The notes under the pieces: model-generated
What the model saw: only the letters and a program-made list of their open reading frames with translations
Told to the model about the DNA's origin: nothing
Database searches by the model: none
Assembly (NCBI GenBank): GCA_003132405.1
Contig: PKXQ01000149.1
Coordinates: 62,001-126,000 of the forward strand
Direction of reading: 5' to 3'
From: Acidobacteriaceae bacterium
Lineage (GTDB): Bacteria > Acidobacteriota > Terriglobia > Terriglobales > Acidobacteriaceae
Length of the DNA stretch: 64,000 nt
Shown: piece by piece, positions 1-64,000 of the stretch
How the letters are laid out: each line of letters begins with the position of its first letter
Position numbering within the stretch: the first letter of the stretch is position 1
Position numbers and translations under genes: made by a program

Positions 1-2322
<2,322 letters not shown>

Positions 2323-2353
2323 GAAAGATTGATTCGTCCGAAGAGGAAACGTC

Positions 2354-3391
2354 ATGGACCTAAGCACTCAATATCTCGGCATGCAGTTACGCACGCCGCT
2401 GGTCGCCTCGGCATCCCCGCTCTCTCACGAAATCGCCGGAATTCGCGCCCTCGAAGACGCCGGCGCCTCGGCCGTCGTGCTCTTCTCTCTCTTCGAAGAG
2501 CAGCTCCACAAGGAGGCGCTCGAGCTCGAACTCCATCTCAACGCCGGCACCGAGAGCTTTGCCGAATCCCTCACCTACTTTCCCCACTCCAGCGAATTCC
2601 ACACCGGGCCCGAGGAGTATCTCAATCACATCCGCAAAGCCAAAGCCGCCGTCGATATTCCGATCATCGCCAGCCTTAACGGCGCGACCCTGGGCGGCTG
2701 GACAAAATACGCCAGGCAGGTCGAGCAGGCTGGAGCCGACGCCATCGAGTGCAACCTCTATTCCATTCCCACCAATACAGAAATACTTGGTTCCGAGATC
2801 GAGGCAAGCTACGCCAACATTCTCCGCGAAGTAAAAACTTCGGTTCAGATTCCGGTCGCCGCCAAGCTGAGTCCGTTTTTCAGCAATTTTGCCAACATGG
2901 CAAAACGGTTCGACCATTTAGGCGCAAACGGCCTCGTGCTCTTCAACCGCTTTTATCAACCAGACATCGACCTCGAAGAGCTGGAAATCAAACCGAACGT
3001 GCTGCTCAGCAGCCCCCAAGACTTGCGTCTACCGCTCACGTGGATCGGAATTCTGTACGGGCGCATACGCGCCAGCCTGGCCGCGACCAGCGGCGTGCAC
3101 AGCGCTGAAGACGCACTCAAGTTGCTCATGGTCGGCGCCGACGTCACCATGCTCTGCTCCGTTCTATTGCGGCATGGCATCGGGCATCTTCGTCACATCG
3201 AGCAAGGAATCGCGGAATGGATGGAAGAACACGAATACGAATCCGTACACCAGATGCAAGGCAGCATGAGCCAGCTTCGTTGCTCCGATCCCGGAGCCTT
3301 CGAGCGCTCGCAATACATGCGCGCCGTCAAAGGCCTGCAGCATGTAGAGGCGGCCGCCCGCGAGCCAAGAAAAGCCTTGAGCCGCGACTAA
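2354..3391 (+). CDS. Dihydroorotate dehydrogenase-like FMN protein
   Basis: A 345-residue TIM-barrel flavoprotein of the dihydroorotate/dihydropyrimidine dehydrogenase superfamily. The start has a good ribosome site (AGAGGAAA, 2340s). It begins MDLSTQYLGMQLRTPLVASA, like the FMN-barrel enzymes, and keeps the NGAT segment near residue 112 and a late barrel segment TSGVHSAEDALKLLMVGAD that resembles the phosphate-binding part of the family. It lacks the C-terminal ferredoxin domain of PreA. The spacing after nifJ suggests one operon. In my recollection this pairing recurs in bacteria but its substrate is unknown; true pyrimidine biosynthesis is possible but less likely. Superfamily membership is confident, substrate is not. 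Confidence 0.85.
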   Translation: MDLSTQYLGMQLRTPLVASASPLSHEIAGIRALEDAGASAVVLFSLFEEQLHKEALELELHLNAGTESFAESLTYFPHSSEFHTGPEEYLNHIRKAKAAVDIPIIASLNGATLGGWTKYARQVEQAGADAIECNLYSIPTNTEILGSEIEASYANILREVKTSVQIPVAAKLSPFFSNFANMAKRFDHLGANGLVLFNRFYQPDIDLEELEIKPNVLLSSPQDLRLPLTWIGILYGRIRASLAATSGVHSAEDALKLLMVGADVTMLCSVLLRHGIGHLRHIEQGIAEWMEEHEYESVHQMQGSMSQLRCSDPGAFERSQYMRAVKGLQHVEAAAREPRKALSRD

Positions 3392-3392
3392 T

Positions 3393-3426
3393 GTGTGTGG
3401 CGCGGGCGCCCCCGCCCGCGGTCGTT
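3393..3426. repeat. Short palindrome, GTGTGTGG family, copy 1
   Basis: Immediately after the stop codon of the FMN protein, GTGTGTGG is followed by a perfect 8-bp stem, CGCGGGCG / CGCCCGCG, with a CCCC loop (3401-3420). A second element with the same leader but a different stem sits at 15141-15170 after hemA. It could double as an intrinsic terminator stem, but no T-tract follows directly. Confidence 0.6.
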
Positions 3427-3561
3427 GATTTTTGCCGCATCTACATGGCGAAAATGCTGCGCCGAAAACTTTGACGATTCCTCAGCGCCTATAATTGAGC
3501 GTTCCGCATCCAAGAAAGAACGCATGCCTGGAATTAAAGCGGACATCGCGAAGGACTCTGA

Positions 3562-3657
3562 ATGTCGACTGCCTAGACGGCTCGTTACGCGGCGCGCACC
3601 AAGGGAATCACCAGTTCGCAAATCCGCGAACTATTAAAATTTACGCAAAAGCCCGGA
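3562..3657 (+). other. In-frame 5' extension of the aminotransferase gene interrupted by an amber codon
   Basis: An ATG at 3562 has a well-placed ribosome site (AAGGA at 3551-3555, six-base spacing) and is in frame with the aminotransferase. Codon 5 (3574-3576) is TAG. After it the frame encodes ARTKGITSSQIRELLKFTQ, which matches the conserved N-terminal helix of LysN/MocR-type aminotransferases that normally precedes the ISFGGGLP segment. No ATG, GTG or TTG lies between the TAG and 3658. The natural start is therefore probably 3562 and the gene carries a nonsense codon, or the base call is wrong. Confidence 0.7.
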
Positions 3658-4875
3658 ATGATTTCCTTCGGCGGCGGCCTTCCCGCCCCCGACCTCTTCC
3701 CTGTCCAGCGCTTTGAAGAAGCTTGCCACAAAGTGCTGCACGAGCAATCAGCCACGGCCCTGCAATACGGCGAAACCGAAGGTTACAGGCCGCTGCGCGA
3801 ACTCATAGCGAATGGCATGGCCCGTGACGGCGTCCCGGCGAAAGTCGATAACGTCCTCATCACCTCCGGCTCGCAGCAGGCCCTCGACCTGATCGGCAAG
3901 CTCTTCATCAACGCCGGAGATCGCGTGCTCGTCGAAGCGCCCACTTATCTCGGAGCGCTGCAGGCTTTCAACGTCTATGGCGCAAAATATCTGACCGTCC
4001 CGAGCGACGACAACGGCCTGCGCACCGACTTACTCGAAGAGCCTCTTCGTTCCAATCCCAAGTTCATCTATGTGCTGCCGAACTTTCAGAATCCCGCCGG
4101 AACCACCTTGTCGGAGGAGCGCCGCCACGAACTCATCCTGCAAGCCGACCGCTATGGCGTTCCAATTCTCGAAGACGACCCGTATGGCCAACTTCGCTAC
4201 GAAGGCAAACACCTTCCGCCGCTCATCGCTCTCGACCGAAAAAGCTTTTCCCACGACGAAGGTGACTCCCTGGGCAATGTAATTTACCTGAGCACATTCT
4301 CCAAGACGCTCGCCCCCGGCCTACGTGTGGGATGGATCGTCGCTCCGCCTGAGATCATCAGCAAGTTAACGCAACTGAAGCAGGGCGCCGACCTGCACAC
4401 CTCAACCTTCAATCAGTTCGTGGCTTATGAAGTCGCGCGCGACGGATTCCTGGAGCAACACGTCCAGTTGATTCGCCGCGTTTATCGCGAACGCCGCGAC
4501 GTTATGCTGCAAGCTCTAAAAGAATTCTTCCCGCCCGAAGTAACCTGGACGCATCCCCAGGGCGGATTATTTCTTTGGGTGACACTCCCCCAAGGATCAG
4601 ACATGCAGGCAATCTTTAAATCGGCGCTCGATCAGAATGTGGCCTTCGTTCCCGGCCATTCCTTCTTTGCCCAATCCAGCCACGGAATCGACAACGACGG
4701 CATCAGCAATAATGGCCGCCCGGCCGACCGCCACATGCGTTTGAATTTCTCGAATGCGGCTCCCGAGCAGATTCGCGAAGGTATAGCGCGCCTTGCTGCC
4801 GCGGTCAAAAGCCACCTATCACCCGCGACTCTCCCATCAGCCCTGCCGATTGAGGTGCAGCAATTGCGTCATTAA
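3658..4875 (+). CDS. PLP-dependent aminotransferase, 2-aminoadipate/LysN type (class I/II)
   Basis: Cytoplasmic fold-type I transaminase of the stand-alone MocR/LysN group; family members act on 2-aminoadipate, leucine or aromatic amino acids. The 405 residues counted from the ATG at 3658 contain ISFGGGLPAP at the start, ITSGSQQALDL near residue 66, NFQNPAGTT near 141, the EDDPYG segment near 171 and the Schiff-base lysine in STFSKTLAPGLR (about Lys216), then VGWIVAP. The conserved N-terminal helix lies upstream of this ATG behind an in-frame TAG, so initiation here would give a protein lacking about 30 normal residues. It is monocistronic by spacing. Substrate cannot be assigned from sequence alone. 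Confidence 0.85.
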   Translation: MISFGGGLPAPDLFPVQRFEEACHKVLHEQSATALQYGETEGYRPLRELIANGMARDGVPAKVDNVLITSGSQQALDLIGKLFINAGDRVLVEAPTYLGALQAFNVYGAKYLTVPSDDNGLRTDLLEEPLRSNPKFIYVLPNFQNPAGTTLSEERRHELILQADRYGVPILEDDPYGQLRYEGKHLPPLIALDRKSFSHDEGDSLGNVIYLSTFSKTLAPGLRVGWIVAPPEIISKLTQLKQGADLHTSTFNQFVAYEVARDGFLEQHVQLIRRVYRERRDVMLQALKEFFPPEVTWTHPQGGLFLWVTLPQGSDMQAIFKSALDQNVAFVPGHSFFAQSSHGIDNDGISNNGRPADRHMRLNFSNAAPEQIREGIARLAAAVKSHLSPATLPSALPIEVQQLRH

Positions 4876-5039
4876 GCGGATCATCGTTGCGGAATAACGT
4901 CGCGGATTCATTGTGGCGGATTATTGTCCATCCGCCGTGAGTGACGGTCATCCCTAAAGTCCTGCCGTGGTGTGCCGATACTCCAGATATACCGGACGGA
5001 TGCCCAACCTTCCCGCAATCGAGCCGGAGAATCGCACGC

Positions 5040-5411
5040 TTGAAATCACAAGATCCAGCCCTGGCGCGTACCATCCACGAGATCGTTGACGCGCGTCATT
5101 CTCCACGCTTCGCACTGCAGATCGATATCACCGTTTATTCGCGCACGTCCGGAGCGCTGACCGGCCGCACTGTAGACATCAGCCAATCAGGCATCTCCGC
5201 CATGTTGACGATGACAGTCCCGGTCGGCGAGATTGTCGAGTTGGATTTCGTGCTTCCCTCAGGCCCTGTAAATATTTGTGCGACGGTTCGACAAAAAGTC
5301 GCGTTTCGCTACGGCTTCCAGTTCCTCGATCAGAGCATCGTTAACGACGATATATGGGCAATCTGCCACCAACTCGCCATGAGCAAGCCCAGGCCAGAAT
5401 CCGACAAATAA
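5040..5411 (+). CDS. PilZ domain protein
   Basis: A small cytoplasmic protein, likely a cyclic-di-GMP receptor. The PilZ signature is visible: an arginine-rich RHSPRF motif about 20 residues from the chosen start and DISQSG about 26 residues later, followed by the beta-barrel strands ending in RYGFQFLD. I chose the TTG at 5040 because CCGGAGA precedes it by nine bases; an in-frame GTG at 4941 would add 33 residues without similarity to PilZ proteins. Both binding motifs look intact. It stands alone, and its effector partner is unknown. A second PilZ-type gene at 17465 is frameshifted. Confidence 0.8.
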   Translation: MKSQDPALARTIHEIVDARHSPRFALQIDITVYSRTSGALTGRTVDISQSGISAMLTMTVPVGEIVELDFVLPSGPVNICATVRQKVAFRYGFQFLDQSIVNDDIWAICHQLAMSKPRPESDK

Positions 5412-5462
5412 CTTTCCCCACCGAAATAGATGATCTATCGACCGGCGAATCCATCTCGCCGC

Positions 5463-5693
5463 TCATGCCGCCTGCTTAGTCACTATCGATTGCGTATAAT
5501 GCTTGGATCGAGATTCCGAATCGATTACCCTCATCTCGTCCCAATCGTAGGCAAACTCCGTCCCGCAATCGAGGCACGCCACATACGTACCCGTAAGCGC
5601 AGACGCTCCACTCCTCATGCCGCGCACCTTCCTCGGAAAACTATAGCGCCGATGAGAACAACCAAACACAACATCAAACATTCTTGCCAACAT
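5463..5693 (-). CDS. Small conserved zinc-ribbon-like protein
   Basis: A 76-residue hypothetical protein. A lone cysteine-histidine (FGCSHRRYSFPR, residues 10-21) is followed 25 residues later by CLDCG and then EFAYDWDEM, so Cys/His from the two segments could form one zinc site. I recognise the FGCSHRRYSFP...TYVxCLDCGxEFxYDW pattern as typical of small Acidobacteria proteins of unknown role. It reads divergently from the cytochrome gene at 5999, and the CRP-type palindrome at 5742-5757 lies 49 bp upstream of its start, so it may share that control. Confidence 0.6.
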   Translation of the reverse strand: MLARMFDVVFGCSHRRYSFPRKVRGMRSGASALTGTYVACLDCGTEFAYDWDEMRVIDSESRSKHYTQSIVTKQAA

Positions 5694-5741
5694 GTGACTT
5701 AATCTCCGCTATAAATTGTCCGGCGTTAGGGCTTTCCCCAC

Positions 5742-5757
5742 TGTGATATCCGTCACT
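5742..5757. promoter_or_regulatory. CRP/FNR-type palindrome TGTGATATCCGTCACT
   Basis: GTGA-N6-TCAC half-sites in the divergent intergenic region between the zinc-ribbon gene (5693, minus) and the cytochrome c gene (5999, plus). It matches the motif repeated at ten other intergenic positions in this window. Confidence 0.6.
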
Positions 5758-5810
5758 TTTCATTGTGACGCCCAGCGCATCACCCATCCCGCCCACGAAT
5801 CACCACTCAG

Positions 5811-5826
5811 CGTGACATCAATCACT
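5811..5826. promoter_or_regulatory. CRP/FNR-type palindrome CGTGACATCAATCACT
   Basis: Second GTGA-N6-TCAC site in the same region, 69 bp from the first and about 170 bp upstream of the cytochrome c start. The rest of 5694-5998 holds no gene that I can support. Confidence 0.55.
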
Positions 5827-5998
5827 GCTTCCATCCGCTCGAATGTAGAAACTTTCAACTAGCAACAATGCTGTTGCGTTCTACTACACAAAGTTCGTTG
5901 AAATTTCTAACGCTGGTTAGTTTTTGCAACACAAGCGCGATTGCGGCAAGATTCCATCTACTAGTTTTCACAATTCACAAGGAGAAAGAAACGACATC

Positions 5999-6313
5999 AT
6001 GAAGACGACAAAGTTGGTAGCACTGGTAACGACCCTCGCAGTGGCCCTGTTCATCCTGATTCCCAGCCTGTCCTGGGCTGAAGACGGAGCCGCTCTCTAC
6101 AAAGCAAAGTGTGCAGCCTGCCACGGCGCGGACGCGACCGGCAAGCCCGCAGCTAAAATTCCCAGCCTGATTGCTGAGGATGTGAAAGCAAAGTCCGATA
6201 GCGACTTTGCCGCAACCATTACCAGCACAGCGAAGCACCCCGCCGGCGTGAAGAGTCTATCGGCCGACGACGCGAAAGCAATCGTAACCTACATTCGCAC
6301 GTTGCAGAAATAA
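5999..6313 (+). CDS. Secreted monohaem cytochrome c (class I)
   Basis: A 104-residue precursor with a cleavable signal peptide (MKTTKL followed by a hydrophobic run ending SLSWA) and one c-type haem motif, CAACH, about residue 37. A class I fold is suggested by the C-terminal helix VTYIRTLQK. The distal methionine is not obvious: the usual late methionine is absent and the segment HPAGVKSLS contains no Met, so the sixth ligand is unclear. The ribosome site is AAGGAG at 5979-5984. Two CRP-type palindromes lie upstream and a hairpin terminator lies downstream, so it is probably a single-gene unit in the redox regulon. It probably shuttles electrons in the periplasm. Confidence 0.9.
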   Translation: MKTTKLVALVTTLAVALFILIPSLSWAEDGAALYKAKCAACHGADATGKPAAKIPSLIAEDVKAKSDSDFAATITSTAKHPAGVKSLSADDAKAIVTYIRTLQK

Positions 6314-6360
6314 GGGTTCGTATAGGCGATCAGCTATTCTTTGCGCGGGAACAGCGCATC

Positions 6361-6398
6361 GGGTCCGGATGCAGAAGCATTCGGACCCATTCCTTTTC
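6361..6398 (+). terminator. Intrinsic terminator-like hairpin after cytochrome c gene
   Basis: A 12-bp stem, GGGTCCGGATGC / GCATTCGGACCC with an AGAA loop and one G-T pair (6361-6388), is followed by a T-rich ATTCCTTTTC. Confidence 0.65.
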
Positions 6399-6448
6399 AT
6401 CAATGAAATATTTGACGGTTAACTCTGGCCCAGATCGGGCGCGTCGCC

Positions 6449-7045
6449 TTACTCCGGCGCGTACTGCAATTGCAGTTTTTCGTCGGCCCGGTTTGCGGTA
6501 GCAGTCAAAGCCGCCGTTCCATGCTCCAACCCTCTGTCGAAGGCCTTCAGGTTCAGTTCCCGGAAATTCGGAGGCACCGAGTCCGCCACTGCTTTGCGCA
6601 CCGCATCCGGCTTCAACAGATGAGTAACGGCGGTGAAGAAACCCACCATCACCGAATTCAGCACCATGCGCTTTCCCAGTTCTTCGGCAATGCGCGTCGC
6701 CGGCACGCTGTAGACCTGGACATCTTTCTTGAGGTTTGAGATCTGCACCAGATCCTGCTCGACGATCAGGATCCCGCCCTCCTTCACCTCAGAGCCGAAA
6801 CGCACATAAGCTTCCTGCGACATGATCACTAGAATGTCCGGCTTGGTCACATACGGATACAGGATCGGCGAACTGGAAACAACCAGCTGTGCGCTGCACG
6901 CTCCGCCCCGCGCCTCCGGACCAAAGTTTTGCGTCATGGTTGCAAACTCACCCTGAAAAATCGAGGCAGCCTTGCCCAGAATAATGGCCGAGAGAATCAC
7001 TCCCTGGCCGCCGAAACCTGCGAGACGAATTTCCGTTAGCTGCAT
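6449..7045 (-). CDS. korC: 2-oxoacid:ferredoxin oxidoreductase, gamma subunit
   Basis: Gamma subunit of a four-subunit 2-oxoglutarate/2-oxoacid:ferredoxin oxidoreductase, which oxidatively decarboxylates 2-oxoacids to acyl-CoA with ferredoxin reduction, or runs in reverse. The 198 residues begin with the typical AGFGGQGV (residues 9-16), followed by FGPEARGG near 42 and the late motif MVLNSVMVGFF near 131. It is the last gene of a minus-strand operon and its start overlaps the end of the beta-subunit gene by 10 nt. A short C-terminal tail after residue 175 lacks similarity to the domain. Confidence 0.92.
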   Translation of the reverse strand: MQLTEIRLAGFGGQGVILSAIILGKAASIFQGEFATMTQNFGPEARGGACSAQLVVSSSPILYPYVTKPDILVIMSQEAYVRFGSEVKEGGILIVEQDLVQISNLKKDVQVYSVPATRIAEELGKRMVLNSVMVGFFTAVTHLLKPDAVRKAVADSVPPNFRELNLKAFDRGLEHGTAALTATANRADEKLQLQYAPE

Positions 7046-7911
7046 ACCATCTCCGTTTGCTCGACAAATCTCTCGCCGAGCGATTCGTGAAATTGCGCCT
7101 TCATCATGGTTTGATAATCGGGGCGCTCGCGATCCACAAACTTCCCTACGATGATCTCGCCGGTCATGGTCATGCCAACTTCGCTGGTCGGTGCGCCATG
7201 CCGCACTCTGCTCTTTTCCTTGTAATACTTCATCGCGTCCAGCCCGTCGCCCATCTTGTTGCGCCGCTGATACAGCGTGGGGCAGGGCGAGATTACTTCA
7301 ATAAACGAGAACCCTTTTTTCTGAAACGCCTCGCTGATGGCACGCGACAGTTGCCGCACGTGGAAGGTAGTCCATCGCGCCACATAAACCGCGCCCGCCG
7401 CTTCGACGAGTTGCGGCAAATTAAAAGACGCCTCAAACACGCCATAGGGATTCGTCGAAGTCGTCGAGTGATCCGGCGTAGTCGGCGCTGTCTGGCCGCC
7501 CGTCATCGCGTAGATCAGATTGTTCACGCAGATGACTTTCAAATCGATGTTGCGCCGCGCCGCGTGAATCAGATGATTGCCGCCAATCGCCGAAAGGTCG
7601 CCGTCGCCCGAATACACGACAACGTTCAGCTTTGGATTCGCCAGCTTCAACCCCGTGGCAAACGGAATAGCGCGCCCGTGCGTAGTGTGGAACGAATCAA
7701 GCTTAACGTAGCCCGCCACGCGCCCCGTGCAGCCAATACCCGAAACCAGAGCCAGCGAGCCTAAGTCGATGTTCGAGTCAATCAGCGCGCGCGCAAAAGA
7801 ATTCACCGTCGTGCCGATGCCGCATCCCGGGCACCAGATATGAGGCACGCGATCGCTCCGCAAAAAGGGTTCGACCGGATTAAGGATATCGGTAACTAGA
7901 TCGTCTGACAT
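7036..7911 (-). CDS. korB: 2-oxoacid:ferredoxin oxidoreductase, beta (ThDP) subunit
   Basis: The thiamine-diphosphate-binding subunit, 291 residues. HIWCPGCGIG near residue 24 carries two of the cluster cysteines, SGIGCTG follows near 58, and the ThDP/Mg motif GDGDLSAIGGNH near 100 ends with the VNNLIYAMTGGQ segment. CPGCG and GIGC(T/S)G are characteristic of the Kor/Vor beta group. The start overlaps the alpha gene by 16 nt, which suggests translational coupling. The sequence does not distinguish 2-oxoglutarate from branched-chain oxoacids; the Kor name follows from overall resemblance. Confidence 0.93.
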   Translation of the reverse strand: MSDDLVTDILNPVEPFLRSDRVPHIWCPGCGIGTTVNSFARALIDSNIDLGSLALVSGIGCTGRVAGYVKLDSFHTTHGRAIPFATGLKLANPKLNVVVYSGDGDLSAIGGNHLIHAARRNIDLKVICVNNLIYAMTGGQTAPTTPDHSTTSTNPYGVFEASFNLPQLVEAAGAVYVARWTTFHVRQLSRAISEAFQKKGFSFIEVISPCPTLYQRRNKMGDGLDAMKYYKEKSRVRHGAPTSEVGMTMTGEIIVGKFVDRERPDYQTMMKAQFHESLGERFVEQTEMVCS

Positions 7912-9155
7912 CGGCTCGCCTCCACAATTACTTTGAGGATCTCTTCCGGGTTGTGAACTCCGCCGCCCGCATGCGACACAGCAAAAGTTTTTGCCTGCCC
8001 GCCCGCCGCGCGCTCCACCTCTCGCACCATCTGGCCCAGGTTGAGTTCAGGTACGACAAATGCTTTGACCTTCGCTGCCAGGTCGCGGAATTTTTTCTCC
8101 GGGAACGGCCATGCCGTAATCAGTCGCAGCTTGCCGACGTGCAAGCCGCGCTCCCGAGCCGCTTCAATCGCCCGTTGCGCCACGCGCGAAGTGATACCGT
8201 AAGAAACCACCACTACGTCCGCGCCCTCTATCTGTTCTTCCTCGGTCATGGTGATGCGGTCGACAGCGTTAAGAATCTTGCTCTGCAAGCGCCGCACCAG
8301 CTTGTCCTGCACCGCCAGCGTCATGTTCGGATAGCCGCGCTCATCGTGCGTCAACCCCGTAACGTGGAAGTTGTAACCTTCGCCCGCATGCGCCATCTCC
8401 GGCACCTGATCGCCGTTCGTGGCATAAGGCAGATAATCCTCCACCGACTTGTGAGTATGTTTCCGCGGCACCACTTCAATCTGATCCGCCGGAGGAATCA
8501 CAACCTTCTCGCTCATGTGTCCGACAACCTCGTCCATCATGAACATTACCGGCACGCGATATTCTTCAGCGAGGTTGAAAGCTTTAATCGTCAGGTCAAA
8601 ACATTCCTGCGGAGAATTAGGGCACAGCGCAATTACCTCGTAATCGCCGTGCGATCCCCAGCGCGCCTGCATCATGTCGGCTTGCGCGGGAAGCGTGGGC
8701 AATCCGGTCGACGGCCCGCCGCGCTGTACATCGACAAACACGCAAGGCGTTTCCGTCATCGCCGCGTAGCCGATGTGTTCCATCATCAGCGAGAAGCCCG
8801 GGCCCGAAGTCACAGTAAAAGCCTTGGCTCCCGCCCACACCATGCCCTGCAACGTAATCGATGCCGCCAGCTCATCTTCCATCTGAATGAATGTGCCGCC
8901 GACCATAGGCACACGCGAGGCGAAGCGTTCAACAACTTCCGTCGAAGGAGTAATCGGATATCCGGCGGCGCATCTGCAACCCGCAGCCAGCGCCCCTTCG
9001 CAGCAGGCGTGATCGCCGTCCATAAAATGAATGCCAGTCAGCACCCCGCGCGGATCGGCGGTATGTCGAACAGCGATAGGACGGTCGGCAGTATGAGGAT
9101 CAGCGGAATGATGTCCCGCTTTTGGCAGAACCGCCGCTTCAGAATCAGTTTTCAT
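7896..9155 (-). CDS. korA: 2-oxoacid:ferredoxin oxidoreductase, alpha subunit
   Basis: Alpha subunit (419 residues). Catalytic-core features are AGYPITPSTEVVERFA near residue 64, the QMEDELAASI segment near 91 and VTSGPGFSLM near 113. The gene overlaps korD by four bases (ATGA at 9152-9155), supporting this start. The first 44 residues are odd: a His- and Ala-Asp-rich stretch with repeats of the type HTADP precedes the normal beginning GIHFMDGDHACCEGAL. It could be a harmless extension, or translation might start at the internal Met. Expression is probably driven from the promoter region upstream of korD that holds a perfect CRP-type site. Confidence 0.94.
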   Translation of the reverse strand: MKTDSEAAVLPKAGHHSADPHTADRPIAVRHTADPRGVLTGIHFMDGDHACCEGALAAGCRCAAGYPITPSTEVVERFASRVPMVGGTFIQMEDELAASITLQGMVWAGAKAFTVTSGPGFSLMMEHIGYAAMTETPCVFVDVQRGGPSTGLPTLPAQADMMQARWGSHGDYEVIALCPNSPQECFDLTIKAFNLAEEYRVPVMFMMDEVVGHMSEKVVIPPADQIEVVPRKHTHKSVEDYLPYATNGDQVPEMAHAGEGYNFHVTGLTHDERGYPNMTLAVQDKLVRRLQSKILNAVDRITMTEEEQIEGADVVVVSYGITSRVAQRAIEAARERGLHVGKLRLITAWPFPEKKFRDLAAKVKAFVVPELNLGQMVREVERAAGGQAKTFAVSHAGGGVHNPEEILKVIVEASRCQTI

Positions 9156-9418
9156 TTCTTCGCTCCCTTCGCCGCGTCCGCCTTCTTCACCGGCACGCCG
9201 GCTTCGTCGACCTTGCCGCCGGCAATGGCGAAGTCAGGGCAGTACATTCCGCACAAATCACATCCGCTGCATTTCTCCGGATGCACCACATGCGGCGGAT
9301 GGTAGCCCTTCGAATTAAATGCGGATGACAGTGCAAGCACGTGCGAAGGACAAAACTCCACACAGAAGCCGCAGGCTTTACAGCGCTCAACGACGATCGA
9401 AACACGTCCTTTTGCCAT
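9152..9418 (-). CDS. korD: 2-oxoacid:ferredoxin oxidoreductase, delta (2[4Fe-4S] ferredoxin) subunit
   Basis: An 88-residue ferredoxin subunit. Two four-cysteine clusters are visible, CKACGFCVEFCP (residues 13-24) and CSGCDLCGMYCP (50-61), each with the final Cys-Pro of bacterial-type ferredoxins. It is the first gene of korDABC and accepts electrons from the ThDP centre. A Lys/Ala-rich tail follows the second cluster. The intergenic region upstream (9419-9679) is divergent and contains two GTGA-N6-TCAC palindromes. Confidence 0.93.
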   Translation of the reverse strand: MAKGRVSIVVERCKACGFCVEFCPSHVLALSSAFNSKGYHPPHVVHPEKCSGCDLCGMYCPDFAIAGGKVDEAGVPVKKADAAKGAKK

Positions 9419-9492
9419 GAAATCCCCACGCTCAAGGTGATGAATTCACCACCGGATTCTCAGCAATTATGCCGTCATCAACTACGTCACGA

Positions 9493-9508
9493 TGTGATAG
9501 AAGTCACA
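9493..9508. promoter_or_regulatory. CRP-type palindrome TGTGATAGAAGTCACA
   Basis: Perfect TGTGA-N6-TCACA site 75 bp upstream of the korD start, in the korD / 9680-gene divergent region. Confidence 0.65.
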
Positions 9509-9593
9509 GCCTTACGTGAGGACGCGCACGCTCTCAATAACTCTGTCGGCGCATCTCGCGTATTACTTGATGGTGACGCAAGGCACCATCGAA

Positions 9594-9609
9594 AGTGAGC
9601 TGGGTCACC
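9594..9609. promoter_or_regulatory. CRP-type palindrome AGTGAGCTGGGTCACC
   Basis: GTGA-N6-TCAC site 71 bp upstream of the chosen start of the membrane-anchored protein at 9680. With 9493-9508 each divergent promoter has one site at a similar distance. Confidence 0.55.
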
Positions 9610-9679
9610 GCAAACGGTCACCCTGCGAACCACAATGAAGAGTTTCGATGTCTCGATAGCCGCTCAAAAGGGGGATTCC

Positions 9680-10351
9680 ATGTTTGAAGCCGAAGTTGAG
9701 ATGGAACGCCGCTCATCGTTGTTGCCGCTGTTACTCATGACGTGTCTGGTAGCAGCCATCGTGGGCGTGGCAGCTTATGTGTGGCGCGAGGCGCGTGCGC
9801 AAACGCCGATCAGCGCGCAGCAAGCCAGCGAAATCGCGGCCGCCGCGCTGCAGGGGCCCGGCCCAGCCGTCATCCACTTCCGCACCGGCTTACTCAAACC
9901 GAGTAGCGACGAAAAAACCGGCGACCCGAATTATCGCCTTCTGGAAAAGGCGCGCATCCTCAAACTAACTAAGTCGGCACGAAGCAGCGTTCTGGTTTCG
10001 CTCACTCCTGAAGGCGATCGCCTCCTCGCCTCCGTCCCCGGCCTGAAGAAATCGAACGAAGCGGATGGCACCGTCTCCTACCAGGCTCCGCTGGCCGAGC
10101 GCCAATTTGTGGGCATCGCCGGCGTCAACATGGCCGGAGTCAACAGCGCGACCGTTGACTACAACTGGAAGTGGATTCCGAATCAATTAGGCGATATATT
10201 CGACGCCGGCGGTCCGCTCGTAAAGAGCTTCAATCTTTGGGAGCGTCAAACTCTCATCAACAAATACGAGGCTGACTTCTACAACGCGAGCCCAACCAGA
10301 TCCACGCTCACCATGGCGCGCACCGATCGTGGATGGAAGATCGCACAATAG
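9680..10351 (+). CDS. Membrane-anchored hypothetical protein
   Basis: The function is not recognised. The start is placed at 9680 because AAAGGGGGA precedes it; an ATG at 9635 is in frame. After a short acidic N-terminus (MFEAEVEMERRS) one hydrophobic segment of about 20 residues (LLPLLLMTCLVAAIVGVAAY) acts as signal anchor, leaving about 190 residues outside. The exported part has no cysteine motif and appears alpha/beta, with a conserved-looking VDYNWKWIPNQLG near the C-terminus. It precedes a monohaem cytochrome by 90 bp and follows a CRP-type site, so a role linked to respiratory or cytochrome metabolism is a contextual guess. Confidence 0.7.
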   Translation: MFEAEVEMERRSSLLPLLLMTCLVAAIVGVAAYVWREARAQTPISAQQASEIAAAALQGPGPAVIHFRTGLLKPSSDEKTGDPNYRLLEKARILKLTKSARSSVLVSLTPEGDRLLASVPGLKKSNEADGTVSYQAPLAERQFVGIAGVNMAGVNSATVDYNWKWIPNQLGDIFDAGGPLVKSFNLWERQTLINKYEADFYNASPTRSTLTMARTDRGWKIAQ

Positions 10352-10441
10352 CGGCGCGAAAGCGCCAGACTCAGCCAGTCGAGTTTTAGCTTTGAAAGCG
10401 CTCGCCGTTCAAGGGCGCTGGTTGCTAAAGGAGAGATGCGA

Positions 10442-10903
10442 ATGTTTACCAAGAAACTAGTCTTAGCCTTAATCATCACTGCTCTGGTCTTATTCACCGG
10501 CGCGATCCTCGCGCAGGCTCAAACTGGAAACGACCAGGCCGGAACCACCACCATCAAGCATGTCCCGATCACCTCCACCTCGCCCGTGTCCGGCAAGGAC
10601 ATGTTCACCGCCTACTGTGCCGTTTGCCACGGCGCGGACGGCAAAGGTGCCGGCCCCGCGGCCAGCGCCCTGAAAACGCCACCCACCGACCTTACTTCTC
10701 TCAGCAAGAACAACGGAGGAAAATTCCCTTCCCTGAAAGTTTCAGCCACCATTCGCGGCGAAGGCGGCTTCCCCGCGCACGGCTCGAAAGAGATGCCGGT
10801 CTGGGGAGCTTTATTCTGGAACCTGAGCGGCGGCCATGAGTCCGAAGTTCAGCAGCGCGTAGTGAACCTGACCAAATACATCGAGTCGTTGCAGGCGAAG
10901 TAG
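10442..10903 (+). CDS. Secreted monohaem cytochrome c (cbb3/CccA-like)
   Basis: A 153-residue precursor. The signal peptide runs through the hydrophobic stretch to about AQAQ. One haem motif, CAVCH, lies near residue 58 and is followed by GADGKGAGPAA, the usual class I continuation. KEMPVWG near residue 118 supplies the probable Met ligand. The C-terminal helix is LTKYIESLQAK. Start choice: AAAGGAG at 10427-10433 gives eight-base spacing to the ATG at 10442 and only two to the in-frame ATG at 10436. Its last gene position is supported by a strong terminator just downstream. Likely periplasmic or membrane-anchored electron carrier. Confidence 0.92.
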   Translation: MFTKKLVLALIITALVLFTGAILAQAQTGNDQAGTTTIKHVPITSTSPVSGKDMFTAYCAVCHGADGKGAGPAASALKTPPTDLTSLSKNNGGKFPSLKVSATIRGEGGFPAHGSKEMPVWGALFWNLSGGHESEVQQRVVNLTKYIESLQAK

Positions 10904-10945
10904 GTAGCCCGTTCATCATCTAAGTCCGGCCGCAAGGTCGGCTCA

Positions 10946-10977
10946 GGGCGCGAGTTCTGGCTCGCGCCCTATTTCTT
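10946..10977 (+). terminator. Intrinsic terminator
   Basis: Perfect 9-bp G+C stem, GGGCGCGAG / CTCGCGCCC with a TTCTGG loop (10946-10969), followed by TATTTCTT. Confidence 0.75.
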
Positions 10978-11038
10978 GATGCACCCCCGCACCGTAGAAT
11001 CCCGGATTCAACCGGCCCCCTCAGCATTACCACTCCCG

Positions 11039-11054
11039 TGTGAGCCATGTCACA
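11039..11054. promoter_or_regulatory. CRP-type palindrome TGTGAGCCATGTCACA
   Basis: Perfect TGTGA-N6-TCACA upstream of the CRP/FNR regulator gene (142 bp before the start at 11196), consistent with autoregulation. Confidence 0.65.
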
Positions 11055-11195
11055 TTATCCTGTGTCTCGCAACACAGCTAACTGTTCCGTTCCGTCCGAC
11101 ACTGGCGGCAGAGGTCCGGCTAAGGGCTGGTGAAACTGCGCACGATGCAGTCCACCCAAGTATTTCTGGCCCAAGGTTGTACAGGAGGCTGCCTC

Positions 11196-11921
11196 ATGCT
11201 CTCGCCCTATGGAATGGAGATTGTAGAAAGCTGCATAACCTGCAAGTTGCGGACCGATCGTATCTTCTGCGACCTGCCTGCGAGCGCCTTGCAGGCGTTT
11301 GAAAACATCAAATACGCCGCCGCTTATCCCGAGGGCGCCGTGCTCTTCGTCGAGGGCCAAATACCCCGCGGCATTTTCGTGCTCTGCAAAGGCAGTGTCA
11401 AGCTCTCCATCAACTCCCCGAGCGGCCGAACCGTAATCGTCAAGCTGGCCGAGCCCGGAGAAGTCTTGGGCCTGAGCGCCACCATCTCCGGCAAGCCTTA
11501 CGAAGTCACGGCCGAGACCCTCGATCCCTGCCAGGTCAACTTCGTCAAGCGCGATGACTTCCTCCACTTTCTCAAGGATGACGTCGAAGCCTGCTTCAAA
11601 GTCGCCGAGCAGTTGAGCGAAAAATATCACAACGCTTGCAAAGAAGCGGGCGCTCTTGGCCTGTCCCACTCCGCCGCCGAGAAGCTGGCGAAGTTACTCC
11701 TGGAATGGAGCCTCAAGAATGGCGAAGCCGCCAAACCCGAGCCGCGCTTAAAACTCCGGCTCACCCATGAAGAAATAGCGCAGATGATCGGGACGTCACG
11801 CGAGACGGTAACACGCCTCTTCGCCGAATTGAAAAAGCGCCAGATCCTGCATGCCAAAGGCTCAACCATGGTGATTCGGAATACAGCCGCGTTGCGCGAA
11901 ATCGCCAACCATAACAATTGA
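11196..11921 (+). CDS. CRP/FNR-family transcriptional regulator
   Basis: A 241-residue regulator. An N-terminal Cys pattern (ESCITCKLRTDRIFC, Cys at about 13, 16 and 25) precedes a cyclic-nucleotide-binding-type beta-roll (YPEGAVLFVEGQIPRGIF), a dimerisation helix and a C-terminal winged helix. The recognition helix reads GTSRETVTRLF (Arg202, Glu203, Arg207), closely matching the CRP helix SRETVGR that reads TGTGA, rather than the FNR type. The N-terminal cysteines could hold an Fe-S cluster or sense redox, but no fourth ligand is certain and cAMP-contact residues are not obvious. Start: AGGAGG at 11183-11188 with seven-base spacing; an ATG at 11130 is in frame but has no such site. Eleven matching palindromes nearby make it the likely local regulator. 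Confidence 0.9.
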   Translation: MLSPYGMEIVESCITCKLRTDRIFCDLPASALQAFENIKYAAAYPEGAVLFVEGQIPRGIFVLCKGSVKLSINSPSGRTVIVKLAEPGEVLGLSATISGKPYEVTAETLDPCQVNFVKRDDFLHFLKDDVEACFKVAEQLSEKYHNACKEAGALGLSHSAAEKLAKLLLEWSLKNGEAAKPEPRLKLRLTHEEIAQMIGTSRETVTRLFAELKKRQILHAKGSTMVIRNTAALREIANHNN

Positions 11922-12041
11922 TCGCGGAACGTCCGACGTACGATCAGGCCACCCAAGCTCGCAGCTGGCTTTTTCCGCTATCCGCTGAATCTGAAACTTG
12001 GGATTCCGCCAGAACACTCACATTCCACAAGACTTACGCGG

Positions 12042-12057
12042 CGTGACCAAGATCACA
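12042..12057. promoter_or_regulatory. CRP-type palindrome CGTGACCAAGATCACA
   Basis: GTGA-N6-TCAC site 101 bp upstream of the radical SAM start; its centre is 22 bp (about two helical turns) from the next site. Confidence 0.6.
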
Positions 12058-12063
12058 ATTTGC

Positions 12064-12079
12064 GGTGATGACTGTCACC
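12064..12079. promoter_or_regulatory. CRP-type palindrome GGTGATGACTGTCACC
   Basis: Second GTGA-N6-TCAC site, on the same helix face as the first and 79 bp upstream of the radical SAM start. Its position argues that the in-frame ATG at 12065, which lies inside it, is not the translation start. Confidence 0.6.
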
Positions 12080-12157
12080 GCTGTACGCTTTCTTCTCCTT
12101 TATTGTTTGCCCGTGGGTGGGGTTAACTACAACCCTGGTTTAAAGGGGAAAGCAAAA

Positions 12158-13438
12158 ATGCAATCATCCAACGGTACCGAACATTCGCATTCAGCCGGCA
12201 AAAATAAGCCACGCTTGATCTTTTGGGAACTAACCAAAGGCTGCAATCTCCGCTGCATCCACTGCCGCGCCACCGCCACCGAACTCAGCTCCCCTACCGA
12301 CCTCTCGACTCAGGCCGCGCGTGACATCATCGACCAGATTACCGAGGTCTCTACTCCCATCCTCGTGCTGAGCGGCGGCGAACCGCTTTTCCGCTCCGAC
12401 ATTTTCCAGCTAGCCCGCTATGGCACCGATAAAGGATTACGCGTAGCTCTGGCCACCAACGGCACACTCGTCAGCAAGCACGTTGCCCGCATGATCGTCG
12501 ATAGCGGAGTGCAGCGCGTCGCCATCAGCCTCGACGGTTCCGACGCCCTCACCCACGACACTTTCCGCGGCATCCCCGGAGCCTTTGACGCCGCCATCGC
12601 CGGTTTCCGCAATCTCAAAAATCTAGGCATGTCGGTGCAGATCAACACCACCATCGCCCGCCACAATGCCCATCAGCTTCCCGCCGTTCTCGATCTTGCC
12701 CGCTCCATCGGAGCCGACGCCCTCCACACTTTCCTGTTGGTCCCCGTAGGATGCGGCGTAGATATCGCCGCCGAGCAAATGGTTCCCCCCGAAGAGTACG
12801 AGCGAATGTTGAACTGGTTCTACGATCGCTCGCTCGAAGGCGGCATCGAAATGAAGGCCACCTGCGCGCCTCACTATTTCCGTGTAGTTCGCCAGCGCCG
12901 CGCTGCCGAGCACCGCTCCGAAGCCGCCGCAGCCGCAGCCCACGCCGCGCCCGTAGTCGAAGCACCGCAGCATGTCCCCGCCATCGGCCCCACCGAGATG
13001 GCCATGCCCGGCTCTACCGGCATCGAACTCAAGCCGCAAGGCATCGGACACCCCGTAGGTCATCCCGGAAGCCATCCCTCCGACATGAATGCCATGACCA
13101 AAGGCTGTCTCGCCGGAACCGCCGTCTGTTTCATCTCGCATCAAGGCGAGGTCTTCCCTTGCGGATACCTCCCTGCCCTGGCTGGCGATCTCAAGAAGCA
13201 ATCGTTCGCCGACATCTGGGCCAACTCCAGCGTCTTCAACGAGCTGCGCGACACCAACAACCTCCGCGGAAAATGTGGCTGCTGCGAGTTCCGCAACATC
13301 TGTATGGGTTGCCGAGCCCGCGCCTACGCCGCCACCGGCAACTACTTAGACGAGGAACCCTTCTGCGTCTACCAGCCGCAAGCCAAGAGCTTGAAAAAAG
13401 AAAAAGACGATCTGACGCCCGTGGGGGTCGCCCACTAA
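12158..13438 (+). CDS. Radical SAM/SPASM protein of the NirJ/AhbC/AhbD haem-biosynthesis group
   Basis: A cytoplasmic radical SAM enzyme of 426 residues. The SAM cluster motif CNLRCIHC lies at Cys29, 33 and 36, followed by the GGEP-like SGGEPLF near 72. A C-terminal SPASM-type region (residues 317-405) has CLAGTAVC, PCGY, KCGCCEFRNICMGCRARAY and a final CVY. The CNLxCxHCRA and CxxCRARAY signatures are those of NirJ (haem d1), AhbC and AhbD (sirohaem-dependent haem synthesis). hemA follows 330 bp downstream. Between residues 248 and 313 an Ala/His/Pro-rich insert (repeated HPxGHPGSHP-like) is unusual. Start: AGGGGAAAGC before the ATG at 12158. Which porphyrin step it performs cannot be decided here; two CRP-type sites precede it. 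Confidence 0.88.
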   Translation: MQSSNGTEHSHSAGKNKPRLIFWELTKGCNLRCIHCRATATELSSPTDLSTQAARDIIDQITEVSTPILVLSGGEPLFRSDIFQLARYGTDKGLRVALATNGTLVSKHVARMIVDSGVQRVAISLDGSDALTHDTFRGIPGAFDAAIAGFRNLKNLGMSVQINTTIARHNAHQLPAVLDLARSIGADALHTFLLVPVGCGVDIAAEQMVPPEEYERMLNWFYDRSLEGGIEMKATCAPHYFRVVRQRRAAEHRSEAAAAAAHAAPVVEAPQHVPAIGPTEMAMPGSTGIELKPQGIGHPVGHPGSHPSDMNAMTKGCLAGTAVCFISHQGEVFPCGYLPALAGDLKKQSFADIWANSSVFNELRDTNNLRGKCGCCEFRNICMGCRARAYAATGNYLDEEPFCVYQPQAKSLKKEKDDLTPVGVAH

Positions 13439-13771
13439 TCCAACAATCACGACCTTGTCATACTGCTTTACGGTGTCATCCTGAGCGAAGCGAAGGACCC
13501 ATGTATTTGTTCGCAGCGCGAGGATCCAAAGTTCACTAGCACAGTCGGTCGCCGCCTCAGCCGCGCCGAGCCTCTCGTGTTTCATCTTTCAACAGCGTCA
13601 TAACTAGCCCGAGCGACCAAGTACTGCGCCATATCCCACATTCCCTCTCTGCCTCCACTGTTTCTTTCCGCCACATACCAGCTAACTAACTGAAATAGCA
13701 AATCTTAAACGATCCTAAAACGGTACTCCCAATGGCCAGCCATGTGCTTCCCCCTAATCAGGAGCTGTGTC
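13439..13771. other. Gene-free stretch with one dispersed-repeat motif
   Basis: No credible gene. It contains CCTGAGCGAAGCGAAGGA (about 13480-13497), which I associate with dispersed repeats of Acidobacteria genomes; only one copy is present here. The 3' end supplies the hemA ribosome site AGGAG (13760-13764). Confidence 0.5.
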
Positions 13772-15133
13772 GTGGAACCATCCTTGATGGTCGTCGGCCT
13801 GAACTACCGTACCGCCCCCGTGGCCGTCCGTGAGCGCTTCTGGATCGACGAAAGCCGACGCTACCAGGCCTTGATCCACCTCTCCCGCGCCGAAGGCATA
13901 GAAGAAGTTATCATCCTCTCCACCTGCAACCGCACCGAGTTTTTTCTCTGGGCGAGCGATGTCACCCTGGCCGCCAACTCCGTCATGCGCCTCTTGGGCG
14001 CCGACTATGGACTAAAGCTCGAAGAGTGGAAGCACTTCTATCGCCTGCTCGACCAGGCCGCCCTGTTCCACATTTTTCGCGTAGTGTCCCGCCTCGACTC
14101 CATGGTAGTGGGCGCGCCCCAAATTGTTCCTCAGGCAAAAGCAGCCTGGCAGCAAGCCCAAAAAATCGGAGCCTCTGCCCGCTTCCTCGACGCCGTCATG
14201 CACAAAGCTCTTGCCGTCTCCGAGCGCGTTACCCGGGAGACGGCGATCGCCAAGGCGCCTGCCTCCATCCCCAGCACCGCCGTGAAACTAGCCCGCCAGA
14301 TCTTCGGCCCGCTCGCCAATAAGAAAGTCCTGGTGCTGGGCGCGGGCGAAATGGGCGAGCTCTCCGCCTGCGAGTTGATCAAACAATCCGGCGGATCCGT
14401 CAAGGTCAGCGTGATCAACCGCACCTTCGTGCACGCCGCCGAACTAGCCGCCAAATTAGGCGGAACAGCCTTTCCTTTCGAAGACCGCTGGCATCACATG
14501 GCTGAAGTCGACATCATCATCGGCTCGACCTCCTGTCCACATCGGGTTTTAAGCCGCGACGAAGCCGAACGTGTGATGGCCGAACGCAAACTTCGCGCCG
14601 CCGCAGTTTGCGCCGTGGCTGGCGCCGGAAAAACCCATCCCGTTGCCCAGCCTCTTTTAATCGCCGATCTAGCCATGCCCCGCGACATCGACCCCGCCGT
14701 CCGCAATGTTAAAGGCATCTTCCTCTACGATCTAGACGACCTCGAAAATGTATCCGACGACACAGCCGCCGAGCGTGAGGCCGCCGCCACCGAAGCACAG
14801 AAAATTCTGCGAGAAGAAGCGCAAGCCTTCCGCCGCACTCTGACTGCCGATTCCGTAGTCCCCACCATCGTTCAAGTCCGTCAGCGCCTGGACGAAGTCT
14901 GCCGCAAGGAGCTAAACGCCTTCCGCGAAGAAAACGGCCCTTTCTCAAAAGACCAGGACGAAATGTTCAACGCGGTCCTGGCCCGCATGACCCAAACAAT
15001 CTCCGCCTCTCTGGCCCGCGAAATAAAAGAGTTTCCCGAAAAAGTAGAACAAGAACAAATGACCCAAGCCCTCCAGCGCCTCTTCCATCTGCCCACCGAG
15101 GATCAAAGAAGTGTCAGCTCTAAGTCAGCCTAA
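13772..15133 (+). CDS. hemA: Glutamyl-tRNA reductase
   Basis: First enzyme of C5 tetrapyrrole synthesis: it reduces glutamyl-tRNA to glutamate-1-semialdehyde. The catalytic cysteine is in STCNRTE (about Cys52), with the N-terminal signature VVGLNYRTAPVAVRE, an NADPH-binding VLVLGAGEMGEL near residue 190 and a C-terminal dimerisation region. I choose GTG 13772 (AGGAG, seven-base spacing) over the in-frame ATG at 13742. The usually strongly conserved GEPQILGQ segment reads GAPQIVPQ here, and LDSM(V/L) before it is kept. Context with the radical SAM gene points to haem supply for the many c-type cytochromes. It ends before a palindrome and a parS-type site. Confidence 0.95.
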   Translation: MEPSLMVVGLNYRTAPVAVRERFWIDESRRYQALIHLSRAEGIEEVIILSTCNRTEFFLWASDVTLAANSVMRLLGADYGLKLEEWKHFYRLLDQAALFHIFRVVSRLDSMVVGAPQIVPQAKAAWQQAQKIGASARFLDAVMHKALAVSERVTRETAIAKAPASIPSTAVKLARQIFGPLANKKVLVLGAGEMGELSACELIKQSGGSVKVSVINRTFVHAAELAAKLGGTAFPFEDRWHHMAEVDIIIGSTSCPHRVLSRDEAERVMAERKLRAAAVCAVAGAGKTHPVAQPLLIADLAMPRDIDPAVRNVKGIFLYDLDDLENVSDDTAAEREAAATEAQKILREEAQAFRRTLTADSVVPTIVQVRQRLDEVCRKELNAFREENGPFSKDQDEMFNAVLARMTQTISASLAREIKEFPEKVEQEQMTQALQRLFHLPTEDQRSVSSKSA

Positions 15134-15140
15134 GTTCCAC

Positions 15141-15170
15141 GTGTGTGGAGCGGACACTCCTGTCCGCTGC
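15141..15170. repeat. Short palindrome, GTGTGTGG family, copy 2
   Basis: GTGTGTGG is followed by the stem AGCGGACA / TGTCCGCT with loop CTCC, immediately after hemA. It has the same layout as the element at 3393-3426 but a different, self-consistent stem. Confidence 0.6.
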
Positions 15171-15322
15171 CCTTGATCTTGATGTTGATCTTGACCTGGT
15201 CTGACTAAGATTTTCTTTAAATATCCAAGCAGGCTATCTGAGTAGTTTTCGAGCATTAAGCTGCCAGGCAGCGGAGGAGAATTAACATACTTACGGAAGT
15301 GTACATATCTTGACGCCACCAC

Positions 15323-15348
15323 AAATGTTCCACGTGGAACATTTGTAC
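15323..15348. promoter_or_regulatory. parS: parS-type ParB-binding site
   Basis: The 16-bp core TGTTCCACGTGGAACA (15328-15343) matches the bacterial chromosomal parS consensus TGTTNCACGTGNAACA. Here the palindrome extends perfectly to 26 bp (flanks ACAAA and TTTGT). It lies in the convergent gap between hemA and the sigma-54 regulator. A second identical core is at 48088-48103. Confidence 0.85.
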
Positions 15349-15359
15349 ATACATTGAGC

Positions 15360-16823
15360 CTATTGCTCCTCAGCCGCTCCCGTCTGCGCTCCCTCTTCGT
15401 CCCCGCGGATCAGCCCGAACTTCTTCAGCTTGTAGCGCAGAGCGTCCCGGCTAATGTCCAGCAGCTTGGCGGCATGTGTCTGATTCCCATGCGCTTGGCG
15501 CATGGCCAACTCGACCATGGCGTGCTCGACCTCCTCGAGCGACGTTCCTCCCTCGGGAATGTAAAGTCGCGGCAATGACCTGCCATTCGGTAGTACCTGA
15601 CCCCCGTCAGTCGGCGAAGACCGTTCAAACAATGTCCGGCCCCCGGAATCTCCGACCGAGAACGGCAGGTAGTTAGGTCGAAGAAAGGGTTCATCTTCGA
15701 GAATCATTCCCCTCTCGATGGTGTTCTTCAGCTCGCGCACATTTCCCGGCCAGTTGTGGGTAAAGATCAGCCGGCGTGTCTCATCGGTGATGCCGCGCAC
15801 CGACTTCTTGAAGCGGCGGTTATAGCGGTCGATGAAAAAATCCACCAAGGGAAGAATGTCTTCTTTTCTTTCGCGCAACGGCGGAATAAAGATAGCAATG
15901 ATGGCCAGGCGATAGTAGAGATCCTGCCGAAACTGGCCTTCGCGCACCGCTTTTTCCAGGTCGCGATTGGAGGCCGCGATCACGCGCACGTCGACCTGCA
16001 TGTCGCGTATGCCGCCTACGCGGCGGATGACCTGATCTTCAAGCACGCGCAGAAGTTTCGCTTGCAGCAGAGGCGAGAGTTCGCCAATCTCATCCAGAAA
16101 GAGCGTGCCTCCGTCGGCCGCCTCAAAGAGGCCTTTCTTCATTTGCTTAGCGTCGGTGAAAGCGCCTCTTTCGTGACCGAAGAGCTCCGCTTCCATCAGT
16201 GTCTCGGGAATGGCGGAGCAGTTGATGGCGACAAACGGTTTGTCCTTCCGGGAGCTTTCGTAGTGGATCGCCTTGGCGATGAGGTCCTTGCCGGTGCCGC
16301 TCTCGCCCTGAATCAGGATCGTGGTGGCCTCGCTGGATGCAACCTTGCGCACGAAGTTCATCAGCTCGGTCATCTTCGGCGAGACGCCGACCACGCTGTC
16401 GTAGCCGGAACTGCGGCGCACCTCACTGCGCAGGCTCTGAACTTCCGTGCGCAGGCTGGTCGCCTCCAGGGCATTCTTGATGGTGATGTGCAGTTCGTCG
16501 AAATCAATCGGCTTGCCTACGAAGTCATAAGCACCCAGCTTGATCGCGGCCTTTACATCGTCGAGTTGAGGATCGGCGGTAATCATAATGACGGCGCGCG
16601 CGTCGCCATTTTTCTTAAGTTGATCGAGCACTTCGATACCGCTCAGGTCGGGCATGCGGACGTCGAGAAGCACCAGGTCAGGCGACTCGCGTTGCGCCAG
16701 TTTGAGCCCGGGCTGTCCGGAGTCGGCCTCGATGACCTGGTAGCCCCACTCCTCGCACTTCTGGCGGAGCGACCAGCGCACCAGGCGCTCGTCGTCCACG
16801 ATCATAATTTTCTCGGAGGCCAT
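15360..16823 (-). CDS. Sigma-54-dependent response regulator (NtrC family)
   Basis: A 487-residue two-component activator. The receiver domain has acidic residues Asp10/11, phospho-acceptor Asp54 (LLDVRMPD) and Lys104. The AAA+ domain has Walker A GESGTGKD (173-180), the sigma-54-contact loop GAFTDA (220-225, a common variant of GAFTGA), Walker B GGTLFLDEIGE and an arginine finger region. A Fis-type helix-turn-helix (THAAKLLDISRDALRYKLKKFG) ends the protein. No kinase is adjacent; the orphan kinase at 46646 is one candidate partner. Candidate -24/-12 promoters lie at 24673, 28377 and 43674. It is convergent with hemA. Confidence 0.95.
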   Translation of the reverse strand: MASEKIMIVDDERLVRWSLRQKCEEWGYQVIEADSGQPGLKLAQRESPDLVLLDVRMPDLSGIEVLDQLKKNGDARAVIMITADPQLDDVKAAIKLGAYDFVGKPIDFDELHITIKNALEATSLRTEVQSLRSEVRRSSGYDSVVGVSPKMTELMNFVRKVASSEATTILIQGESGTGKDLIAKAIHYESSRKDKPFVAINCSAIPETLMEAELFGHERGAFTDAKQMKKGLFEAADGGTLFLDEIGELSPLLQAKLLRVLEDQVIRRVGGIRDMQVDVRVIAASNRDLEKAVREGQFRQDLYYRLAIIAIFIPPLRERKEDILPLVDFFIDRYNRRFKKSVRGITDETRRLIFTHNWPGNVRELKNTIERGMILEDEPFLRPNYLPFSVGDSGGRTLFERSSPTDGGQVLPNGRSLPRLYIPEGGTSLEEVEHAMVELAMRQAHGNQTHAAKLLDISRDALRYKLKKFGLIRGDEEGAQTGAAEEQ

Positions 16824-17014
16824 CGGTGACTAATTTACTACAAAGGAGCGGGCGGGGATGGCTTGATGGGCGGGGCTGGAGCAACTCTCATGTCCGCCGC
16901 CACCAAATTGTTGGAGACCGCCACCAGTCGCGAGCGCCGTCTTACTCGGCTCGAAGGACCGACTCAGGCTTAAACCAGGCGCGGCTAAAATTTCGCCGGT
17001 TCATCCTCGAAGAC

Positions 17015-17296
17015 TCAGACCTTCCGTTCCGACATTGTGTAGCCCTCAAACCGAGTGTCCAACTTCTTATATTCCGCGCCGGACCGCTGCTGAAACTTCC
17101 CGAAGCTAGCGGCGCTTTCCCAGCGATCGACGGTCAGAAAAACGTTGGAATTCTGAGACGACCGCAGCAATTGAGTGCCGAGATAGCCTTCCGCGAGCCG
17201 AAACAGCTTTGCCCAATCCCCATTCGCACCGTAGGCGCGGATGCAGTCCTCCAGGTGTTCCTCTCGAACGGCGAATTCCCAGATGATGAGGTGCAT
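17015..17296 (-). CDS. Antibiotic-biosynthesis-monooxygenase-like (ABM fold) small protein
   Basis: A 93-residue protein resembling dimeric alpha+beta-barrel (ABM) proteins: IWEFAVREEHLEDCIRAYG at the start, then LFRLAEGYLGTQLLR and LTVDRWESAASFGKF, the usual order beta-alpha-beta-beta-alpha. No catalytic residues can be named. Family members range from haem-degrading enzymes to small-molecule monooxygenases, and many are uncharacterised. It stands alone on the minus strand between the sigma-54 regulator and the frameshifted PilZ gene. Confidence 0.75.
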   Translation of the reverse strand: MHLIIWEFAVREEHLEDCIRAYGANGDWAKLFRLAEGYLGTQLLRSSQNSNVFLTVDRWESAASFGKFQQRSGAEYKKLDTRFEGYTMSERKV

Positions 17297-17464
17297 AAAG
17301 GTCAGCGTTGCAGGCGGTTGGGCCGGGGAAACACGGTACTACAATGGGCCTTTTCCGCCTTCGGAGCCTATCGCCTCGCCGACCTCCCGGGAAGCTTCTG
17401 CCCCTCCCAATCGTGCCGCCTATCCCATCCTTAACTATTTCGACTTCTTGCCGATAGGTAATAC

Positions 17465-18464
17465 ATGAGCGCTGTTCTAACCGAGTTTACGACACGGGGG
17501 ACGGTCGAGTTCCGCAAACCCGTGCTAACTCGGGTAGATGTGTCGTGGGAGGACGCTGGCGGGACTTGGCGGACTGCTACCGCGCGCATGGAAGACAAGT
17601 CTGCCGGCGGGGCACGCTATACGGGCCAAGATGCCAATCCCGGTCGGATCCAAAGTAAGAATTCAGTCGCCACACGACGACTACGCCGGCGAGGTCCGAC
17701 ATTGCCGCGCCGATGGTGCGGATTTTCTGATAGGAATTCAGCGAGACGTCGCGCAGGCCGCGTACTCTTACCGCTCTATCTCCACGCCGCAGCCGAGCGC
17801 AGTAAGAGGCCGTGCGGTGCGTCCGGCCGCCGTGGCACCGAGTGTCATCGTGCCGAACGTCGTCGTGCCGAACATCAGTGTACCGACTGTCGTTATGACG
17901 AACATAGTGATGACGACTGTTGCGGCTGCAGCACCCGAGATTCCCAGACCGCCGCCGAAGCGGCCAGAGACCAAGCCGAGCGAAGCTCCCTCGGTCCAGC
18001 AGAAAAAGGTCGAGCAGAAAAAAGTCGAGCAGAAAGTCGAGCCGACAAAAGAAGACCGCGCTCCCGTCAAAGGCATCGCACTCGCCACCATGATGCCTGC
18101 GCGTGCAGTTGATCATGAAGTCGAAAACCGGAACATTTCGCTCTCGCGCCCTCGAAACATCGATCCTCTTTTTCTGGCCGAAGTGCAGGCTGAAATGCGG
18201 GCCGAATTTCGGGCCGACGTACGGGCCGACGTGAGGACGGAAGTATGGGCCGCGGTACGGGAAGCCGTGCGGGCCCAATTGCAGACTGAACTCCAAACCA
18301 AACGGCCTCCAATGCAGGCTGGCAAGGAAGAAAAACATATGCGAAGCAAATGGCTCGAAATGCCCTGGCGCAAGAATCCTGAGGACCCCGGTATGAGCGG
18401 GCCCGAGGACGCCGAAGCCAGCGGCGGAAACAGCAACCGCAATCGCGAGAAGGAGAATTGTTTT
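17465..18464 (+). pseudogene. PilZ domain protein gene with +1 frameshift and no own stop
   Basis: From the ATG at 17465 the first frame encodes a PilZ N-terminal half (RVDVSWEDAGGTWRTATARM then EDKSAGGA). The rest of the domain, IRAKMPIPVGSKVRIQS through EVRHCRADGADFLIGIQRD, lies in the next frame, so one extra base is present around the GGGG at 17609-17612. The second frame continues through a low-complexity Val/Pro/Thr, Lys/Glu and Arg/Ala/Asp-rich tail and runs without a stop into the next gene at 18465. A sequencing insertion, a true pseudogene or a programmed shift are all possible. The tail beyond the PilZ domain is not recognised. Confidence 0.65.
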
Positions 18465-19076
18465 ATGTCTGACATAAGTCAATCTACGTCCAAGGCGCCG
18501 GTGCGGTCTGCACGAGAGGTCCCAACCTTCCAAGCCGATCTGTCGCCCATGGAAGACATTTACCGCGCCATTGGGATCATGAATCCGCCCAGGGGATGCA
18601 GCATCACCAAAGTGGTCGAGATGCTGAACAGCGAACACATCCGCGACTTATCGAAGGACATGAAGCGGGCCGCGGTGCTAATGGCCCTCGACGCGGCCGG
18701 CACTTCACTCGAGCAGTTGCAGAAAGACGCGAAGGCGCGTCAGGATGCACTCGATGCTCACGAGGCGCAGCAGCGCAAGCAAGTTGAGGCGGAGTGGGCC
18801 AGGAAGGCCGAAGAAATCGTGCAGATTCAGGCGGAGATGGACAGCATAAAGGCGCACTACGCAGGGCGCATCAGCCGCAACCTCGACGGCGTCGCTCGGC
18901 AGAAAGCTACCTTTGCCGAATGGGTCAACTCGAAACAGCAGGAATGCCAAGGCATGGCCGAAGCCATCGAATTGTGTTCGAAAGCGCCGGTCTCTGCATC
19001 GGCCTCGGCCTCGTCCTCGTCCAGCTCTCCGTCCTCCGAGGTCAGCCTGATGAAGGCGCACGCCAAGACGGTGTAA
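18465..19076 (+). CDS. Conserved coiled-coil hypothetical protein
   Basis: A 203-residue cytoplasmic protein of unknown role. Its own start is supported by AAGGAG at 18450-18455, nine bases before the ATG, although the upstream frame is open into it. The N-terminal third contains MEDIYRAIGIMNPPRGCSI then KVVEMLNSEHIRDLSKDMKR, a pattern I recall from Acidobacteria proteins. The middle is a long charged helix rich in Gln/Glu/Ala (coiled coil, about residues 85-165), and the C-terminus has a Ser/Ala run. No enzymatic motif. The tight link to a PilZ protein might indicate a joint role, but this is only context. Confidence 0.7.
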   Translation: MSDISQSTSKAPVRSAREVPTFQADLSPMEDIYRAIGIMNPPRGCSITKVVEMLNSEHIRDLSKDMKRAAVLMALDAAGTSLEQLQKDAKARQDALDAHEAQQRKQVEAEWARKAEEIVQIQAEMDSIKAHYAGRISRNLDGVARQKATFAEWVNSKQQECQGMAEAIELCSKAPVSASASASSSSSSPSSEVSLMKAHAKTV

Positions 19077-19180
19077 CAGCGTAGAGAGGTTTGGCGAAAC
19101 TCCAGTCTACGAATGGTCCAGGCAGCGGCGCGCGCCCATAACCGCAACCCTGCGGGCGTGACCGTGATCACTGCTCTCCG

Positions 19181-19447
19181 GTGGACACCTATGAAATACT
19201 GTGTACAGGGAAAGTTGGTGGTCAGATGTCCACCGGCGAACCGGAGCCACCGTCGTGCTGGGAATGTGATCGCGGGAAGATTCTGCGTCTTCCAGATGGC
19301 GGAGAATTAGTAGATTGCCCTCCCTCCAACTGGAAGTGGCAATCCTGTTTACCCAAACTGCTAGATACCACAAGGAAGCCATTCCGCCGCGTTTTAAGGG
19401 CGCGAGTCGACGGATCGTCCACACCGAAAGACCCTCCCCATCGTTGA
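19181..19447 (+). CDS. Doubtful small Cys-containing ORF
   Basis: An 88-codon GTG-started frame in a 580-bp stretch otherwise without genes. Only the middle looks protein-like: PSCWECDRGKILRLPDGGE then LVDCPP, which could be half of a zinc ribbon (CxxC and a later Cys-Pro). There is no clear ribosome site and the C-terminal part is unlike any protein I know. It may be a decayed gene. The rest of 19077-19660 shows nothing I can support. Confidence 0.25.
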   Translation: MDTYEILCTGKVGGQMSTGEPEPPSCWECDRGKILRLPDGGELVDCPPSNWKWQSCLPKLLDTTRKPFRRVLRARVDGSSTPKDPPHR

Positions 19448-19660
19448 AAGAAGGCATACATTTGTTTGCATGAAGGTGGTTGCGTGCGGCGGTGTCTTCT
19501 CGCGAACGCGCGAAACCGGGTTGAAGAACAATGGACTTGTTGGCTTCGTTTTGCAGATTTTCCCTTTTTCGTAACCGCCCAAGTCCAGCCTAAAGGTATC
19601 AGTCGCGCGGCTATGGTCTGCGTCTCGGTGAAGGATCAGATGAGAGCTCGCGGCAACAAT

Positions 19661-20450
19661 CTACGGAAGAGTTCGGCGACGATTGTTCGCTCTTTTAAGC
19701 TTGCGAAATAGCGCGACGTAATCAACCTTAGCGTTGTGACGCTTGTCGACAGGGACATGATCCAAGAAGACTACTTCGTCGAGTTGAGCCCAGGACAGAG
19801 ATCTCAGAATGTCGTCGCGTGATAGGGCTTCTGTGGATTCGATCGCTAACACGCGGCGTCCGTCGACGGCAGCCAATGCAGCCCGTCGAATCCCGGCAGT
19901 CTGCATCGCGGCGCACTCCACGGCAAAGGGATAGAGCGAGCCTCGTGCATCCTGGATTTTCCCGTTGCATCGACCGAGGAGCCAAAGCCGGCCGGCCGCA
20001 TCCATATAGCCCAGATCGCCGGTGCGATGCCAGCGCGCGCCATCCACTTCGAACTTCGTTTCGGCGTCGCCTTCTCCGTTGAAATAGCCGGGAACACGTG
20101 GCCGCCCGAGACTACTATTTCGCCAAGTTCTCCGCTGGCCCGCGTAAGTTGCTCGAACGTCCTGGCATCGAGCGGTAAAATCGGGACGCCCCACTGCTCA
20201 CCAATAACGCGCAACGAAATCGATGACACCGGCCGCCCCGTGACCAACCCTTTACCCTTCTCCATGGCGTCGAAGTCTTCTCTCGAAATATCGGAGAGAG
20301 CAATCTCGGCCATGGGTTCGGCTTCCGTCGATCCGTAGACAGCGGTAATCTTGGCTTGCGCACAAAGCTGTTTTGCTTTACGAAGAAGTCCGGGGAAAAC
20401 CGGCGCGCCGCCCGTGAAGGAAAGTACGACCAGCGCGCAAGAATTAAGAA
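19661..20450 (-). pseudogene. Remnant of an AMP-forming acyl ligase (N-terminal half missing, frameshifted)
   Basis: Reading on the minus strand, one frame carries SFTGGAPVFPGLLRKAKQL, then AVYGSTEAEPMAEIAL and GELGEIVVSGGHVFP. After about 20100 the neighbouring frame carries on with GYFNGEGDAETKF, WHRTGDLGYMDAAGRLWLLG and a C-terminal domain ending HNAKVDYVALF. Together these are the C-terminal 300 residues of an AMP-binding synthetase (the TEAEP and HRTGDLGY motifs are diagnostic); the P-loop half is absent. It lies directly downstream of the carrier-protein gene on the same strand. Decayed second ligase of the locus is the simplest reading. Confidence 0.75.
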
Positions 20451-20580
20451 AATTGCTTACACCATCATAAATTACCGACGCCGAACACGAGATTGATGAA
20501 TGGCGCATTGAACACTCCCAGCACCAGCGCTGAACAAGAATAGACGTTTGTGCATCTACGCGAGCAGCCATATCACCAGA

Positions 20581-20832
20581 CTATTTGCGGGGCTTTCCGA
20601 CCCGCTGTGCGGTCGCGAACATCTTGGCGACCGTATCCATATCTTTCGGCTTAACCGCACCCGGCGGAATGCGCGTGTTGGTCAGGTCTTCGAGCGTCAG
20701 CATCACCTCGCCGAGCGCCATAGAGTCCACCAATCCCGACGAGACGAGTGGCGTATCTTCATCGATCACCAGCGTCGGCTTGCGAATTCGTTTCAGGATG
20801 TATTCGATCATCTGCTTGGCTTCGTCTGTCAT
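20581..20832 (-). CDS. Acyl carrier protein
   Basis: An 83-residue carrier protein. The phosphopantetheine attachment Ser37 sits in GLVDSMALGEVM, the Asp-Ser motif at the start of helix II, followed by the acidic recognition helix and a C-terminal region with DMDTVAKMF. Start: ATG at 20832; an in-frame ATG at 20874 would add 14 residues. It lies 55 bp downstream of the acyl-AMP ligase on the same strand, as expected for a dedicated ligase-carrier pair analogous to DltA-DltC. Confidence 0.9.
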   Translation of the reverse strand: MTDEAKQMIEYILKRIRKPTLVIDEDTPLVSSGLVDSMALGEVMLTLEDLTNTRIPPGAVKPKDMDTVAKMFATAQRVGKPRK

Positions 20833-20887
20833 CTCAATTCTCTCCCTAAAATGAGACGCTTGCGTCTCCAACATTTCTCAGCGAGTG

Positions 20888-22582
20888 CTATTCGACGTTG
20901 AGTTCCGGATGTTCCTTCTGTAATTTTTCGAAGGTCGCGGATCGCGCCGGTTTTCCGGCTGTGCTCTTCACGATCCACTTTGGCGGCTTTAGAAAAATTG
21001 TTCCGGCACTCACTCCCAACGCCGCGGTGACCTTACCGCGAATCTCGCGCTCGATCTCGGCAGCGTTGGCGAGAAGGCCTTCGCTTTCCACCTCGGCAAC
21101 AATAACAATTTCTTCTGTCCCAAGATCAGGGTTGTACAACCCCATCGCCACGACTCTGCCATCGTGAACGGCGCTGTGGCTGGCAGCGACTTCTTCTATA
21201 TCCTGCGGATAAAGATTTTCCCCTCCCACAATGATCAGGTCTTTCTTTCTCCCGACCACATAAAGCTCATCGCCGGCAAAGAATCCCAGATCGCCCGTGT
21301 GATACCAGCCATCTACGATCGCTTTTGCTGTCAGGTCGGCGCGATTGTAATAACCGTTAAACAAGCAATCGCTTTTGATGAGAATTTCACCGGCGCTGCC
21401 TTCGCCGAGGGGCACGCCCGAATCTGCCACGATACGAATCTCGTGATTCGGCAGCAAAGGGCCGGATGACGTGAAGCAAACCGAACCCGTGCTGCCTTCC
21501 GCGACCCGCACAATGCGATGCGAATTGCGAAACTGCCTGCCGTCGGCCCATATTTGCGAGGGGCCGGAAAGCCGATCGATGGCAGACTGCGTGACCGCAA
21601 AAACGTTCTCGGCCATGGCGTAGGAGCTTTGCAAAGCACCAGCCTTTAGCCCGATGGCAGCAAATGCGTTTTGGAATTCCTGTATGCTGCTGGTCCGGAC
21701 TGGCTCCGAACAATTGATCAGCGCACGGACAGAAGACAGATCATACTGCGCGCGCCGATTCAGACGCGTCCGCCGAGGAACAAATTGAAAAGCGAAATTA
21801 GGCAGCCACGCGAGCGTGCACTTGTGCTCGCTGATGACCTGCAACATGGTTTCAGGATGTATCACCCAGTCGAGCGGCGACTGCATCACGAGCGGGATGT
21901 GATAGGCCATGGGAAGCATGAAGCAGGCGATCAGACCCATGTCATGATAAAGAGGCAGCCAGCTGTAGATCCGATCGGTCGTGCTGTCAATCTTCAGCGC
22001 TTCCGCCAGATGTTCGAGTTGGCGCAACACGGCAGAGTGGGTCAGCGCCACACCCTTTTGCAGTCCGGTGGTGCCCGCAGAATGCTGGATGAACGCCACT
22101 CCGTCGCCCTCATTGGTTGTTTGCCGGAACTCTTCTTCCTCGCTCGTGGACTTGCCCTCACCCGCGCGAAGCAGCTTTGTATTCGCGCCCAACGCCACAT
22201 ACTCGAGCATTTCGTCCGGAAACGCTTCGTCGATCGCGACAACCTTAGCGTTAAGATTTGCCGTCACTCCCGCCACTCCAAAGCGGTACTTCGAGGGCTC
22301 AACCTTATCGTTGGGATAGGCGATAAACGCAGGCACAGCGCCGAGCTTCATCGCTCCAACAAAGACGGTCATCGCGGGAATGCCCTGCGGCATGATGATG
22401 ATCACGCGATCGCCACTGTGCACACCACTAGCGCCGAGCACTCCCGCCTGGAGACGGGCGCGGCGGCGAAAATCGGCAAATGTGACTGTCTCTTGTTCGT
22501 CTTCGTTGACCCAGGCCGTGACGAAAGGGCGCTCGCCGGGAGCTGCCTCGAGCGCTTCGACGAGATTGTTATATCGGACCAC
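20888..22582 (-). CDS. Fatty acyl-AMP ligase-like AMP-dependent synthetase
   Basis: Activates a carboxylic acid with ATP, probably loading the adjacent carrier protein. The P-loop HSAGTTGLQKG, motif SYAMAENVF, hinge/ATP motif WYHTGDLGFF and a C-terminal domain ending KPPKWIVKSTAGKPARS (catalytic Lys region) are all present in about 564 residues. A start at GTG 22582 (VVRYNNLVEALE) is chosen because upstream in-frame sequence (to 22828) is Arg-rich and overlaps the divergent gene; no strong ribosome site is visible. The substrate, fatty acid or other acyl group, is unknown. It forms the first gene of a minus-strand unit with the carrier protein and a ligase remnant, divergent from an MBOAT gene. 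Confidence 0.85.
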   Translation of the reverse strand: MVRYNNLVEALEAAPGERPFVTAWVNEDEQETVTFADFRRRARLQAGVLGASGVHSGDRVIIIMPQGIPAMTVFVGAMKLGAVPAFIAYPNDKVEPSKYRFGVAGVTANLNAKVVAIDEAFPDEMLEYVALGANTKLLRAGEGKSTSEEEEFRQTTNEGDGVAFIQHSAGTTGLQKGVALTHSAVLRQLEHLAEALKIDSTTDRIYSWLPLYHDMGLIACFMLPMAYHIPLVMQSPLDWVIHPETMLQVISEHKCTLAWLPNFAFQFVPRRTRLNRRAQYDLSSVRALINCSEPVRTSSIQEFQNAFAAIGLKAGALQSSYAMAENVFAVTQSAIDRLSGPSQIWADGRQFRNSHRIVRVAEGSTGSVCFTSSGPLLPNHEIRIVADSGVPLGEGSAGEILIKSDCLFNGYYNRADLTAKAIVDGWYHTGDLGFFAGDELYVVGRKKDLIIVGGENLYPQDIEEVAASHSAVHDGRVVAMGLYNPDLGTEEIVIVAEVESEGLLANAAEIEREIRGKVTAALGVSAGTIFLKPPKWIVKSTAGKPARSATFEKLQKEHPELNVE

Positions 22583-22724
22583 GCAGTAGTGTAACGGATG
22601 AGAAGTGTAGCGGATGTGTTCTTGTAACCGCGCAAGCGCGCCATTATTCTTGCTGCGTCGTTCTTTGTCGCTTACTCTCGCTGGCTCTCGTCGAAATCGT
22701 CCGCGAAAATTCGCCGAGGTACTC

Positions 22725-24242
22725 GTGAGGGCCCAGCGCTCAGAAAATTTCAACGCACACGGAGGAACCCTGTTTCGCATCATTTCGTACGCTGTGGTCT
22801 TCCTGCTGTGCGTCGTGATCCTGGCCAAGGCCCGCTCGCGGCCCCTCCGGCGAACTGCGCTTCTGATTGCAAGCTATGCGCTCTATCTGACCTGGGGAGC
22901 AGGGTTCGCCGCCGTTCTGGTTACATCCACGGTGATGAACTATCTCGTGGGCGAATGGCTTCGCCGCAACCGCTCGGCCGTAACTCTATCCATCGGAATT
23001 TTTCTAAATTTGGCACTGCTGAGCACCTTCAAGTACCTGCCGGAAGCCGCCGTCCATCTGCCGTTTTCATCGTTACTATTGCAGCGCTTCGCGCACCTCG
23101 CATTGCCCTTGGGCATTTCCTTCTGGACCTTCCAGGCGATGAGCTACTTATTTGACGTTTATCAGGGCGACGACGTCGAGCCATCGTTCTTCGAATTTGC
23201 GCTCTATATGGTTTTCTTCCCCGTCACCATCTCGGGGCCCATCTGCCGCATGTCTGAGATGCTTCCGCAATTCCGTTCCGATAGCGTCACGCGTTCGGAC
23301 GACATTGCACGCGGGTTTCGGCGCATCGCCACCGGCGTGCTCATGATGCAACTCGCCAAATTGCTGGGACAAGGAATTCTCGGCGGCGATGGCGTTGCCT
23401 CCGGCTTCGATCACGCCGCGAACTGGAGCGGCCCAGACGTCTGGTGCCTCGCCTTCGGCTATGGCTTGCAACTCTTCTTCGACTTCGCCGGATACTCGCA
23501 CATCGCCATCGGCGCAGCCCAGGCGCTCGGCTTCATGATTCCCGAGAATTTTGCACGCCCGTTCGCTTCGACGACCCCGTCGATCTTCTGGACGCGCTGG
23601 CACATGTCGCTCTCCTTCTGGATTCGCGACTATGTTTTCTTCCCTCTGATGCGCATGCGCCGAGAAGCATGGTGGCGAAATCTCAGCTTGCTCATCGCCA
23701 TGGTTCTCTTCGGATTGTGGCACCGGGCAAGCATCCTCTTTCTTCTGTGGGGCGCCTTTCACGGCCTGCTTCTCCTCTTGCATCGACAGGTAGAAGGGAT
23801 GGAGCGGAGGTTCGACTGGACGCCTCCCAGAATTCCGTGGACTGCGCTCGCGTGGGTTTCGACTATCAGCTTGGTGAATCTGGGATGGATTTTCTTCCGC
23901 GCAAATTCTCTCGGCCAAGCGCATCAAATGCTGGCGGCGATTCTGTCGCCCGCCAGCTATCGCTCGCATTTTCTGTCAGCGAGTCTTTACTGGCTGGTTC
24001 TATTGCTAGCGGTTGGCTACACGATTGTGCTGCTCGCAATCGACAGCCTCAATCGCGCTTCGCCCGAGACGGTGGATGCGGAGGCCCCACCATCGAATTT
24101 GCCCCCGGGACAGATGGCGCTACTGGCTCGTTGGCGATGGTTCTGGCTCCCGCCACTCTATGTGCTTGCCCTGATCTTTGTGCTGATCGGCACGCTGTCA
24201 GGTGGCACGAGCACGGCGCAGATGATGTATGGCAATTTCTGA
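22725..24242 (+). CDS. MBOAT family membrane O-acyltransferase (AlgI/DltB type)
   Basis: A polytopic inner-membrane acyltransferase of about 505 residues with ten or more hydrophobic segments. MBOAT hallmarks are visible: FWTRWHMSLSFWIRDYVFFP (the WHxSLS...RDY segment) and the presumed catalytic histidine in LFGLWHRAS followed by WGAFHGL. AlgI and DltB carry the same layout. The start is uncertain: GTG 22725 follows GAGG by five bases; the open frame reaches 22614. It lies divergent from an acyl-AMP ligase/carrier pair and upstream of an SGNH-like gene, so it likely moves an acyl group from the carrier across the membrane to a cell-envelope acceptor. Confidence 0.9.
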   Translation: MRAQRSENFNAHGGTLFRIISYAVVFLLCVVILAKARSRPLRRTALLIASYALYLTWGAGFAAVLVTSTVMNYLVGEWLRRNRSAVTLSIGIFLNLALLSTFKYLPEAAVHLPFSSLLLQRFAHLALPLGISFWTFQAMSYLFDVYQGDDVEPSFFEFALYMVFFPVTISGPICRMSEMLPQFRSDSVTRSDDIARGFRRIATGVLMMQLAKLLGQGILGGDGVASGFDHAANWSGPDVWCLAFGYGLQLFFDFAGYSHIAIGAAQALGFMIPENFARPFASTTPSIFWTRWHMSLSFWIRDYVFFPLMRMRREAWWRNLSLLIAMVLFGLWHRASILFLLWGAFHGLLLLLHRQVEGMERRFDWTPPRIPWTALAWVSTISLVNLGWIFFRANSLGQAHQMLAAILSPASYRSHFLSASLYWLVLLLAVGYTIVLLAIDSLNRASPETVDAEAPPSNLPPGQMALLARWRWFWLPPLYVLALIFVLIGTLSGGTSTAQMMYGNF

Positions 24243-24672
24243 GGGTCAGCTTTTGTGAGCACCTTGCCCGGGTAACCCTCGGAAGAGTCTGGTAGTCACC
24301 GCCCGCAGCAAGTTCAGTTCAATAGGGCACTCGACTCTGGCAACAATTTCGTGGCCGTCAATCCTGTGGCACGATGTCCAATCTGGAGGTACATCACAAA
24401 GAATTCAGTAGCCAGTTTGGAACGGACTCGGAGGAGAACTTGATCACACTCTGCAGAGCTTGCCACTCCAGAGCGCACGGGCGCCTAAGCCCAAAATTAG
24501 AAGAATAGTTCCAAACGGCTGCAGAGACGGAGAAGATTGCGTGACGCCATGTCCTTCGAAAGCGAGCATTTCTCCGCACTCGGCGCGTGTTTTAGCCCTT
24601 TGGCAAGCATAGCCGGCCGGCCGAAATGTCGCGGAATGTCTCTCTTTTCAAGCATTTGCCGGTGCGCTGGCA
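24243..24672. other. Gene-free stretch between MBOAT and SGNH genes
   Basis: About 430 bp with no convincing coding frame, RNA gene or long repeat on either strand. Its 3' end leads into the candidate -24/-12 promoter at 24673. Confidence 0.4.
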
Positions 24673-24688
24673 TGGCATGACAATTGCC
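24673..24688 (+). promoter_or_regulatory. Candidate sigma-54 promoter TGGCATGACAATTGCC
   Basis: GG-N10-GC spacing with TGGCA-N6-TTGC (consensus TGGCAC-N5-TTGC, one mismatch), 46 bp upstream of the ATG at 24734. An NtrC-type activator is encoded at 15360. Confidence 0.4.
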
Positions 24689-24733
24689 TTTATTACTTTT
24701 TGGCGAGATGGCGTTGCCACGCCCGGAACCCTG

Positions 24734-26434
24734 ATGACCGTAGCTGCAGAACCGCAAATCACGACGAAACTAACGAAGGCTCGCAGCAGTCGTTGGCGCC
24801 GGCGGTTGGCTATCGCGGCCGCTACTGTTCTTGTGCCGATACTACTGCTCGCGCTCACCGAGCTAGCGCTGCGCCTCTGCGGACTTGGCACCTCAACCAC
24901 CGTCACGCGCCCCTGCACCGACCACGGCCAACCTGCTTATTGCGATAACCCAAATTTCGCCGCGACATTCTTCCCAGCAGGCATGTTCCGCATTCCGCGG
25001 CCGTACGCATTTCCCGCAAAAAAATCTCCGGGAACTTACAGGATTTTCGTTTTGGGCGAGTCGGTCGCCTGGGGCGATCCCGATCCCAGCTACGGATTTG
25101 GCCGCTACCTCGAGGTGATGCTCCGACAGCGCTATCCCTCGACAAAGTTCGAGGTCATCAATACCAGCATCACCGCGATCAACTCTCATGCGCTGCTGCC
25201 CATGGTCGAGGACTTGTCGCACTATCAGCCCGACCTTTTTGTGATTTACACGGGCAACACCGAAGTGGTCGGGCCTTTCGGACCGGGCACGGTGTTAACG
25301 CCGTGGGATCTGAGCCTGCCCGCCATCCGCGGAAGAGTTTTCCTTAACTCCACTCGCGTCGGTCAGCTGGTCGCGAAGGTCACGCGCGCGAACCAGAAAA
25401 ACACAGCCGAGTGGCGAGGCATGGAAATGTTTTTAGACCGGCAGGTCCGCGCCGATTCTCCCCAGATGAAGCCCGTGTACGCAAATTTCGCTGCCAATTT
25501 ACGCGATATCCTCGTGGCCGCCCGCCGCTCGGGTACCCAGGTCGTGATCAGCACAGTCGCTACCAATATGAAAGATTGTGCCCCGTTCGCTTCCCTGCAC
25601 CGCGAAGGCATTCGCGAGGATGAACTGCGTTCCTGGGAGGCGTTAGTCAAGCGTGGCGCCGATTTCGAGACCGCGGGATCCTACGCCGAGGCCCTGAAGC
25701 TCTACCTGTCAGCGGAAGAAATCGATCCTCAATACGCGGAACTTCAGTTCCGCATCGCACGCTGCATCTGGGCTCTCGGCGATTTTGCGGGGGCTAAAGA
25801 CCGCTTCGTTCGCGCTCAGGATCTCGACACGCTCCGCTTTCGTGCCGATAGCAAATTGAATGATGTGATTCGCGGGCTCGCCGGAACTGCTCCTGGCGTC
25901 AGCGTAGTGGATGGGGCCGCTATTCTTGCTGTCGAGAGTGAGCATCAGGTTCCAGGCAGCGAACTCTTCTACGAACACGTGCATATGAATCCGCGCGGGA
26001 CCTACCTGCTGGCGCGTGCCTACTTCGGCCGGATCGACAGTATATTGCAGGCAGACTTGCGCCGCAGCGCCGTGAACACTGATATCGCTTCCGAGGAGGA
26101 GTGCGAGCGTCGGCTCGCCTTTACGCCTTACGACCGTTTGCGCGTCGCGGGTCTGGTTCTCGCAAAGCTGCAACGGCCTCCGTTTATAAATCAACTAAAT
26201 CACTCTGAAGAGCTGCAGCGGATGAAGAACCAAGCTGAAGGATCACCTAACTATGGGGAGATTGTCGAAGACTATCAGTGGGCAATCTTGGAAAATCCGA
26301 ACGACCGGCTGTTACACCTCAATTACGGTTTCCTCCTACATCGCTACGATCCAGCCGCGGCCGACGCAGAACTCCGCTTAGCTCTGCCCTACGATAACGC
26401 TCCGGTGCTGTGCAACTGGCGCAAGTTTGACTGA
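24734..26434 (+). CDS. Membrane-anchored SGNH-hydrolase-like protein with TPR region
   Basis: About 566 residues. An N-terminal anchor (IAAATVLVPILLLALTELAL, near residues 35-55) precedes an SGNH/GDSL-like domain: the nucleophile block is IFVLGESVAWGDPDPSYGFG (Ser near residue 109, GES in place of GDS), and HVHMNPRGTYLLA near residue 420 could provide the catalytic His (a usual DxxH-like block). A helical TPR-like insert (ETAGSYAEALKLYLSAEEID) separates the blocks. The arrangement resembles AlgX/AlgJ/DltD-type partners of MBOAT acyltransferases. The start is placed after the candidate sigma-54 promoter; an ATG at 24626 is in frame. The C-terminus ends abruptly at NWRKFD, so the 3' part may be shortened. 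Confidence 0.75.
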   Translation: MTVAAEPQITTKLTKARSSRWRRRLAIAAATVLVPILLLALTELALRLCGLGTSTTVTRPCTDHGQPAYCDNPNFAATFFPAGMFRIPRPYAFPAKKSPGTYRIFVLGESVAWGDPDPSYGFGRYLEVMLRQRYPSTKFEVINTSITAINSHALLPMVEDLSHYQPDLFVIYTGNTEVVGPFGPGTVLTPWDLSLPAIRGRVFLNSTRVGQLVAKVTRANQKNTAEWRGMEMFLDRQVRADSPQMKPVYANFAANLRDILVAARRSGTQVVISTVATNMKDCAPFASLHREGIREDELRSWEALVKRGADFETAGSYAEALKLYLSAEEIDPQYAELQFRIARCIWALGDFAGAKDRFVRAQDLDTLRFRADSKLNDVIRGLAGTAPGVSVVDGAAILAVESEHQVPGSELFYEHVHMNPRGTYLLARAYFGRIDSILQADLRRSAVNTDIASEEECERRLAFTPYDRLRVAGLVLAKLQRPPFINQLNHSEELQRMKNQAEGSPNYGEIVEDYQWAILENPNDRLLHLNYGFLLHRYDPAAADAELRLALPYDNAPVLCNWRKFD

Positions 26435-26563
26435 GAGGCAAAGTGTTTCAGGAAGCTCGAGAAACTAGCCCACAATTGTCCGGCAGTCGCCCATCGATCT
26501 AACCCCCGCTTCCCATCATATGTAGACAACTCCAGCGGAGAGCTAGGTTCGCGGGTGCCTCCA

Positions 26564-26579
26564 TGTGACCGCCATCACA
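26564..26579. promoter_or_regulatory. CRP-type palindrome TGTGACCGCCATCACA
   Basis: Perfect TGTGA-N6-TCACA (18-bp palindrome with the flanking A/T) 141 bp upstream of the first TPR gene at 26720. The remainder of 26435-26719 shows no gene. Confidence 0.65.
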
Positions 26580-26719
26580 TTCCCCAGTGACGTAGATTGC
26601 TGCCCACATTCATCGTCACCTCTAACCTGAATAAGCAAGGTCGGAATGTACCAAAACCTAATGCGATGCGTCCACCGAGATGCCATCGCAATGAAATGAT
26701 GACGAGGGAGAAACAGGAA

Positions 26720-27379
26720 ATGGCGGACGAATCCACCAGTCAACCGAGCGCTGGATCAGCCTGGCAGGTTAAGCAGGTTTATGCGATGGCAGCAGTCTGC
26801 CTCGTGGTGGGGCTGGCCCTCGGCTACCTTTTCCGCGGATCGCAATCGCCGGCTACGGCGCAATCTGCGGCCAGCGCCAACGCCCAGCCGGGCTCTCCGG
26901 CCGGCGCCATGGGCGGGCAGATGCCCCGCCTCGATCAGATGAAAGCTATGGCCGACAAAAAAGCTGCGCCGCTGTTGGAAAAGCTGAAGGGTGATCCTGC
27001 CAACAGCGAACTGCTCAAGCAGGTCGGAGACATTTACGAGGCGACGCATCAGTTTAAGGACGCGGCGAGCTATTACGACAAGGCACTGCAGGTCGATCCC
27101 AAGAACGTCGCCATTCGCACCCAGTTGGCTTCGAGCGTGTACTACAACGGCGATGTGGATGGGGCGATCGCGCAGCTACAGAAGGCGCTGCAATATGATC
27201 CCAAGGATGCCAACTCGCTCTTCAACCTGGGCATGATCAAGTGGCAGGGGAAGCAGGACAGCAAAGGGGCGCTTGCCGCCTGGCAGGAGTTGCTGAAGTC
27301 GAATCCGCAATTAAAGGCGGAGCAAAAGGCTACGGTGCAGAAACTGATGGCCGACGTACAGATGCAAGGCAAGAGTTAG
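26720..27379 (+). CDS. Membrane-anchored TPR protein (NrfG/CcmI-like), copy 1
   Basis: A 219-residue protein with a short cytoplasmic N-terminus, one transmembrane segment (MAAVCLVVGLALGYLF), an Ala/Gly/Pro linker and three or more TPR units in the periplasm (KQVGDIYEATHQFKDAASYY, DPKNVAIRTQLASSVYY, DPKDANSLFNLGMIKW). The ribosome site AGGGAG at 26705-26710 supports the ATG at 26720. It is a paralogue of the next gene. The layout resembles the TPR half of NrfG/CcmI, which hold apocytochromes during maturation; a CRP-type site shared with cytochrome genes lies upstream. The chaperone role is inference. Confidence 0.8.
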   Translation: MADESTSQPSAGSAWQVKQVYAMAAVCLVVGLALGYLFRGSQSPATAQSAASANAQPGSPAGAMGGQMPRLDQMKAMADKKAAPLLEKLKGDPANSELLKQVGDIYEATHQFKDAASYYDKALQVDPKNVAIRTQLASSVYYNGDVDGAIAQLQKALQYDPKDANSLFNLGMIKWQGKQDSKGALAAWQELLKSNPQLKAEQKATVQKLMADVQMQGKS

Positions 27380-27453
27380 CGCCGCGACTTAAGGAGCGCA
27401 CCTCGCTGCGGATTCCGCCGCTTACGAAATTAGATTTGAAGGAGTAAAGACAA

Positions 27454-28140
27454 ATGACAGATACCAATCGCGCAACCTCGACTTCCACTTCGACTGACCA
27501 ATGGACAAGCGTGCAGGCCTATGTGTTGGCAGTGATATGCCTGCTGGTGGGAATCGCCGGCGGCTGGTTTATACGCGGCAGCGAGAGCCCGGCGTCCGCA
27601 GCCGCTCCGGCAGCGAGCGCAACCGCCCCCGCCGGAAGCGCAAATATGGGGGCGCAGGCTCCAACTCCGGCCCAGATGCAGAAGATGGCGGATACGCAGG
27701 CCGCACCGTCGATCGAGAAGCTGAAGGCCGATCCCAAGAACACCGAGCTTTTGGCCAGCATCGGCAATGTGTATTACGACGCCCAGCTCTATCCGACCGC
27801 TATCGACTACTACCAGCGTGTCCTCCAGGTGGATCCCGCCAACACCGGGGTTCGCACCGACATGGCGACCGCGATCTGGTATACGGGAAACCCTGACGGT
27901 GCGATCGCGGAATTCCAGAGGTCGCTTTCTTACGATCCGAATAAGGCCAACACCCTATTCAATCTCGGCGTGGTCGAGTGGCAGGGCAAGATGGACATCG
28001 ACAAGGCGACCGCGACCTGGCAGAAGTTGCTGGATAAGAATCCGAACTACGAGGGCAAAGAAAAAGTTCTGGAACTGATGGCGCAGGCGAAGAAGCACTC
28101 GAGCGTCAAACCAGGTACCCAGGCAAAGCCGCTACAGTAA
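27454..28140 (+). CDS. Membrane-anchored TPR protein (NrfG/CcmI-like), copy 2
   Basis: A 228-residue paralogue of the preceding gene with the same plan: Thr/Ser-rich N-terminus, transmembrane segment (VLAVICLLVGIAGGWFIRG), Ala-rich linker, then TPR units (LLASIGNVYYDAQLYPTAID, DPANTGVRTDMATAIWYTG, DPNKANTLFNLGVVEWQGK). GAAGGAG eight bases upstream of the ATG is an excellent ribosome site. It lies 74 bp after copy 1 with no terminator between and a strong one after it, so the two form an operon that arose by tandem duplication. Confidence 0.8.
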   Translation: MTDTNRATSTSTSTDQWTSVQAYVLAVICLLVGIAGGWFIRGSESPASAAAPAASATAPAGSANMGAQAPTPAQMQKMADTQAAPSIEKLKADPKNTELLASIGNVYYDAQLYPTAIDYYQRVLQVDPANTGVRTDMATAIWYTGNPDGAIAEFQRSLSYDPNKANTLFNLGVVEWQGKMDIDKATATWQKLLDKNPNYEGKEKVLELMAQAKKHSSVKPGTQAKPLQ

Positions 28141-28169
28141 CCGGCTCATCGACTCAAGCGATTCTCATT

Positions 28170-28217
28170 GGCGCATTCTTGCGGCCAGCGTCCCGCCAGA
28201 ATGCGCCGTTAGTTTTT
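28170..28217 (+). terminator. Intrinsic terminator of the TPR operon
   Basis: A long stem, GGCGCATTCT plus GCGG pairing with CCGC plus AGAATGCGCC (28170-28207), is followed by GTTAGTTTTT. Nothing else is recognised in 28141-28376. Confidence 0.85.
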
Positions 28218-28376
28218 AGCGCGGCCCCCCTGTAGAAACGCCTGATTTGATGAGCAATCTCGAGCCGGGTTTTTCTCCGCAGCAAGGCGCGTTATGCCCC
28301 TTCGTCAGCACGCGATCATCGTCAACTTGATCATTTAAGTCATTGTCTGGCATGCGTTTAGTTTTGATAGCCAAGT

Positions 28377-28392
28377 TGGCATCGCGATTGCC
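28377..28392 (+). promoter_or_regulatory. Candidate sigma-54 promoter TGGCATCGCGATTGCC
   Basis: TGGCAT-N5-TTGC with correct GG-N10-GC spacing about 85 bp upstream of the membrane-protein gene at 28478. It shares TTGCCTTT downstream of the -12 element with the candidate at 24673. Confidence 0.4.
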
Positions 28393-28477
28393 TTTCCGTC
28401 AGTGGGGCGGAACGGGTGAGCAAGCAAATAAAGTTTTCCTCTACTACAGACGTAACGAAGGCAGGTTCCCATGAGTT

Positions 28478-30119
28478 ATGAGCAACGAGACGCAAGTGAT
28501 GAACGACCCAATTGACTCGCCATTCAGCGATCAAAGCTTCGCCGATCAACGCTCGCAGCGAACTGACTCAACGACACAAAATGAAACCTCTGCGCATCGT
28601 CATAGTGAGGAGAATAGTGAAGAGAAATCCCAGAGCACGAGCCTGGCGCAGGAGTTGCGCGCGCTCTTGGAACGCCGCGTGGTTCAGTTGCTCGTCCTCG
28701 CCGGGCTTTTAAGCGCCGTGGCTGCTCGCGCCCTTATCCTGAAGTTTTCTGTTCTCGATCTCGACATCTGGTGGCATCTGAAAGTCGGCGAGTGGATCGT
28801 TGCTCACCGTGCCTTCCCTCACGTAGGAATACTTTCGCGAACCGCTGCTGCCAGGCCGTGGATGGCTTACAGTTGGGGCTACGAAGTGCCGCTATCCCAA
28901 GCCTATGCCTGGTTTGGTCTTCCGGGCGTTGGTATGTACGGCACGCTGCTGACCGTGGCCGTGGCTTACGCCGTTTATTGGATGGTCCGCCGCCTTTCCG
29001 GAAAATTCTGGGTGGCCAGTATTCTGGCGACGGTAACCTGCTCCGCATTTCTATTCAGCCTGATGCCGCGGCCGGTGTTTGTGTGCGATGATCCTGTTTG
29101 CTGTGACCCTCACGCTGCTGCTGGAGTCACAGCGTCCTGGCCGCACCGATATTCTATATTGGCTGCCACTAGTGTTTCTGGTGTGGGCAAACTGCCATAT
29201 TCAGTTTGTGTATGGCATCTTCGTGCTTGGGCTTTTCACCGGAGTGCATTTGTTACAGCAACTGGGTGCGCACTTCGGCGTTACTCCTGCCGTCGCCCAA
29301 CCCTCAACGCTGCCCGCCCGCAAACTGATTCTCATCTTTGTCGCTTGCCTGCTGGCGACCTGCGTCGGACCTTACTCGTATCATCTCTATGCCGTTGTTT
29401 TTGGCTACGCGAGTTCAAAGTTTCCTTACACCTACATTCGCGAGTTCCAGGCGCTCACTTTTCGGGCCCTTAGCCATTACCTCGAACTCCTGCTCGCGGG
29501 CGCTGCCTTCTTTGCTGTTGGCCGCAAGAGACGCATCGACCTGTTCAAACTCGCTTTGCTGACTGTCACCAGCGTCATCGCCTTCCGCACCATGCGCGAT
29601 TCGTGGTTCCTGTGTATTGCCGCAGGCGCGTGCATCGCCGACTCGTGGCGAGAAGAAGCGAGCCGCGAGCCGGACGAGACTCTTCCTGAGAAAGCAGGCC
29701 TGGCAGTAGCGCTAGCTCTGATCTTATTTCTAGTGGCGCGCAACACTGCTTTTGACACCCGCGGCCTGGACGATGCCATGAGCGGTTGGTTCCCGGTAAA
29801 GGCCGTCAACTTCCTTCGCCAAAACCCGCAGCCCGGTCCGCTCTACAACACGTTCGATTGGGGTGGATTTCTAACCTGGTACATGCCCGACTATCCAGTG
29901 GCCATCGATGGACGCACCGATCTTTACGGTGACGAGATCGACATGCGCTTTTTCCGTTCCGAGAAGGGCGATGAATCGTACATCGACGATCCTTACCTGA
30001 ACGAATCGGGAGTTGTCCTCTTGCAGAAAACGAAGCCGCTCGCCGCTGTCTTGAATGCCGATCAACGTTTCCAGAAGATTTACGAAGACCCTCTCGCCGT
30101 CGTCTTCGTGCGCCGTTAG
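28478..30119 (+). pseudogene. Polytopic membrane protein (GT-C-like) interrupted by a frameshift
   Basis: The first frame encodes a charged N-terminus, then transmembrane helices and LDIWWHLKVGEWIVAH, ending in the coding sense at SAFLFSLMPRPVFV. From about 29085 the next frame continues with MILFAVTLTLLLE, many more helices and a C-terminal soluble part (FDWGGFLTWYMPDYPVAIDG). The two parts join smoothly if one base is removed from the TTTGTGTGCG stretch at 29075-29085. The DIWWHL motif and topology recall uncharacterised bacterial GT-C/oligosaccharyltransferase-like membrane proteins. Whether the indel is real or a sequencing error is open. Confidence 0.7.
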
Positions 30120-30151
30120 TCCGCAATGGGTCAGTTTGATTTGCTTTGAAA

Positions 30152-30172
30152 GGGCACAGCTTCAGCCGTGCC
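30152..30172. repeat. GGGCACG-type short palindrome, copy 1
   Basis: GGGCACAGCTTCAGCCGTGCC, an imperfect stem-loop of the same design as those at 37142-37163 and 37234-37255. Confidence 0.5.
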
Positions 30173-30206
30173 GTAACTGCCGCAAAATAACTGCGACTTT
30201 ACAGTT

Positions 30207-30338
30207 TGCTGAAAAACGCGCCTTTGCTCCTGCTTTTGGGTGGCGCAGCGGTTTACCGCTGCGATAAAAGACCTGTTTTCAATGACGGCTTCAGCCGCTG
30301 AGGGTAACTGCCGCACACGGCATGAGTTTTTCAGCAAT
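30207..30338. repeat. MITE-like element with TGCTGAAAAAC terminal inverted repeats, copy 1
   Basis: A 132-bp block bounded by TGCTGAAAAACGC and GAGTTTTTCAGCA and containing internal palindromes GCAGCGGTTTACCGCTGC and TTCAGCCGCTGAGG. It recurs at 40038-40206 with high identity, and a fragment in reverse orientation lies at 54085-54165. No open reading frame inside. Confidence 0.75.
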
Positions 30339-30363
30339 CTTTTTAGCCGCTGGGGAAACTGCC

Positions 30364-31900
30364 TTAGTCGCCTTCTGCGACCGGCTGGAATTCCACCACC
30401 GCGATCTCGTCAAACTCCCCCAGCGACCGCACCGTGAACGCGCCACGCGAAGAACTGGCGAGCCAGTCGATGGTCGGATAGCAATTGGGACTTCCAACAA
30501 CGAGAAACCGCTGATGCAGCTGTGTGGCAGCCAGTGCTGCTTGGCCGGCGATCCTTCTCGCTTCATCGTTCAAAGACATCGGCAGCAGCACCACCGGTGC
30601 ATCAATCGGGTAATAGATAAATTGCGAGTTGAGCGCATTCTCGCTGGTGCGATCTGTCGGCAGTGGCTCGTAGTCCGCTTCAATAAAGGCGCTGCAAGTT
30701 AGAACGGGCGCGTGGTCTTGAGCGACATTGGCGTTCACCACTTCATGCGCCTTTTTAAAACTCAGCTCGTGCTTGCGGGAATACGGTGAGCTGTAACATT
30801 CGAATACCGTAACTCCCACCAAGCCTACGCAGAATATCTGCCGCAGCAAGCGCGAGTCGATGCGGCTCGTCAGCAATCCCCAGGTCAACGCGCTGCCCGG
30901 CGCAACCACCAGAAAATAGCGCGGGATAACCAGATGCAGCGAAGTAGTTGTGCTGATGCCGATGAGGATTCCGGCGGGCACCAACGCCAGAAGCGGACAC
31001 AGCAGGATTGCTGGGAAGCAGTCGGCGACTGTCAGTTTTACTTTCCGCACCAGAGCGGCCAGGAAAACCGCCGCCACAAACCCGATCAGCGTCTGCATGG
31101 GTACGAGTGTGTTCAACGCAATCCACTTCACGGGCAATTCCTGTACCACATGTGTTTCCCTCGTGTGGTAGAGGCTGAGAACCCGATAAAGCAGCGGAAG
31201 AGAAATCAGAGTAAACGACGCCAGCACTGCCGCCAGTTGTCGCGCATCGGCCGCGATCGAGCGCCGCCGCACCGCCAAATAATAAATTGCAAATGCCGGC
31301 AGGATCGCGCCGAACAAATAATGAAAGTAGAGAATCGCCGCTGCCGCTGCGCCAAACACGATCGCTTGCCGCATCTCGTGCTGTCTCATCCACCGTAGGA
31401 AGGCAAAAATCGCAGCATTGGTAGTCAGCAAGGCAAACGCGTAAGGGCGCGCGTCCGTCGCCGCAAACACCACGTTCGGCTCCAATGCGAACAAGATGCA
31501 AACCAGAAACGCGATGTCCTGCTCGAAAAGCGCGCGCGCCGCGCGAAACAAAAAAGTAAACCGCGCCCAACGGCGCCAGTGTCGACGGAATCTTGAGTGC
31601 GATCTCCTGGCTGCCTAGAATCGACTTCGCGGCCCATAGGGTATAAAGATAGCCAATCGAAGATGGCATGAGTGCCGAGCGGCTCCAGATCTTTGCGAAG
31701 CCGCCGCTTACCTGCCAGTACGCAGCCGTCTCATCCAACCAGAGCGGAGCCCGCAGCGCGAGAAGCCAGATCGACAATGAAGCAAGCAGAGCTGCGGGAT
31801 AAAGCAGCCTGGAGACAAGAGAAGTTTGTTTAGGGCTGGATGCAACTTCCCCAACGGCCGGGCGCCTGGTCTCGGGTTCGGCAAGTAAGCTATCTACCAT
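30364..31900 (-). pseudogene. GT39/ArnT-like membrane glycosyltransferase interrupted by a frameshift
   Basis: On the minus strand the first frame encodes an N-terminal helix and LRAPLWLDETAAYW, the acidic first-loop motif of GT-C/PMT glycosyltransferases, and ends coherently at LGAVYFFV. The next frame resumes with LFRAARALFEQDIAF and LEPNVVFAATDARPYAFALL, then multiple helices and a C-terminal soluble domain. Removing one base from the six-A run at 31550-31555 restores one reading frame of about 510 residues. A homopolymer position makes sequencing error quite possible. It likely transfers a sugar from a lipid-linked donor in the envelope. It lies 25 bp downstream of the 12-haem cytochrome gene. 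Confidence 0.75.
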
Positions 31901-31925
31901 GGCGGCGTACCTTCACGAGTGCGTC

Positions 31926-33812
31926 CTATTTCTTGATACCAACCGGGACCATACTGGAAGCTTTGACAGAGCCGTTGGGGTTATGCGCGGTCTCGTGACA
32001 GGCCAGCACACAGGTGTTGGTGGCGCGGTTGTAGGTGATAGGCGTGGCTCCATTCTGGGCGACGACATTGACGTCGAAATTCACCAGCCGCTGTCCGCTG
32101 ATGCTTGGGTTGGTGCCTCCCATGCCGTGAGCGGTATGACAAGTCGAACAGGTAAATCCCGCATTGATATGGCTCTGATGCTGGGTGAAACTGGCGTTCG
32201 ACATGATGTTGCTGAGGCTGTGGCACTTGCCGCAGAGCGCGTAAGGACCGTTGACGCTGAGATCGGGATTGCGAAAGAGATTGGTGACCAGCTGGCCGGG
32301 CGCGATGGTCTGGCTGAATTCGTAGCGGCGCTCGAGGATGTGGGTCCACTTCGAACCATGAGGGCCGTTCGGTCCAGGGCCTCCGGATTCGCGATTGTCG
32401 TCGCTGTTGTGGCAGTCAGTGCAGAGGATCTGGGTACCCATGACGCGGCCTGGCGTCAGTCCGTCGAGATACAACATGTTCATCAGCAGACTAGGCTGAG
32501 GCAGCGAGCTATTGCTGACGTGCGTCACCGGATGGCTCGAGGTGGAGTTGATGCTGAATTGGGGAATGATGTTGAGCGGGTCTCCGGCCGACACGGCGCG
32601 CACGGGAAGGTATCCGTAAAGGGCCTGCACGGCTTTGCCGGAGCTGCTGCCGTGGCAGCGGAAGCAGTTCTCATATTGATTGACGACCGGGTTGACGACG
32701 GTCATTCCGTCGGTGGCGCTGATTCCGGTAGAGTCTCGTTGCGACACGCGGACCAGAGGCGGCGGAGGGAAGGTTGAGACCTGAGCCGATCCGTGGCCGC
32801 TGTGGCAGTCGACGCAGGTGGCATGACGATTGTTGTTGAGGAGCGTTGCCTCGGCCGCGTCATGCTGATTGGTCGTGGTCGGAAAAGGGTGGCCGGCCTT
32901 TGGCGAAACATACTCGGCGAAGACGTTCGGAGGCGCGGGCGTGATGTTGGAGCCGCCGTTGTGGCAGGCGAGGCAATCCTGTTCGTTGGGGCCGCGCAGC
33001 AGGCGGGCTGGCCCTTGAGCGTTGTGGGGAGTGTGGCAGGAGATGCATGCGTCCGTCGCCACCGTCGTATAGCTGCCCACATTCGCCTGGGGAGAAAGTT
33101 TGTTTTGCGCGATGGCGTGGGAGCTCGTGGCCCAATCCACCAGCGGATTTACTTTGCCGGCCATTTGCCGCGACGGATCATGGCAGGCGAGGCACATCTG
33201 TCCGCTGGAACTATCGCGCACTAGGAAATTCTCCGAGACGAGATCCTTGGCCTGCACGTGAGCGTTATGACAGGAAGTGCACTCGATGTTGCCCTTGATG
33301 AGGCGGACGGCGCCGGTGGGATCGCTAGTTATGCCCTTCGCAGCTAAAGAGGAAACGAGATCGATGTTGTCTTTCAGCGGTAAGGCGAGCGAGAAAGGAT
33401 GAGACGGTTGTAGATTGCTGCCAAAGATGTCGTAGGCGTACATCGATCCCTGCATGGTTACCTGACCGTAGGCAACGGTGGTGCCGGGAGCGATGGTTCC
33501 GTCGTGACAGGAGAGGCAAAGATTGCTGTCGGCTCCCATGACTGGCTGCACGGCGCGGTTTTTCTCGGTGTCGCTCGTGTAAAGCGTGTAGCTCTGGGTC
33601 GTGAGCTTCTGGTTCCACAGCGGCACGCGGCCGCCGATGCCGTTGTGAGGCTCGTGGCAATACATGCAGAAGTCGGGACGCGCTCCGGTGATGGGAGACT
33701 TGCTGCCCGGGCCGAGATCGTGCACGCCGATTACGTCGCCGGTAAATTGCGCGAGCGAGGTTGCGCTCAGGGCGAGTAGCGCCAGGCACACGAGTAGGAG
33801 CTTCGATCTCAC
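31926..33812 (-). CDS. Secreted 12-haem c-type cytochrome
   Basis: A 628-residue precursor with a signal peptide (LLLVCLALLALSATSLAQ). I count eleven CXXCH motifs (CMYCH, CLSCH, CTSCH, CLACH, CISCH, CLACH, CVDCH, CFRCH, CTDCH, CGKCH, CSTCH) plus a C-terminal CVLACH, a CX3CH variant, giving a likely twelve haems. The N-terminal FCMYCHEPHNG followed by PLWNQ is a frequent pattern in exported multihaem proteins. Long Thr/Ser/Pro linkers separate the haem groups. The start abuts the stop of the upstream NHL gene (shared base 33812), so translation is coupled; porin and NHL genes precede it. A periplasmic or surface electron-transfer role is inferred. Confidence 0.93.
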   Translation of the reverse strand: MRSKLLLVCLALLALSATSLAQFTGDVIGVHDLGPGSKSPITGARPDFCMYCHEPHNGIGGRVPLWNQKLTTQSYTLYTSDTEKNRAVQPVMGADSNLCLSCHDGTIAPGTTVAYGQVTMQGSMYAYDIFGSNLQPSHPFSLALPLKDNIDLVSSLAAKGITSDPTGAVRLIKGNIECTSCHNAHVQAKDLVSENFLVRDSSSGQMCLACHDPSRQMAGKVNPLVDWATSSHAIAQNKLSPQANVGSYTTVATDACISCHTPHNAQGPARLLRGPNEQDCLACHNGGSNITPAPPNVFAEYVSPKAGHPFPTTTNQHDAAEATLLNNNRHATCVDCHSGHGSAQVSTFPPPPLVRVSQRDSTGISATDGMTVVNPVVNQYENCFRCHGSSSGKAVQALYGYLPVRAVSAGDPLNIIPQFSINSTSSHPVTHVSNSSLPQPSLLMNMLYLDGLTPGRVMGTQILCTDCHNSDDNRESGGPGPNGPHGSKWTHILERRYEFSQTIAPGQLVTNLFRNPDLSVNGPYALCGKCHSLSNIMSNASFTQHQSHINAGFTCSTCHTAHGMGGTNPSISGQRLVNFDVNVVAQNGATPITYNRATNTCVLACHETAHNPNGSVKASSMVPVGIKK

Positions 33813-34891
33813 TACATTCCTTCCTTCGGTTTTTTCAAACCAAAATAGTGAAAGACTTGAATGCGGCGGTTATAGGAGTCGACTATGAAAATGCGGTCGT
33901 CGTGGTCGATGAATAATCCCGTGGGCAACTGGAACTCACCCGCGTGGGTGCCTCTTTTGCCGAAGTAATAAAGAAGATCGCCCTGGCGATTGAATACCTG
34001 CACCACTCCCCATAAACCGTCGACGATATACAAATCACCTTCAGAGTCGACGCCGATGCCTTTCGGACGGAAGACGTCGCCGGTGCTGTCCCCGAGCTTA
34101 CCGATGGCGTAGTGAAAGCTGCCGTCGCGGCCGAGCGCCTGGACGCGAAAATTCATGGTGTCAACCACAATCAGATCCGGGCCATCGAGTCGCAGTTCGG
34201 TGGGAAAGTTGAATTCGAGGTTGCCTTCGCCGCGGCCGCCAATGGTTTGCAGGATGCTGCCCTGCATGTCCATCATAAAAATCTTGTCGCGCAGCGTGTC
34301 GGTGACGAAGATGCGTTGCGCGGCGGAATCGACGGCGATTCCGGTGGCGCGCTTGAAGTAGCCTTCGCCGCCTTTTATGCTGCCGATGGCGCGCTGATAT
34401 TTTCCGTCCGAATTAAAGACGAATACCTTGCCCGTCTCCGAGTCAGAGACGTAGATATTGTCCTGGGCGTCGACGGCCACGCACTGTGGCCCGAGCATGG
34501 CATCTTTCCCTTTGTCGCGGCGCTCGATGAACTTATATTTCTGTTGCGCGAAATCAAAAATGTGAACGCCTCCCGCGCCCGGATCGGTGACGATAATGCG
34601 GCCGCGCGAGTCGGTGGCGACGCTGTAGGGGCGAACCAGATTCTTGAAGTCGGGCTCGCCGGCGACGATGTCGACCAGGCGGTTCCAGAAGCCGCGCTTC
34701 GGCTTCACTTCGCGTTCGGAGCCGAAGCTCCGTTCGTAGGTGAGCTTGCGCCCGCCCTCAAGCTCAAGCACCGGAGGACCAGGATCAGGAGCCGTATTAT
34801 TGGTCTTGCGCGAGGCCCATGCAGTAGCGGCGAGCAAAGGCACCAGCAGAATTGCGACCGAACTCAACCTGCGCGCGCTCCGCATCCTCAT
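33812..34891 (-). CDS. Exported NHL-repeat beta-propeller protein, copy A
   Basis: A 359-residue precursor with an N-terminal signal peptide (VAILLVPLLAATAWA). Five to six NHL blades are visible as repeated (I/V)AVD....(I/V)YVSD....V.VF units, for example CVAVDAQDNIYVSDSETGKV, GIAVDSAAQRIFVTDTLRD and GIGVDSEGDLYIVDGLWGVV. No haem or metal motif. NHL proteins commonly accompany multihaem cytochromes in metal-reducing bacteria; a scaffold or docking role is plausible. It is sandwiched between the porin (87 bp upstream) and the 12-haem gene (1-nt overlap), forming one operon. Confidence 0.88.
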   Translation of the reverse strand: MRMRSARRLSSVAILLVPLLAATAWASRKTNNTAPDPGPPVLELEGGRKLTYERSFGSEREVKPKRGFWNRLVDIVAGEPDFKNLVRPYSVATDSRGRIIVTDPGAGGVHIFDFAQQKYKFIERRDKGKDAMLGPQCVAVDAQDNIYVSDSETGKVFVFNSDGKYQRAIGSIKGGEGYFKRATGIAVDSAAQRIFVTDTLRDKIFMMDMQGSILQTIGGRGEGNLEFNFPTELRLDGPDLIVVDTMNFRVQALGRDGSFHYAIGKLGDSTGDVFRPKGIGVDSEGDLYIVDGLWGVVQVFNRQGDLLYYFGKRGTHAGEFQLPTGLFIDHDDRIFIVDSYNRRIQVFHYFGLKKPKEGM

Positions 34892-34978
34892 CTTATTTCG
34901 CTTTCTGCGATTCTCGCCGGCCAGAGTTAGATCCAGACTTAATATCGAATGACGAAATGATTCATCGCCCCTTTAAAA

Positions 34979-36826
34979 TTAAAAGAAGTTGAACCATCGG
35001 GATACTCCAATATAGAACGCCGACACATTCTCCGCCGGCAATCCCGAGGTGCTGAAGCCTTGCACCAGATTGCTGTATCCGCCATTTAAGTACATCTTAC
35101 GGAATTGATACTGAAAAAGCGTGTTGATCTGCTTCGTGTTGTTCCAGGAGGCGATCCCCAACACATTGCTGTTGCTGTCTGCGCGGGCGTAGCTCGCGCT
35201 CAGCGTGAGCCTGCGCATGGGATTGCTGCTTAGCCCAAACGAATAACTGGTGCCGCCAAAAAGAATAAGATTGCCTGCGCCCAGCACCGGTTCCGGGTTT
35301 TGCGTCAGCACCAGGCCGGCTCCGCTTTCGATTCCGTTTCCGTTCGACTTCGAGTAGGAGCCCGTCAAGTTGATCCAGGGCGAATAGGAAACGGAGGCAT
35401 TGTAACTTTGGCTGCTGCTGTCTGTCCCCGCCTCCTGGGTCAATCCTGTTTTGTTGAAGTTGGCCCCCGCGCTCGTTCCGAATTTCCCCCAGCGCCGCCT
35501 GATATTGCCCCCATACCCGTAAGAAGAGGACATGTAAGTGATCAGAATGGTTTGCACGTTCTGCGCATAGTTAAAGAAGACACCTGTCGCCCAGCCGTCG
35601 AATCTCTTGTTGTAGTTGACCGTGCCACTGAATCCCAATACGTTCGCGCTCGAAGTGCTGACCGTATTGTCGGTGAGCGAAAGAGCAGCGTTAAAGTTGC
35701 CGCCGAGCACGACCCGCCCATAGGTCAGGCCGCCGCCGTACGAATCGGATGTATAGCTCTTGCCCAGGAAGGATTGTTGGCGATGATCGACCGAGGCCAG
35801 CGTTTGCAGATTCGGCATCAGCGAATAGCTGGCCATGCTCAATAGATCGAAGGAGTTCGAAGACTGCCCCTGACTCGGCGGCGTAACGATGCCTCCCGTA
35901 CCTACAATGGCCTCGTACAACGAGCCCGTAAGATTATTAGAGTAATCGGTGCTGACCGAAACGTGAAACTTGTTGGTCGGCTGGAAGCTTGCCGTCGCCG
36001 TATAAGTGTCAATCGTGCCGTCGTAGCTGTATCCCGCATAGTCAGAGTCAACATAAGAGCTGTTCATGTTAGCGGAAAATCCCCCGTGAAAGGGAAGTTG
36101 ATGCCCCACCGCGAATCCATATCCGTGGTTGCTGGAGGTCGCCGTCTCCGCCTGTGACGAGCCATCGAGAACCTGCGGAATATCCGAGTGCGACGTTCCA
36201 TCGCTGAAGTAGGCGCTCATGTTGAAGCCCTTCAGCATGTAGGACGACCGAAGTCCGAGCGACTTGTTATCGGTGCTGCCGGTGTCGTCCGAACCGTAGA
36301 TCGAATACTGGTTGTTTCCCATCTGGAAGTTGGCGGTCAGGCTGGGCAAGCCAGGCACCATCGCCGACCAGTTGATGCCGAGGGTTTCGCTGTTGCCACG
36401 AGTGGTGTAGTTGGCCACTCCCGGGATGGCAAAATTGCCCTCGCTGTTGTAAGCCTTGGCAAAGCTGATGGATCCAGGATAATGGCTGCCACCGAAAATC
36501 GAGGCGTTAAGGTTGACGCCGCTGGCGTCGGAGATCGATTGAAAGGCGGAGTTGTCTCGCGCCTGATTCATGAAAGGCGAAACCGTGAAGGAAACAAAGT
36601 TGGGATTGTAGTAAAAACCGGAGAGCGTGCCCGCGCCGCCGAATGCCAGGCTGTGATCGGAGTCGATCTGATTTCCGTAATCACCGTTATATCCCGCCGA
36701 TATGGTGCCGGAGAGGTTGCTGTTCAAGTCGCCGAGTTGCAGTTGCGCCGCTGCCGGCAACGCCAGCAGTGCCATCAGGAGTAGCGCCGCCAGCCCCCAT
36801 CGCGTTTTTCGGAGAACACCCGCCAC
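34979..36826 (-). CDS. Large outer-membrane beta-barrel protein (porin)
   Basis: A 615-residue precursor: signal peptide (ALLLMALLALPAAAQ) then about 590 residues of alternating aromatic/polar strands rich in Gly, Ser, Asn and Tyr, with no cysteines noted, ending in VSRWFNFF, the terminal-Phe signal for BAM insertion. The size would allow roughly 24-28 strands, comparable to MtrB/PioB-type barrels that sheath a multihaem cytochrome. Sequence similarity to MtrB cannot be judged by eye and its N-terminal CXXC is absent. Position at the head of the porin-NHL-12-haem operon supports a porin-cytochrome conduit, but a cellulose- or sugar-specific barrel remains possible. Confidence 0.85.
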   Translation of the reverse strand: MAGVLRKTRWGLAALLLMALLALPAAAQLQLGDLNSNLSGTISAGYNGDYGNQIDSDHSLAFGGAGTLSGFYYNPNFVSFTVSPFMNQARDNSAFQSISDASGVNLNASIFGGSHYPGSISFAKAYNSEGNFAIPGVANYTTRGNSETLGINWSAMVPGLPSLTANFQMGNNQYSIYGSDDTGSTDNKSLGLRSSYMLKGFNMSAYFSDGTSHSDIPQVLDGSSQAETATSSNHGYGFAVGHQLPFHGGFSANMNSSYVDSDYAGYSYDGTIDTYTATASFQPTNKFHVSVSTDYSNNLTGSLYEAIVGTGGIVTPPSQGQSSNSFDLLSMASYSLMPNLQTLASVDHRQQSFLGKSYTSDSYGGGLTYGRVVLGGNFNAALSLTDNTVSTSSANVLGFSGTVNYNKRFDGWATGVFFNYAQNVQTILITYMSSSYGYGGNIRRRWGKFGTSAGANFNKTGLTQEAGTDSSSQSYNASVSYSPWINLTGSYSKSNGNGIESGAGLVLTQNPEPVLGAGNLILFGGTSYSFGLSSNPMRRLTLSASYARADSNSNVLGIASWNNTKQINTLFQYQFRKMYLNGGYSNLVQGFSTSGLPAENVSAFYIGVSRWFNFF

Positions 36827-37141
36827 CTTCCACCCACTTCCTGCTGTCCCGGACAGCAGCCATTACCTTTCAACCTGTCCCCTGGCCTCCGCGGAACGGC
36901 GCCCGGCGCGCGGCGCAATTGCGAGGGAACGCCAGCCTTATCCTGAGCAAGGAAATGCACGTTCGCCGCCAATATGGGAATCTGCTAACTTATTGTTACT
37001 AAAGTAGATAGGAGACGACGAAGGGCGTTATCGGGCGGAGATTGAGTTATATAACCCAGCCAAATTGAGGAGCCTAGGCATTTGGCGCAAGGGGGTTGGC
37101 GAGAGAGTTCTCAGAAGCCCTATCATAATCGGTTTTGGGCA

Positions 37142-37163
37142 GGGCACGGCTTTCAGCCGTGCC
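37142..37163. repeat. GGGCACG-type short palindrome, copy 2
   Basis: Stem GGCACGGCT / AGCCGTGCC with a TTC loop; same family as 30152-30172. Confidence 0.55.
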
Positions 37164-37233
37164 GCAAATGGGCAGTTAAGGACAGGGGCTTTGCAGTTCG
37201 CTGAACAACTCCAATTCGATCGGGCCTCGGGAA

Positions 37234-37255
37234 GGGCACGAGTTTTACTCGTGCC
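37234..37255. repeat. GGGCACG-type short palindrome, copy 3
   Basis: Stem GGCACGAGT / ACTCGTGCC with a TTT loop: constant outer GGCACG, different inner pairs that still match. Confidence 0.55.
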
Positions 37256-37450
37256 GTATGTCCTCGAAAGTGTGTCCGCGCTTTAGCGCCTGAGGCCCAC
37301 TTCTAGCCAATTGCGAGAGTTTTTCAGCAAACTGTTTAGCCCCTGAGGGGAGCCGCTAGCTTACTTCCCACGTTCATCATGAGACGGTGTCTCAGTTCTC
37401 AGCGGAAACCAGTTTGGTTTCCACTGAAAACTGATAGCTGACAGCTGGTC

Positions 37451-38491
37451 CTAAAGTTCTTCCACCTTAGCGCTCTTGCGAAGCCGCTTGTCCAGAGACG
37501 CTCTCACTTCCTCGACCTTTCTCTTTTGCAGTTCCTTCTGCAACGAGTCCTTTACTTCGGCAAAGGTTCTTTTCCCAGCCGGGATGTGCTGGTTCAAGCG
37601 GACGATGGTATAGGCCTGATCAAGCTGGAGGATGTCGGTGATCTCGCCCGGTTTTATGGCTAGCAGCGCTTGTACTACTTCCGGCGCGAGCTTGGCGCGA
37701 TCGACCGCCTTGTGGTCTCCCATCATCACGCGGTAGTCGTCTTCCGAGATTTTTTCCGCCAGCATGCCAAATTGCTCGTAGCCGTTAGTCGCTTTCGCCT
37801 GCTTCAGGCCATCGTCGGCGCGCTTGCGCAGTTCCTTCAAATTGGCCGGCGTGGGCTTCTCCGGGGGCAGAAAAGAAATGGTCTGAAAGGCAAAGGACTC
37901 GGGATACTCAAAACGCGCCGGGTTCTTGTCATAATAGGCGCGGACTTCGGCCAGGGAGACGGCGGATTTGTTATCGACCTGCGCCTTAAGCGCGGCGTCG
38001 ATCAGCAAGGAGCGCCGAATCTTCTCATGCAGAAATTTCTCCGAGCCCTTGCACTCTGAATTCAGAAACTGCTGGTATTCACTCGAACTCTTAAATTGTC
38101 CACGGAAGTCGGATTCCGCTTTTTGCAGCTTGGCTGCCGGTATGGTCACTTGGCGCCGCAGCGCATCCTGGTAAACCAGTTCCTCGAAGACAATCATCTT
38201 CAGCGCGCCTTGGCGGATCTGCGGAGCCAACTCCGCGGGAACCTGGCCATTGTGCTGGGCGGCGTAAGGAAACAGGGTGTACATCTCGCGCTGTAGATCG
38301 CGATCGGTCAGCACGGTTCCGTTCACGCGAGCCACCGGCTTATCTGTAATCTGAACCGCTGCGTTCGACGGGGGCTGGGTCGCCACGGCATTCTGCGTGT
38401 GCGAGACGGCCATTTGCTGAGCGGCCGCCGGGAGCGTCATTGTTACGAGTGCGGCCAGAACCAGGGCGATTATTGATCGTTGATGCTTCAT
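37451..38491 (-). CDS. Periplasmic peptidyl-prolyl isomerase (PpiC/SurA-like)
   Basis: A 346-residue precursor with signal peptide (IALVLAALVTMTLPAAAQ). The N-terminal SurA-type chaperone region starts at VARVNGTVLTDRDLQREM (about residue 53). The parvulin-like half contains FQTISFLPPEK and VVQALLAIKPGEITDILQ then YTIVRLNQHIPAGKRTFAEV. The central parvulin block is more divergent than in PrsA, so isomerase activity is likely rather than certain. It lies 135 bp downstream of the tetrahaem cytochrome on the same strand, beyond that gene's terminator. Folding of the neighbouring barrel and cytochromes is a plausible task. Confidence 0.85.
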   Translation of the reverse strand: MKHQRSIIALVLAALVTMTLPAAAQQMAVSHTQNAVATQPPSNAAVQITDKPVARVNGTVLTDRDLQREMYTLFPYAAQHNGQVPAELAPQIRQGALKMIVFEELVYQDALRRQVTIPAAKLQKAESDFRGQFKSSSEYQQFLNSECKGSEKFLHEKIRRSLLIDAALKAQVDNKSAVSLAEVRAYYDKNPARFEYPESFAFQTISFLPPEKPTPANLKELRKRADDGLKQAKATNGYEQFGMLAEKISEDDYRVMMGDHKAVDRAKLAPEVVQALLAIKPGEITDILQLDQAYTIVRLNQHIPAGKRTFAEVKDSLQKELQKRKVEEVRASLDKRLRKSAKVEEL

Positions 38492-38578
38492 AAAGCTAAT
38501 CCTCTTTTACTAATTCCGGTTTAACTAATTCTCGCTAAACCAATCGTACTTATACCAAATCGTACTCAAAACCGGGTC

Positions 38579-38607
38579 AAAAAAAAGGGGAGAGTTTTTC
38601 TCTCCCC
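38579..38607 (-). terminator. Intrinsic terminator of the tetrahaem cytochrome gene
   Basis: On the minus strand GGGGAGAG / CTCTCCCC with an A5 loop is followed by a run of eight T, 20 bp past the cytochrome stop codon. Confidence 0.85.
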
Positions 38608-38626
38608 TGTGGTGACAGCCGACAGC

Positions 38627-39505
38627 TTAGAAAGTCGTCGGGATGTTGTAGCTGCCGTTCGACTCGTTCGCCTCTCCACCATGGCACTCGCGGCAGAATT
38701 GCGCGGTCTGGTTCGATCCAGCGGTTCCGCTACCCGGGTTGTAGGGGCCGATTACGAAGAACATCGTCTTGTAGTACCCAGTCGGCAAACCACTCTTCGG
38801 GCCGTTGGTAACGCTGACAACGTTCATCAAGTGCTGGTTGTGGCAGCTCGTGCAGGTAACCACAGCCGTGTTGTTGTAAGCGGTTGGGGACACGAAGAAG
38901 CCATAGTTCTTTACGAACTGCGAGGAATTCGGGCCGGTCATCGCGATCGTGCCGTTGGTCTCGACGCAATCCCAATTCCACTGGCCGCCGCAGGAAACGG
39001 TGGCATTCAAGCCCACCGGGTGCGTGGCGAGGTAGCCCTCGGAGTTCGCGCCGCCGCCGAGCAGCGTCGGAATCGCGTTCCAGGTTCCGTAAGTCGCTGG
39101 CAGCGTTTCATAGACCGCGTCCTTCATCATTGCGCCCGTAGCATAGTTGCCGTCATGGCAGCTGAGGCAGGTTAGGAGGCCGTTCACATCCGGCGTTCCA
39201 GCGGCCATCGTGGCCGGCAGAACTTCGGTGTAGCCCGTGCTTCCATTGGTGCTGCCAGTGATGATGGTCTTGCCGAACAGCGCGCCCACGTCCTGGCCCC
39301 ACAGAATCGAGGTGCCACCCGTGAGGTTGCCGGACTTGTTGGCGCCGTTGCCGCTGGCGCCGTTGTGTGGTGCGTGACAGGCCGCGCAACCGCGACCGTA
39401 ATTGAGGTGAGCGCCGAGGACGTCAGACGTCGGCGGCCCGATCTGGGCCGCAGCAAATGCCGCCATGGCCAGGATCATCAGAATGACTACCAGACTCTTT
39501 TTCAT
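38627..39505 (-). CDS. Secreted tetrahaem c-type cytochrome
   Basis: A 292-residue precursor with signal peptide (VVILMILAMAAFAAAQ). Four CXXCH motifs are present: CAACH followed by APHNG near residue 41, CLSCH near 112, CTSCH and CRECH near the C-terminus. Two further cysteines (VSCGGQWNWDC) may form a disulfide. Long Gly/Thr/Asn-rich linkers separate the haems, so haem density is low (one per about 65 residues). The N-terminus resembles that of the 12-haem protein. The AAGGAG-like purine run (TTAAGGAGAATG) precedes the start. It has its own terminator, so may be expressed strongly as a single gene; a surface or filament role is possible but unproven. Confidence 0.92.
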   Translation of the reverse strand: MKKSLVVILMILAMAAFAAAQIGPPTSDVLGAHLNYGRGCAACHAPHNGASGNGANKSGNLTGGTSILWGQDVGALFGKTIITGSTNGSTGYTEVLPATMAAGTPDVNGLLTCLSCHDGNYATGAMMKDAVYETLPATYGTWNAIPTLLGGGANSEGYLATHPVGLNATVSCGGQWNWDCVETNGTIAMTGPNSSQFVKNYGFFVSPTAYNNTAVVTCTSCHNQHLMNVVSVTNGPKSGLPTGYYKTMFFVIGPYNPGSGTAGSNQTAQFCRECHGGEANESNGSYNIPTTF

Positions 39506-40037
39506 ACATTCTCCTTAAGGAATTATGATTATTCAGTTCTTACTTTTTTTTGCCTTGCCTTTGTTGCTTGTTGCTTTTCCGGAACTCTCGATTACCACAA
39601 AGTCGTTGGAGCAATTCTTGAATCTCCAACCCTCAATGAATGCACGAGGGTAGCCGTAGTGCGAAGTAACACGCAGGTTCCAGGCAGCTTTGTAAGTAAT
39701 TGGAAAATAGCTACTTATTGATGCAAGCTGCAAAGATCCGACGCGCTGGACGGAGCTTGAGCCGAATCCCTTGGGCTTTCTGCCACAGGGGGTAGGTGAA
39801 AAAACCCACGCAGCCGATGCGAGCGATCTATTGTGTTTTGCAACAGTTACGCGCACCGTTCCACCTTGAGCCTCCCGCTACCGTCCAAGCGCAGTAAACG
39901 TGCAAACGGGCGCAGCGGTCAGTGACCTGCTTCTCAAACGATGGTGATAAAAGTCACTTCTGGTGGCACCAACATATACATATAGAGGAGTAAACAAAAA
40001 CAGGAGAGAGGGACGGGCGTCCGCCTCCCTAGGTCAG
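39506..40037. other. Gene-free upstream region of the tetrahaem gene
   Basis: About 530 bp without a credible gene; it contains one CRP-type palindrome (39943-39958) and an A/T-rich promoter-like patch (ACATATACATATAG, about 39970-39984). Confidence 0.45.
39943..39958. promoter_or_regulatory. CRP-type palindrome GGTGATAAAAGTCACT
   Basis: GTGA-N6-TCAC site about 440 bp upstream of the tetrahaem start, unusually far for direct control of that gene; no closer plus-strand gene exists. Confidence 0.5.
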
Positions 40038-40206
40038 TGCTGAAAAACGCACCTTTGTTCTTGCTTTTGGGTGGCGCAGCGGTTCACCGCTCTTGCACTT
40101 GCCTTTGGGTGGCGCAGCGGTTCACCGCTGCGATAAAAGACCTGTTTCCAATGACGGCTTCAGCCGCTGAGGGTAACTGCCGCGCATCGCCTGAGTTTTT
40201 CAGCAA
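40038..40206. repeat. MITE-like element, copy 2
   Basis: Same ends (TGCTGAAAAACGC / GAGTTTTTCAGCA) as 30207-30338, but the inner GGTGGCGCAGCGGTTCACCG module is duplicated, giving 169 bp. It lies between the tetrahaem promoter region and the end of the NHL gene. Confidence 0.75.
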
Positions 40207-40249
40207 TTTGAACTGGACGGACGGGCGGCTCTCCAGTTGAACGAGATAT

Positions 40250-41623
40250 TTAACTGGGCGGCGTCGCGGCGGGCTTCTGAGCCGGAGTATCGGCGGGCTT
40301 GGTTGCTGGCGCCGCGGCTGCTGGTTTCTGTGCCGGCGTGTCGGCCGGTTTCGCGGTGTCGGCCGCTTTCGTGGTGTCGCCTGACGCTTCGCGGCGCGCC
40401 TCGGCCTTGGCTTTCAGATCCGCCTCGCGCTTCGTCTTTTCGGCGGCGGCCTCATCGTCGGTGACGTAGCGGAACATCTGCATACGTCCAGGGTATTGTT
40501 CGGTGGTGAAGACGCGATTCTGTTTGTCGATAGCCACGCCCACCAGCGCTTTGAACTGGCCAGGGCCATTGGCGTGAGTGTCGCCGATGTAGGTCAACAA
40601 CTGTCCCTCGCGATTGAATACCTGCAGGCGATCCTGATACTCATCGGCGACCCAGATGTGGTCGTCGCAATCAATCGCGATGCCCTTGGGCCGGAAGAAG
40701 AACCCGGGACCGTCGCCAGCCTTTCCAAAGGTGCTGATGAATCCGCCCTCGGGATCGAAGATTTCCACGCGGCTATTCAAGGTGTCGGTGACATAGACAT
40801 TCTCGTCCTTGTCGAGAGCGACGTTGGTGGGCGCGCTAAAGTCGCCGTTCGTGGTGAGCGAGTGCTTCTTGGCGGGAGGCACAGGAGTTCCAATGTGGCG
40901 CAGCAATTTCAAGCTGTCAGCGTCATAGACCTGAACAATGTCCTGCTGTTCGTCGACCACATAGAGGAGGCGGTTCTCGTTGTCGATGGCGAGTCCGACC
41001 GGATCGACCAGGCCCTCGACAATCTGGCCTTCGACTTCGTGTTTGGGATTGAAGATCAGCACGTGCCGCATCTTTCCGTCGGAGACGAAAAGGCGGTCGC
41101 CGTCGTCGATCGCGAGGCCATTGATCCATTGAAAGTGGGCGTCGGAGCCATTCTTGATGAGCGTGGCGTCGTGCGTTTCCGTGTTGAAGATGAAGACCGC
41201 TCCGACTTTTTGGTCGGCCACGTAGACGAGACCTTTGGAGTCAATCGCGATGCCGTAGGGGCCGAGCAGTTGCCAGGGAAAGGTCTTGAGCTTGTCGACG
41301 TTGTCTTCCTGCTTGGCGCCCGCCACGCGATCCATCCAACCCTGCTTCTTCTTGGTGGTTGCGGCGGGAGCGCGGTCGATCTTCATGCCTGCGTAATAGC
41401 TGAGCCACTTGACGCGGGCAATGTTGGGTGGGTTCGGCCAGACCAACTTGGAAATATCAATGTCGAGTTTGGGCGGCTCCGGAGGGGGAGCAGCGGCCTT
41501 CTTCTTTTTATCCTTATCACTGCCGTACATGGAGACCGGCGAAGCCAGCGCCAGAGCGAACAGGATCAAAACAGCAGCCAGCGCCCAGCTATTGCGATTC
41601 GATTTGGATGAAAGCGCGAACAT
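40250..41623 (-). CDS. Exported NHL-repeat beta-propeller protein, copy B
   Basis: A 457-residue precursor. Start: ATG 41623 with CAGGAG upstream; sequence further 5' in frame overlaps the 16-haem gene and is not protein-like. Signal/anchor segment ALAAVLILFALALASPVSM, a Lys-rich KDKKKKAAAPPPE linker, then NHL blades (YGIAIDSKGLVYVADQKVG, GLAIDDGDRLFVSDGKMRH, GLAIDNENRLLYVVDEQQD, VALDKDENVYVTDTLNSRV, GIAIDCDDHIWVADEYQDR). The C-terminus is a low-complexity Ala/Lys/Pro tail with repeats of KPADTPAQKPAA. It lies 17 bp after the 16-haem gene, clearly the same operon, mirroring the NHL/12-haem pair. Confidence 0.88.
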   Translation of the reverse strand: MFALSSKSNRNSWALAAVLILFALALASPVSMYGSDKDKKKKAAAPPPEPPKLDIDISKLVWPNPPNIARVKWLSYYAGMKIDRAPAATTKKKQGWMDRVAGAKQEDNVDKLKTFPWQLLGPYGIAIDSKGLVYVADQKVGAVFIFNTETHDATLIKNGSDAHFQWINGLAIDDGDRLFVSDGKMRHVLIFNPKHEVEGQIVEGLVDPVGLAIDNENRLLYVVDEQQDIVQVYDADSLKLLRHIGTPVPPAKKHSLTTNGDFSAPTNVALDKDENVYVTDTLNSRVEIFDPEGGFISTFGKAGDGPGFFFRPKGIAIDCDDHIWVADEYQDRLQVFNREGQLLTYIGDTHANGPGQFKALVGVAIDKQNRVFTTEQYPGRMQMFRYVTDDEAAAEKTKREADLKAKAEARREASGDTTKAADTAKPADTPAQKPAAAAPATKPADTPAQKPAATPPS

Positions 41624-41640
41624 TTTCTTATCTCCTGTTT

Positions 41641-43113
41641 CTAATTCCCGGATGTCGTATCCCGCATGTTGATTCGGTTCTTGTGGCACGTGTCGCAAAA
41701 CGCCATGTTGTTCTGCTGGTCTTTCACGAGCAGATCGGCATGCGCCGAAGCGTGCGGCTGATGGCAGCTCAGGCAAGCGAGGTGAGTCTTGACCCTGCTG
41801 ATATTTGCCGGATCCATCACGTCTCCGACGGGATGATTTGCCACCGGATGGCCGAGCCCGTAGCGCAGCGGCAGAATCGCCACCTGATTTTTCTGATAGT
41901 AGTCCTCCGGCAGCTTCACCTTGCCGTCGAAGATCGTCAGCACATGTTCCGCTTCCAGTTTCTGCGGCACCGAGTCAGGGCCGTGGCATTCGAGGCAAAG
42001 CGCATTTCCTTTTGCCCGCAACAAGTGATCGTTCTCGCCGCCGTGCGGCGTGTGGCAAGTGGCGCAGCCCTGCGTGAATGCCGGCTGATGGTGCACGGAT
42101 TTTTTCGCGAGATCGGCAATGTCGCTGTGGCAGCCTAGGCAAATGTCGACCGCATTCGTCTTCGGCAGGCCGGGCTGCCGGCTGGCATGCGGACTGTGAC
42201 AGTCCGTGCAATCGCCAGCGGCTCCCGGATGCTGAACCTTAGCCTTCTCGATCAACTCAGCCTTGTCGGAGTGGCAGGTCACGCAGAGATCCTTGACATT
42301 GGCTTGCGTCAGGACGACCTTGCCATCCTTCGCCGGAGCGTGGCAGGTGCTGCATCCGTCTTTGTCAGCAAAAGGTGGATGCAGGAATTTAGCCATCAGC
42401 TTAGGAGCGGCAGACTCGTGCGGATCGTGGCAGGTCAGGCAATCCGCCGTAGCGAAAGGCTGGTTCTGGTGCGCCTTTTGCAGATCGGCGCTCTTGGCAT
42501 CATGGCAATCCAGGCAGAGCGCCGGCGTCGCTTTGGTCAAATGGAAATCGAACTCCGTCTTTCCAATCTCGCCCGTCTTGTGCGTCGTGTGGCAAGTCTC
42601 GCAGCCCATGTCGAGGGCGGCGTGGCGGCTGCCGTTCTTCCCCAAATCCTTCGTCCCAACTTCATGGCAGGTGAGGCAAAGATTATCTTTCTTGTCGCCC
42701 GACGTCGCCTTCAGCAGCTGAAACTTGTTGTCAGAGGTATGCGGGTCGTGGCACTTCAGGCAGTCGCGTACCGCAGGTGGATGCACATGGCCTTTAATCT
42801 GCGTCGCGTCCTTATCGGCATGGCAGCTCAGACAAACTTTGTAAGGGACGGCGGAAATCAGTGTTACGTGGGTTGTGTCTTTGTTAGTCCGGACCTGATG
42901 GCAGCTCAGGCAACCCGTCGCAATTGCAGAATGAACGAACTTGCCCTTCGATTTATCTTCGTGGCATTCGAGGCACTTGGCCGCATCGACGTTCTTATCC
43001 AATGGAACCGGATGAACCGCGGCAGAGGCGCGCGAGAGCAGCAGCGCAACCAACAGAAACAAAAGAAAAATGACAACCGCAAGAGGCCGGTCGCGATGAT
43101 CTGCGACCTTCAT
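41641..43113 (-). CDS. 16-haem c-type cytochrome of the doubled-CXXCH type
   Basis: About 490 residues with an N-terminal signal or anchor (VVIFLLFLLVALLLSRASA). I count sixteen CXXCH motifs at roughly 20-35-residue intervals, starting CLECH, CLSCH, CLSCH, CLKCH and ending CLECH, CLSCH, CDTCH. They alternate CLxCH and GCxTCHxPH, the doubled-CXXCH pattern of NrfB/cytochrome c554-like chains. A block near residue 390 (LPEDYYQKNQVAILPLRYG) breaks the array before the last two haems. Start: ATG 43113 chosen; GTG 43146 is in frame. An NHL gene follows in operon; resB lies divergently upstream with two CRP-type sites between. Likely a wire-like periplasmic or membrane-attached electron carrier. Confidence 0.94.
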   Translation of the reverse strand: MKVADHRDRPLAVVIFLLFLLVALLLSRASAAVHPVPLDKNVDAAKCLECHEDKSKGKFVHSAIATGCLSCHQVRTNKDTTHVTLISAVPYKVCLSCHADKDATQIKGHVHPPAVRDCLKCHDPHTSDNKFQLLKATSGDKKDNLCLTCHEVGTKDLGKNGSRHAALDMGCETCHTTHKTGEIGKTEFDFHLTKATPALCLDCHDAKSADLQKAHQNQPFATADCLTCHDPHESAAPKLMAKFLHPPFADKDGCSTCHAPAKDGKVVLTQANVKDLCVTCHSDKAELIEKAKVQHPGAAGDCTDCHSPHASRQPGLPKTNAVDICLGCHSDIADLAKKSVHHQPAFTQGCATCHTPHGGENDHLLRAKGNALCLECHGPDSVPQKLEAEHVLTIFDGKVKLPEDYYQKNQVAILPLRYGLGHPVANHPVGDVMDPANISRVKTHLACLSCHQPHASAHADLLVKDQQNNMAFCDTCHKNRINMRDTTSGN

Positions 43114-43457
43114 GCGCAATAAGCTGCTTTGGGGAAGGACTCTCACACGGCCTCCAAAGATTGCCTGTGCACGAAAGCGACCTAATCATAAAGAAAGTGT
43201 TGTGAATTGCAATATCGCCGCAACTGACTGAGCAAAAGGCACTTGAGAATTGCCTTTGATTGGGCGGCGGAGTTTCGCCTTCTTCTTTCTTCGACCGGAT
43301 GGGCTTTCTGCCACAGCAACCTCAGTGAAATGCCCCAAGCGTAGGATTCCTGCAAAACGCCTCTCATTGCTGGAGTTCCAACCCACTCGGCCGATGCCAT
43401 AACAGGTTATTTAATCCCAACCAGGAATTGCATGGAACACGCGTGATCACAGGCGTT

Positions 43458-43473
43458 TGTGACGTTCATCACT
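43458..43473. promoter_or_regulatory. CRP-type palindrome TGTGACGTTCATCACT
   Basis: GTGA-N6-TCAC site 345 bp upstream of the 16-haem start and 244 bp upstream of resB. Confidence 0.55.
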
Positions 43474-43523
43474 CTTGCGCTGACGGCCAATGGCCGAGCG
43501 TCATCCAGGAAATCACCAGGGTA

Positions 43524-43539
43524 AGTGAGCGCGGTCACC
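43524..43539. promoter_or_regulatory. CRP-type palindrome AGTGAGCGCGGTCACC
   Basis: Second GTGA-N6-TCAC site, 66 bp from the previous one and 178 bp upstream of resB. Confidence 0.55.
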
Positions 43540-43673
43540 AGCGGCGTGTGATGTGTGAAATCCCGATTGCGCCGAGTTGGAGTGCGCGATATGGCCCAAG
43601 ATCTGCTATCCCAGTCATTGCCCTGGTGCCGATAACCCACGATAAATCAATCGGTTACAAATAACAGGTCGTC

Positions 43674-43689
43674 TGGCGCAGAACTTGCT
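43674..43689 (+). promoter_or_regulatory. Candidate sigma-54 promoter TGGCGCAGAACTTGCT
   Basis: TGGCGC-N5-TTGCT with exact GG-N10-GC spacing, 28 bp upstream of the resB start codon, so transcription would begin about 43700. Confidence 0.45.
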
Positions 43690-43716
43690 TTTAAAGCTGT
43701 CGAACGGGGAGAAGAT

Positions 43717-45207
43717 ATGCCCGCAGATGCGCGCTCATTTATTCATAAAATTTGGCAAACCATCGCCTCCATCAAGACCGGCGTAGTGCTTTTGATCCTG
43801 GTCGTGATTCTCTCGGCGGTTGGAACGGTCATTCTGCAGCGGCCCGCCACCGACTCCGACGAAATGCAGAACGCTTATTCGCCGCACATGCTCCGCTTCT
43901 TGGACACACTCGGGTTGACCGATGTATTTCACGCCTGGTGGTTCCTCGGCCTCATGGCGCTCGTCAGCCTCAGCATTCTAGCGGCGTCCATCGATCGTTT
44001 TCCCAACTCGTGGCGCTTCTTCTCGCGCCCTTACAAATATCCCGATGAAACTTTTCGCCGCGCTTCCCGTCCCCAGAAATCAATCGCCATCGCGGACGAA
44101 GAAACAGGATTGGTAGCGGCGGAGCGTGCGCTGCATTCTCTCGGATTGAAACCCGAGCGAGTGGTGCGCGAAGATCACTTCGGAATTTTCGCGGAACGCC
44201 ATCGCGTCTCCGAGCTAGCCGTATACATCGTGCACGCCAGCCTCCTTCTCATTTTCTTCGGCGCGCTCGTCGACGGACTTTGGGGCTGGAATGGTTCTCT
44301 CACTCTCAATGACGGACAAACTTCCAACATCGTCGAGTTGCGCGACGGCACCACCCGCACTCTCCCCTTTGCCATTCGTTGCGACGAAGCCGGACAGGAG
44401 AACTACAAAGACGGCACGCCGAAAAAGTGGTGGTCGAAGCTGGCCGTGGTTCGAGATGGACAGGATGTGCAGAAAAAGGAAATTGTTGTCAACGACCCGC
44501 TCCTTTATAGCGGCGTTCGCTTTTATCAGGCGAGTTACGGATCCAACGGCAAGGTTCAGAAGTTCAGCCTGCTTGCCACTCCGAGCAGCGGCTCTGGCGA
44601 AAAGCAGGAAATTGGCATGGCGCTGAACGACAGCGTTGCACTCGACGCCGATACCAGCGTGCGCTTCGTCGAATTCATCCCCGACTTCGCGGTGCGCGAC
44701 GGGCAGGTCTACAAAAAATCAAACTACTTGGACAATCCCGCCGCCCACCTGGTCGTGACTTCGAAAAAAGCTGGCAAGGATTTTGATGTTTGGCTTCCGC
44801 AAATGGGCGACGTCACCGACAACTCCAAGGCACCCTATCAATTTCAGCCTACCGATTTAAAGATGGGCCACTTCACCGGCTTGCAAGTCTCGCACGAGCC
44901 CGGGCAGTGGGGAGTGTGGTCCGGCGTAGTGCTGATGGGCATCGGTCTGGCCTTGGTGTTTTACGTAGTACACATGCGCTTTTGGATGGTGCCGGTTTGC
45001 GATCCAAAAACCGGCAAGTACTCGCTGTGGATCGGTGGCAGCGCGAACCGCAACAAGGATGCCTTTGATCAGCGCTTCAATGACCTGGTCGCGTTGGTGG
45101 AAGAAAATCTAAAGGCCATTCCTGCCGACATTTCGCGCGAAGCAATCGAGAGTGTCGCCGGTAACCAAAGCTGCGAACTGTCACAGCGAACCGACTTAGC
45201 GAATTGA
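43717..45207 (+). CDS. resB: Cytochrome c biogenesis protein ResB (Ccs1)
   Basis: One of the two proteins of System II cytochrome c synthase; with ResC/CcsA it moves haem across the membrane and attaches it to CXXCH. The 496 residues show the typical N-terminal helices (SIKTGVVLLILVVILSAVGT), a helix near residue 75 (WFLGLMALVSLSILAASID), a third near 170, a large exported domain and a final helix (GVVLMGIGLALVFYVVHM) followed by a cytoplasmic tail. GGGGAGAAG precedes the ATG. It is followed by resC after 36 bp. Location next to multihaem cytochromes fits its function. Confidence 0.94.
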   Translation: MPADARSFIHKIWQTIASIKTGVVLLILVVILSAVGTVILQRPATDSDEMQNAYSPHMLRFLDTLGLTDVFHAWWFLGLMALVSLSILAASIDRFPNSWRFFSRPYKYPDETFRRASRPQKSIAIADEETGLVAAERALHSLGLKPERVVREDHFGIFAERHRVSELAVYIVHASLLLIFFGALVDGLWGWNGSLTLNDGQTSNIVELRDGTTRTLPFAIRCDEAGQENYKDGTPKKWWSKLAVVRDGQDVQKKEIVVNDPLLYSGVRFYQASYGSNGKVQKFSLLATPSSGSGEKQEIGMALNDSVALDADTSVRFVEFIPDFAVRDGQVYKKSNYLDNPAAHLVVTSKKAGKDFDVWLPQMGDVTDNSKAPYQFQPTDLKMGHFTGLQVSHEPGQWGVWSGVVLMGIGLALVFYVVHMRFWMVPVCDPKTGKYSLWIGGSANRNKDAFDQRFNDLVALVEENLKAIPADISREAIESVAGNQSCELSQRTDLAN

Positions 45208-45243
45208 AAAATTGAACCGCACCGCCTCAATGGGAGGATGTAA

Positions 45244-46653
45244 ATGGCACACGCAACGGTAGAACAGCAGCAACCGGCAACCGGCACAACCCTCGTCGTA
45301 CTGGTCGGACTCGCCGTTACCTTCTTGCTGTTCATGGCATTTCTGAACGTGGTGAAAAGCGGCAACATCGTGAATGAGAGCAACCTGCTCTTTGCCGCAC
45401 TGATCTTTTACTCTGGCGCCGGAGCGCTCTATCTCGGATTTGGCGTTACCGGTACACCTTCCTACTTGAAGTTTGCATCGTTCTCCACCTCGCTCGGATT
45501 GGTCGCGAATACGGCAGCCATCGCCCACCGCTGGTATGAAAGCGGACACGCGCCATTTTCCAGCGTCTACGAAATGCTGCTCAGCTTCGTGTGGACGCTC
45601 GCGGTGCTCACGCTGGTCGCCGAGAAAAAATATGGCGTCAAAGTAATTGGCACCGTCACCATGCCGGTCGCAATCGTCGGCGTAGTGTTGATGCAGTTGC
45701 TGCGTACTGACGTGCATCCCCTGGTTCCCGCGCTGCAATCGACCTGGCTCCATGTCCACGTCACGCTGGCCATGCTGGCCTATGCTGCTTGCGCGCTCAG
45801 CTTTGCCCTCGCCATGATGTTTCTGATTCAGGACCACATCAAGACGGAGACCGTCCTCGCCGTCACCAGCGCCAGCACACTCGCCGTTTATGCGAGCATC
45901 GTGCTCACCCGCTTCGAAAAATGGGGTGGATTGAATCTGGTGGCGTGGAATCCGGAAAGTAAGTCGGAAGTCTTTATCTCCAAGGGAGTGCGTTTGTTCG
46001 TGGTCGTTCCCGACCTTGGATGGCTCTTAACACTCACGCTTCTGGTGGTGGCGGCGCCGCTCGTTCTTTACGGACTGGCGCGTTGGAAGAAGACCCATAG
46101 TGACACCTTGCTGACGCTCGCCAACCGCGCCGTCTTTCTCAGCATTCTCCTCCAGGTAATGACGGCGATTATGTTTGTGTTGCGCGCCCGTGATGGCCGT
46201 TATCCGTCGCTCGACGCAGATGGGCTATTCCCCACAACCCTCGCCGCCAGTCCTTTTATACTGTCGGGTTTGGTGGGCGGCGTTTTTATCTCTCTCCTCT
46301 ATCTGCTGCTTCTGTGGCGCCGTCCGGATTTAGAGCGATCGCTGCCCAGCTCCGACAACCTCGACCGCATCACTTATAAAACGATCTGTCTCGCCTTCCC
46401 CCTTCTTACTCTAATGATCGCCTCTGGCGCCTACTGGGCAAACCAGACTTGGGGCTCCTACTGGAGCTGGGATCCGAAAGAGACCTGGGCGGCAATCACC
46501 TGGCTCGTGTACGCTCTATATCTACACATGCGCATCACTCGCGGATGGCGTGGCCGTCGCGCCGCTTACTTCGCCATCGGCGGCTTTGCGGTCGTGATGT
46601 TCACCTTCTTCGGTGTGACTTACCTGTTGCCGGGACTTCACGCATATGCCTGA
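45244..46653 (+). CDS. resC: Cytochrome c biogenesis protein ResC (CcsA)
   Basis: Haem-handling subunit of System II. The tryptophan-rich WWD signature ([20 protein letters not shown]) lies at about residues 400-419, with flanking periplasmic-side His residues ([14 protein letters not shown] near 95 and HMRITR near 425) as expected for haem ligation. At 469 residues it is longer than minimal CcsA proteins; the N-terminal additional helices are consistent with larger variants. GGGAGG lies upstream of the ATG. Its end overlaps the kinase gene by 8 nt, indicating an operon resB-resC-kinase. Confidence 0.94.
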
Positions 46654-47989
46654 GCGCCCGCAATTCGAGACCGCAAAGCTGGGGCCTACGGAACAAATAG
46701 GCCACACCTATGATGCGCCCGTCCGTCCTCCACCTGAGCGACGGCCGGACGATAACATCAACTTATCGCCGGATTCGTCGAAGGAACGACCGTCGGCTAA
46801 ACTATCGTCGTCTACACGATTGTCGTCTACACGAATTTCGTTGACGGGATCGTCGCCTGCGCGGCCATCGCCAGTACAATCAGCACGTGCAGTTCCGTCA
46901 TCGCCAGAGGACTTCCGTATGAGTTCCGTTCGCGTTAATTGGCAACTCAAGGCGATCTTGCCGGTGGCGTTCGTCCTTCTGGCCGGGCTGTTGCTCTTCA
47001 CCCTCGCAACCGTATCTTTGCGCGATCCCGAGCGCCACGCCGTATTAATGGTTGCGGGAGCGGGAGCCGTTGCTATCTGCATCGCCTCCATCGGGGCGCT
47101 TGCCTATTTCATTCACCGGCCCATGGTCGAATTGCAGGAAAAGATCGCACTGGTCAGCGAAGGCAACCTCCACGTCTCTGTCACCTTTGATCGGCGCAAT
47201 GACGAAATCGGCGACCTCGGCCGCAACTTCAACCACATGGTCGAGCAGCTACGCGAGAGCCGCGATGAGATCGAGTCGCTGCATCGCACCCAGATGTCAC
47301 GCGCCGAGCACCTGGCCACGCTCGGCGAATTGGCCGCTGGCCTCGCCCACGAGATTCGCAATCCGCTTGCCGGAATCGCCGGAGTCATCGAAATCATCGG
47401 CCGCGATCTGCCCTCGACCAGCCCGGCTCGCGCCGTGGTAAAAGACGTCCGTCAGGAGATCGCCCAGATCAACCGCATCCTCACCGATCTTCTCGAGACC
47501 GCGCGACCTCACCCACCCCGGATCTGCCGCAGCAACCTCAACACCACAGTCGAACACGCGGTAATGCTGGCGCGCCAGCAAGTGTTGTCAAAGCCAATCA
47601 AGATTGAATTCCAGAAGTCCGCCGACTTGCCTGAGGTCGAGCACGACAGCGATCAGATTCACCAGGTCCTTCTCAACCTGCTCCTCAACGCCGTCCAAGC
47701 CACCGAAGGCGAAGCCACCATCCGCGTCGAGATCGGTTCGCGAGACAACTGCGCCATCGTGCTCGTTAGCGACACCGGCCGAGGCATCGCCGCGCAACAC
47801 CTCGCCCACATCTTCCGCCCCTTCTACACCACCAAGGGCAACGGCACCGGACTCGGCCTCTCGCTGGCGCGTCGTATCGTCGAAGAACACCACGGCCGCA
47901 TCGACGTAACGAGCACAGTTGGAAAAGGCAGTACCTTTGAAGTAGTGCTGCCCTTCGAAATGCCGCGCTCGCCAGTCGCCGATTCCTAG
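46646..47989 (+). CDS. Membrane sensor histidine kinase (NtrB-like)
   Basis: A 447-residue kinase. After a Pro/Ser-rich, probably dispensable N-terminal stretch of about 90 residues, two transmembrane helices ([19 protein letters not shown] and [20 protein letters not shown]) flank a very short periplasmic loop, then come a HAMP domain, a HisKA domain with His235 ([16 protein letters not shown]) and a HATPase_c domain with N (LLLNAVQA), G1 (VSDTGRGI) and G2 (GTGLGLSLA) boxes. Translation may begin at the internal ATG 46919 ([11 protein letters not shown]). The small sensor loop suggests sensing in or near the membrane. Operon linkage with resBC suggests monitoring of cytochrome or redox state; its cognate regulator is unknown. 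Confidence 0.93.
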
Positions 47990-48073
47990 TCTCAGTCGCC
48001 GGCTAGAGATCACTCAGAGCTAGGAGGGACCTAGCTTCGGTAATGGTCGGGTTATTACCGTTTGTCAATCGTG

Positions 48074-48103
48074 TTTGTACGTACAAATGTTCCACGTGGA
48101 ACA
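48074..48103. promoter_or_regulatory. parS: parS-type ParB-binding site with adjacent palindrome
   Basis: TGTTCCACGTGGAACA at 48088-48103 is identical to the core at 15328-15343. A separate 14-bp palindrome, TTTGTACGTACAAA (48074-48087), abuts it on the left. It lies in the 47990-48303 intergenic region, which otherwise contains only a repeat. Confidence 0.85.
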
Positions 48104-48198
48104 TTTTCGGTTATTGTTCGTGCGTACATATATATAGTTACATTGCAGTTCTATGATTTATATGGGGTTAGCGGTTTCCGACAACTCTCCGGGCAAAG

Positions 48199-48246
48199 TC
48201 CCCACTCTAAATTTCGCAAAGAGCGCGAAATTTAGAATGGGCCACC
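48199..48246. repeat. 48-nt palindromic repeat, copy 1
   Basis: CTAAATTTCGC / GCGAAATTTAG stem extended by CCCA / TGGG (hairpin 48201-48241). The whole 48-nt block is identical to 49947-49994 in the same orientation, bracketing the BrnT/BrnA region. Confidence 0.85.
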
Positions 48247-48303
48247 GTTTTCCTCGCGATTGTGTGTAACTACAAAAAGAAATACAATTGATTGTGAGAT
48301 GGA

Positions 48304-48582
48304 ATGAAATACGAATGGGGTGACGAAAAGAACCGGAAGAACCTCGCCAAGCATGGCCTCAGCTTTGAGGATGCCGAGCAGGTGTTTGCCGGGCCTTGCG
48401 TGACCTTCGAGGACGACCGTTTTGCCTACGGTGAAGAACGGCTCATCACTTTGGGCTTGTTGTCCGGGCGTCTGGTTGTTATCGCCCATGCGCCACGTGA
48501 TGACGGGACACGCATCATCTCCATGAGAAAAGGAAATCGACGTGAACAAGAAATCTATAAAGAGCGACTTGGCACGAATTGA
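48304..48582 (+). CDS. brnT: BrnT-family type II toxin
   Basis: A 92-residue RelE-superfamily ribonuclease toxin. Recognisable BrnT features: N-terminal YEWGDEKNRKNLAKHGLSF, FEDAEQVF, then ERLITLGLLSGRLVVIAH and the C-terminal IISMRKGNRREQEIY (the RIISARxAxxxExxxY signature). The toxin precedes and overlaps its antitoxin by 41 nt, the standard BrnTA order. It appears full length with catalytic-type Arg and Tyr residues in place. It is located just inside the left copy of a 48-nt repeat. Confidence 0.92.
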   Translation: MKYEWGDEKNRKNLAKHGLSFEDAEQVFAGPCVTFEDDRFAYGEERLITLGLLSGRLVVIAHAPRDDGTRIISMRKGNRREQEIYKERLGTN

Positions 48583-48811
48583 CCGCATGAAAGACGCCGA
48601 TATCGACTACTCGGATATTCCGCGCCTCGACAAATCGTTTCTCAAAAAGGCAACCATGCCCTGGCCTCCGGAGAAAAAGCAGCTAACCATTCGTCTGGAT
48701 GCGGACGTGCTCGATTGGCTCAAGCGTCACGGCAAGGGCTACCAGACCCGCATCAACCGCATTCTGCGTGTGGTGATGGAGAGCCAGCCTTCGGGGTCGG
48801 CGCATCGGTAA
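48542..48811 (+). CDS. brnA: BrnA-family antitoxin
   Basis: An 89-residue ribbon-helix-helix antitoxin. A charged N-terminus and IDYSDIPRLDKSFLKKA that wraps the toxin in the family precede KKQLTIRLDADVLDWLKRHG then YQTRINRILRVVM, the RHH DNA-binding fold. It probably represses the brnTA promoter as a complex. No other defence gene adjoins it, apart from an uncharacterised membrane protein 320 bp downstream. The intergenic 48812-49131 shows nothing I can support. Confidence 0.92.
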   Translation: MNKKSIKSDLARIDRMKDADIDYSDIPRLDKSFLKKATMPWPPEKKQLTIRLDADVLDWLKRHGKGYQTRINRILRVVMESQPSGSAHR

Positions 48812-49131
48812 GACTTTTTGTGTCGCTTTCGTTATCGAGAAAACGTCCGGCCTGTCCCCGGGTTATCCGTCGCGCAGTAACTCGTCTTCTATCTTCTATC
48901 TGCGAGATTAGTAGGGAGCGGTCCGGGGCAGGCCTATCCTTTGCCAAGCGTAGGGCCATGACCGTTTTGGATGGTTCGTGGAGGGAGGTTGGGCTACCAG
49001 CCTCTTATTTCTCGAGGAGACGCCTCGTCTGTTCTCGGTTTATGCTTGTTCCCGGTTCATTTTGTCCGCCCCTCCGCAAGCGATCGGTCCAGCCAGCGTC
49101 TTGCAATCCGTGGCGTTTGGCGAAAGAATAA

Positions 49132-49794
49132 ATGGTAAGTATGAACTCTCGCTGGTTCCTTACGCTCCGCTCGATCCTCGAGTTATTCTACTTCGTCTCA
49201 ACCGTCGTACTGACTGGCGTGGCGTTCTACGGTCTGAAGCAGTTGCGTCTTACTAAGCAAATCGCGAGTAAAAATGCCAAGCGAGAGTCCATCAAGTTTG
49301 CGACTGAGCGCTGCCAGTACTTTGCCGAGACAATTGTTCCCGCACGAACGAGAGCGATGGCGTCGTATCATCAACAAAAATTCACTTGTTTACGGGACCA
49401 GCGATTCAGGATCAGTAGAGGGGAGTTAGTAGATCACAACTTCGACAAGCAAAGGATCGCACAGTGCGAGAGAGAGGCGTTATCTGCGTCAAGCGCGTTT
49501 GTGGAACTGTTGAACTACTTGGAGGCGTATGCGATCCCGTTCGTCGCAGGGGTCGCCGACGATGAGCTTGGATTTCAAGAAACTGCTTCCGCCTTCTGCC
49601 AATTTCTGGCAGAGGTCATGATCGTGGTAGCCGCATTCCGAAGCCAGGGTCCACGCTTCGAAAGTTGCGTGAGACTATACGAATCATGGGCCGCTCGGTT
49701 AGAAGCGGAGAAGATGAAACCGCTCGTGCAAAGTATGAGCGAGAAAATCAAGGCTGCCGAAAAGGCAAAGTTCCCTCCGTTGGGGGGGAGTTAA
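49132..49794 (+). CDS. Membrane-anchored hypothetical protein (DUF4760-like)
   Basis: A 220-residue protein not recognised with certainty. One N-terminal transmembrane helix (ILELFYFVSTVVLTGVAFYG) is followed by an all-helical cytoplasmic domain with several cysteines and a charged C-terminus. The FYFVSTVVLTGVAFYGLKQL plus basic stop-transfer resembles DUF4760-type proteins. Starts at ATG 49132 or ATG 49141 are both possible; no good ribosome site is visible. It lies inside the repeat-bracketed patch with BrnT/BrnA and might be cargo of that patch. Confidence 0.6.
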   Translation: MVSMNSRWFLTLRSILELFYFVSTVVLTGVAFYGLKQLRLTKQIASKNAKRESIKFATERCQYFAETIVPARTRAMASYHQQKFTCLRDQRFRISRGELVDHNFDKQRIAQCEREALSASSAFVELLNYLEAYAIPFVAGVADDELGFQETASAFCQFLAEVMIVVAAFRSQGPRFESCVRLYESWAARLEAEKMKPLVQSMSEKIKAAEKAKFPPLGGS

Positions 49795-49830
49795 AACGGA
49801 AGAATCGCGCCACGACAGTGACCTTTGGCG

Positions 49831-49867
49831 GGTGGCCCATTCAAGCCCGGTTTTGGCTTGAGTGGGG
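49831..49867. repeat. Palindrome of the GGTGGCCCATT family with different stem
   Basis: GGTGGCCCATTCAAGCC pairs with GGCTTGAGTGGGG. Its outer GGTGGCCCATTC / GAGTGGGG is the same as in the reverse complement of the 48-nt repeat, while the inner stem (AAGCC) differs. Confidence 0.7.
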
Positions 49868-49946
49868 TAGTTCTACTGTGACAGAGTCTTCCTGCCGCTC
49901 TTTCTTGTTCCCATGTCTCCTATTCCAACTCGATCTCCGCGCAAAA

Positions 49947-49994
49947 TCCCCACTCTAAATTTCGCAAAGAGCGCGAAATTTAGAATGGGCCACC
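49947..49994. repeat. 48-nt palindromic repeat, copy 2
   Basis: Identical to 48199-48246, direct orientation, 1.75 kb away. With 49831-49867 it fills most of the 49795-50123 gap, which has no gene. Confidence 0.85.
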
Positions 49995-50123
49995 CGCCGA
50001 GCTAAGCGATTGAAGGGCCAGCGCCTAACGTGGCTTGCGGAAACACGCGGCGTATAATCGTCGCATCCCGGCATCAGATCGCGTCTATTAGCCAACGAGC
50101 ATCTGGCTATTCAGGAGGACCAA

Positions 50124-50645
50124 TTGAAACGACTTCTCAGTGCATGTCTTCTCTGTGCCGCATTGGCATTCGCCGAACGCGCTGGGGCCAATACCTGGCC
50201 CGATTCTTGCGGGGATGAGAAAGTCAATTTCGAAGTCAAGACGGAAAAATCACAGGCCGCGCTCCCCGCCCCCGCGGAGGGCAAGGCGCAGATCATTCTT
50301 ATCGAGGGCGAAAACCAGATGTATGCCCCTTTTCACAATGCCACTGTCCGCTTCGGCATGGACGGAGCCTGGGTGGGTGCCAATAACGGCAACTCATATT
50401 TCGCGTTGACGGTCGATCCGGGGGTTCATCACCTCTGCGCAAATTGGCAATCGACCTTCAAAACGCTTAACAAGAATATCGACCTGACATCGTTTACGGC
50501 AGAGCCTGGTCAGATCTACTACTTCGTGGCCCAGGTCACTGTGAACTCCCGAGACAGCGTAAGCTTCGGTCTTTCGCAATTGAACGCAGATGAAGGAAAA
50601 TATCGAGTCGAGAACTCAAAGCTCAGCACCTCGAAACCCAAGTAG
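50124..50645 (+). CDS. Secreted DUF2846-like protein
   Basis: A 173-residue precursor. The start is a TTG at 50124 with AGGAGG at 50113-50118 (five-base spacing). Signal peptide LLSACLLCAALAFAERAGA; then a beta-rich domain with KAQIILIEGENQMYAPF, VRFGMDGAWVGANNGNSYF, DPGVHHLCANW and GQIYYFVAQV, the order seen in DUF2846 proteins. A lipobox is not clear (ACLLCAAL contains cysteines, but cleavage at AGA is as likely). The function of the family is unknown. It is monocistronic. Confidence 0.7.
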   Translation: MKRLLSACLLCAALAFAERAGANTWPDSCGDEKVNFEVKTEKSQAALPAPAEGKAQIILIEGENQMYAPFHNATVRFGMDGAWVGANNGNSYFALTVDPGVHHLCANWQSTFKTLNKNIDLTSFTAEPGQIYYFVAQVTVNSRDSVSFGLSQLNADEGKYRVENSKLSTSKPK

Positions 50646-50746
50646 CTGAGCGGCCTCGACGGGCCTCTTCTCAGCGCGGCGGCATGGTCTTCTCCGAAAG
50701 CAGCGCCGTATAATAGTCGGTTCCCGCGCAAGAGGAGATTCCATCT

Positions 50747-52183
50747 TTGTCCACTCATACCGATCCCGCCACGCAGTCAAAAATCCAGGACCCAGCAATA
50801 AAGTTCCGCACCGAATCTGACAGCATGGGAAAGATTGAAGTTCCCTCCAATGTTTATTGGGGAGCGCAGACGCAGCGCTCGCTGCTGCATTTCAATATTG
50901 GGCGCGACACTATGCCTCCGGAGATGATTCGGGCGTTTGGCGTGCTGAAGAAGGCTTGCGCGCTGGTGAATCAGGATCTGGGGAAACTGGCTCCTGAGTT
51001 GGCGAAGCTCATCGTGCAGGCTGCGGACGAAGTGATTTCCGGCAAGCTGAACGACCAGTTTCCGCTACGCATCTGGCAGACAGGCTCGGGCACGCAGACC
51101 AACATGAACGTGAATGAGGTGATCTCCAATCGTGCGATCGAGATTGCTGGCGGCGAATTGGGATCGAAGAAGCCTGTGCATCCGAACGATCACGTGAACA
51201 TGTCGCAGTCGTCGAACGATACGTTTCCGGCGGCGATGCACATTGCGGCGGCGGCGCGGGTGAAGAATGATTTGATTCCGGCGATCAGGACGGTCCGCGA
51301 TGCGATTGCGGCCAAGGCTAAGGAATTCGACGGCGTTGTGAAGATTGGGCGCACGCATTTGCAGGATGCTGTGCCGCTGACTTTTGGGCAGGAGTTTGGC
51401 GGTTGGGCTAGCCTGCTCGAGCGCGACATAAAGAGGTTAGAGCAGGCTCTCGACGGTCTCTACGATCTGGCGATTGGCGGAACGGCGGTGGGGACGGGAT
51501 TGAATACGCATCCGGAGTTTGCTGAGCGCGCAGCCAGGAAGACCGCCGAACTGACGGGACTTCCCTTCCGCTCGCATCCCAATAAGTTTGCCGCGCTATC
51601 TGCGCACGACGAAATAGTGTTTGCGCAGGGAGCGATGGAGACGCTGGCCGCTTCGCTGATGAAGATCTCGAACGACATTCGCTGGCTGGCTTCGGGGCCG
51701 CGCTGCGGACTGGGCGAGTTGTCGATTCCGGAGAATGAGCCGGGGTCGTCGATCATGCCGGGCAAGGTGAATCCTACGCAATGCGAGGCGATGACGATGG
51801 TCTGCGTGCAGGTGCACGGCGCGACGGCTGCGGTGGGATTCGCCGGATCGCAGGGCAACTTCGAGCTGAACGTGTATAAGCCAGTGATCATTTATAACTT
51901 TCTGCACTCGGTCACGCTGATCACCGACGCTTGCCATGGCTATGTCGAATACATGCTGAAGGGGATTGAGGTCGATCGCGCGAAGGTCGATTGGTATGTG
52001 AAGAATTCGCTGATGCTGGTGACGGCGCTCGCTCCGAAGGTGGGATACGACAAGGCGGCGCAGATCGCGCACACGGCGCACGTGGAGCACTCGAGCCTGC
52101 GCGAGGCGGCGCTGAAGCTGGGATATCTTACGGGCGAGGAATTTGATGCGCTGGTTAAGCCGGAGAAGATGACGAGGCCGTAA
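50747..52183 (+). CDS. fumC: Class II fumarate hydratase
   Basis: Converts fumarate to L-malate in the TCA cycle. The 478 residues include [19 protein letters not shown] near residue 109, [17 protein letters not shown] near 147, [17 protein letters not shown] near 202 and the family signature [15 protein letters not shown] near 333, with the catalytic Ser in the SSI segment. The start is a TTG at 50747 preceded by AGAGGAG (50731-50737); the conserved part begins [14 protein letters not shown]. All active-site segments appear intact. Codon usage shifts to a G-richer third position relative to the preceding region, as do later genes. Confidence 0.97.
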
Positions 52184-52298
52184 GGCATCGGGTCATGGGG
52201 TGATCTGAAGACCTCCGACCAGCGCTTACAAAAGTAATCATCCCGCGTTGATTTCGAGTTACCGAGGGACATAGGCCCAGCCTATCATTCGAGAGTCT

Positions 52299-53531
52299 AT
52301 GCTCTTCGACGGCTCGCATTGGCGACGGCTCGCTTTGCTGTTTATGGTGGGAGCGTCGTCGTCGACTGCCATTTCATCTGAGGCCCCTCCGGTGCACGGG
52401 CAGACGCTGCCGGTGCATCCTCCAGTCTTTGAAAATGCTGAGAATGTGACGTGCCGGTATCGACTCCACGGACTGCAGAAGGAATTTACCGGGACGCACC
52501 TGTCGGAGGTTCACTATTCTTCGTTGCCCGCTGGGGAATATAGCTTCCAGGTAGTTTGCGATGCTCCGCAACCGAGAGAGAGTAAGTCGGCAGCTTATTC
52601 GTTTATTGTGCCAGCCTATAGGTTTCCTGGGTCGGGTGCGTGGTGGCGGACGTCGTGGATGGAGATGGGCGCGTTTGGAGTAGCGCTGCTGATTTGGGCA
52701 ACCCTCTGGAGCCGTTATCGCGATCGGCGCGAGAATGAGCGACTGGAGCGGGCAGTGGCCGAGCGGAGCGCGGAACTGGCGCGTGCGAATCGCGAATTGC
52801 AGGAGGCTTCGCTCTGCGATCCGCTGACTGGCCTGCGCAACCGGCGGTTTTTTCAGAGCATGATTCCGGCGGACGCGAGCCAGGCGTTGCGCGCCTATCG
52901 CGGATCGGAAATCTATGGCCGCGATCATCGTGACCTGATGTTTTTTCTGGTGGATATCGACCATTTCAAAGATGTGAATGACGAATACGGCCACGATGCG
53001 GGGGATCGCGTGCTGGTGCAGATCGCGCAGCGACTGAGTCGCGTCGTGCGTGAGTCGGATTTTCTGATCCGCTGGGGTGGAGAAGAATTCCTGGTTGTCT
53101 TCCGCTCCGCCGAGCGCAACGATGGCGTGCTGCTGGCTGGGCGAATCCTGAAGGCGGTCAACAGCGTGAAATTTGATCTGGGGAATGAGCGGCGGTTGGC
53201 GCGGTCGTGCTCGGTGGGATGGGCAGCGTTCCCGTGGCTTCCGCCGGCTTGTTCGGATTTGTCGGTGGAGGAAGTGCTGCGGCTCGCGGATCGCGGACTT
53301 TATCTTGCGAAGCAGGGCGGGCGCAATCAGGCGGTGGGCATGGTTCCGGCGACGAATGCGCCGGTGATTAATAATAATAATAATAATGAGAACGCTTCCG
53401 CCAACGGTTCTTCCGTCAGTAACCTCGTCACGCGGCCGGGAAAATATAGCAATCTGGAGCAACTGCTCGAAGACAAAATGATTCGCGAAGTGCGCACATC
53501 GGGGGCGGTCTCGGCAGCTGCGGCGGGCTAA
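52299..53531 (+). CDS. GGDEF diguanylate cyclase with Y_Y_Y-like sensory stub
   Basis: A 410-residue membrane protein. An N-terminal signal/anchor is followed by an exported beta-sandwich like the Y_Y_Y domain (CRYRLHGLQKEFTGTHLSEV and LPAGEYSFQVVCD), a transmembrane helix (MGAFGVALLIWATLW), a coiled coil and a GGDEF domain with an intact active site RWGGEEF near residue 260 and DPLTGLRNRRFF near 173. It should synthesise c-di-GMP. The long propeller that usually precedes Y_Y_Y is missing, so the input domain is shortened. A run of six Asn encoded by an AAT microsatellite (53370-53387) lies in the C-terminal tail. Confidence 0.9.
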   Translation: MLFDGSHWRRLALLFMVGASSSTAISSEAPPVHGQTLPVHPPVFENAENVTCRYRLHGLQKEFTGTHLSEVHYSSLPAGEYSFQVVCDAPQPRESKSAAYSFIVPAYRFPGSGAWWRTSWMEMGAFGVALLIWATLWSRYRDRRENERLERAVAERSAELARANRELQEASLCDPLTGLRNRRFFQSMIPADASQALRAYRGSEIYGRDHRDLMFFLVDIDHFKDVNDEYGHDAGDRVLVQIAQRLSRVVRESDFLIRWGGEEFLVVFRSAERNDGVLLAGRILKAVNSVKFDLGNERRLARSCSVGWAAFPWLPPACSDLSVEEVLRLADRGLYLAKQGGRNQAVGMVPATNAPVINNNNNNENASANGSSVSNLVTRPGKYSNLEQLLEDKMIREVRTSGAVSAAAAG

Positions 53532-53551
53532 GCTCTCTGCACCAGCAAGTC

Positions 53552-54056
53552 TCAATTCTTTTTCAAAAATCTGCGGCGGTTCAGGTGAGTTGAGGCGGTG
53601 GGCTCGATGTCATCGTATTTCAGCACGCTGATGGAGCCGTCGACTTCGAGTACGGCGAGCGCCGCATCCTTATATGTGCCGACGCCATGCTCGCGCAGGG
53701 CGCGTTCCAATTCATCCATGCTGTGACTCGATCACCACGCCGTCGTGCACCAGCAGGCTGGGCTGCCCCTGAATATATTTTCGGAAGCGGCGATTGCCGC
53801 CGGAGAGCTCGGCTACTAAATAATTGAGGACGAGGAGAGTGGTGGCGGCTACGGCGCCTCCGGCAAGCGAGGTGTCGGGACCGGTCATCGCGTTCTGCAC
53901 GGAGTTCGAAAGCAGCAGGAGGAGAGTCAGATCGAAGGGAGTCATCTGCCCGACCTCGCGCTTGCCGCTGATGCGAATTCCGATGAGCACGAGAAGATAG
54001 ATCACTCCAGTGCGGAGCGCGATTTCGAGCAGCGTGTGCGCGTTTGCGGGCAGCAT
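53552..54056 (-). pseudogene. DUF421 (YetF/YcaP-like) membrane protein with frameshift
   Basis: The first frame from ATG 54056 encodes transmembrane helices and the typical IGIRISGKREVGQMTPFDL, LLLLSNSVQNAM and YIQGQPSLLVHDGVVIE of the family, then stops. The C-terminal segment continues in another frame: SMDELERALREHG, DAALAVLEVDGSISVLKYDD. The linker normally between VIE and MDEL is missing too, so a small deletion that is not a multiple of three near 53725 is the likely cause. The function of DUF421 proteins is poorly known. Confidence 0.75.
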
Positions 54057-54084
54057 AGAGTTGCAACTCTAGTCGACGGTGCGC

Positions 54085-54165
54085 CGCAGTTTCCCTCAGC
54101 GGCTAAAGCCGGTACTGAAAAGAAGCCTTTTATCGCAGCGGTAAACCGCTGCGCCACCCAAAGAC
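54085..54165. repeat. Fragment of the MITE-like element, reverse orientation
   Basis: CCCTCAGCGGCTAAAGCC followed by CTTTTATCGCAGCGGTAAAC and CCGCTGCGCCACCCAAAG is the reverse of the inner part of 30207-30338; the TGCTGAAAAAC ends are not recognisable. Confidence 0.65.
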
Positions 54166-54210
54166 TAGAACAAAATCGCAAGGCTGAAGCGACGCCCCTT
54201 TTGAAATGCG

Positions 54211-55047
54211 TTACTGCGGCGTCGCGGTGATTGGAATCGGCGCGTTTTTGGGCGTGCTCAGGTAGCCGGTGATTTTCTTTTTATCCACCGTCCACACGAC
54301 GAGCTCGTAGAGCATGTGATCGCGTCCGGTATAGAACTGCACCGGCTCGCTTTGATTCTTGTCTTTCTTTTCGACGGTTTTGTCGTCGGCGGTAACGTCG
54401 AGCGAATACTTACCATGCTTTGGATCAGTCTTCTTCAGCTGCAGGGCTACCGTGGAGAAAGCCTGCGGCTTCGCACCCTTTAATAGGGTGAATTCGTAAT
54501 ACTGCCGATCGCCCTTGTGCTTGAGAGCCTCGAGGTCGCTGCGCGTGTTGGCGATGAGACCGCTTTGCTGTCCGAGATCGCCGATGGTAGTTTGAAGTTT
54601 GGCGATGGTCGAGTCGAGGGAGGCTTTGGTGGTGGCGACGTCGGTCTTTACGCCGCCCACGTCGGTCTTCACCGAACCCACTTCTCCCGAAACAGCGCTA
54701 ACATCCTTCTTCTCTTGTTCCGCTTGTGCGGCGAGGCTTGCCATGGCGGCCTGTTGCTCGCGCTGGAGCGCGGCGGCGCGCGCGGCCAATTCTTTCTTGG
54801 TCATGCCCAGTTGACGGGCCAGGGTCTCGGAGTCCGCTTCGGCGGACTGCATGCGCTTAGTGAGATCGCCGATCTGCTTTTCGCTGGAGGTTTGATCCTG
54901 CGTGATCTTCTCGAGATCGAGGCGCTGGGCGTAAATGAAATATGCCGATGCGGCGACATATGCAGCGGCCAATGCGATAAGAACCCACCGGCCCACGTGG
55001 CTCTGGGGCTCGGGATGGTAAACGACAGCTTGCTCGCCTTCAGACAT
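54211..55047 (-). CDS. Membrane-anchored coiled-coil protein of unknown function
   Basis: A 278-residue protein with one transmembrane helix (VLIALAAAYVAASAYFIYA, about residues 22-40), a long heptad-like coiled coil (residues 45-165, including repeated SVKTDVGGVKTDVATTK), and a C-terminal beta-rich domain (QYYEFTLLKGAKPQAFSTVA, HGKYSLDVTADDKTVEKKDK, DHMLYELVVWTVDKKKITGY). I recall similar proteins in Acidobacteria, none with a known role. It is monocistronic. Confidence 0.75.
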   Translation of the reverse strand: MSEGEQAVVYHPEPQSHVGRWVLIALAAAYVAASAYFIYAQRLDLEKITQDQTSSEKQIGDLTKRMQSAEADSETLARQLGMTKKELAARAAALQREQQAAMASLAAQAEQEKKDVSAVSGEVGSVKTDVGGVKTDVATTKASLDSTIAKLQTTIGDLGQQSGLIANTRSDLEALKHKGDRQYYEFTLLKGAKPQAFSTVALQLKKTDPKHGKYSLDVTADDKTVEKKDKNQSEPVQFYTGRDHMLYELVVWTVDKKKITGYLSTPKNAPIPITATPQ

Positions 55048-55154
55048 TCAGTTTGATCTCCGGTTGAAAGTGGTAACGCCTATTGTTTGTGAGATGCGGG
55101 TTGCTGTCAATTGCGTTTCATATACTTGGGGTCAGACAGCTCAACTAGAATGAC

Positions 55155-56222
55155 ATGGTGAAGAAATGGGACGCGATTGTTATCGGGGCCGGAGTCATTG
55201 GACTTTCTCTCGCCATCGAACTGAATAAGCAGGGATTGCGCGTGCTGGTGGTGGAGAAAGGCGAGCCGGGGCGCGAGGCGTCTTGGGCTGCTGGAGGAAT
55301 GCTGGTCGACTCTCCCGCCGAAACGCAGCCAGCATTGCGGGAACTGGCGACAGCTAGCGCGCGGATGTATCCGGAGTTCGTGCATGAGTTGGAGGATGAA
55401 TCGCGACTGAAGATTGATCTGCGGTCGGTGGGGACAATTGTCTTGAGCCAGAATCCCGATGCAACACAAGCTTGTCCTTTGCCACGACCGCTCGCGGAGT
55501 TGGAGCCGGACCTTCAGAATTCAGACGGTGGGGCGCAGCGATTCTCGGCGTTGTTTCTTAAAGAGCGCTGTGTCGACCCTCGTGATGTGACAGCTGCGGC
55601 GCTTGCGGCGGCGCGGCATCGCGACGTCGATTTTTCATCTGGCGACGAAGTGCTGGGCGTGGAAGTGGCTGACGGCAAGGTGTCTGGCGTGCTTACTAAC
55701 AAGACTCGATTTGCGGCGGGCGTGGCGGTGAATTGCGCTGGCGCTTGGGCGGGGCAGATTGCGCCTCACACGTTTCCGACTCGGCCGGTTAAGGGACAGA
55801 TGGTGTGCGTCGTCATGCCGGAAAAAGAGATGGTGCGGCATGTGGTGCGGGCGCCGGAAGTTTATCTGATTCCGCGGAGCGATGGGCGCATGGTGATCGG
55901 GGCGACGGCTGAGGAGGCGGGATTCGACAAGCGGACGGTGCCGGAGACGATCCAGAAGTTGCGGCAGGCGGCGATTGATCTGGTTCCGAGATTGGCGGAG
56001 GCGCGGATTCTGGAAGCGTGGGCGGGGCTGCGTCCGGGAACGCCTGACGGGCTGCCGATTCTGGGCGCAACGCCGACGCCGGGATATTTTGTTGCTACCG
56101 GCCATTTTCGCGATGGGATTTTGCTTGCGCCGTTGACGGCTAAGTTGATAGGGCAGGTGATCACCGGGGAGCGGCCAGAGTTCGATCTCGGGCCGTTTGA
56201 GGCGGCGAGGTTTCAGGACTAA
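55155..56222 (+). CDS. thiO: FAD-dependent glycine oxidase-like protein (ThiO family)
   Basis: A 355-residue flavoprotein of the DAO family. The FAD-binding Rossmann motif is VIGAGVIGLSLAIELNKQG (residues 10-28), with VVEKGEPGREASWAAGGML immediately after, as in ThiO. The C-terminal part has PRSDGRMVIGATAEEAGFD, EAWAGLRPGTPDGLPILG and YFVATGHFRDGILLAP, the ThiO signature order. The enzyme makes the imine for the thiazole of thiamine, but no other thi gene is adjacent, so a different amine oxidase is possible. Confidence 0.88.
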   Translation: MVKKWDAIVIGAGVIGLSLAIELNKQGLRVLVVEKGEPGREASWAAGGMLVDSPAETQPALRELATASARMYPEFVHELEDESRLKIDLRSVGTIVLSQNPDATQACPLPRPLAELEPDLQNSDGGAQRFSALFLKERCVDPRDVTAAALAAARHRDVDFSSGDEVLGVEVADGKVSGVLTNKTRFAAGVAVNCAGAWAGQIAPHTFPTRPVKGQMVCVVMPEKEMVRHVVRAPEVYLIPRSDGRMVIGATAEEAGFDKRTVPETIQKLRQAAIDLVPRLAEARILEAWAGLRPGTPDGLPILGATPTPGYFVATGHFRDGILLAPLTAKLIGQVITGERPEFDLGPFEAARFQD

Positions 56223-56244
56223 ACTTGAATTCTTCAACAACGCG

Positions 56245-56841
56245 ATGAATCGTTTTCGGAGCGCCTTATCGTTGCTTTCAATCGGAGTCGGACTGTTGCC
56301 TACGGCGCGTGCTGCTCAACATGCGCTCACAATTCGAAATGTGCGTTCTGGCACGGCGACACTCCGCCAACAAGGACGTTTAACGATCCTTGAAATCAAG
56401 TCCCATGCTGGGTCTTCTCTGCGTATCGCTCTCAGCCATCCAAGCAACTATCGCCAAGGGACTAATGCCCCGACTGAAACCCATCTGGTTGCGGAGAACC
56501 CCAATCACTTCGTGATCTTCACAGATACATTCGCTTCTAACCCGGGAAATATTCAGGGCCATTGCGGTGCGAGCGAGACCGGCGAGCGTTTCGTCCATGT
56601 AGTCGCTCTTGGAGCTATCCCGCATGAGACTTTATCGGTTCTTATGGATAGCTGCCTTCTCGACTTGGAACCGTCTTCACGAAGCCCCGAGTGGATCGCC
56701 AAGCCCGATTCCGCTGGTTTCAGCGGTCGAATAATTCTGAGCTTTGAGGAGGACACGCAACCGACCGCCATTTACTATGTCGCACCCGACGGCGCTGTCA
56801 CCCGCCCAGAGATTGATCCAAGTTCTCCGAAGCATCACTGA
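56245..56841 (+). CDS. Secreted hypothetical protein
   Basis: A 198-residue precursor of unknown function. The ATG at 56245 gives a signal peptide (ALSLLSIGVGLLPTARA). The mature part is beta-rich without metal or catalytic motifs; four cysteine/histidine residues are scattered. It lies 22 bp after thiO, perhaps co-transcribed. Codon choice is less G-rich at the third position than in thiO and the following peptidase, a possible sign of different origin. Confidence 0.6.
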   Translation: MNRFRSALSLLSIGVGLLPTARAAQHALTIRNVRSGTATLRQQGRLTILEIKSHAGSSLRIALSHPSNYRQGTNAPTETHLVAENPNHFVIFTDTFASNPGNIQGHCGASETGERFVHVVALGAIPHETLSVLMDSCLLDLEPSSRSPEWIAKPDSAGFSGRIILSFEEDTQPTAIYYVAPDGAVTRPEIDPSSPKHH

Positions 56842-56961
56842 TTTGTGTCCAGCAGTTCCGTTCTTCTAGGACGTTCGGCCGCCCATCCGGGTATATACTG
56901 AAGCGTTTTCCGCAATCATTCCTTGAGCATACGCGCCCTGCGCGCCAGAAAGGCACCTATT

Positions 56962-58332
56962 ATGGCTTCCCCGGCAGTCGATTTTGCCCGCAGCAATCAA
57001 CCTCGGTTTCTTGATGAGCTGAAGACTCTGCTCCGCATTCCGAGTATCAGCACGCTTGATGAACATAAGAGCGATGTGCAGAAGGCGGCGGAATTTGTGG
57101 CGGCGGAGTTGAAGCGCATTGGGATGGAGAATGTCGAGATCATTCCGACGAAGGGGCATCCGCTGCTTTATGCCGATTGGATTCATGCGGCGGGCAAGCC
57201 TACGGTTTTGATGTATGCGCATTACGATGTGCAGCCGCCTGATCCGCTGGATGAATGGCACACGCCGCCGTTTGAACCGACGGAGCGCAACAATAATCTT
57301 TATGCGCGCGGGGCGGTCGACGATAAGGGCCAGCTTTGGATGGAGGTGAAGGCGCTCGAGTCGCTGATGAAGGCGCATGGGGGCAAGCTGCCGATCAACG
57401 TCAAAGTGATTTTTGAAGGCGAGGAAGAAGTGGGCGGCGAGTCGATTGCCGCGTATGTACGAAAAGAGAAAGCCAAGCTGAAAGCGGATTTCGCGCTGGT
57501 CTGCGACACGGAACTGTTTGCGCCGAACCTACCTACTCTGTGCGTCGGGCTGCGCGGGCTGGTTTATACAGAGATTGAGGCGGTGGGGGCGAAGACCGAT
57601 CTGCACTCGGGCATGTATGGGGGAGCGGCGCCGAATCCGTTGTTTGCGCTGGTCGAGATTATCAGCAAGCTGAAAGATGCGAAGGGGAAGATTCTGATTC
57701 CTGGCTTTTACAAGAATGTCAAAACGCCGAGTAAAGATGAGCTGAAGGCGTGGAAGCGGCTGCCGTTTAATGAAGAGCAGTATCGGAAGAAGGAAGTTGG
57801 ATCGAAGGTGCTGACGGGCGAGCCGGGATATTCGGTGCTGTATCGCACGTGGGCGCGTCCGACGCTGGAGGTGCATGGCATGCCGGGAGGATTTGTGGCT
57901 CCGGGGGCGAAGACGGTGATTCCGGCGAAGGCGTCGGCTAAGATTTCGATGCGGCTCGTGCCCAATCAGGATCCGGAGGATATTTTCAAGCGCTACTCGG
58001 CTTTCGTTAAGAAAAACACGCCCAAGGGAATCGAGATCAAGATCAAGACTTATAGCAAAGGCGCGGCGTGCGTGGTTGGCACCGACAATCGATTTATCAA
58101 AGCCGCGACTGAGGCGCTGCACGACACATTCAAGAAAGAGACTGTGTTTATTCGCTCGGGCGGATCGATTCCCATCGTGACCGACTTTCAGGATGTGTTG
58201 AAGATTCCATCCGTAATGATGGGCTTCGGGCTACCGGACGATAATCTGCATGCTCCGAATGAGAAGTTTCATATTCCGAATTTTCATCGCGGGATTGAGA
58301 CGATTTGCTTGTTTTTTGAGAAGCTGGGGTAG
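56962..58332 (+). CDS. M20 family metallopeptidase (dipeptidase)
   Basis: A cytoplasmic zinc exo-/dipeptidase of the CNDP/PepV-like M20 group, about 456 residues. Metal and catalytic segments in order: YAHYDVQPPDP (His, and Asp two residues on), RGAVDDKGQ (Asp), FEGEEEVGGES (general base Glu and metal Glu), CDTELF (Asp) and a C-terminal GFGLPDDNLHAPNEKFHIPN (His). The lid/dimerisation domain lies between. Start: ATG 56962 (MASPAVDFARSN); a TTG at 56923 is in frame. All ligands are present. Single gene. Confidence 0.93.
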   Translation: MASPAVDFARSNQPRFLDELKTLLRIPSISTLDEHKSDVQKAAEFVAAELKRIGMENVEIIPTKGHPLLYADWIHAAGKPTVLMYAHYDVQPPDPLDEWHTPPFEPTERNNNLYARGAVDDKGQLWMEVKALESLMKAHGGKLPINVKVIFEGEEEVGGESIAAYVRKEKAKLKADFALVCDTELFAPNLPTLCVGLRGLVYTEIEAVGAKTDLHSGMYGGAAPNPLFALVEIISKLKDAKGKILIPGFYKNVKTPSKDELKAWKRLPFNEEQYRKKEVGSKVLTGEPGYSVLYRTWARPTLEVHGMPGGFVAPGAKTVIPAKASAKISMRLVPNQDPEDIFKRYSAFVKKNTPKGIEIKIKTYSKGAACVVGTDNRFIKAATEALHDTFKKETVFIRSGGSIPIVTDFQDVLKIPSVMMGFGLPDDNLHAPNEKFHIPNFHRGIETICLFFEKLG

Positions 58333-58368
58333 GGCAGGCTCTGGGGCTCTGCGTGCTAAAATCGCAGT

Positions 58369-58581
58369 GTGAAAGCTCAGCGAAAGTTTACCGTTGTCAT
58401 CGAACGAGACGAAGACGGCTATTATGTCGCAACCGTTCCCGCCTTGCGGGGCTGCCATACTCAGGCCAAGAACCTCGATACGCTCATGAAGCGCGTTCGG
58501 GAGGTCGTGGAACTCTGCCTGGAAGATAGCCGTGTTGTTCCATCGCTAGAATTAGTAGGTATCCAGCAAATCTCGGTATGA
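58369..58581 (+). CDS. hicB: HicB-family antitoxin
   Basis: A 70-residue single-domain HicB: KFTVVIERDEDGYYVATVPA then LRGCHTQAKNLDTLMKRVRE match the partial RNase H-like HicB fold (FxVxIExDEDGxYxAxxPxLPGCxxxGxT). The start is a GTG at 58369. No C-terminal DNA-binding domain is present. Its stop codon overlaps the hicA start (ATGA at 58578-58581). The usual toxin-first order is reversed here, as in many short HicB-HicA pairs. Confidence 0.88.
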   Translation: MKAQRKFTVVIERDEDGYYVATVPALRGCHTQAKNLDTLMKRVREVVELCLEDSRVVPSLELVGIQQISV

Positions 58582-58801
58582 CACGCCTTCCGCGCCTGAA
58601 GGGCAAGGAATTGGTAGTCTTCTGGAGAAACGCGGATTTGAGATCGTGCGGACCCGAGGTAGCCACGTATTTCTGCGACATGCCGACGGGAGAGTAACGA
58701 CAGTGCCAGTTCATAGCGGCGAAACGCTTGGTCCCGGTCTTCTTCGGTCCATCTTGCGCGATGTCGAATTGTCGGTAGACGGCCTCCTCCGCACCCGCTA
58801 A
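58578..58801 (+). pseudogene. hicA: HicA-family toxin gene with one-base deletion
   Basis: From ATG 58578 the frame gives MTRLPRLKGKELV; the rest of the toxin, LLEKRGFEIVRTRGSHVFL followed by RHADGRVTTVPVHSG and GPGLLRSILRDVEL, is in another frame and stops at TAA 58799-58801. The total length (224 nt) is one base short of a whole number of codons, and inserting one base near 58617-58619 restores GKELVxLLEKRGFE. The catalytic His (GSHVFL) is preserved downstream of the shift. Either the toxin is inactivated or this is a base-calling error. Confidence 0.85.
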
Positions 58802-58885
58802 GCCAATCGAAGAACCACGCAGAACCCGCGCGGTAATCCCCAATCCCGCGCCTTCAGGTAAAATAAAAGATTGAGGTTCAGCGGT

Positions 58886-59344
58886 ATGCGTACACGGATT
58901 TTCGCGTCGATGGTGCTGTTTTTTCTGGTCACGATGGTGTCGGCGCCGTGGCTGCAGTCGGAGGATGACGACGGCGTTCCGCATTTTAATGCCAGCTCTC
59001 CGGCGGCGGGCGACAGGTTGCCGCCGATATTGACCAAGGATCAGTTGTGGGGTGCGAACGCGCAGTTTCCTTATCAGACGCATGCTTACGAACTGGCGGC
59101 GAAGATTCCGAAGGTGATTTTTCAGCAACCTTGTTATTGCTATTGCGATCGCAGCATGGGACACACCAGCCTGCACAGCTGCTTTTCGGGGACGCACGGC
59201 GCGGAGTGCGGCACTTGCCTGCGAGAGCTTTATTACACCTACACGATGTATAAGCAGGGAAAAACAGCGAAGCAGATTCGCGCCGGGATTATTAAAGGCG
59301 ATTGGAAGTCGATCGATCTGACAACAGCAGCCAGCATTAATTGA
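58886..59344 (+). CDS. Exported PCYCGC/CYCXC-motif protein
   Basis: A 152-residue precursor with N-terminal hydrophobic signal (IFASMVLFFLVTMVSA). The mature part contains the cysteine-rich block QQPCYCYC, then HTSLHSCF and HGAECGTCLREL, i.e. at least six cysteines with two histidines, matching the arrangement of PCYCGC-type domains of unknown function. The metal bound is unknown. The following YTMYKQGKTAKQIRAGIIKG is the usual C-terminal helix of the family. Start: ATG 58886. Confidence 0.78.
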   Translation: MRTRIFASMVLFFLVTMVSAPWLQSEDDDGVPHFNASSPAAGDRLPPILTKDQLWGANAQFPYQTHAYELAAKIPKVIFQQPCYCYCDRSMGHTSLHSCFSGTHGAECGTCLRELYYTYTMYKQGKTAKQIRAGIIKGDWKSIDLTTAASIN

Positions 59345-59387
59345 ATTCTCAAACTTTTGAGCTAAATTTCGAACTCGAGGCGGTTTG

Positions 59388-59951
59388 ATGGCACTGAAGG
59401 TAACTCCCAAGAAACAAGCGACCGAAGATCCGCGGCACACACAGGCGGTGCAGAACTACGAATCAGGGTTGCGCGCGTTGCAGGAGCACAAGTTCGAAAA
59501 GGCCAAAGGTCACCTGCAAAAAGTATTGAGCGGTCCGAACAAGTCTCTCGTCGATCGCGCCCAGGTGCACATCATCACCTGCGAAAAGCATCTGAACGCG
59601 CCCAGCTTGCAGTTTAAGTCGGTCGAGGAGCACTACGACTATGCCGCATCGCTGGTCAATTCGGGCGATTACGTGACGGCACGCGAGCATCTTGATGCGC
59701 TGCTGAAACAGAATCCGAAGTCCGAGTACGTTCTCTATGGACTGGCCGCGCTGCATTGCCTGACCGGGCACGTGGAAGAATCGCTCAAGACGCTCAATGA
59801 CGCAATTCAGGTGAAGCCGGCTCTTCGCTTCCAGGCGCGCAACGATACTGACTTCCAGAATCTGGCCGAGGATCCGCGTTTCACCGAACTGCTCTATCCA
59901 GATCCGGGCGTAGAAGCGGAGCCCGAGGAAGAAGAAGCGAGCGCGTATTAG
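59388..59951 (+). CDS. Cytoplasmic TPR protein
   Basis: A 187-residue soluble protein with four helical repeats: YESGLRALQEHKFEKAKGHL, DYAASLVNSGDYVTAREHL, YVLYGLAALHCLTGHVEES, followed by a C-terminal RFTELLYPDP and a Glu-rich tail. It has no signal peptide. Presumably a protein-interaction adaptor, the partner being unknown. It lies 42 bp upstream of yvcK and 43 bp after the CYCXC gene, so these may be one transcript. Confidence 0.78.
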   Translation: MALKVTPKKQATEDPRHTQAVQNYESGLRALQEHKFEKAKGHLQKVLSGPNKSLVDRAQVHIITCEKHLNAPSLQFKSVEEHYDYAASLVNSGDYVTAREHLDALLKQNPKSEYVLYGLAALHCLTGHVEESLKTLNDAIQVKPALRFQARNDTDFQNLAEDPRFTELLYPDPGVEAEPEEEEASAY

Positions 59952-59993
59952 CCGCTGGCGCCGACTCGCCACACTCGTCTTCCGTGAGGCGGT

Positions 59994-61061
59994 ATGCTTG
60001 CCCAATCGTCAATGAACTCATCCGATACCGGCAAGGCTGGGCCTGAATTACGCGTGGTCGCAATCGGCGGCGGCACCGGCCTCTCCACGCTGCTGAAGGG
60101 GCTGAAGCACTACGTCATGACGCCGTCGATAGCTTTGCCTGGCCAGCCAACGATTCGCGAATTATCGGGCGTGGTGACGGTAAGCGACGATGGCGGATCG
60201 AGCGGCCGTCTGCGCAAGGAATTCAACATGCTGCCGCCGGGTGACGTGCGCAATTGCATCGTTGCCTTGTCGGAAGACGAAGCCCTGCTTTCGAGATTGT
60301 TCCAACATCGTTTTCAGAAGGGCTCGGGGCTCGAAGGCCACAGCTTCGGGAATCTTTTCCTGGCGGCGCTCACTTCGATCACGGGAGACTTTGCCGAGGC
60401 GGTGCGGCTGTCATCGGAAATTTTGCTGACGCGCGGGCGTATTTATCCAGCGACCATGACCAGCGTGGAACTGGAAGCTCTGATGGTAGACGGCACGCAA
60501 GTGCGCGGCGAAACGGAGATCACTGCGAGCAAAGGTAAGATTCGCGCGCTGGCCTTGTTCCCCCCGGATGTCGAACCGCTTCCACAGACGCTCGAAGCAA
60601 TCGCCAATGCGGACCTGATCACAATCGGCCCAGGATCGCTTTTCACCAGCCTGATTCCGAATTTGCTGGTTCGCGGAATTCCCCAGGCGATCAGGGAATC
60701 GCCGGCAGTGAAAGTATTTGTATGCAACTTGATGACGCAGGCTAATGAAAGTCTTGGTTTAACTGCGTCGGATCACATTCGCGCACTGAATAATCACGCT
60801 GGCGTGCAGTTGTTCGACTACGCTCTGATCAATCAAACTCAGGCGTCGCCTGAGATGAAGGCGAAGTATGCGTTGGAGGGCGCCTCGCAGATCGTCGTCG
60901 ACCTGGAAGCGATCGAGGCACTGGGCGTCTGTCCGGTGCTGGGAGATTATCTCGACGAGGGCGCGGTGGCGCGGCATGCAACTGATCACGTTGCGCATGA
61001 CCTGATGGCGCTGATGGCGCTGATGGCGCAGGCTCCCGACCGCCAAACACTCCGGAGTTAA
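59994..61061 (+). CDS. yvcK: YvcK/CofD-like gluconeogenesis factor
   Basis: A cytoplasmic 355-residue protein of the YvcK group, which is needed for envelope synthesis on gluconeogenic carbon in some bacteria. Signatures: VVAIGGGTGLSTLLKGLKHY (residues 21-40), VTVSDDGGSSGRLRKEFNML, PPGDVRNCIVALSE, FRHR-like FQHRFQKG and GNLFLAALT, IGPGSLFTSLIPNLLV, and VCNLMTQANES. The C-terminus carries a 9-bp triplication encoding LMALMALMA (61002-61029). glmU lies 25 bp downstream, consistent with a cell-wall precursor role. Confidence 0.93.
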   Translation: MLAQSSMNSSDTGKAGPELRVVAIGGGTGLSTLLKGLKHYVMTPSIALPGQPTIRELSGVVTVSDDGGSSGRLRKEFNMLPPGDVRNCIVALSEDEALLSRLFQHRFQKGSGLEGHSFGNLFLAALTSITGDFAEAVRLSSEILLTRGRIYPATMTSVELEALMVDGTQVRGETEITASKGKIRALALFPPDVEPLPQTLEAIANADLITIGPGSLFTSLIPNLLVRGIPQAIRESPAVKVFVCNLMTQANESLGLTASDHIRALNNHAGVQLFDYALINQTQASPEMKAKYALEGASQIVVDLEAIEALGVCPVLGDYLDEGAVARHATDHVAHDLMALMALMAQAPDRQTLRS

Positions 61062-61086
61062 TTCTGTCGCGGTATATTGACTAAGC

Positions 61087-62550
61087 ATGGCAAACGCGCC
61101 GCAGACCGCAACAAAAAACAGATCAAAACCTTCCGCGTCGACTCTGCCTCGGCCGCGCATCGCGATTGCGATTATGGCGGCGGGCAAGGGCACGCGGCTC
61201 AAATCGAAGCATCCCAAAGTTCTGCATGAGATTGGCGGCAAGCCGATTCTGGCGCATGTGATTGCCACGGCGCAAAAGGTTGTGCCCGCGCAGGACATCT
61301 TTGTGGTCATCGGACATGAGGCAGAGCGCGTGCGCGAAGCGGTTGCCGGCACGGGCGTGAACTTCGTGCTGCAAGCCGAACAGCGTGGCACGGGACACGC
61401 GCTGATGGCGGCGCGCGACGCGCTCTCGAATTATGAGCAGGTAATCGTGCTGTCCGGCGACGCCCCTCTCATTACCGGCGACACTATTCGCAAGCTTAGC
61501 GATTTCCACGCCTCGCAGAAAGCGACGATGACTTTGCTCAGCGCCGAGCTCGACAATCCGTATGGATACGGGCGCGTGATTCGCAAAGGCAAAGCAGCGG
61601 ACGTACAGGCGATTGTCGAGGAGAAGTCGGCGAGTGCGCAGCAGAAAAAAATCCGCGAGATCAACTCCGGTTTCTACGCTTTCAATGTACCCGCTTTGTA
61701 TGAGCACATCGGCCAGCTATCGACTGCCAATCCACATGGCGAGTACTACCTTACCGACATGGCGGACGTGTTTCACCGGGCGCGCAAGAAAGTGGTGGCG
61801 ATCAAAACGGACGATGCGGGCGAAGTGCTCGGCAGCAACACTCGCGCGGAGATGATGATGCTGGATGCGCGGCTGCGGCTGGCAAAGTGCCGCGAGTTGC
61901 TGGATGGGGGCGTGACGATTTTTTATCCACACACCTGCGTAATCGACAGCGACGTGGAAGTGGGAGCCGACACGGTCATCGAGCCCTTCGTGCAATTGCT
62001 GGGGCAGACGAAGATTGGCGCGGATTGCCGCATACGGTCTTACAGCATTATTGAAAATTCGATTATTGGCGACGGCGTGACGCTGAAGCCGGGAACACTT
62101 ATGGCAGAGTCGCGCGTCGATGCGGGAGCTGTAATCGGACCGTACACGCATATGCGTCCGGGAAGTGAAGTCGGCGAAGGCGCTCACTTGGGAAATTTTG
62201 TCGAGACTAAGAAAGTCAAACTGGGCAAGGGCTCCAAGGCGAACCACCTGAGCTATCTCGGCGATGCAGAGATTGGGGAGGGCGTAAACATTGGCGCGGG
62301 CACGATTACCTGCAACTACGATGGGGTCAACAAGCATCAGACGGTGATCGAAGATGGCGTGTTCGTCGGCAGCGACTCGACGCTGGTCGCGCCAGTAAAG
62401 ATTGGGCGGGGCGCTTACGTCGCTGCCGCTAGCTGCATCACTGACGATGTGCCGGCGGATGCATTGGCGCTGGGGCGAGCACGACAGAGCGTCAAAGAAG
62501 GCTGGGCGCGGGCGAAGCGGGAAGCACAGAAGAAAGAAAAGCGCCGATAG
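61087..62550 (+). CDS. glmU: Bifunctional GlcNAc-1-P uridyltransferase / GlcN-1-P acetyltransferase
   Basis: Makes UDP-N-acetylglucosamine for peptidoglycan and lipopolysaccharide. The N-terminal pyrophosphorylase domain has IMAAGKGTRLKSKHPKVLHE (residues 28-47), AEQRGTGHALMAAR and LSGDAPLI; the C-terminal left-handed beta-helix has hexapeptide repeats from about residue 280, with KVKLGKGSKANHLSYLGD, GAGTITCNYDGVNKHQT and VAPVKIGRGAYVAAAS. The first 20 residues (Asn/Lys/Pro-rich) precede the domain and may be dispensable. All key residues appear intact; length 487 is slightly above the usual 455-460. Confidence 0.97.
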   Translation: MANAPQTATKNRSKPSASTLPRPRIAIAIMAAGKGTRLKSKHPKVLHEIGGKPILAHVIATAQKVVPAQDIFVVIGHEAERVREAVAGTGVNFVLQAEQRGTGHALMAARDALSNYEQVIVLSGDAPLITGDTIRKLSDFHASQKATMTLLSAELDNPYGYGRVIRKGKAADVQAIVEEKSASAQQKKIREINSGFYAFNVPALYEHIGQLSTANPHGEYYLTDMADVFHRARKKVVAIKTDDAGEVLGSNTRAEMMMLDARLRLAKCRELLDGGVTIFYPHTCVIDSDVEVGADTVIEPFVQLLGQTKIGADCRIRSYSIIENSIIGDGVTLKPGTLMAESRVDAGAVIGPYTHMRPGSEVGEGAHLGNFVETKKVKLGKGSKANHLSYLGDAEIGEGVNIGAGTITCNYDGVNKHQTVIEDGVFVGSDSTLVAPVKIGRGAYVAAASCITDDVPADALALGRARQSVKEGWARAKREAQKKEKRR

Positions 62551-62648
62551 CGAGTAGTAATTCGATCTTCTGGTCGCTGGAGCGTTGTGTGCTGTCCCGA
62601 TAAAGCCTGCTCACCTCCAAAAGGAATAGACTAGACGCGAAGCCAACC

Positions 62649-64000
62649 ATGACATTGAATTCTCCAACTCAGGAAAAATCTCTCGTCCGCTACGACGTTT
62701 CCCTGCTGACGGCGGAAGATTTTTATTTGTTCAACGAAGGCAGCCACTACCGGATTTACGAAAAGATGGGTGCGCATCCCGTCGAATCGGATGGGACGAC
62801 CGGCACGGTTTTCGGCGTGTGGGCGCCCAACGCGCGCAAGGTATCGGTGGTCGGCGACTTCAACGGTTGGAACCCGCAATCGCACCAACTGCAGGCGCGC
62901 GGTTCGTCCGGAGTCTGGGAAGGTTTTATCCCTGGCATCGGCAAGGGCACGCTCTACAAGTTCCATATCAACTCCAATGCAGAAGGTCACGAGACTGAAA
63001 AAGCCGACCCAGTGGCACTTTTCAGCGAGACGCCTCCGCGCACCGCTTCGGTGGTATGGAATCTGGACTACACATGGAACGACTCCGCTTTCCTTGAAAC
63101 ACGCGCAGCCGCGAACTCGCTACACGCGCCAATTTCCATCTACGAGGTCCACCTGGGCTCGTGGATGCGCATTCCCGAAGAGGGCAACCGTTCGCTGAGC
63201 TATCGCGAAATCGCGCCTCGCCTTGCCGAGCACGTAAATAAGCTTGGCTTCACCCACGTCGAACTGCTTCCTATCATGGAGCATCCCTTCTACGGTTCGT
63301 GGGGATATCAAACGACCGGCTACTTTTCTCCCACGGCGCGTTACGGCACGCCGCAGGACTTTATGTTCCTGGTCGACTATCTGCATCAGCATGGCATCGC
63401 CGTGATTCTTGATTGGGTGCCATCGCACTTCCCTTCCGACGGCCACGGCCTAGCTTTCTTCGACGGCACTCATTTGTTCGAACACTCTGACGCGCGCCAG
63501 GGCTTCCATCCCGACTGGAAGACGTTCATTTTTAATTACGGGCGCACAGAGGTTCGCAGTTTCCTGATGTCGAGCGCCATGTTCTGGCTGGACAAATACC
63601 ACGCCGATGGATTGCGCGTGGATGCTGTCGCCTCGATGCTATATCTCGATTACTCGCGCAAGGCGGGTGAGTGGATTCCGAACAAATACGGCGGGCGCGA
63701 AAATCTCGAGGCCATCGATTTTTTGCGGCGTTTCAATCTTGAGGCTTATAAAGAGCATCCGGATATTCAGACCTACGCTGAAGAATCGACTTCATACGCG
63801 ATGGTTTCGCGGCCTACGCATCTGGGCGGGCTTGGATTTGGCCTGAAGTGGGACATGGGCTGGATGCACGACACGCTGAAATACTTCAGCCAGGATCCCA
63901 TCCATCGCCAGTATCACCACAACAAACTGACCTTTCGCATGCTCTATTCTTTCCAGGAAAATTTCGTGCTGCCGCTGAGCCACGATGAAGTGGTGCACGG
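62649..64000 (+). CDS. glgB: 1,4-alpha-glucan branching enzyme, 3'-truncated by window edge
   Basis: Introduces alpha-1,6 branches into glycogen. From ATG 62649 the frame stays open to the window end (about 450 codons of some 630-730). An N-terminal CBM48 domain ([19 protein letters not shown], near residues 57-75) precedes the GH13 barrel: [64 protein letters not shown] (nucleophile Asp near 325), YAEES (acid Glu near 378) and LSHDEVVH at the edge. These are the GlgB-specific versions of the GH13 motifs. glmU lies 99 bp upstream. Confidence 0.96.

Follow-up and report, generated by a model that had tools for sequence, protein, structure and literature searches.

The closest described relatives of the locus reported here are Geobacter-type loci for OmcE nanowires (PDB 7tfs); even in Geobacter it is not settled how such filaments of cytochromes attach to the cell and are put together. 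Their shared plan comprises resB-ccsA, an MtrA-like cytochrome, a propeller, OmcE, a second propeller and a candidate barrel. Five of them (L068, L069, L071, L075 and L087) carry, on one strand, resB-ccsA, a 9-haem and an 8-haem cytochrome, NHL, OmcE, NHL and the candidate barrel, and both of these multihaem cytochromes have the 16-haem model as their best match. For the OmcS nanowire, Shen et al. in 2025 reportedly identified OscH as a prolyl isomerase, OscD as propeller-like and OscEFG as channel-like. The osc genes (GSU2500-2493 of G. sulfurreducens) are described, in the accessible text of two papers, as uniting a nanowire cytochrome with folding, secretion and morphology genes (PMC12977616, PMC13194489), and OscE, OscF and OscG are there proposed to secrete OmcS (PMC13194489). 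Compared by description, and within the accessible text of each paper, two further systems resemble our locus. The OetABI conduit combines a barrel, cytochromes of the periplasm and the surface, and nanowire homologues, but differs in that OetB is described as a lipoprotein (PMC10553843). The core of the SEEP-SRB1 operon contains a six-bladed propeller, 16-haem and 26-haem proteins and a prolyl isomerase (PMC5539420), whereas our locus has no 26-haem protein.

Our locus lies in the window, a 64,000-nucleotide stretch of contig PKXQ01000149.1 from an Acidobacteriaceae bacterium. Seven genes, which a preliminary description had placed on one strand, all lie on its minus strand, between positions 31926 and 43113, with resB and ccsA/resC divergent on the plus strand (Table 1). 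We consider, with a probability of roughly two in three, that this is the acidobacterial form of the omcE-type nanowire-plus-conduit locus and that its companion genes resemble the published osc genes. The resB product is presumably of cytochrome c maturation System II. The histidine kinase encoded 3' of ccsA is a possible regulator of the locus, and a homologous frame follows ccsA in three relatives' regions (L032, L033 and L041). The NHL1 and 12-haem genes overlap by one base; the only ATG near the start of the NHL2 gene is at 41623, so that an overlap of NHL2 with the 16-haem gene is improbable. The series is interrupted by a 744-bp gap between NHL2 and the tetrahaem gene and by one of 624 bp between PpiC and the barrel gene, a spacing that suggests about three transcription units. 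The haem counts given earlier, 12 for the last cytochrome and 32 in all, hold only if a non-standard C-x3-CH motif, CVLACH, is counted as the twelfth haem motif beside 11 CXXCH.

Table 1. Genes of the acidobacterial locus and its divergent neighbours, with positions in the window.
Feature	Position	Strand	Evidence or remark
16-haem c-type cytochrome, MtrA-like	41641..43113	-	16 CXXCH; phmmer to PDB 6r2q_A
NHL propeller 2 (NHL2)	40250..41623	-	PF01436 1.5e-24
Tetrahaem cytochrome, OmcE type	38627..39505	-	4 CXXCH; hhalign to OmcE profile
PpiC/SurA-type peptidyl-prolyl isomerase	37451..38491	-	Rotamase_2 7.1e-17, SurA_N_3 2.3e-10
Outer-membrane beta-barrel, 615 aa, C-terminal NFF	34979..36826	-	modelled, 28 predicted strands
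NHL propeller 1 (NHL1)	33812..34891	-	PF01436 4.1e-22
12-haem cytochrome, OmcE-like N-terminal module	31926..33812	-	11 CXXCH + CVLACH
ResB, cytochrome c maturation	43717..45207	+	PF05140 4e-84; divergent
CcsA/ResC, cytochrome c maturation	45244..46653	+	PF01578 4.8e-47; divergent
Histidine kinase after ccsA	46646..47989	+	HisKA/HATPase_c

The tetrahaem protein and the N-terminus of the 12-haem protein belong, on their sequences, with OmcE, the Geobacter nanowire subunit, a relationship that the preliminary description had missed. Residues 8-212 of the 12-haem protein match OmcE (7tfs_A) with an E value of 1.3e-12. The tetrahaem protein has no direct match in the PDB by phmmer, and aligns by hhalign with the OmcE profile at a probability of 98.7 (E 4.2e-16), over 105 columns only. 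It contains exactly four CXXCH motifs and four other histidines, in the OmcE order; a pattern expressing this order, which was written after inspecting both families and in which His ligation is predicted, is matched by 19 of 19 family members and by 0 of 2000 shuffles. Database searching gave 4130 homologues at E <= 1e-3, among which weaker matches may be other cytochromes. The best 120 of these 4130, 74-90% identical, were examined; all have four CXXCH motifs, and 91 have exactly four together with four other histidines. Furthermore, the tetrahaem slot is occupied in L049, a relative from another family, by an OmcE homologue (E 4.7e-11), and a 38% OmcE homologue lies between a propeller and a candidate barrel in L081, an Acidobacteria contig. 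An AlphaFold model of the tetrahaem monomer (pLDDT 37.7) was too poor for use. We propose that this protein may be a filament (nanowire) subunit.

The 16-haem protein is MtrA-like in sequence, another likeness previously missed. By phmmer, the PDB entry that it matches best is chain A of the Mtr complex (6r2q_A, E 1.5e-16), and it scores 172.4 bits against TIGR03508 (DmsE/MtrA, NCBIfam), below the cut-off of 192.2. The N-terminus is signal-like, and the CXXCH motifs are 21-29 residues apart except for one gap of 74. We propose that it is a trans-barrel or periplasmic wire. An MtrA-like multihaem protein and a large barrel are what the locus has in common with MtrCAB/Pcc conduits; however, it lacks an MtrB-type CXXC and a lipoprotein MtrC, and its MtrA-like protein has 16 haems rather than 10. 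Judged by eye, none of the locus cytochromes is a lipoprotein surface cytochrome like MtrC. In the 16-haem and tetrahaem proteins, Cys is absent ahead of the first haem motif, and the single Cys so placed of the 12-haem protein (residue 9, in a hydrophobic stretch after Leu-Leu-Val) has no lipobox by eye.

With MtrA-like and MtrB-like parts present, the locus could encode a conventional Mtr/Pcc-type conduit, in which the 16-haem protein sits in the barrel and passes electrons to the tetrahaem and 12-haem proteins, these acting as monomeric terminal reductases at the cell surface, and no filament is formed. The tetrahaem protein is related to OmcE by profile only, and relatives of nanowire proteins need not polymerise; the accessible text of one paper mentions OmcS homologues of unknown function (PMC12977616). 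We nevertheless regard this reading as rather unlikely, as the haems and spare histidines of the tetrahaem protein follow the OmcE order, some relatives have extra tetrahaem copies (compare omcS/omcT), and the isomerase and propeller companions are of kinds reported for OmcS nanowires (PMC13194489, with the protein kinds as reportedly assigned).

What, then, is the barrel? MtrB has an N-terminal CXXC motif. The preliminary description was right that the window barrel, with its 615 residues and terminal Phe, lacks this motif, and indeed the protein contains no Cys. The CXXC is also absent from all 23 listed candidate barrels of omcE-type loci, and thus its absence does not set the window barrel apart from that lineage. 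Among the 120 homologues listed, all 116 of at least 580 residues end in F, and 112 of the 116 have no Cys after residue 40. The window barrel matches no Pfam or NCBIfam family, and no plug or TonB-receptor family was found. Its structural model has 28 strands and is of middling quality (pLDDT 69, pTM 0.49). Structure prediction of the barrel alone, which had been suggested earlier, gave a divided answer. The first Foldseek match is 6r2q_B, the MtrB of the same Mtr complex (E 1.5e-11; next 3.7e-9), with TM 0.51/0.49 and rmsd 11.2 against this 26-stranded protein, but MtrB is not among the first 50 rows of VIA-align, which are led by TonB-type receptors and other porins.

Those VIA-align rows would suit an unrelated nutrient porin that adjoins the cytochromes by chance. 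However, all seven genes, with their order kept, are found in 15 of the 20 relatives' regions compared (from 25 relatives with a barrel match), which argues that the arrangement is not chance, and a ResB homologue lies past the 16-haem gene in 11 of the 20. Among 61 genomes, 26 with the barrel and 35 without, the barrel, tetrahaem and 16-haem genes co-occur in a near all-or-none fashion: the tetrahaem gene is present in 23 and the 16-haem gene in 24 of the 26, and neither in any of the 35. The two barrel genomes that lack the 16-haem gene are G009, where the barrel is a fragment at a contig end, and G055, which has a 7-haem homologue. Given this order and co-occurrence, and no plug or TonB-receptor family, we reject the nutrient porin as extremely improbable. 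The conserved linkage, sought in relatives as the preliminary description had advised, agrees with its reading of a porin joined to multihaem cytochromes, as do the MtrA-like 16-haem protein and the Foldseek match to MtrB. That description had named a lack of such linkage among the grounds for giving up its reading, and the linkage is present.

Another possibility is that the OmcE-type cytochromes leave the cell through the barrel, a role like the one suggested for OscEFG (PMC13194489), and that the 16-haem protein is a separate periplasmic wire. Eight Rhodocyclales-type loci contain OmcE-type genes, PpiC and a candidate barrel (by length and ends) and no gene whose best match is the 16-haem model; a barrel therefore need not accompany an MtrA-like wire. 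Set against the distribution of the 16-haem gene over barrel genomes and the first Foldseek match, this explanation seems quite improbable.

Two built-in propellers had been taken, together with the missing CXXC, as a sign of a possibly distinct type of system. Propellers are, however, usual beside OmcE-type genes, immediately adjoining 70 of 87, and a Geoalkalibacter locus in which an OmcE homologue is accompanied by two NHL proteins is already in print, according to the accessible text of that report (PMC12016550). In a tree, the propellers sort by the type of their cytochrome partner. The label 'followed by 9-12-haem OmcE-type gene' requires 2 changes over 68 rows, where shuffling gives 17.4 on average and none of 500 shuffles is as low; eight labels derived from cytochrome genes truncated at a locus end are left out of this count, and with them kept the figures are 4 changes against 19.1. 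This sorting suggests that the propellers are partner-specific, and we propose that NHL2 is the partner of the adjoining tetrahaem protein and NHL1 that of the adjoining 12-haem protein.

The term 'distinct type' itself was too strong, since OmcE-type cytochromes are present and the same plan recurs in Geobacter-type omcE loci. The window locus departs from these in the 16 haems of its MtrA-like protein, a built-in PpiC, an added OmcE-like 12-haem protein, a diverged tetrahaem protein (292 aa) and a barrel of 615 aa against about 710-780. By profile, this barrel is weakly similar to the Geobacter candidate barrels (probability 50) and has no detectable likeness to that of L081. Both resB and ccsA occur in 14 of 52 OmcE loci. 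As in osc, prolyl isomerase and propeller genes adjoin a nanowire-type cytochrome, the protein kinds of OscH and OscD being those reportedly assigned; OmcS is hexahaem, whereas the window protein is tetrahaem, and the likeness is one of gene kinds, not gene-by-gene orthology. Searching five Geobacter-type genomes with PpiC gave 25 matches, and eight regions around some of them were inspected: L134 (Geobacter sp. OR-1) has PpiC, NHL, OmcE-type and 7-haem genes together, and the other seven have no OmcE/NHL cluster. An NHL search of the L1geo genome gave six matches, of which two are those of L075 and the best lies in a second OmcE-type cluster (NHL, 4-haem OmcE-type, 7-haem, 3-haem). Neither the PpiC nor the NHL searches of these genomes led to a recognised osc locus. 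Our literature search found no description of the acidobacterial seven-gene locus, which does not establish its absence from print.

For the omcE-type nanowire-plus-conduit reading, we infer polymerisation, a barrel-cytochrome complex, protein locations, helper roles and the direction of electron flow as follows. The 16-haem MtrA-like cytochrome, lying in the 28-strand barrel or against it, would take up electrons from the periplasm and carry them across the outer membrane. Outside the cell, the 12-haem cytochrome, with its OmcE-like N-terminal module, would pass them to tetrahaem OmcE-type filaments, and these to remote acceptors, for example Fe(III) minerals or humics. Haem attachment would be aided by ResB-CcsA, and the PpiC/SurA-like protein may keep the cytochromes, which are rich in loops, in a foldable state. 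Each propeller may be a cognate assembly, export or capping factor of one OmcE-type cytochrome (NHL2 for the tetrahaem, NHL1 for the 12-haem). The same machine could run inward, taking up electrons from Fe(II) or reduced humics. The Geoalkalibacter locus, which encodes an MtoA-like and an OmcE-like protein besides its two NHL proteins, is proposed, in the accessible text, to serve iron oxidation (PMC12016550), and OmcE-type loci also occur in Gallionellaceae contigs. Direction is not readable from the locus and our analysis holds no counter-evidence; even so, we give inward flow a decidedly slim chance.

A bolder and more doubtful version, which we offer tentatively, is that the whole charging-and-assembly unit for OmcE-type filaments lies in this one locus. 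The 16-haem wire would run through the 28-strand barrel, the 12-haem OmcE-fold protein would form the filament base and dock the tetrahaem polymer to the conduit by its N-terminal OmcE module, and every OmcE-fold cytochrome would be loaded, capped or started by a propeller of its own, inherited together with it. If so, such pairing might hold generally for the assembly of OmcE-type nanowires in different phyla.

The locus brings together candidates for wire, wire base, conduit and assembly helpers, and it may bear on iron cycling by Acidobacteriota. The accessible text of an Arctic peat study names Acidobacteriota as possible Fe reducers on account of decahaem cytochromes, and reports that Koribacter versatilis has a 16-haem homologue and that OmcE genes were not found (PMC3669403). 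A diverged OmcE-type protein such as the one described here (4130 matches, best 120 examined) could be what such OmcE searches miss.

All seven genes of the preliminary description, together with the divergent resB-ccsA pair, were found as claimed. Its total of 32 predicted haems was supported by 16, 4 and 11 CXXCH motifs in the 16-haem, tetrahaem and 12-haem cytochromes, but the last haem requires a C-x3-CH motif in the 12-haem protein. The gene for NHL2, the propeller beside the tetrahaem gene, probably starts at 41623. Judged by eye, the N-termini resemble signal sequences. No Cys precedes the first haem motif in the 16-haem or tetrahaem proteins, and the single one in the 12-haem protein (residue 9) lies within a hydrophobic stretch. 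Close homologues among the database matches carry the names Terriglobales, Candidatus Korobacteraceae, Candidatus Sulfotelmatobacter and Terracidiphilus, which, with the taxonomy, marks the window as acidobacterial. The intergenic gaps before the tetrahaem and barrel genes (see table) are possible sites of separate promoters.

The top PDB match of the 16-haem protein is 6r2q_A, from an entry entitled 'Structure of the Mtr complex', whose chains A and B are MtrA and MtrB; against the DmsE/MtrA model it scores 172.4 bits, below the 192.2 cut-off. The barrel has no match in Pfam or NCBIfam. Residues 8-212 of the 12-haem protein match 7tfs_A (1.3e-12), which is OmcE, the Geobacter nanowire subunit. 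A direct PDB search with the tetrahaem protein gave no match; compared as profiles (18 tetrahaem and 11 OmcE sequences), the two families align over 105 columns (prob 98.7, E 4.2e-16). The tetrahaem protein has exactly four His outside its haem motifs, arranged in the OmcE order. The pattern for this order was composed after both families had been viewed, so it describes them and is no blind test; it fits 19/19 tetrahaem family members, 0/17 16-haem proteins, 2/19 12-haem proteins, 35/60 four-CXXCH frames from the OmcE loci and L049 (a relative's region), and 0/2000 segment shuffles. Among the 120 tetrahaem homologues listed, CXXCH motifs plus other His number 4+4 in 91, 4+5 in 26, 4+6 in 2 and 4+3 in 1.

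The barrel is present in 26/61 genomes, including the window's own. Of the 25 relatives that have a barrel match, 20 each contributed one region to the comparison (G009, G014, G018, G019 and G023 were left out), and all seven genes keep their order and strand in 15, counting L030, whose 12-haem gene is cut by the contig end, and L044, whose tetrahaem gene is doubled. The other five comprise L043 and L046, cut by contig ends; L034, rearranged; L040, with five genes, whose genome has its 16-haem gene on a different contig; and L049, from another family, in which PpiC is not alongside, a 7-haem protein replaces the 16-haem protein and an OmcE homologue occupies the tetrahaem slot. A ResB homologue lies past the 16-haem gene in 11/20 regions; L030, L031 and L038 extend further past that gene, yet have none there.

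At differing match thresholds (barrel 1e-3, tetrahaem 1e-10, 16-haem 1e-60), tetrahaem genes occur in 23/61 genomes and 16-haem genes in 24/61, the barrel being present every time. Barrel genomes without a tetrahaem match are G007 (contig end), G009 (barrel fragment) and G055 (the source of L049); G009 and G055 also lack the 16-haem gene, and all three components are absent from the remaining 35. Ignoring relatedness, co-occurrence with the barrel gave Fisher p values of 6.9e-14 (tetrahaem) and 5.5e-15 (16-haem). Across the phylum, the barrel profile at 1e-10 matched 10/396 genomes, the window's own included; seven strong matches (<= 2.1e-107) all fall within the window's family and the other three are weak and partial. 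Thus, the cluster is patchy and its strong form is mostly one family's trait. More than one tetrahaem match was seen in G002 (L044), G014, G019, G021 and G025 (L034), some on other contigs and several as fragments at contig ends; such extra copies are reminiscent of the omcS/omcT duplication.

Scanning with OmcE yielded 52 loci; Geobacter, Desulfuromonadaceae, Rhodocyclales, Aromatoleum, Gallionellaceae and Nitrospirae are represented, as are two contigs from Acidobacteriota. Geobacter-type loci usually begin with resB and ccsA, followed by one or two 8-10-haem cytochromes, an NHL gene and OmcE; a second NHL gene often comes next, and a candidate barrel ends the series. Candidate barrels were picked solely on their length, a hydrophobic N-terminus and an aromatic residue at the C-terminal end. 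The best match of these 8-10-haem cytochromes is the 16-haem model. Both resB and ccsA are present in 14 of the 52 loci, which were chosen for OmcE and many of which are related.

An NHL gene is the immediate same-strand neighbour of 70/87 OmcE-type genes (11-haem and cut genes included) and lies within two genes of 76/87, the 11 exceptions being mostly betaproteobacterial and gammaproteobacterial; conversely, a cytochrome adjoins 65/67 NHL genes in these loci. In a tree of 90 propellers, with several weak deep forks and flagged long branches, the window's NHL1 and NHL2 fall in separate groups, by partner type. Labels were counted on 68 rows: eight were dropped because the end of the locus truncates the cytochrome gene, and 14 because no OmcE-type gene lies next downstream of the propeller. 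The label '9-12-haem OmcE-type gene next' (20/68 rows) required 2 changes, where shuffled labels needed 17.4 on average and 0/500 shuffles came as low, relatedness being ignored.

Other arrangements were also observed. Besides the omcE locus proper, Geobacter sp. L1geo (L136, 7404-10505) and Geobacter sp. OR-1 (L134, with PpiC nearby) carry an OmcE-type cluster of another kind (NHL, 4-haem OmcE-type, 7-haem). Very similar clusters in L097, L100, L104, L109, L110 and L116, from Gammaproteobacteria MAGs and one Acidobacteriota MAG (Polarisedimenticolaceae), encode a 24-haem protein (18 in L097) and a propeller and, contig permitting, a 5-haem OmcE-type protein and a 10-11-haem protein; their propellers lie so close together in the tree that recent transfer or misbinning seems likely. 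L117, a contig labelled Bacillus, encodes a propeller along with 10-, 12-, 6- and 8-haem cytochromes, which may reflect contamination or transfer.

Homologues of the window's TPR pair lie near the cluster in 8/20 relatives' regions (L031, L032, L033, L036, L041, L042, L045, L047), and one adjoins the 7-haem gene in L049; the pair is possibly a further cytochrome-maturation accessory. In the two split genes the PMT_2 match is confined to one piece, and intact homologues of both (about 490-540 aa) stand at similar places in relatives; the window's split copies look like pseudogenes or assembly errors.

Further features beside and within the cluster
Feature	Position	Strand	Remark
TPR gene	26597-27379	+	similarity to CcmH/CycH TPR domain, below its cut-off
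TPR gene	27454-28140	+	similarity to CcmH/CycH TPR domain, below its cut-off
Split gene	28478-30119	+	two frames; appears as one gene
Split gene	30364-31900	-	two frames; appears as one gene
Gap before barrel gene	36827-37450		624 bp
Gap before tetrahaem gene	39506-40249		744 bp

On the most economical account, the 16-haem protein inside the barrel would form a wire across the outer membrane and act with a 12-haem protein placed at the surface and an OmcE-type filament; ResB-CcsA, PpiC and the two propellers would be assembly helpers. For the Geobacter osc operon, a role in serving OmcS has been proposed, with OscH acting in folding, OscE-G in secretion and OscD in morphology (PMC13194489; PMC12977616). 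Because its component types are known and its plan is common to Geobacter-type loci, the acidobacterial locus is a variant of a known plan. To judge from the limited literature covered, what appears to be new is the form found in acidobacteria, with its 16-haem wire, together with the diverged OmcE family and the way propellers sort by partner.
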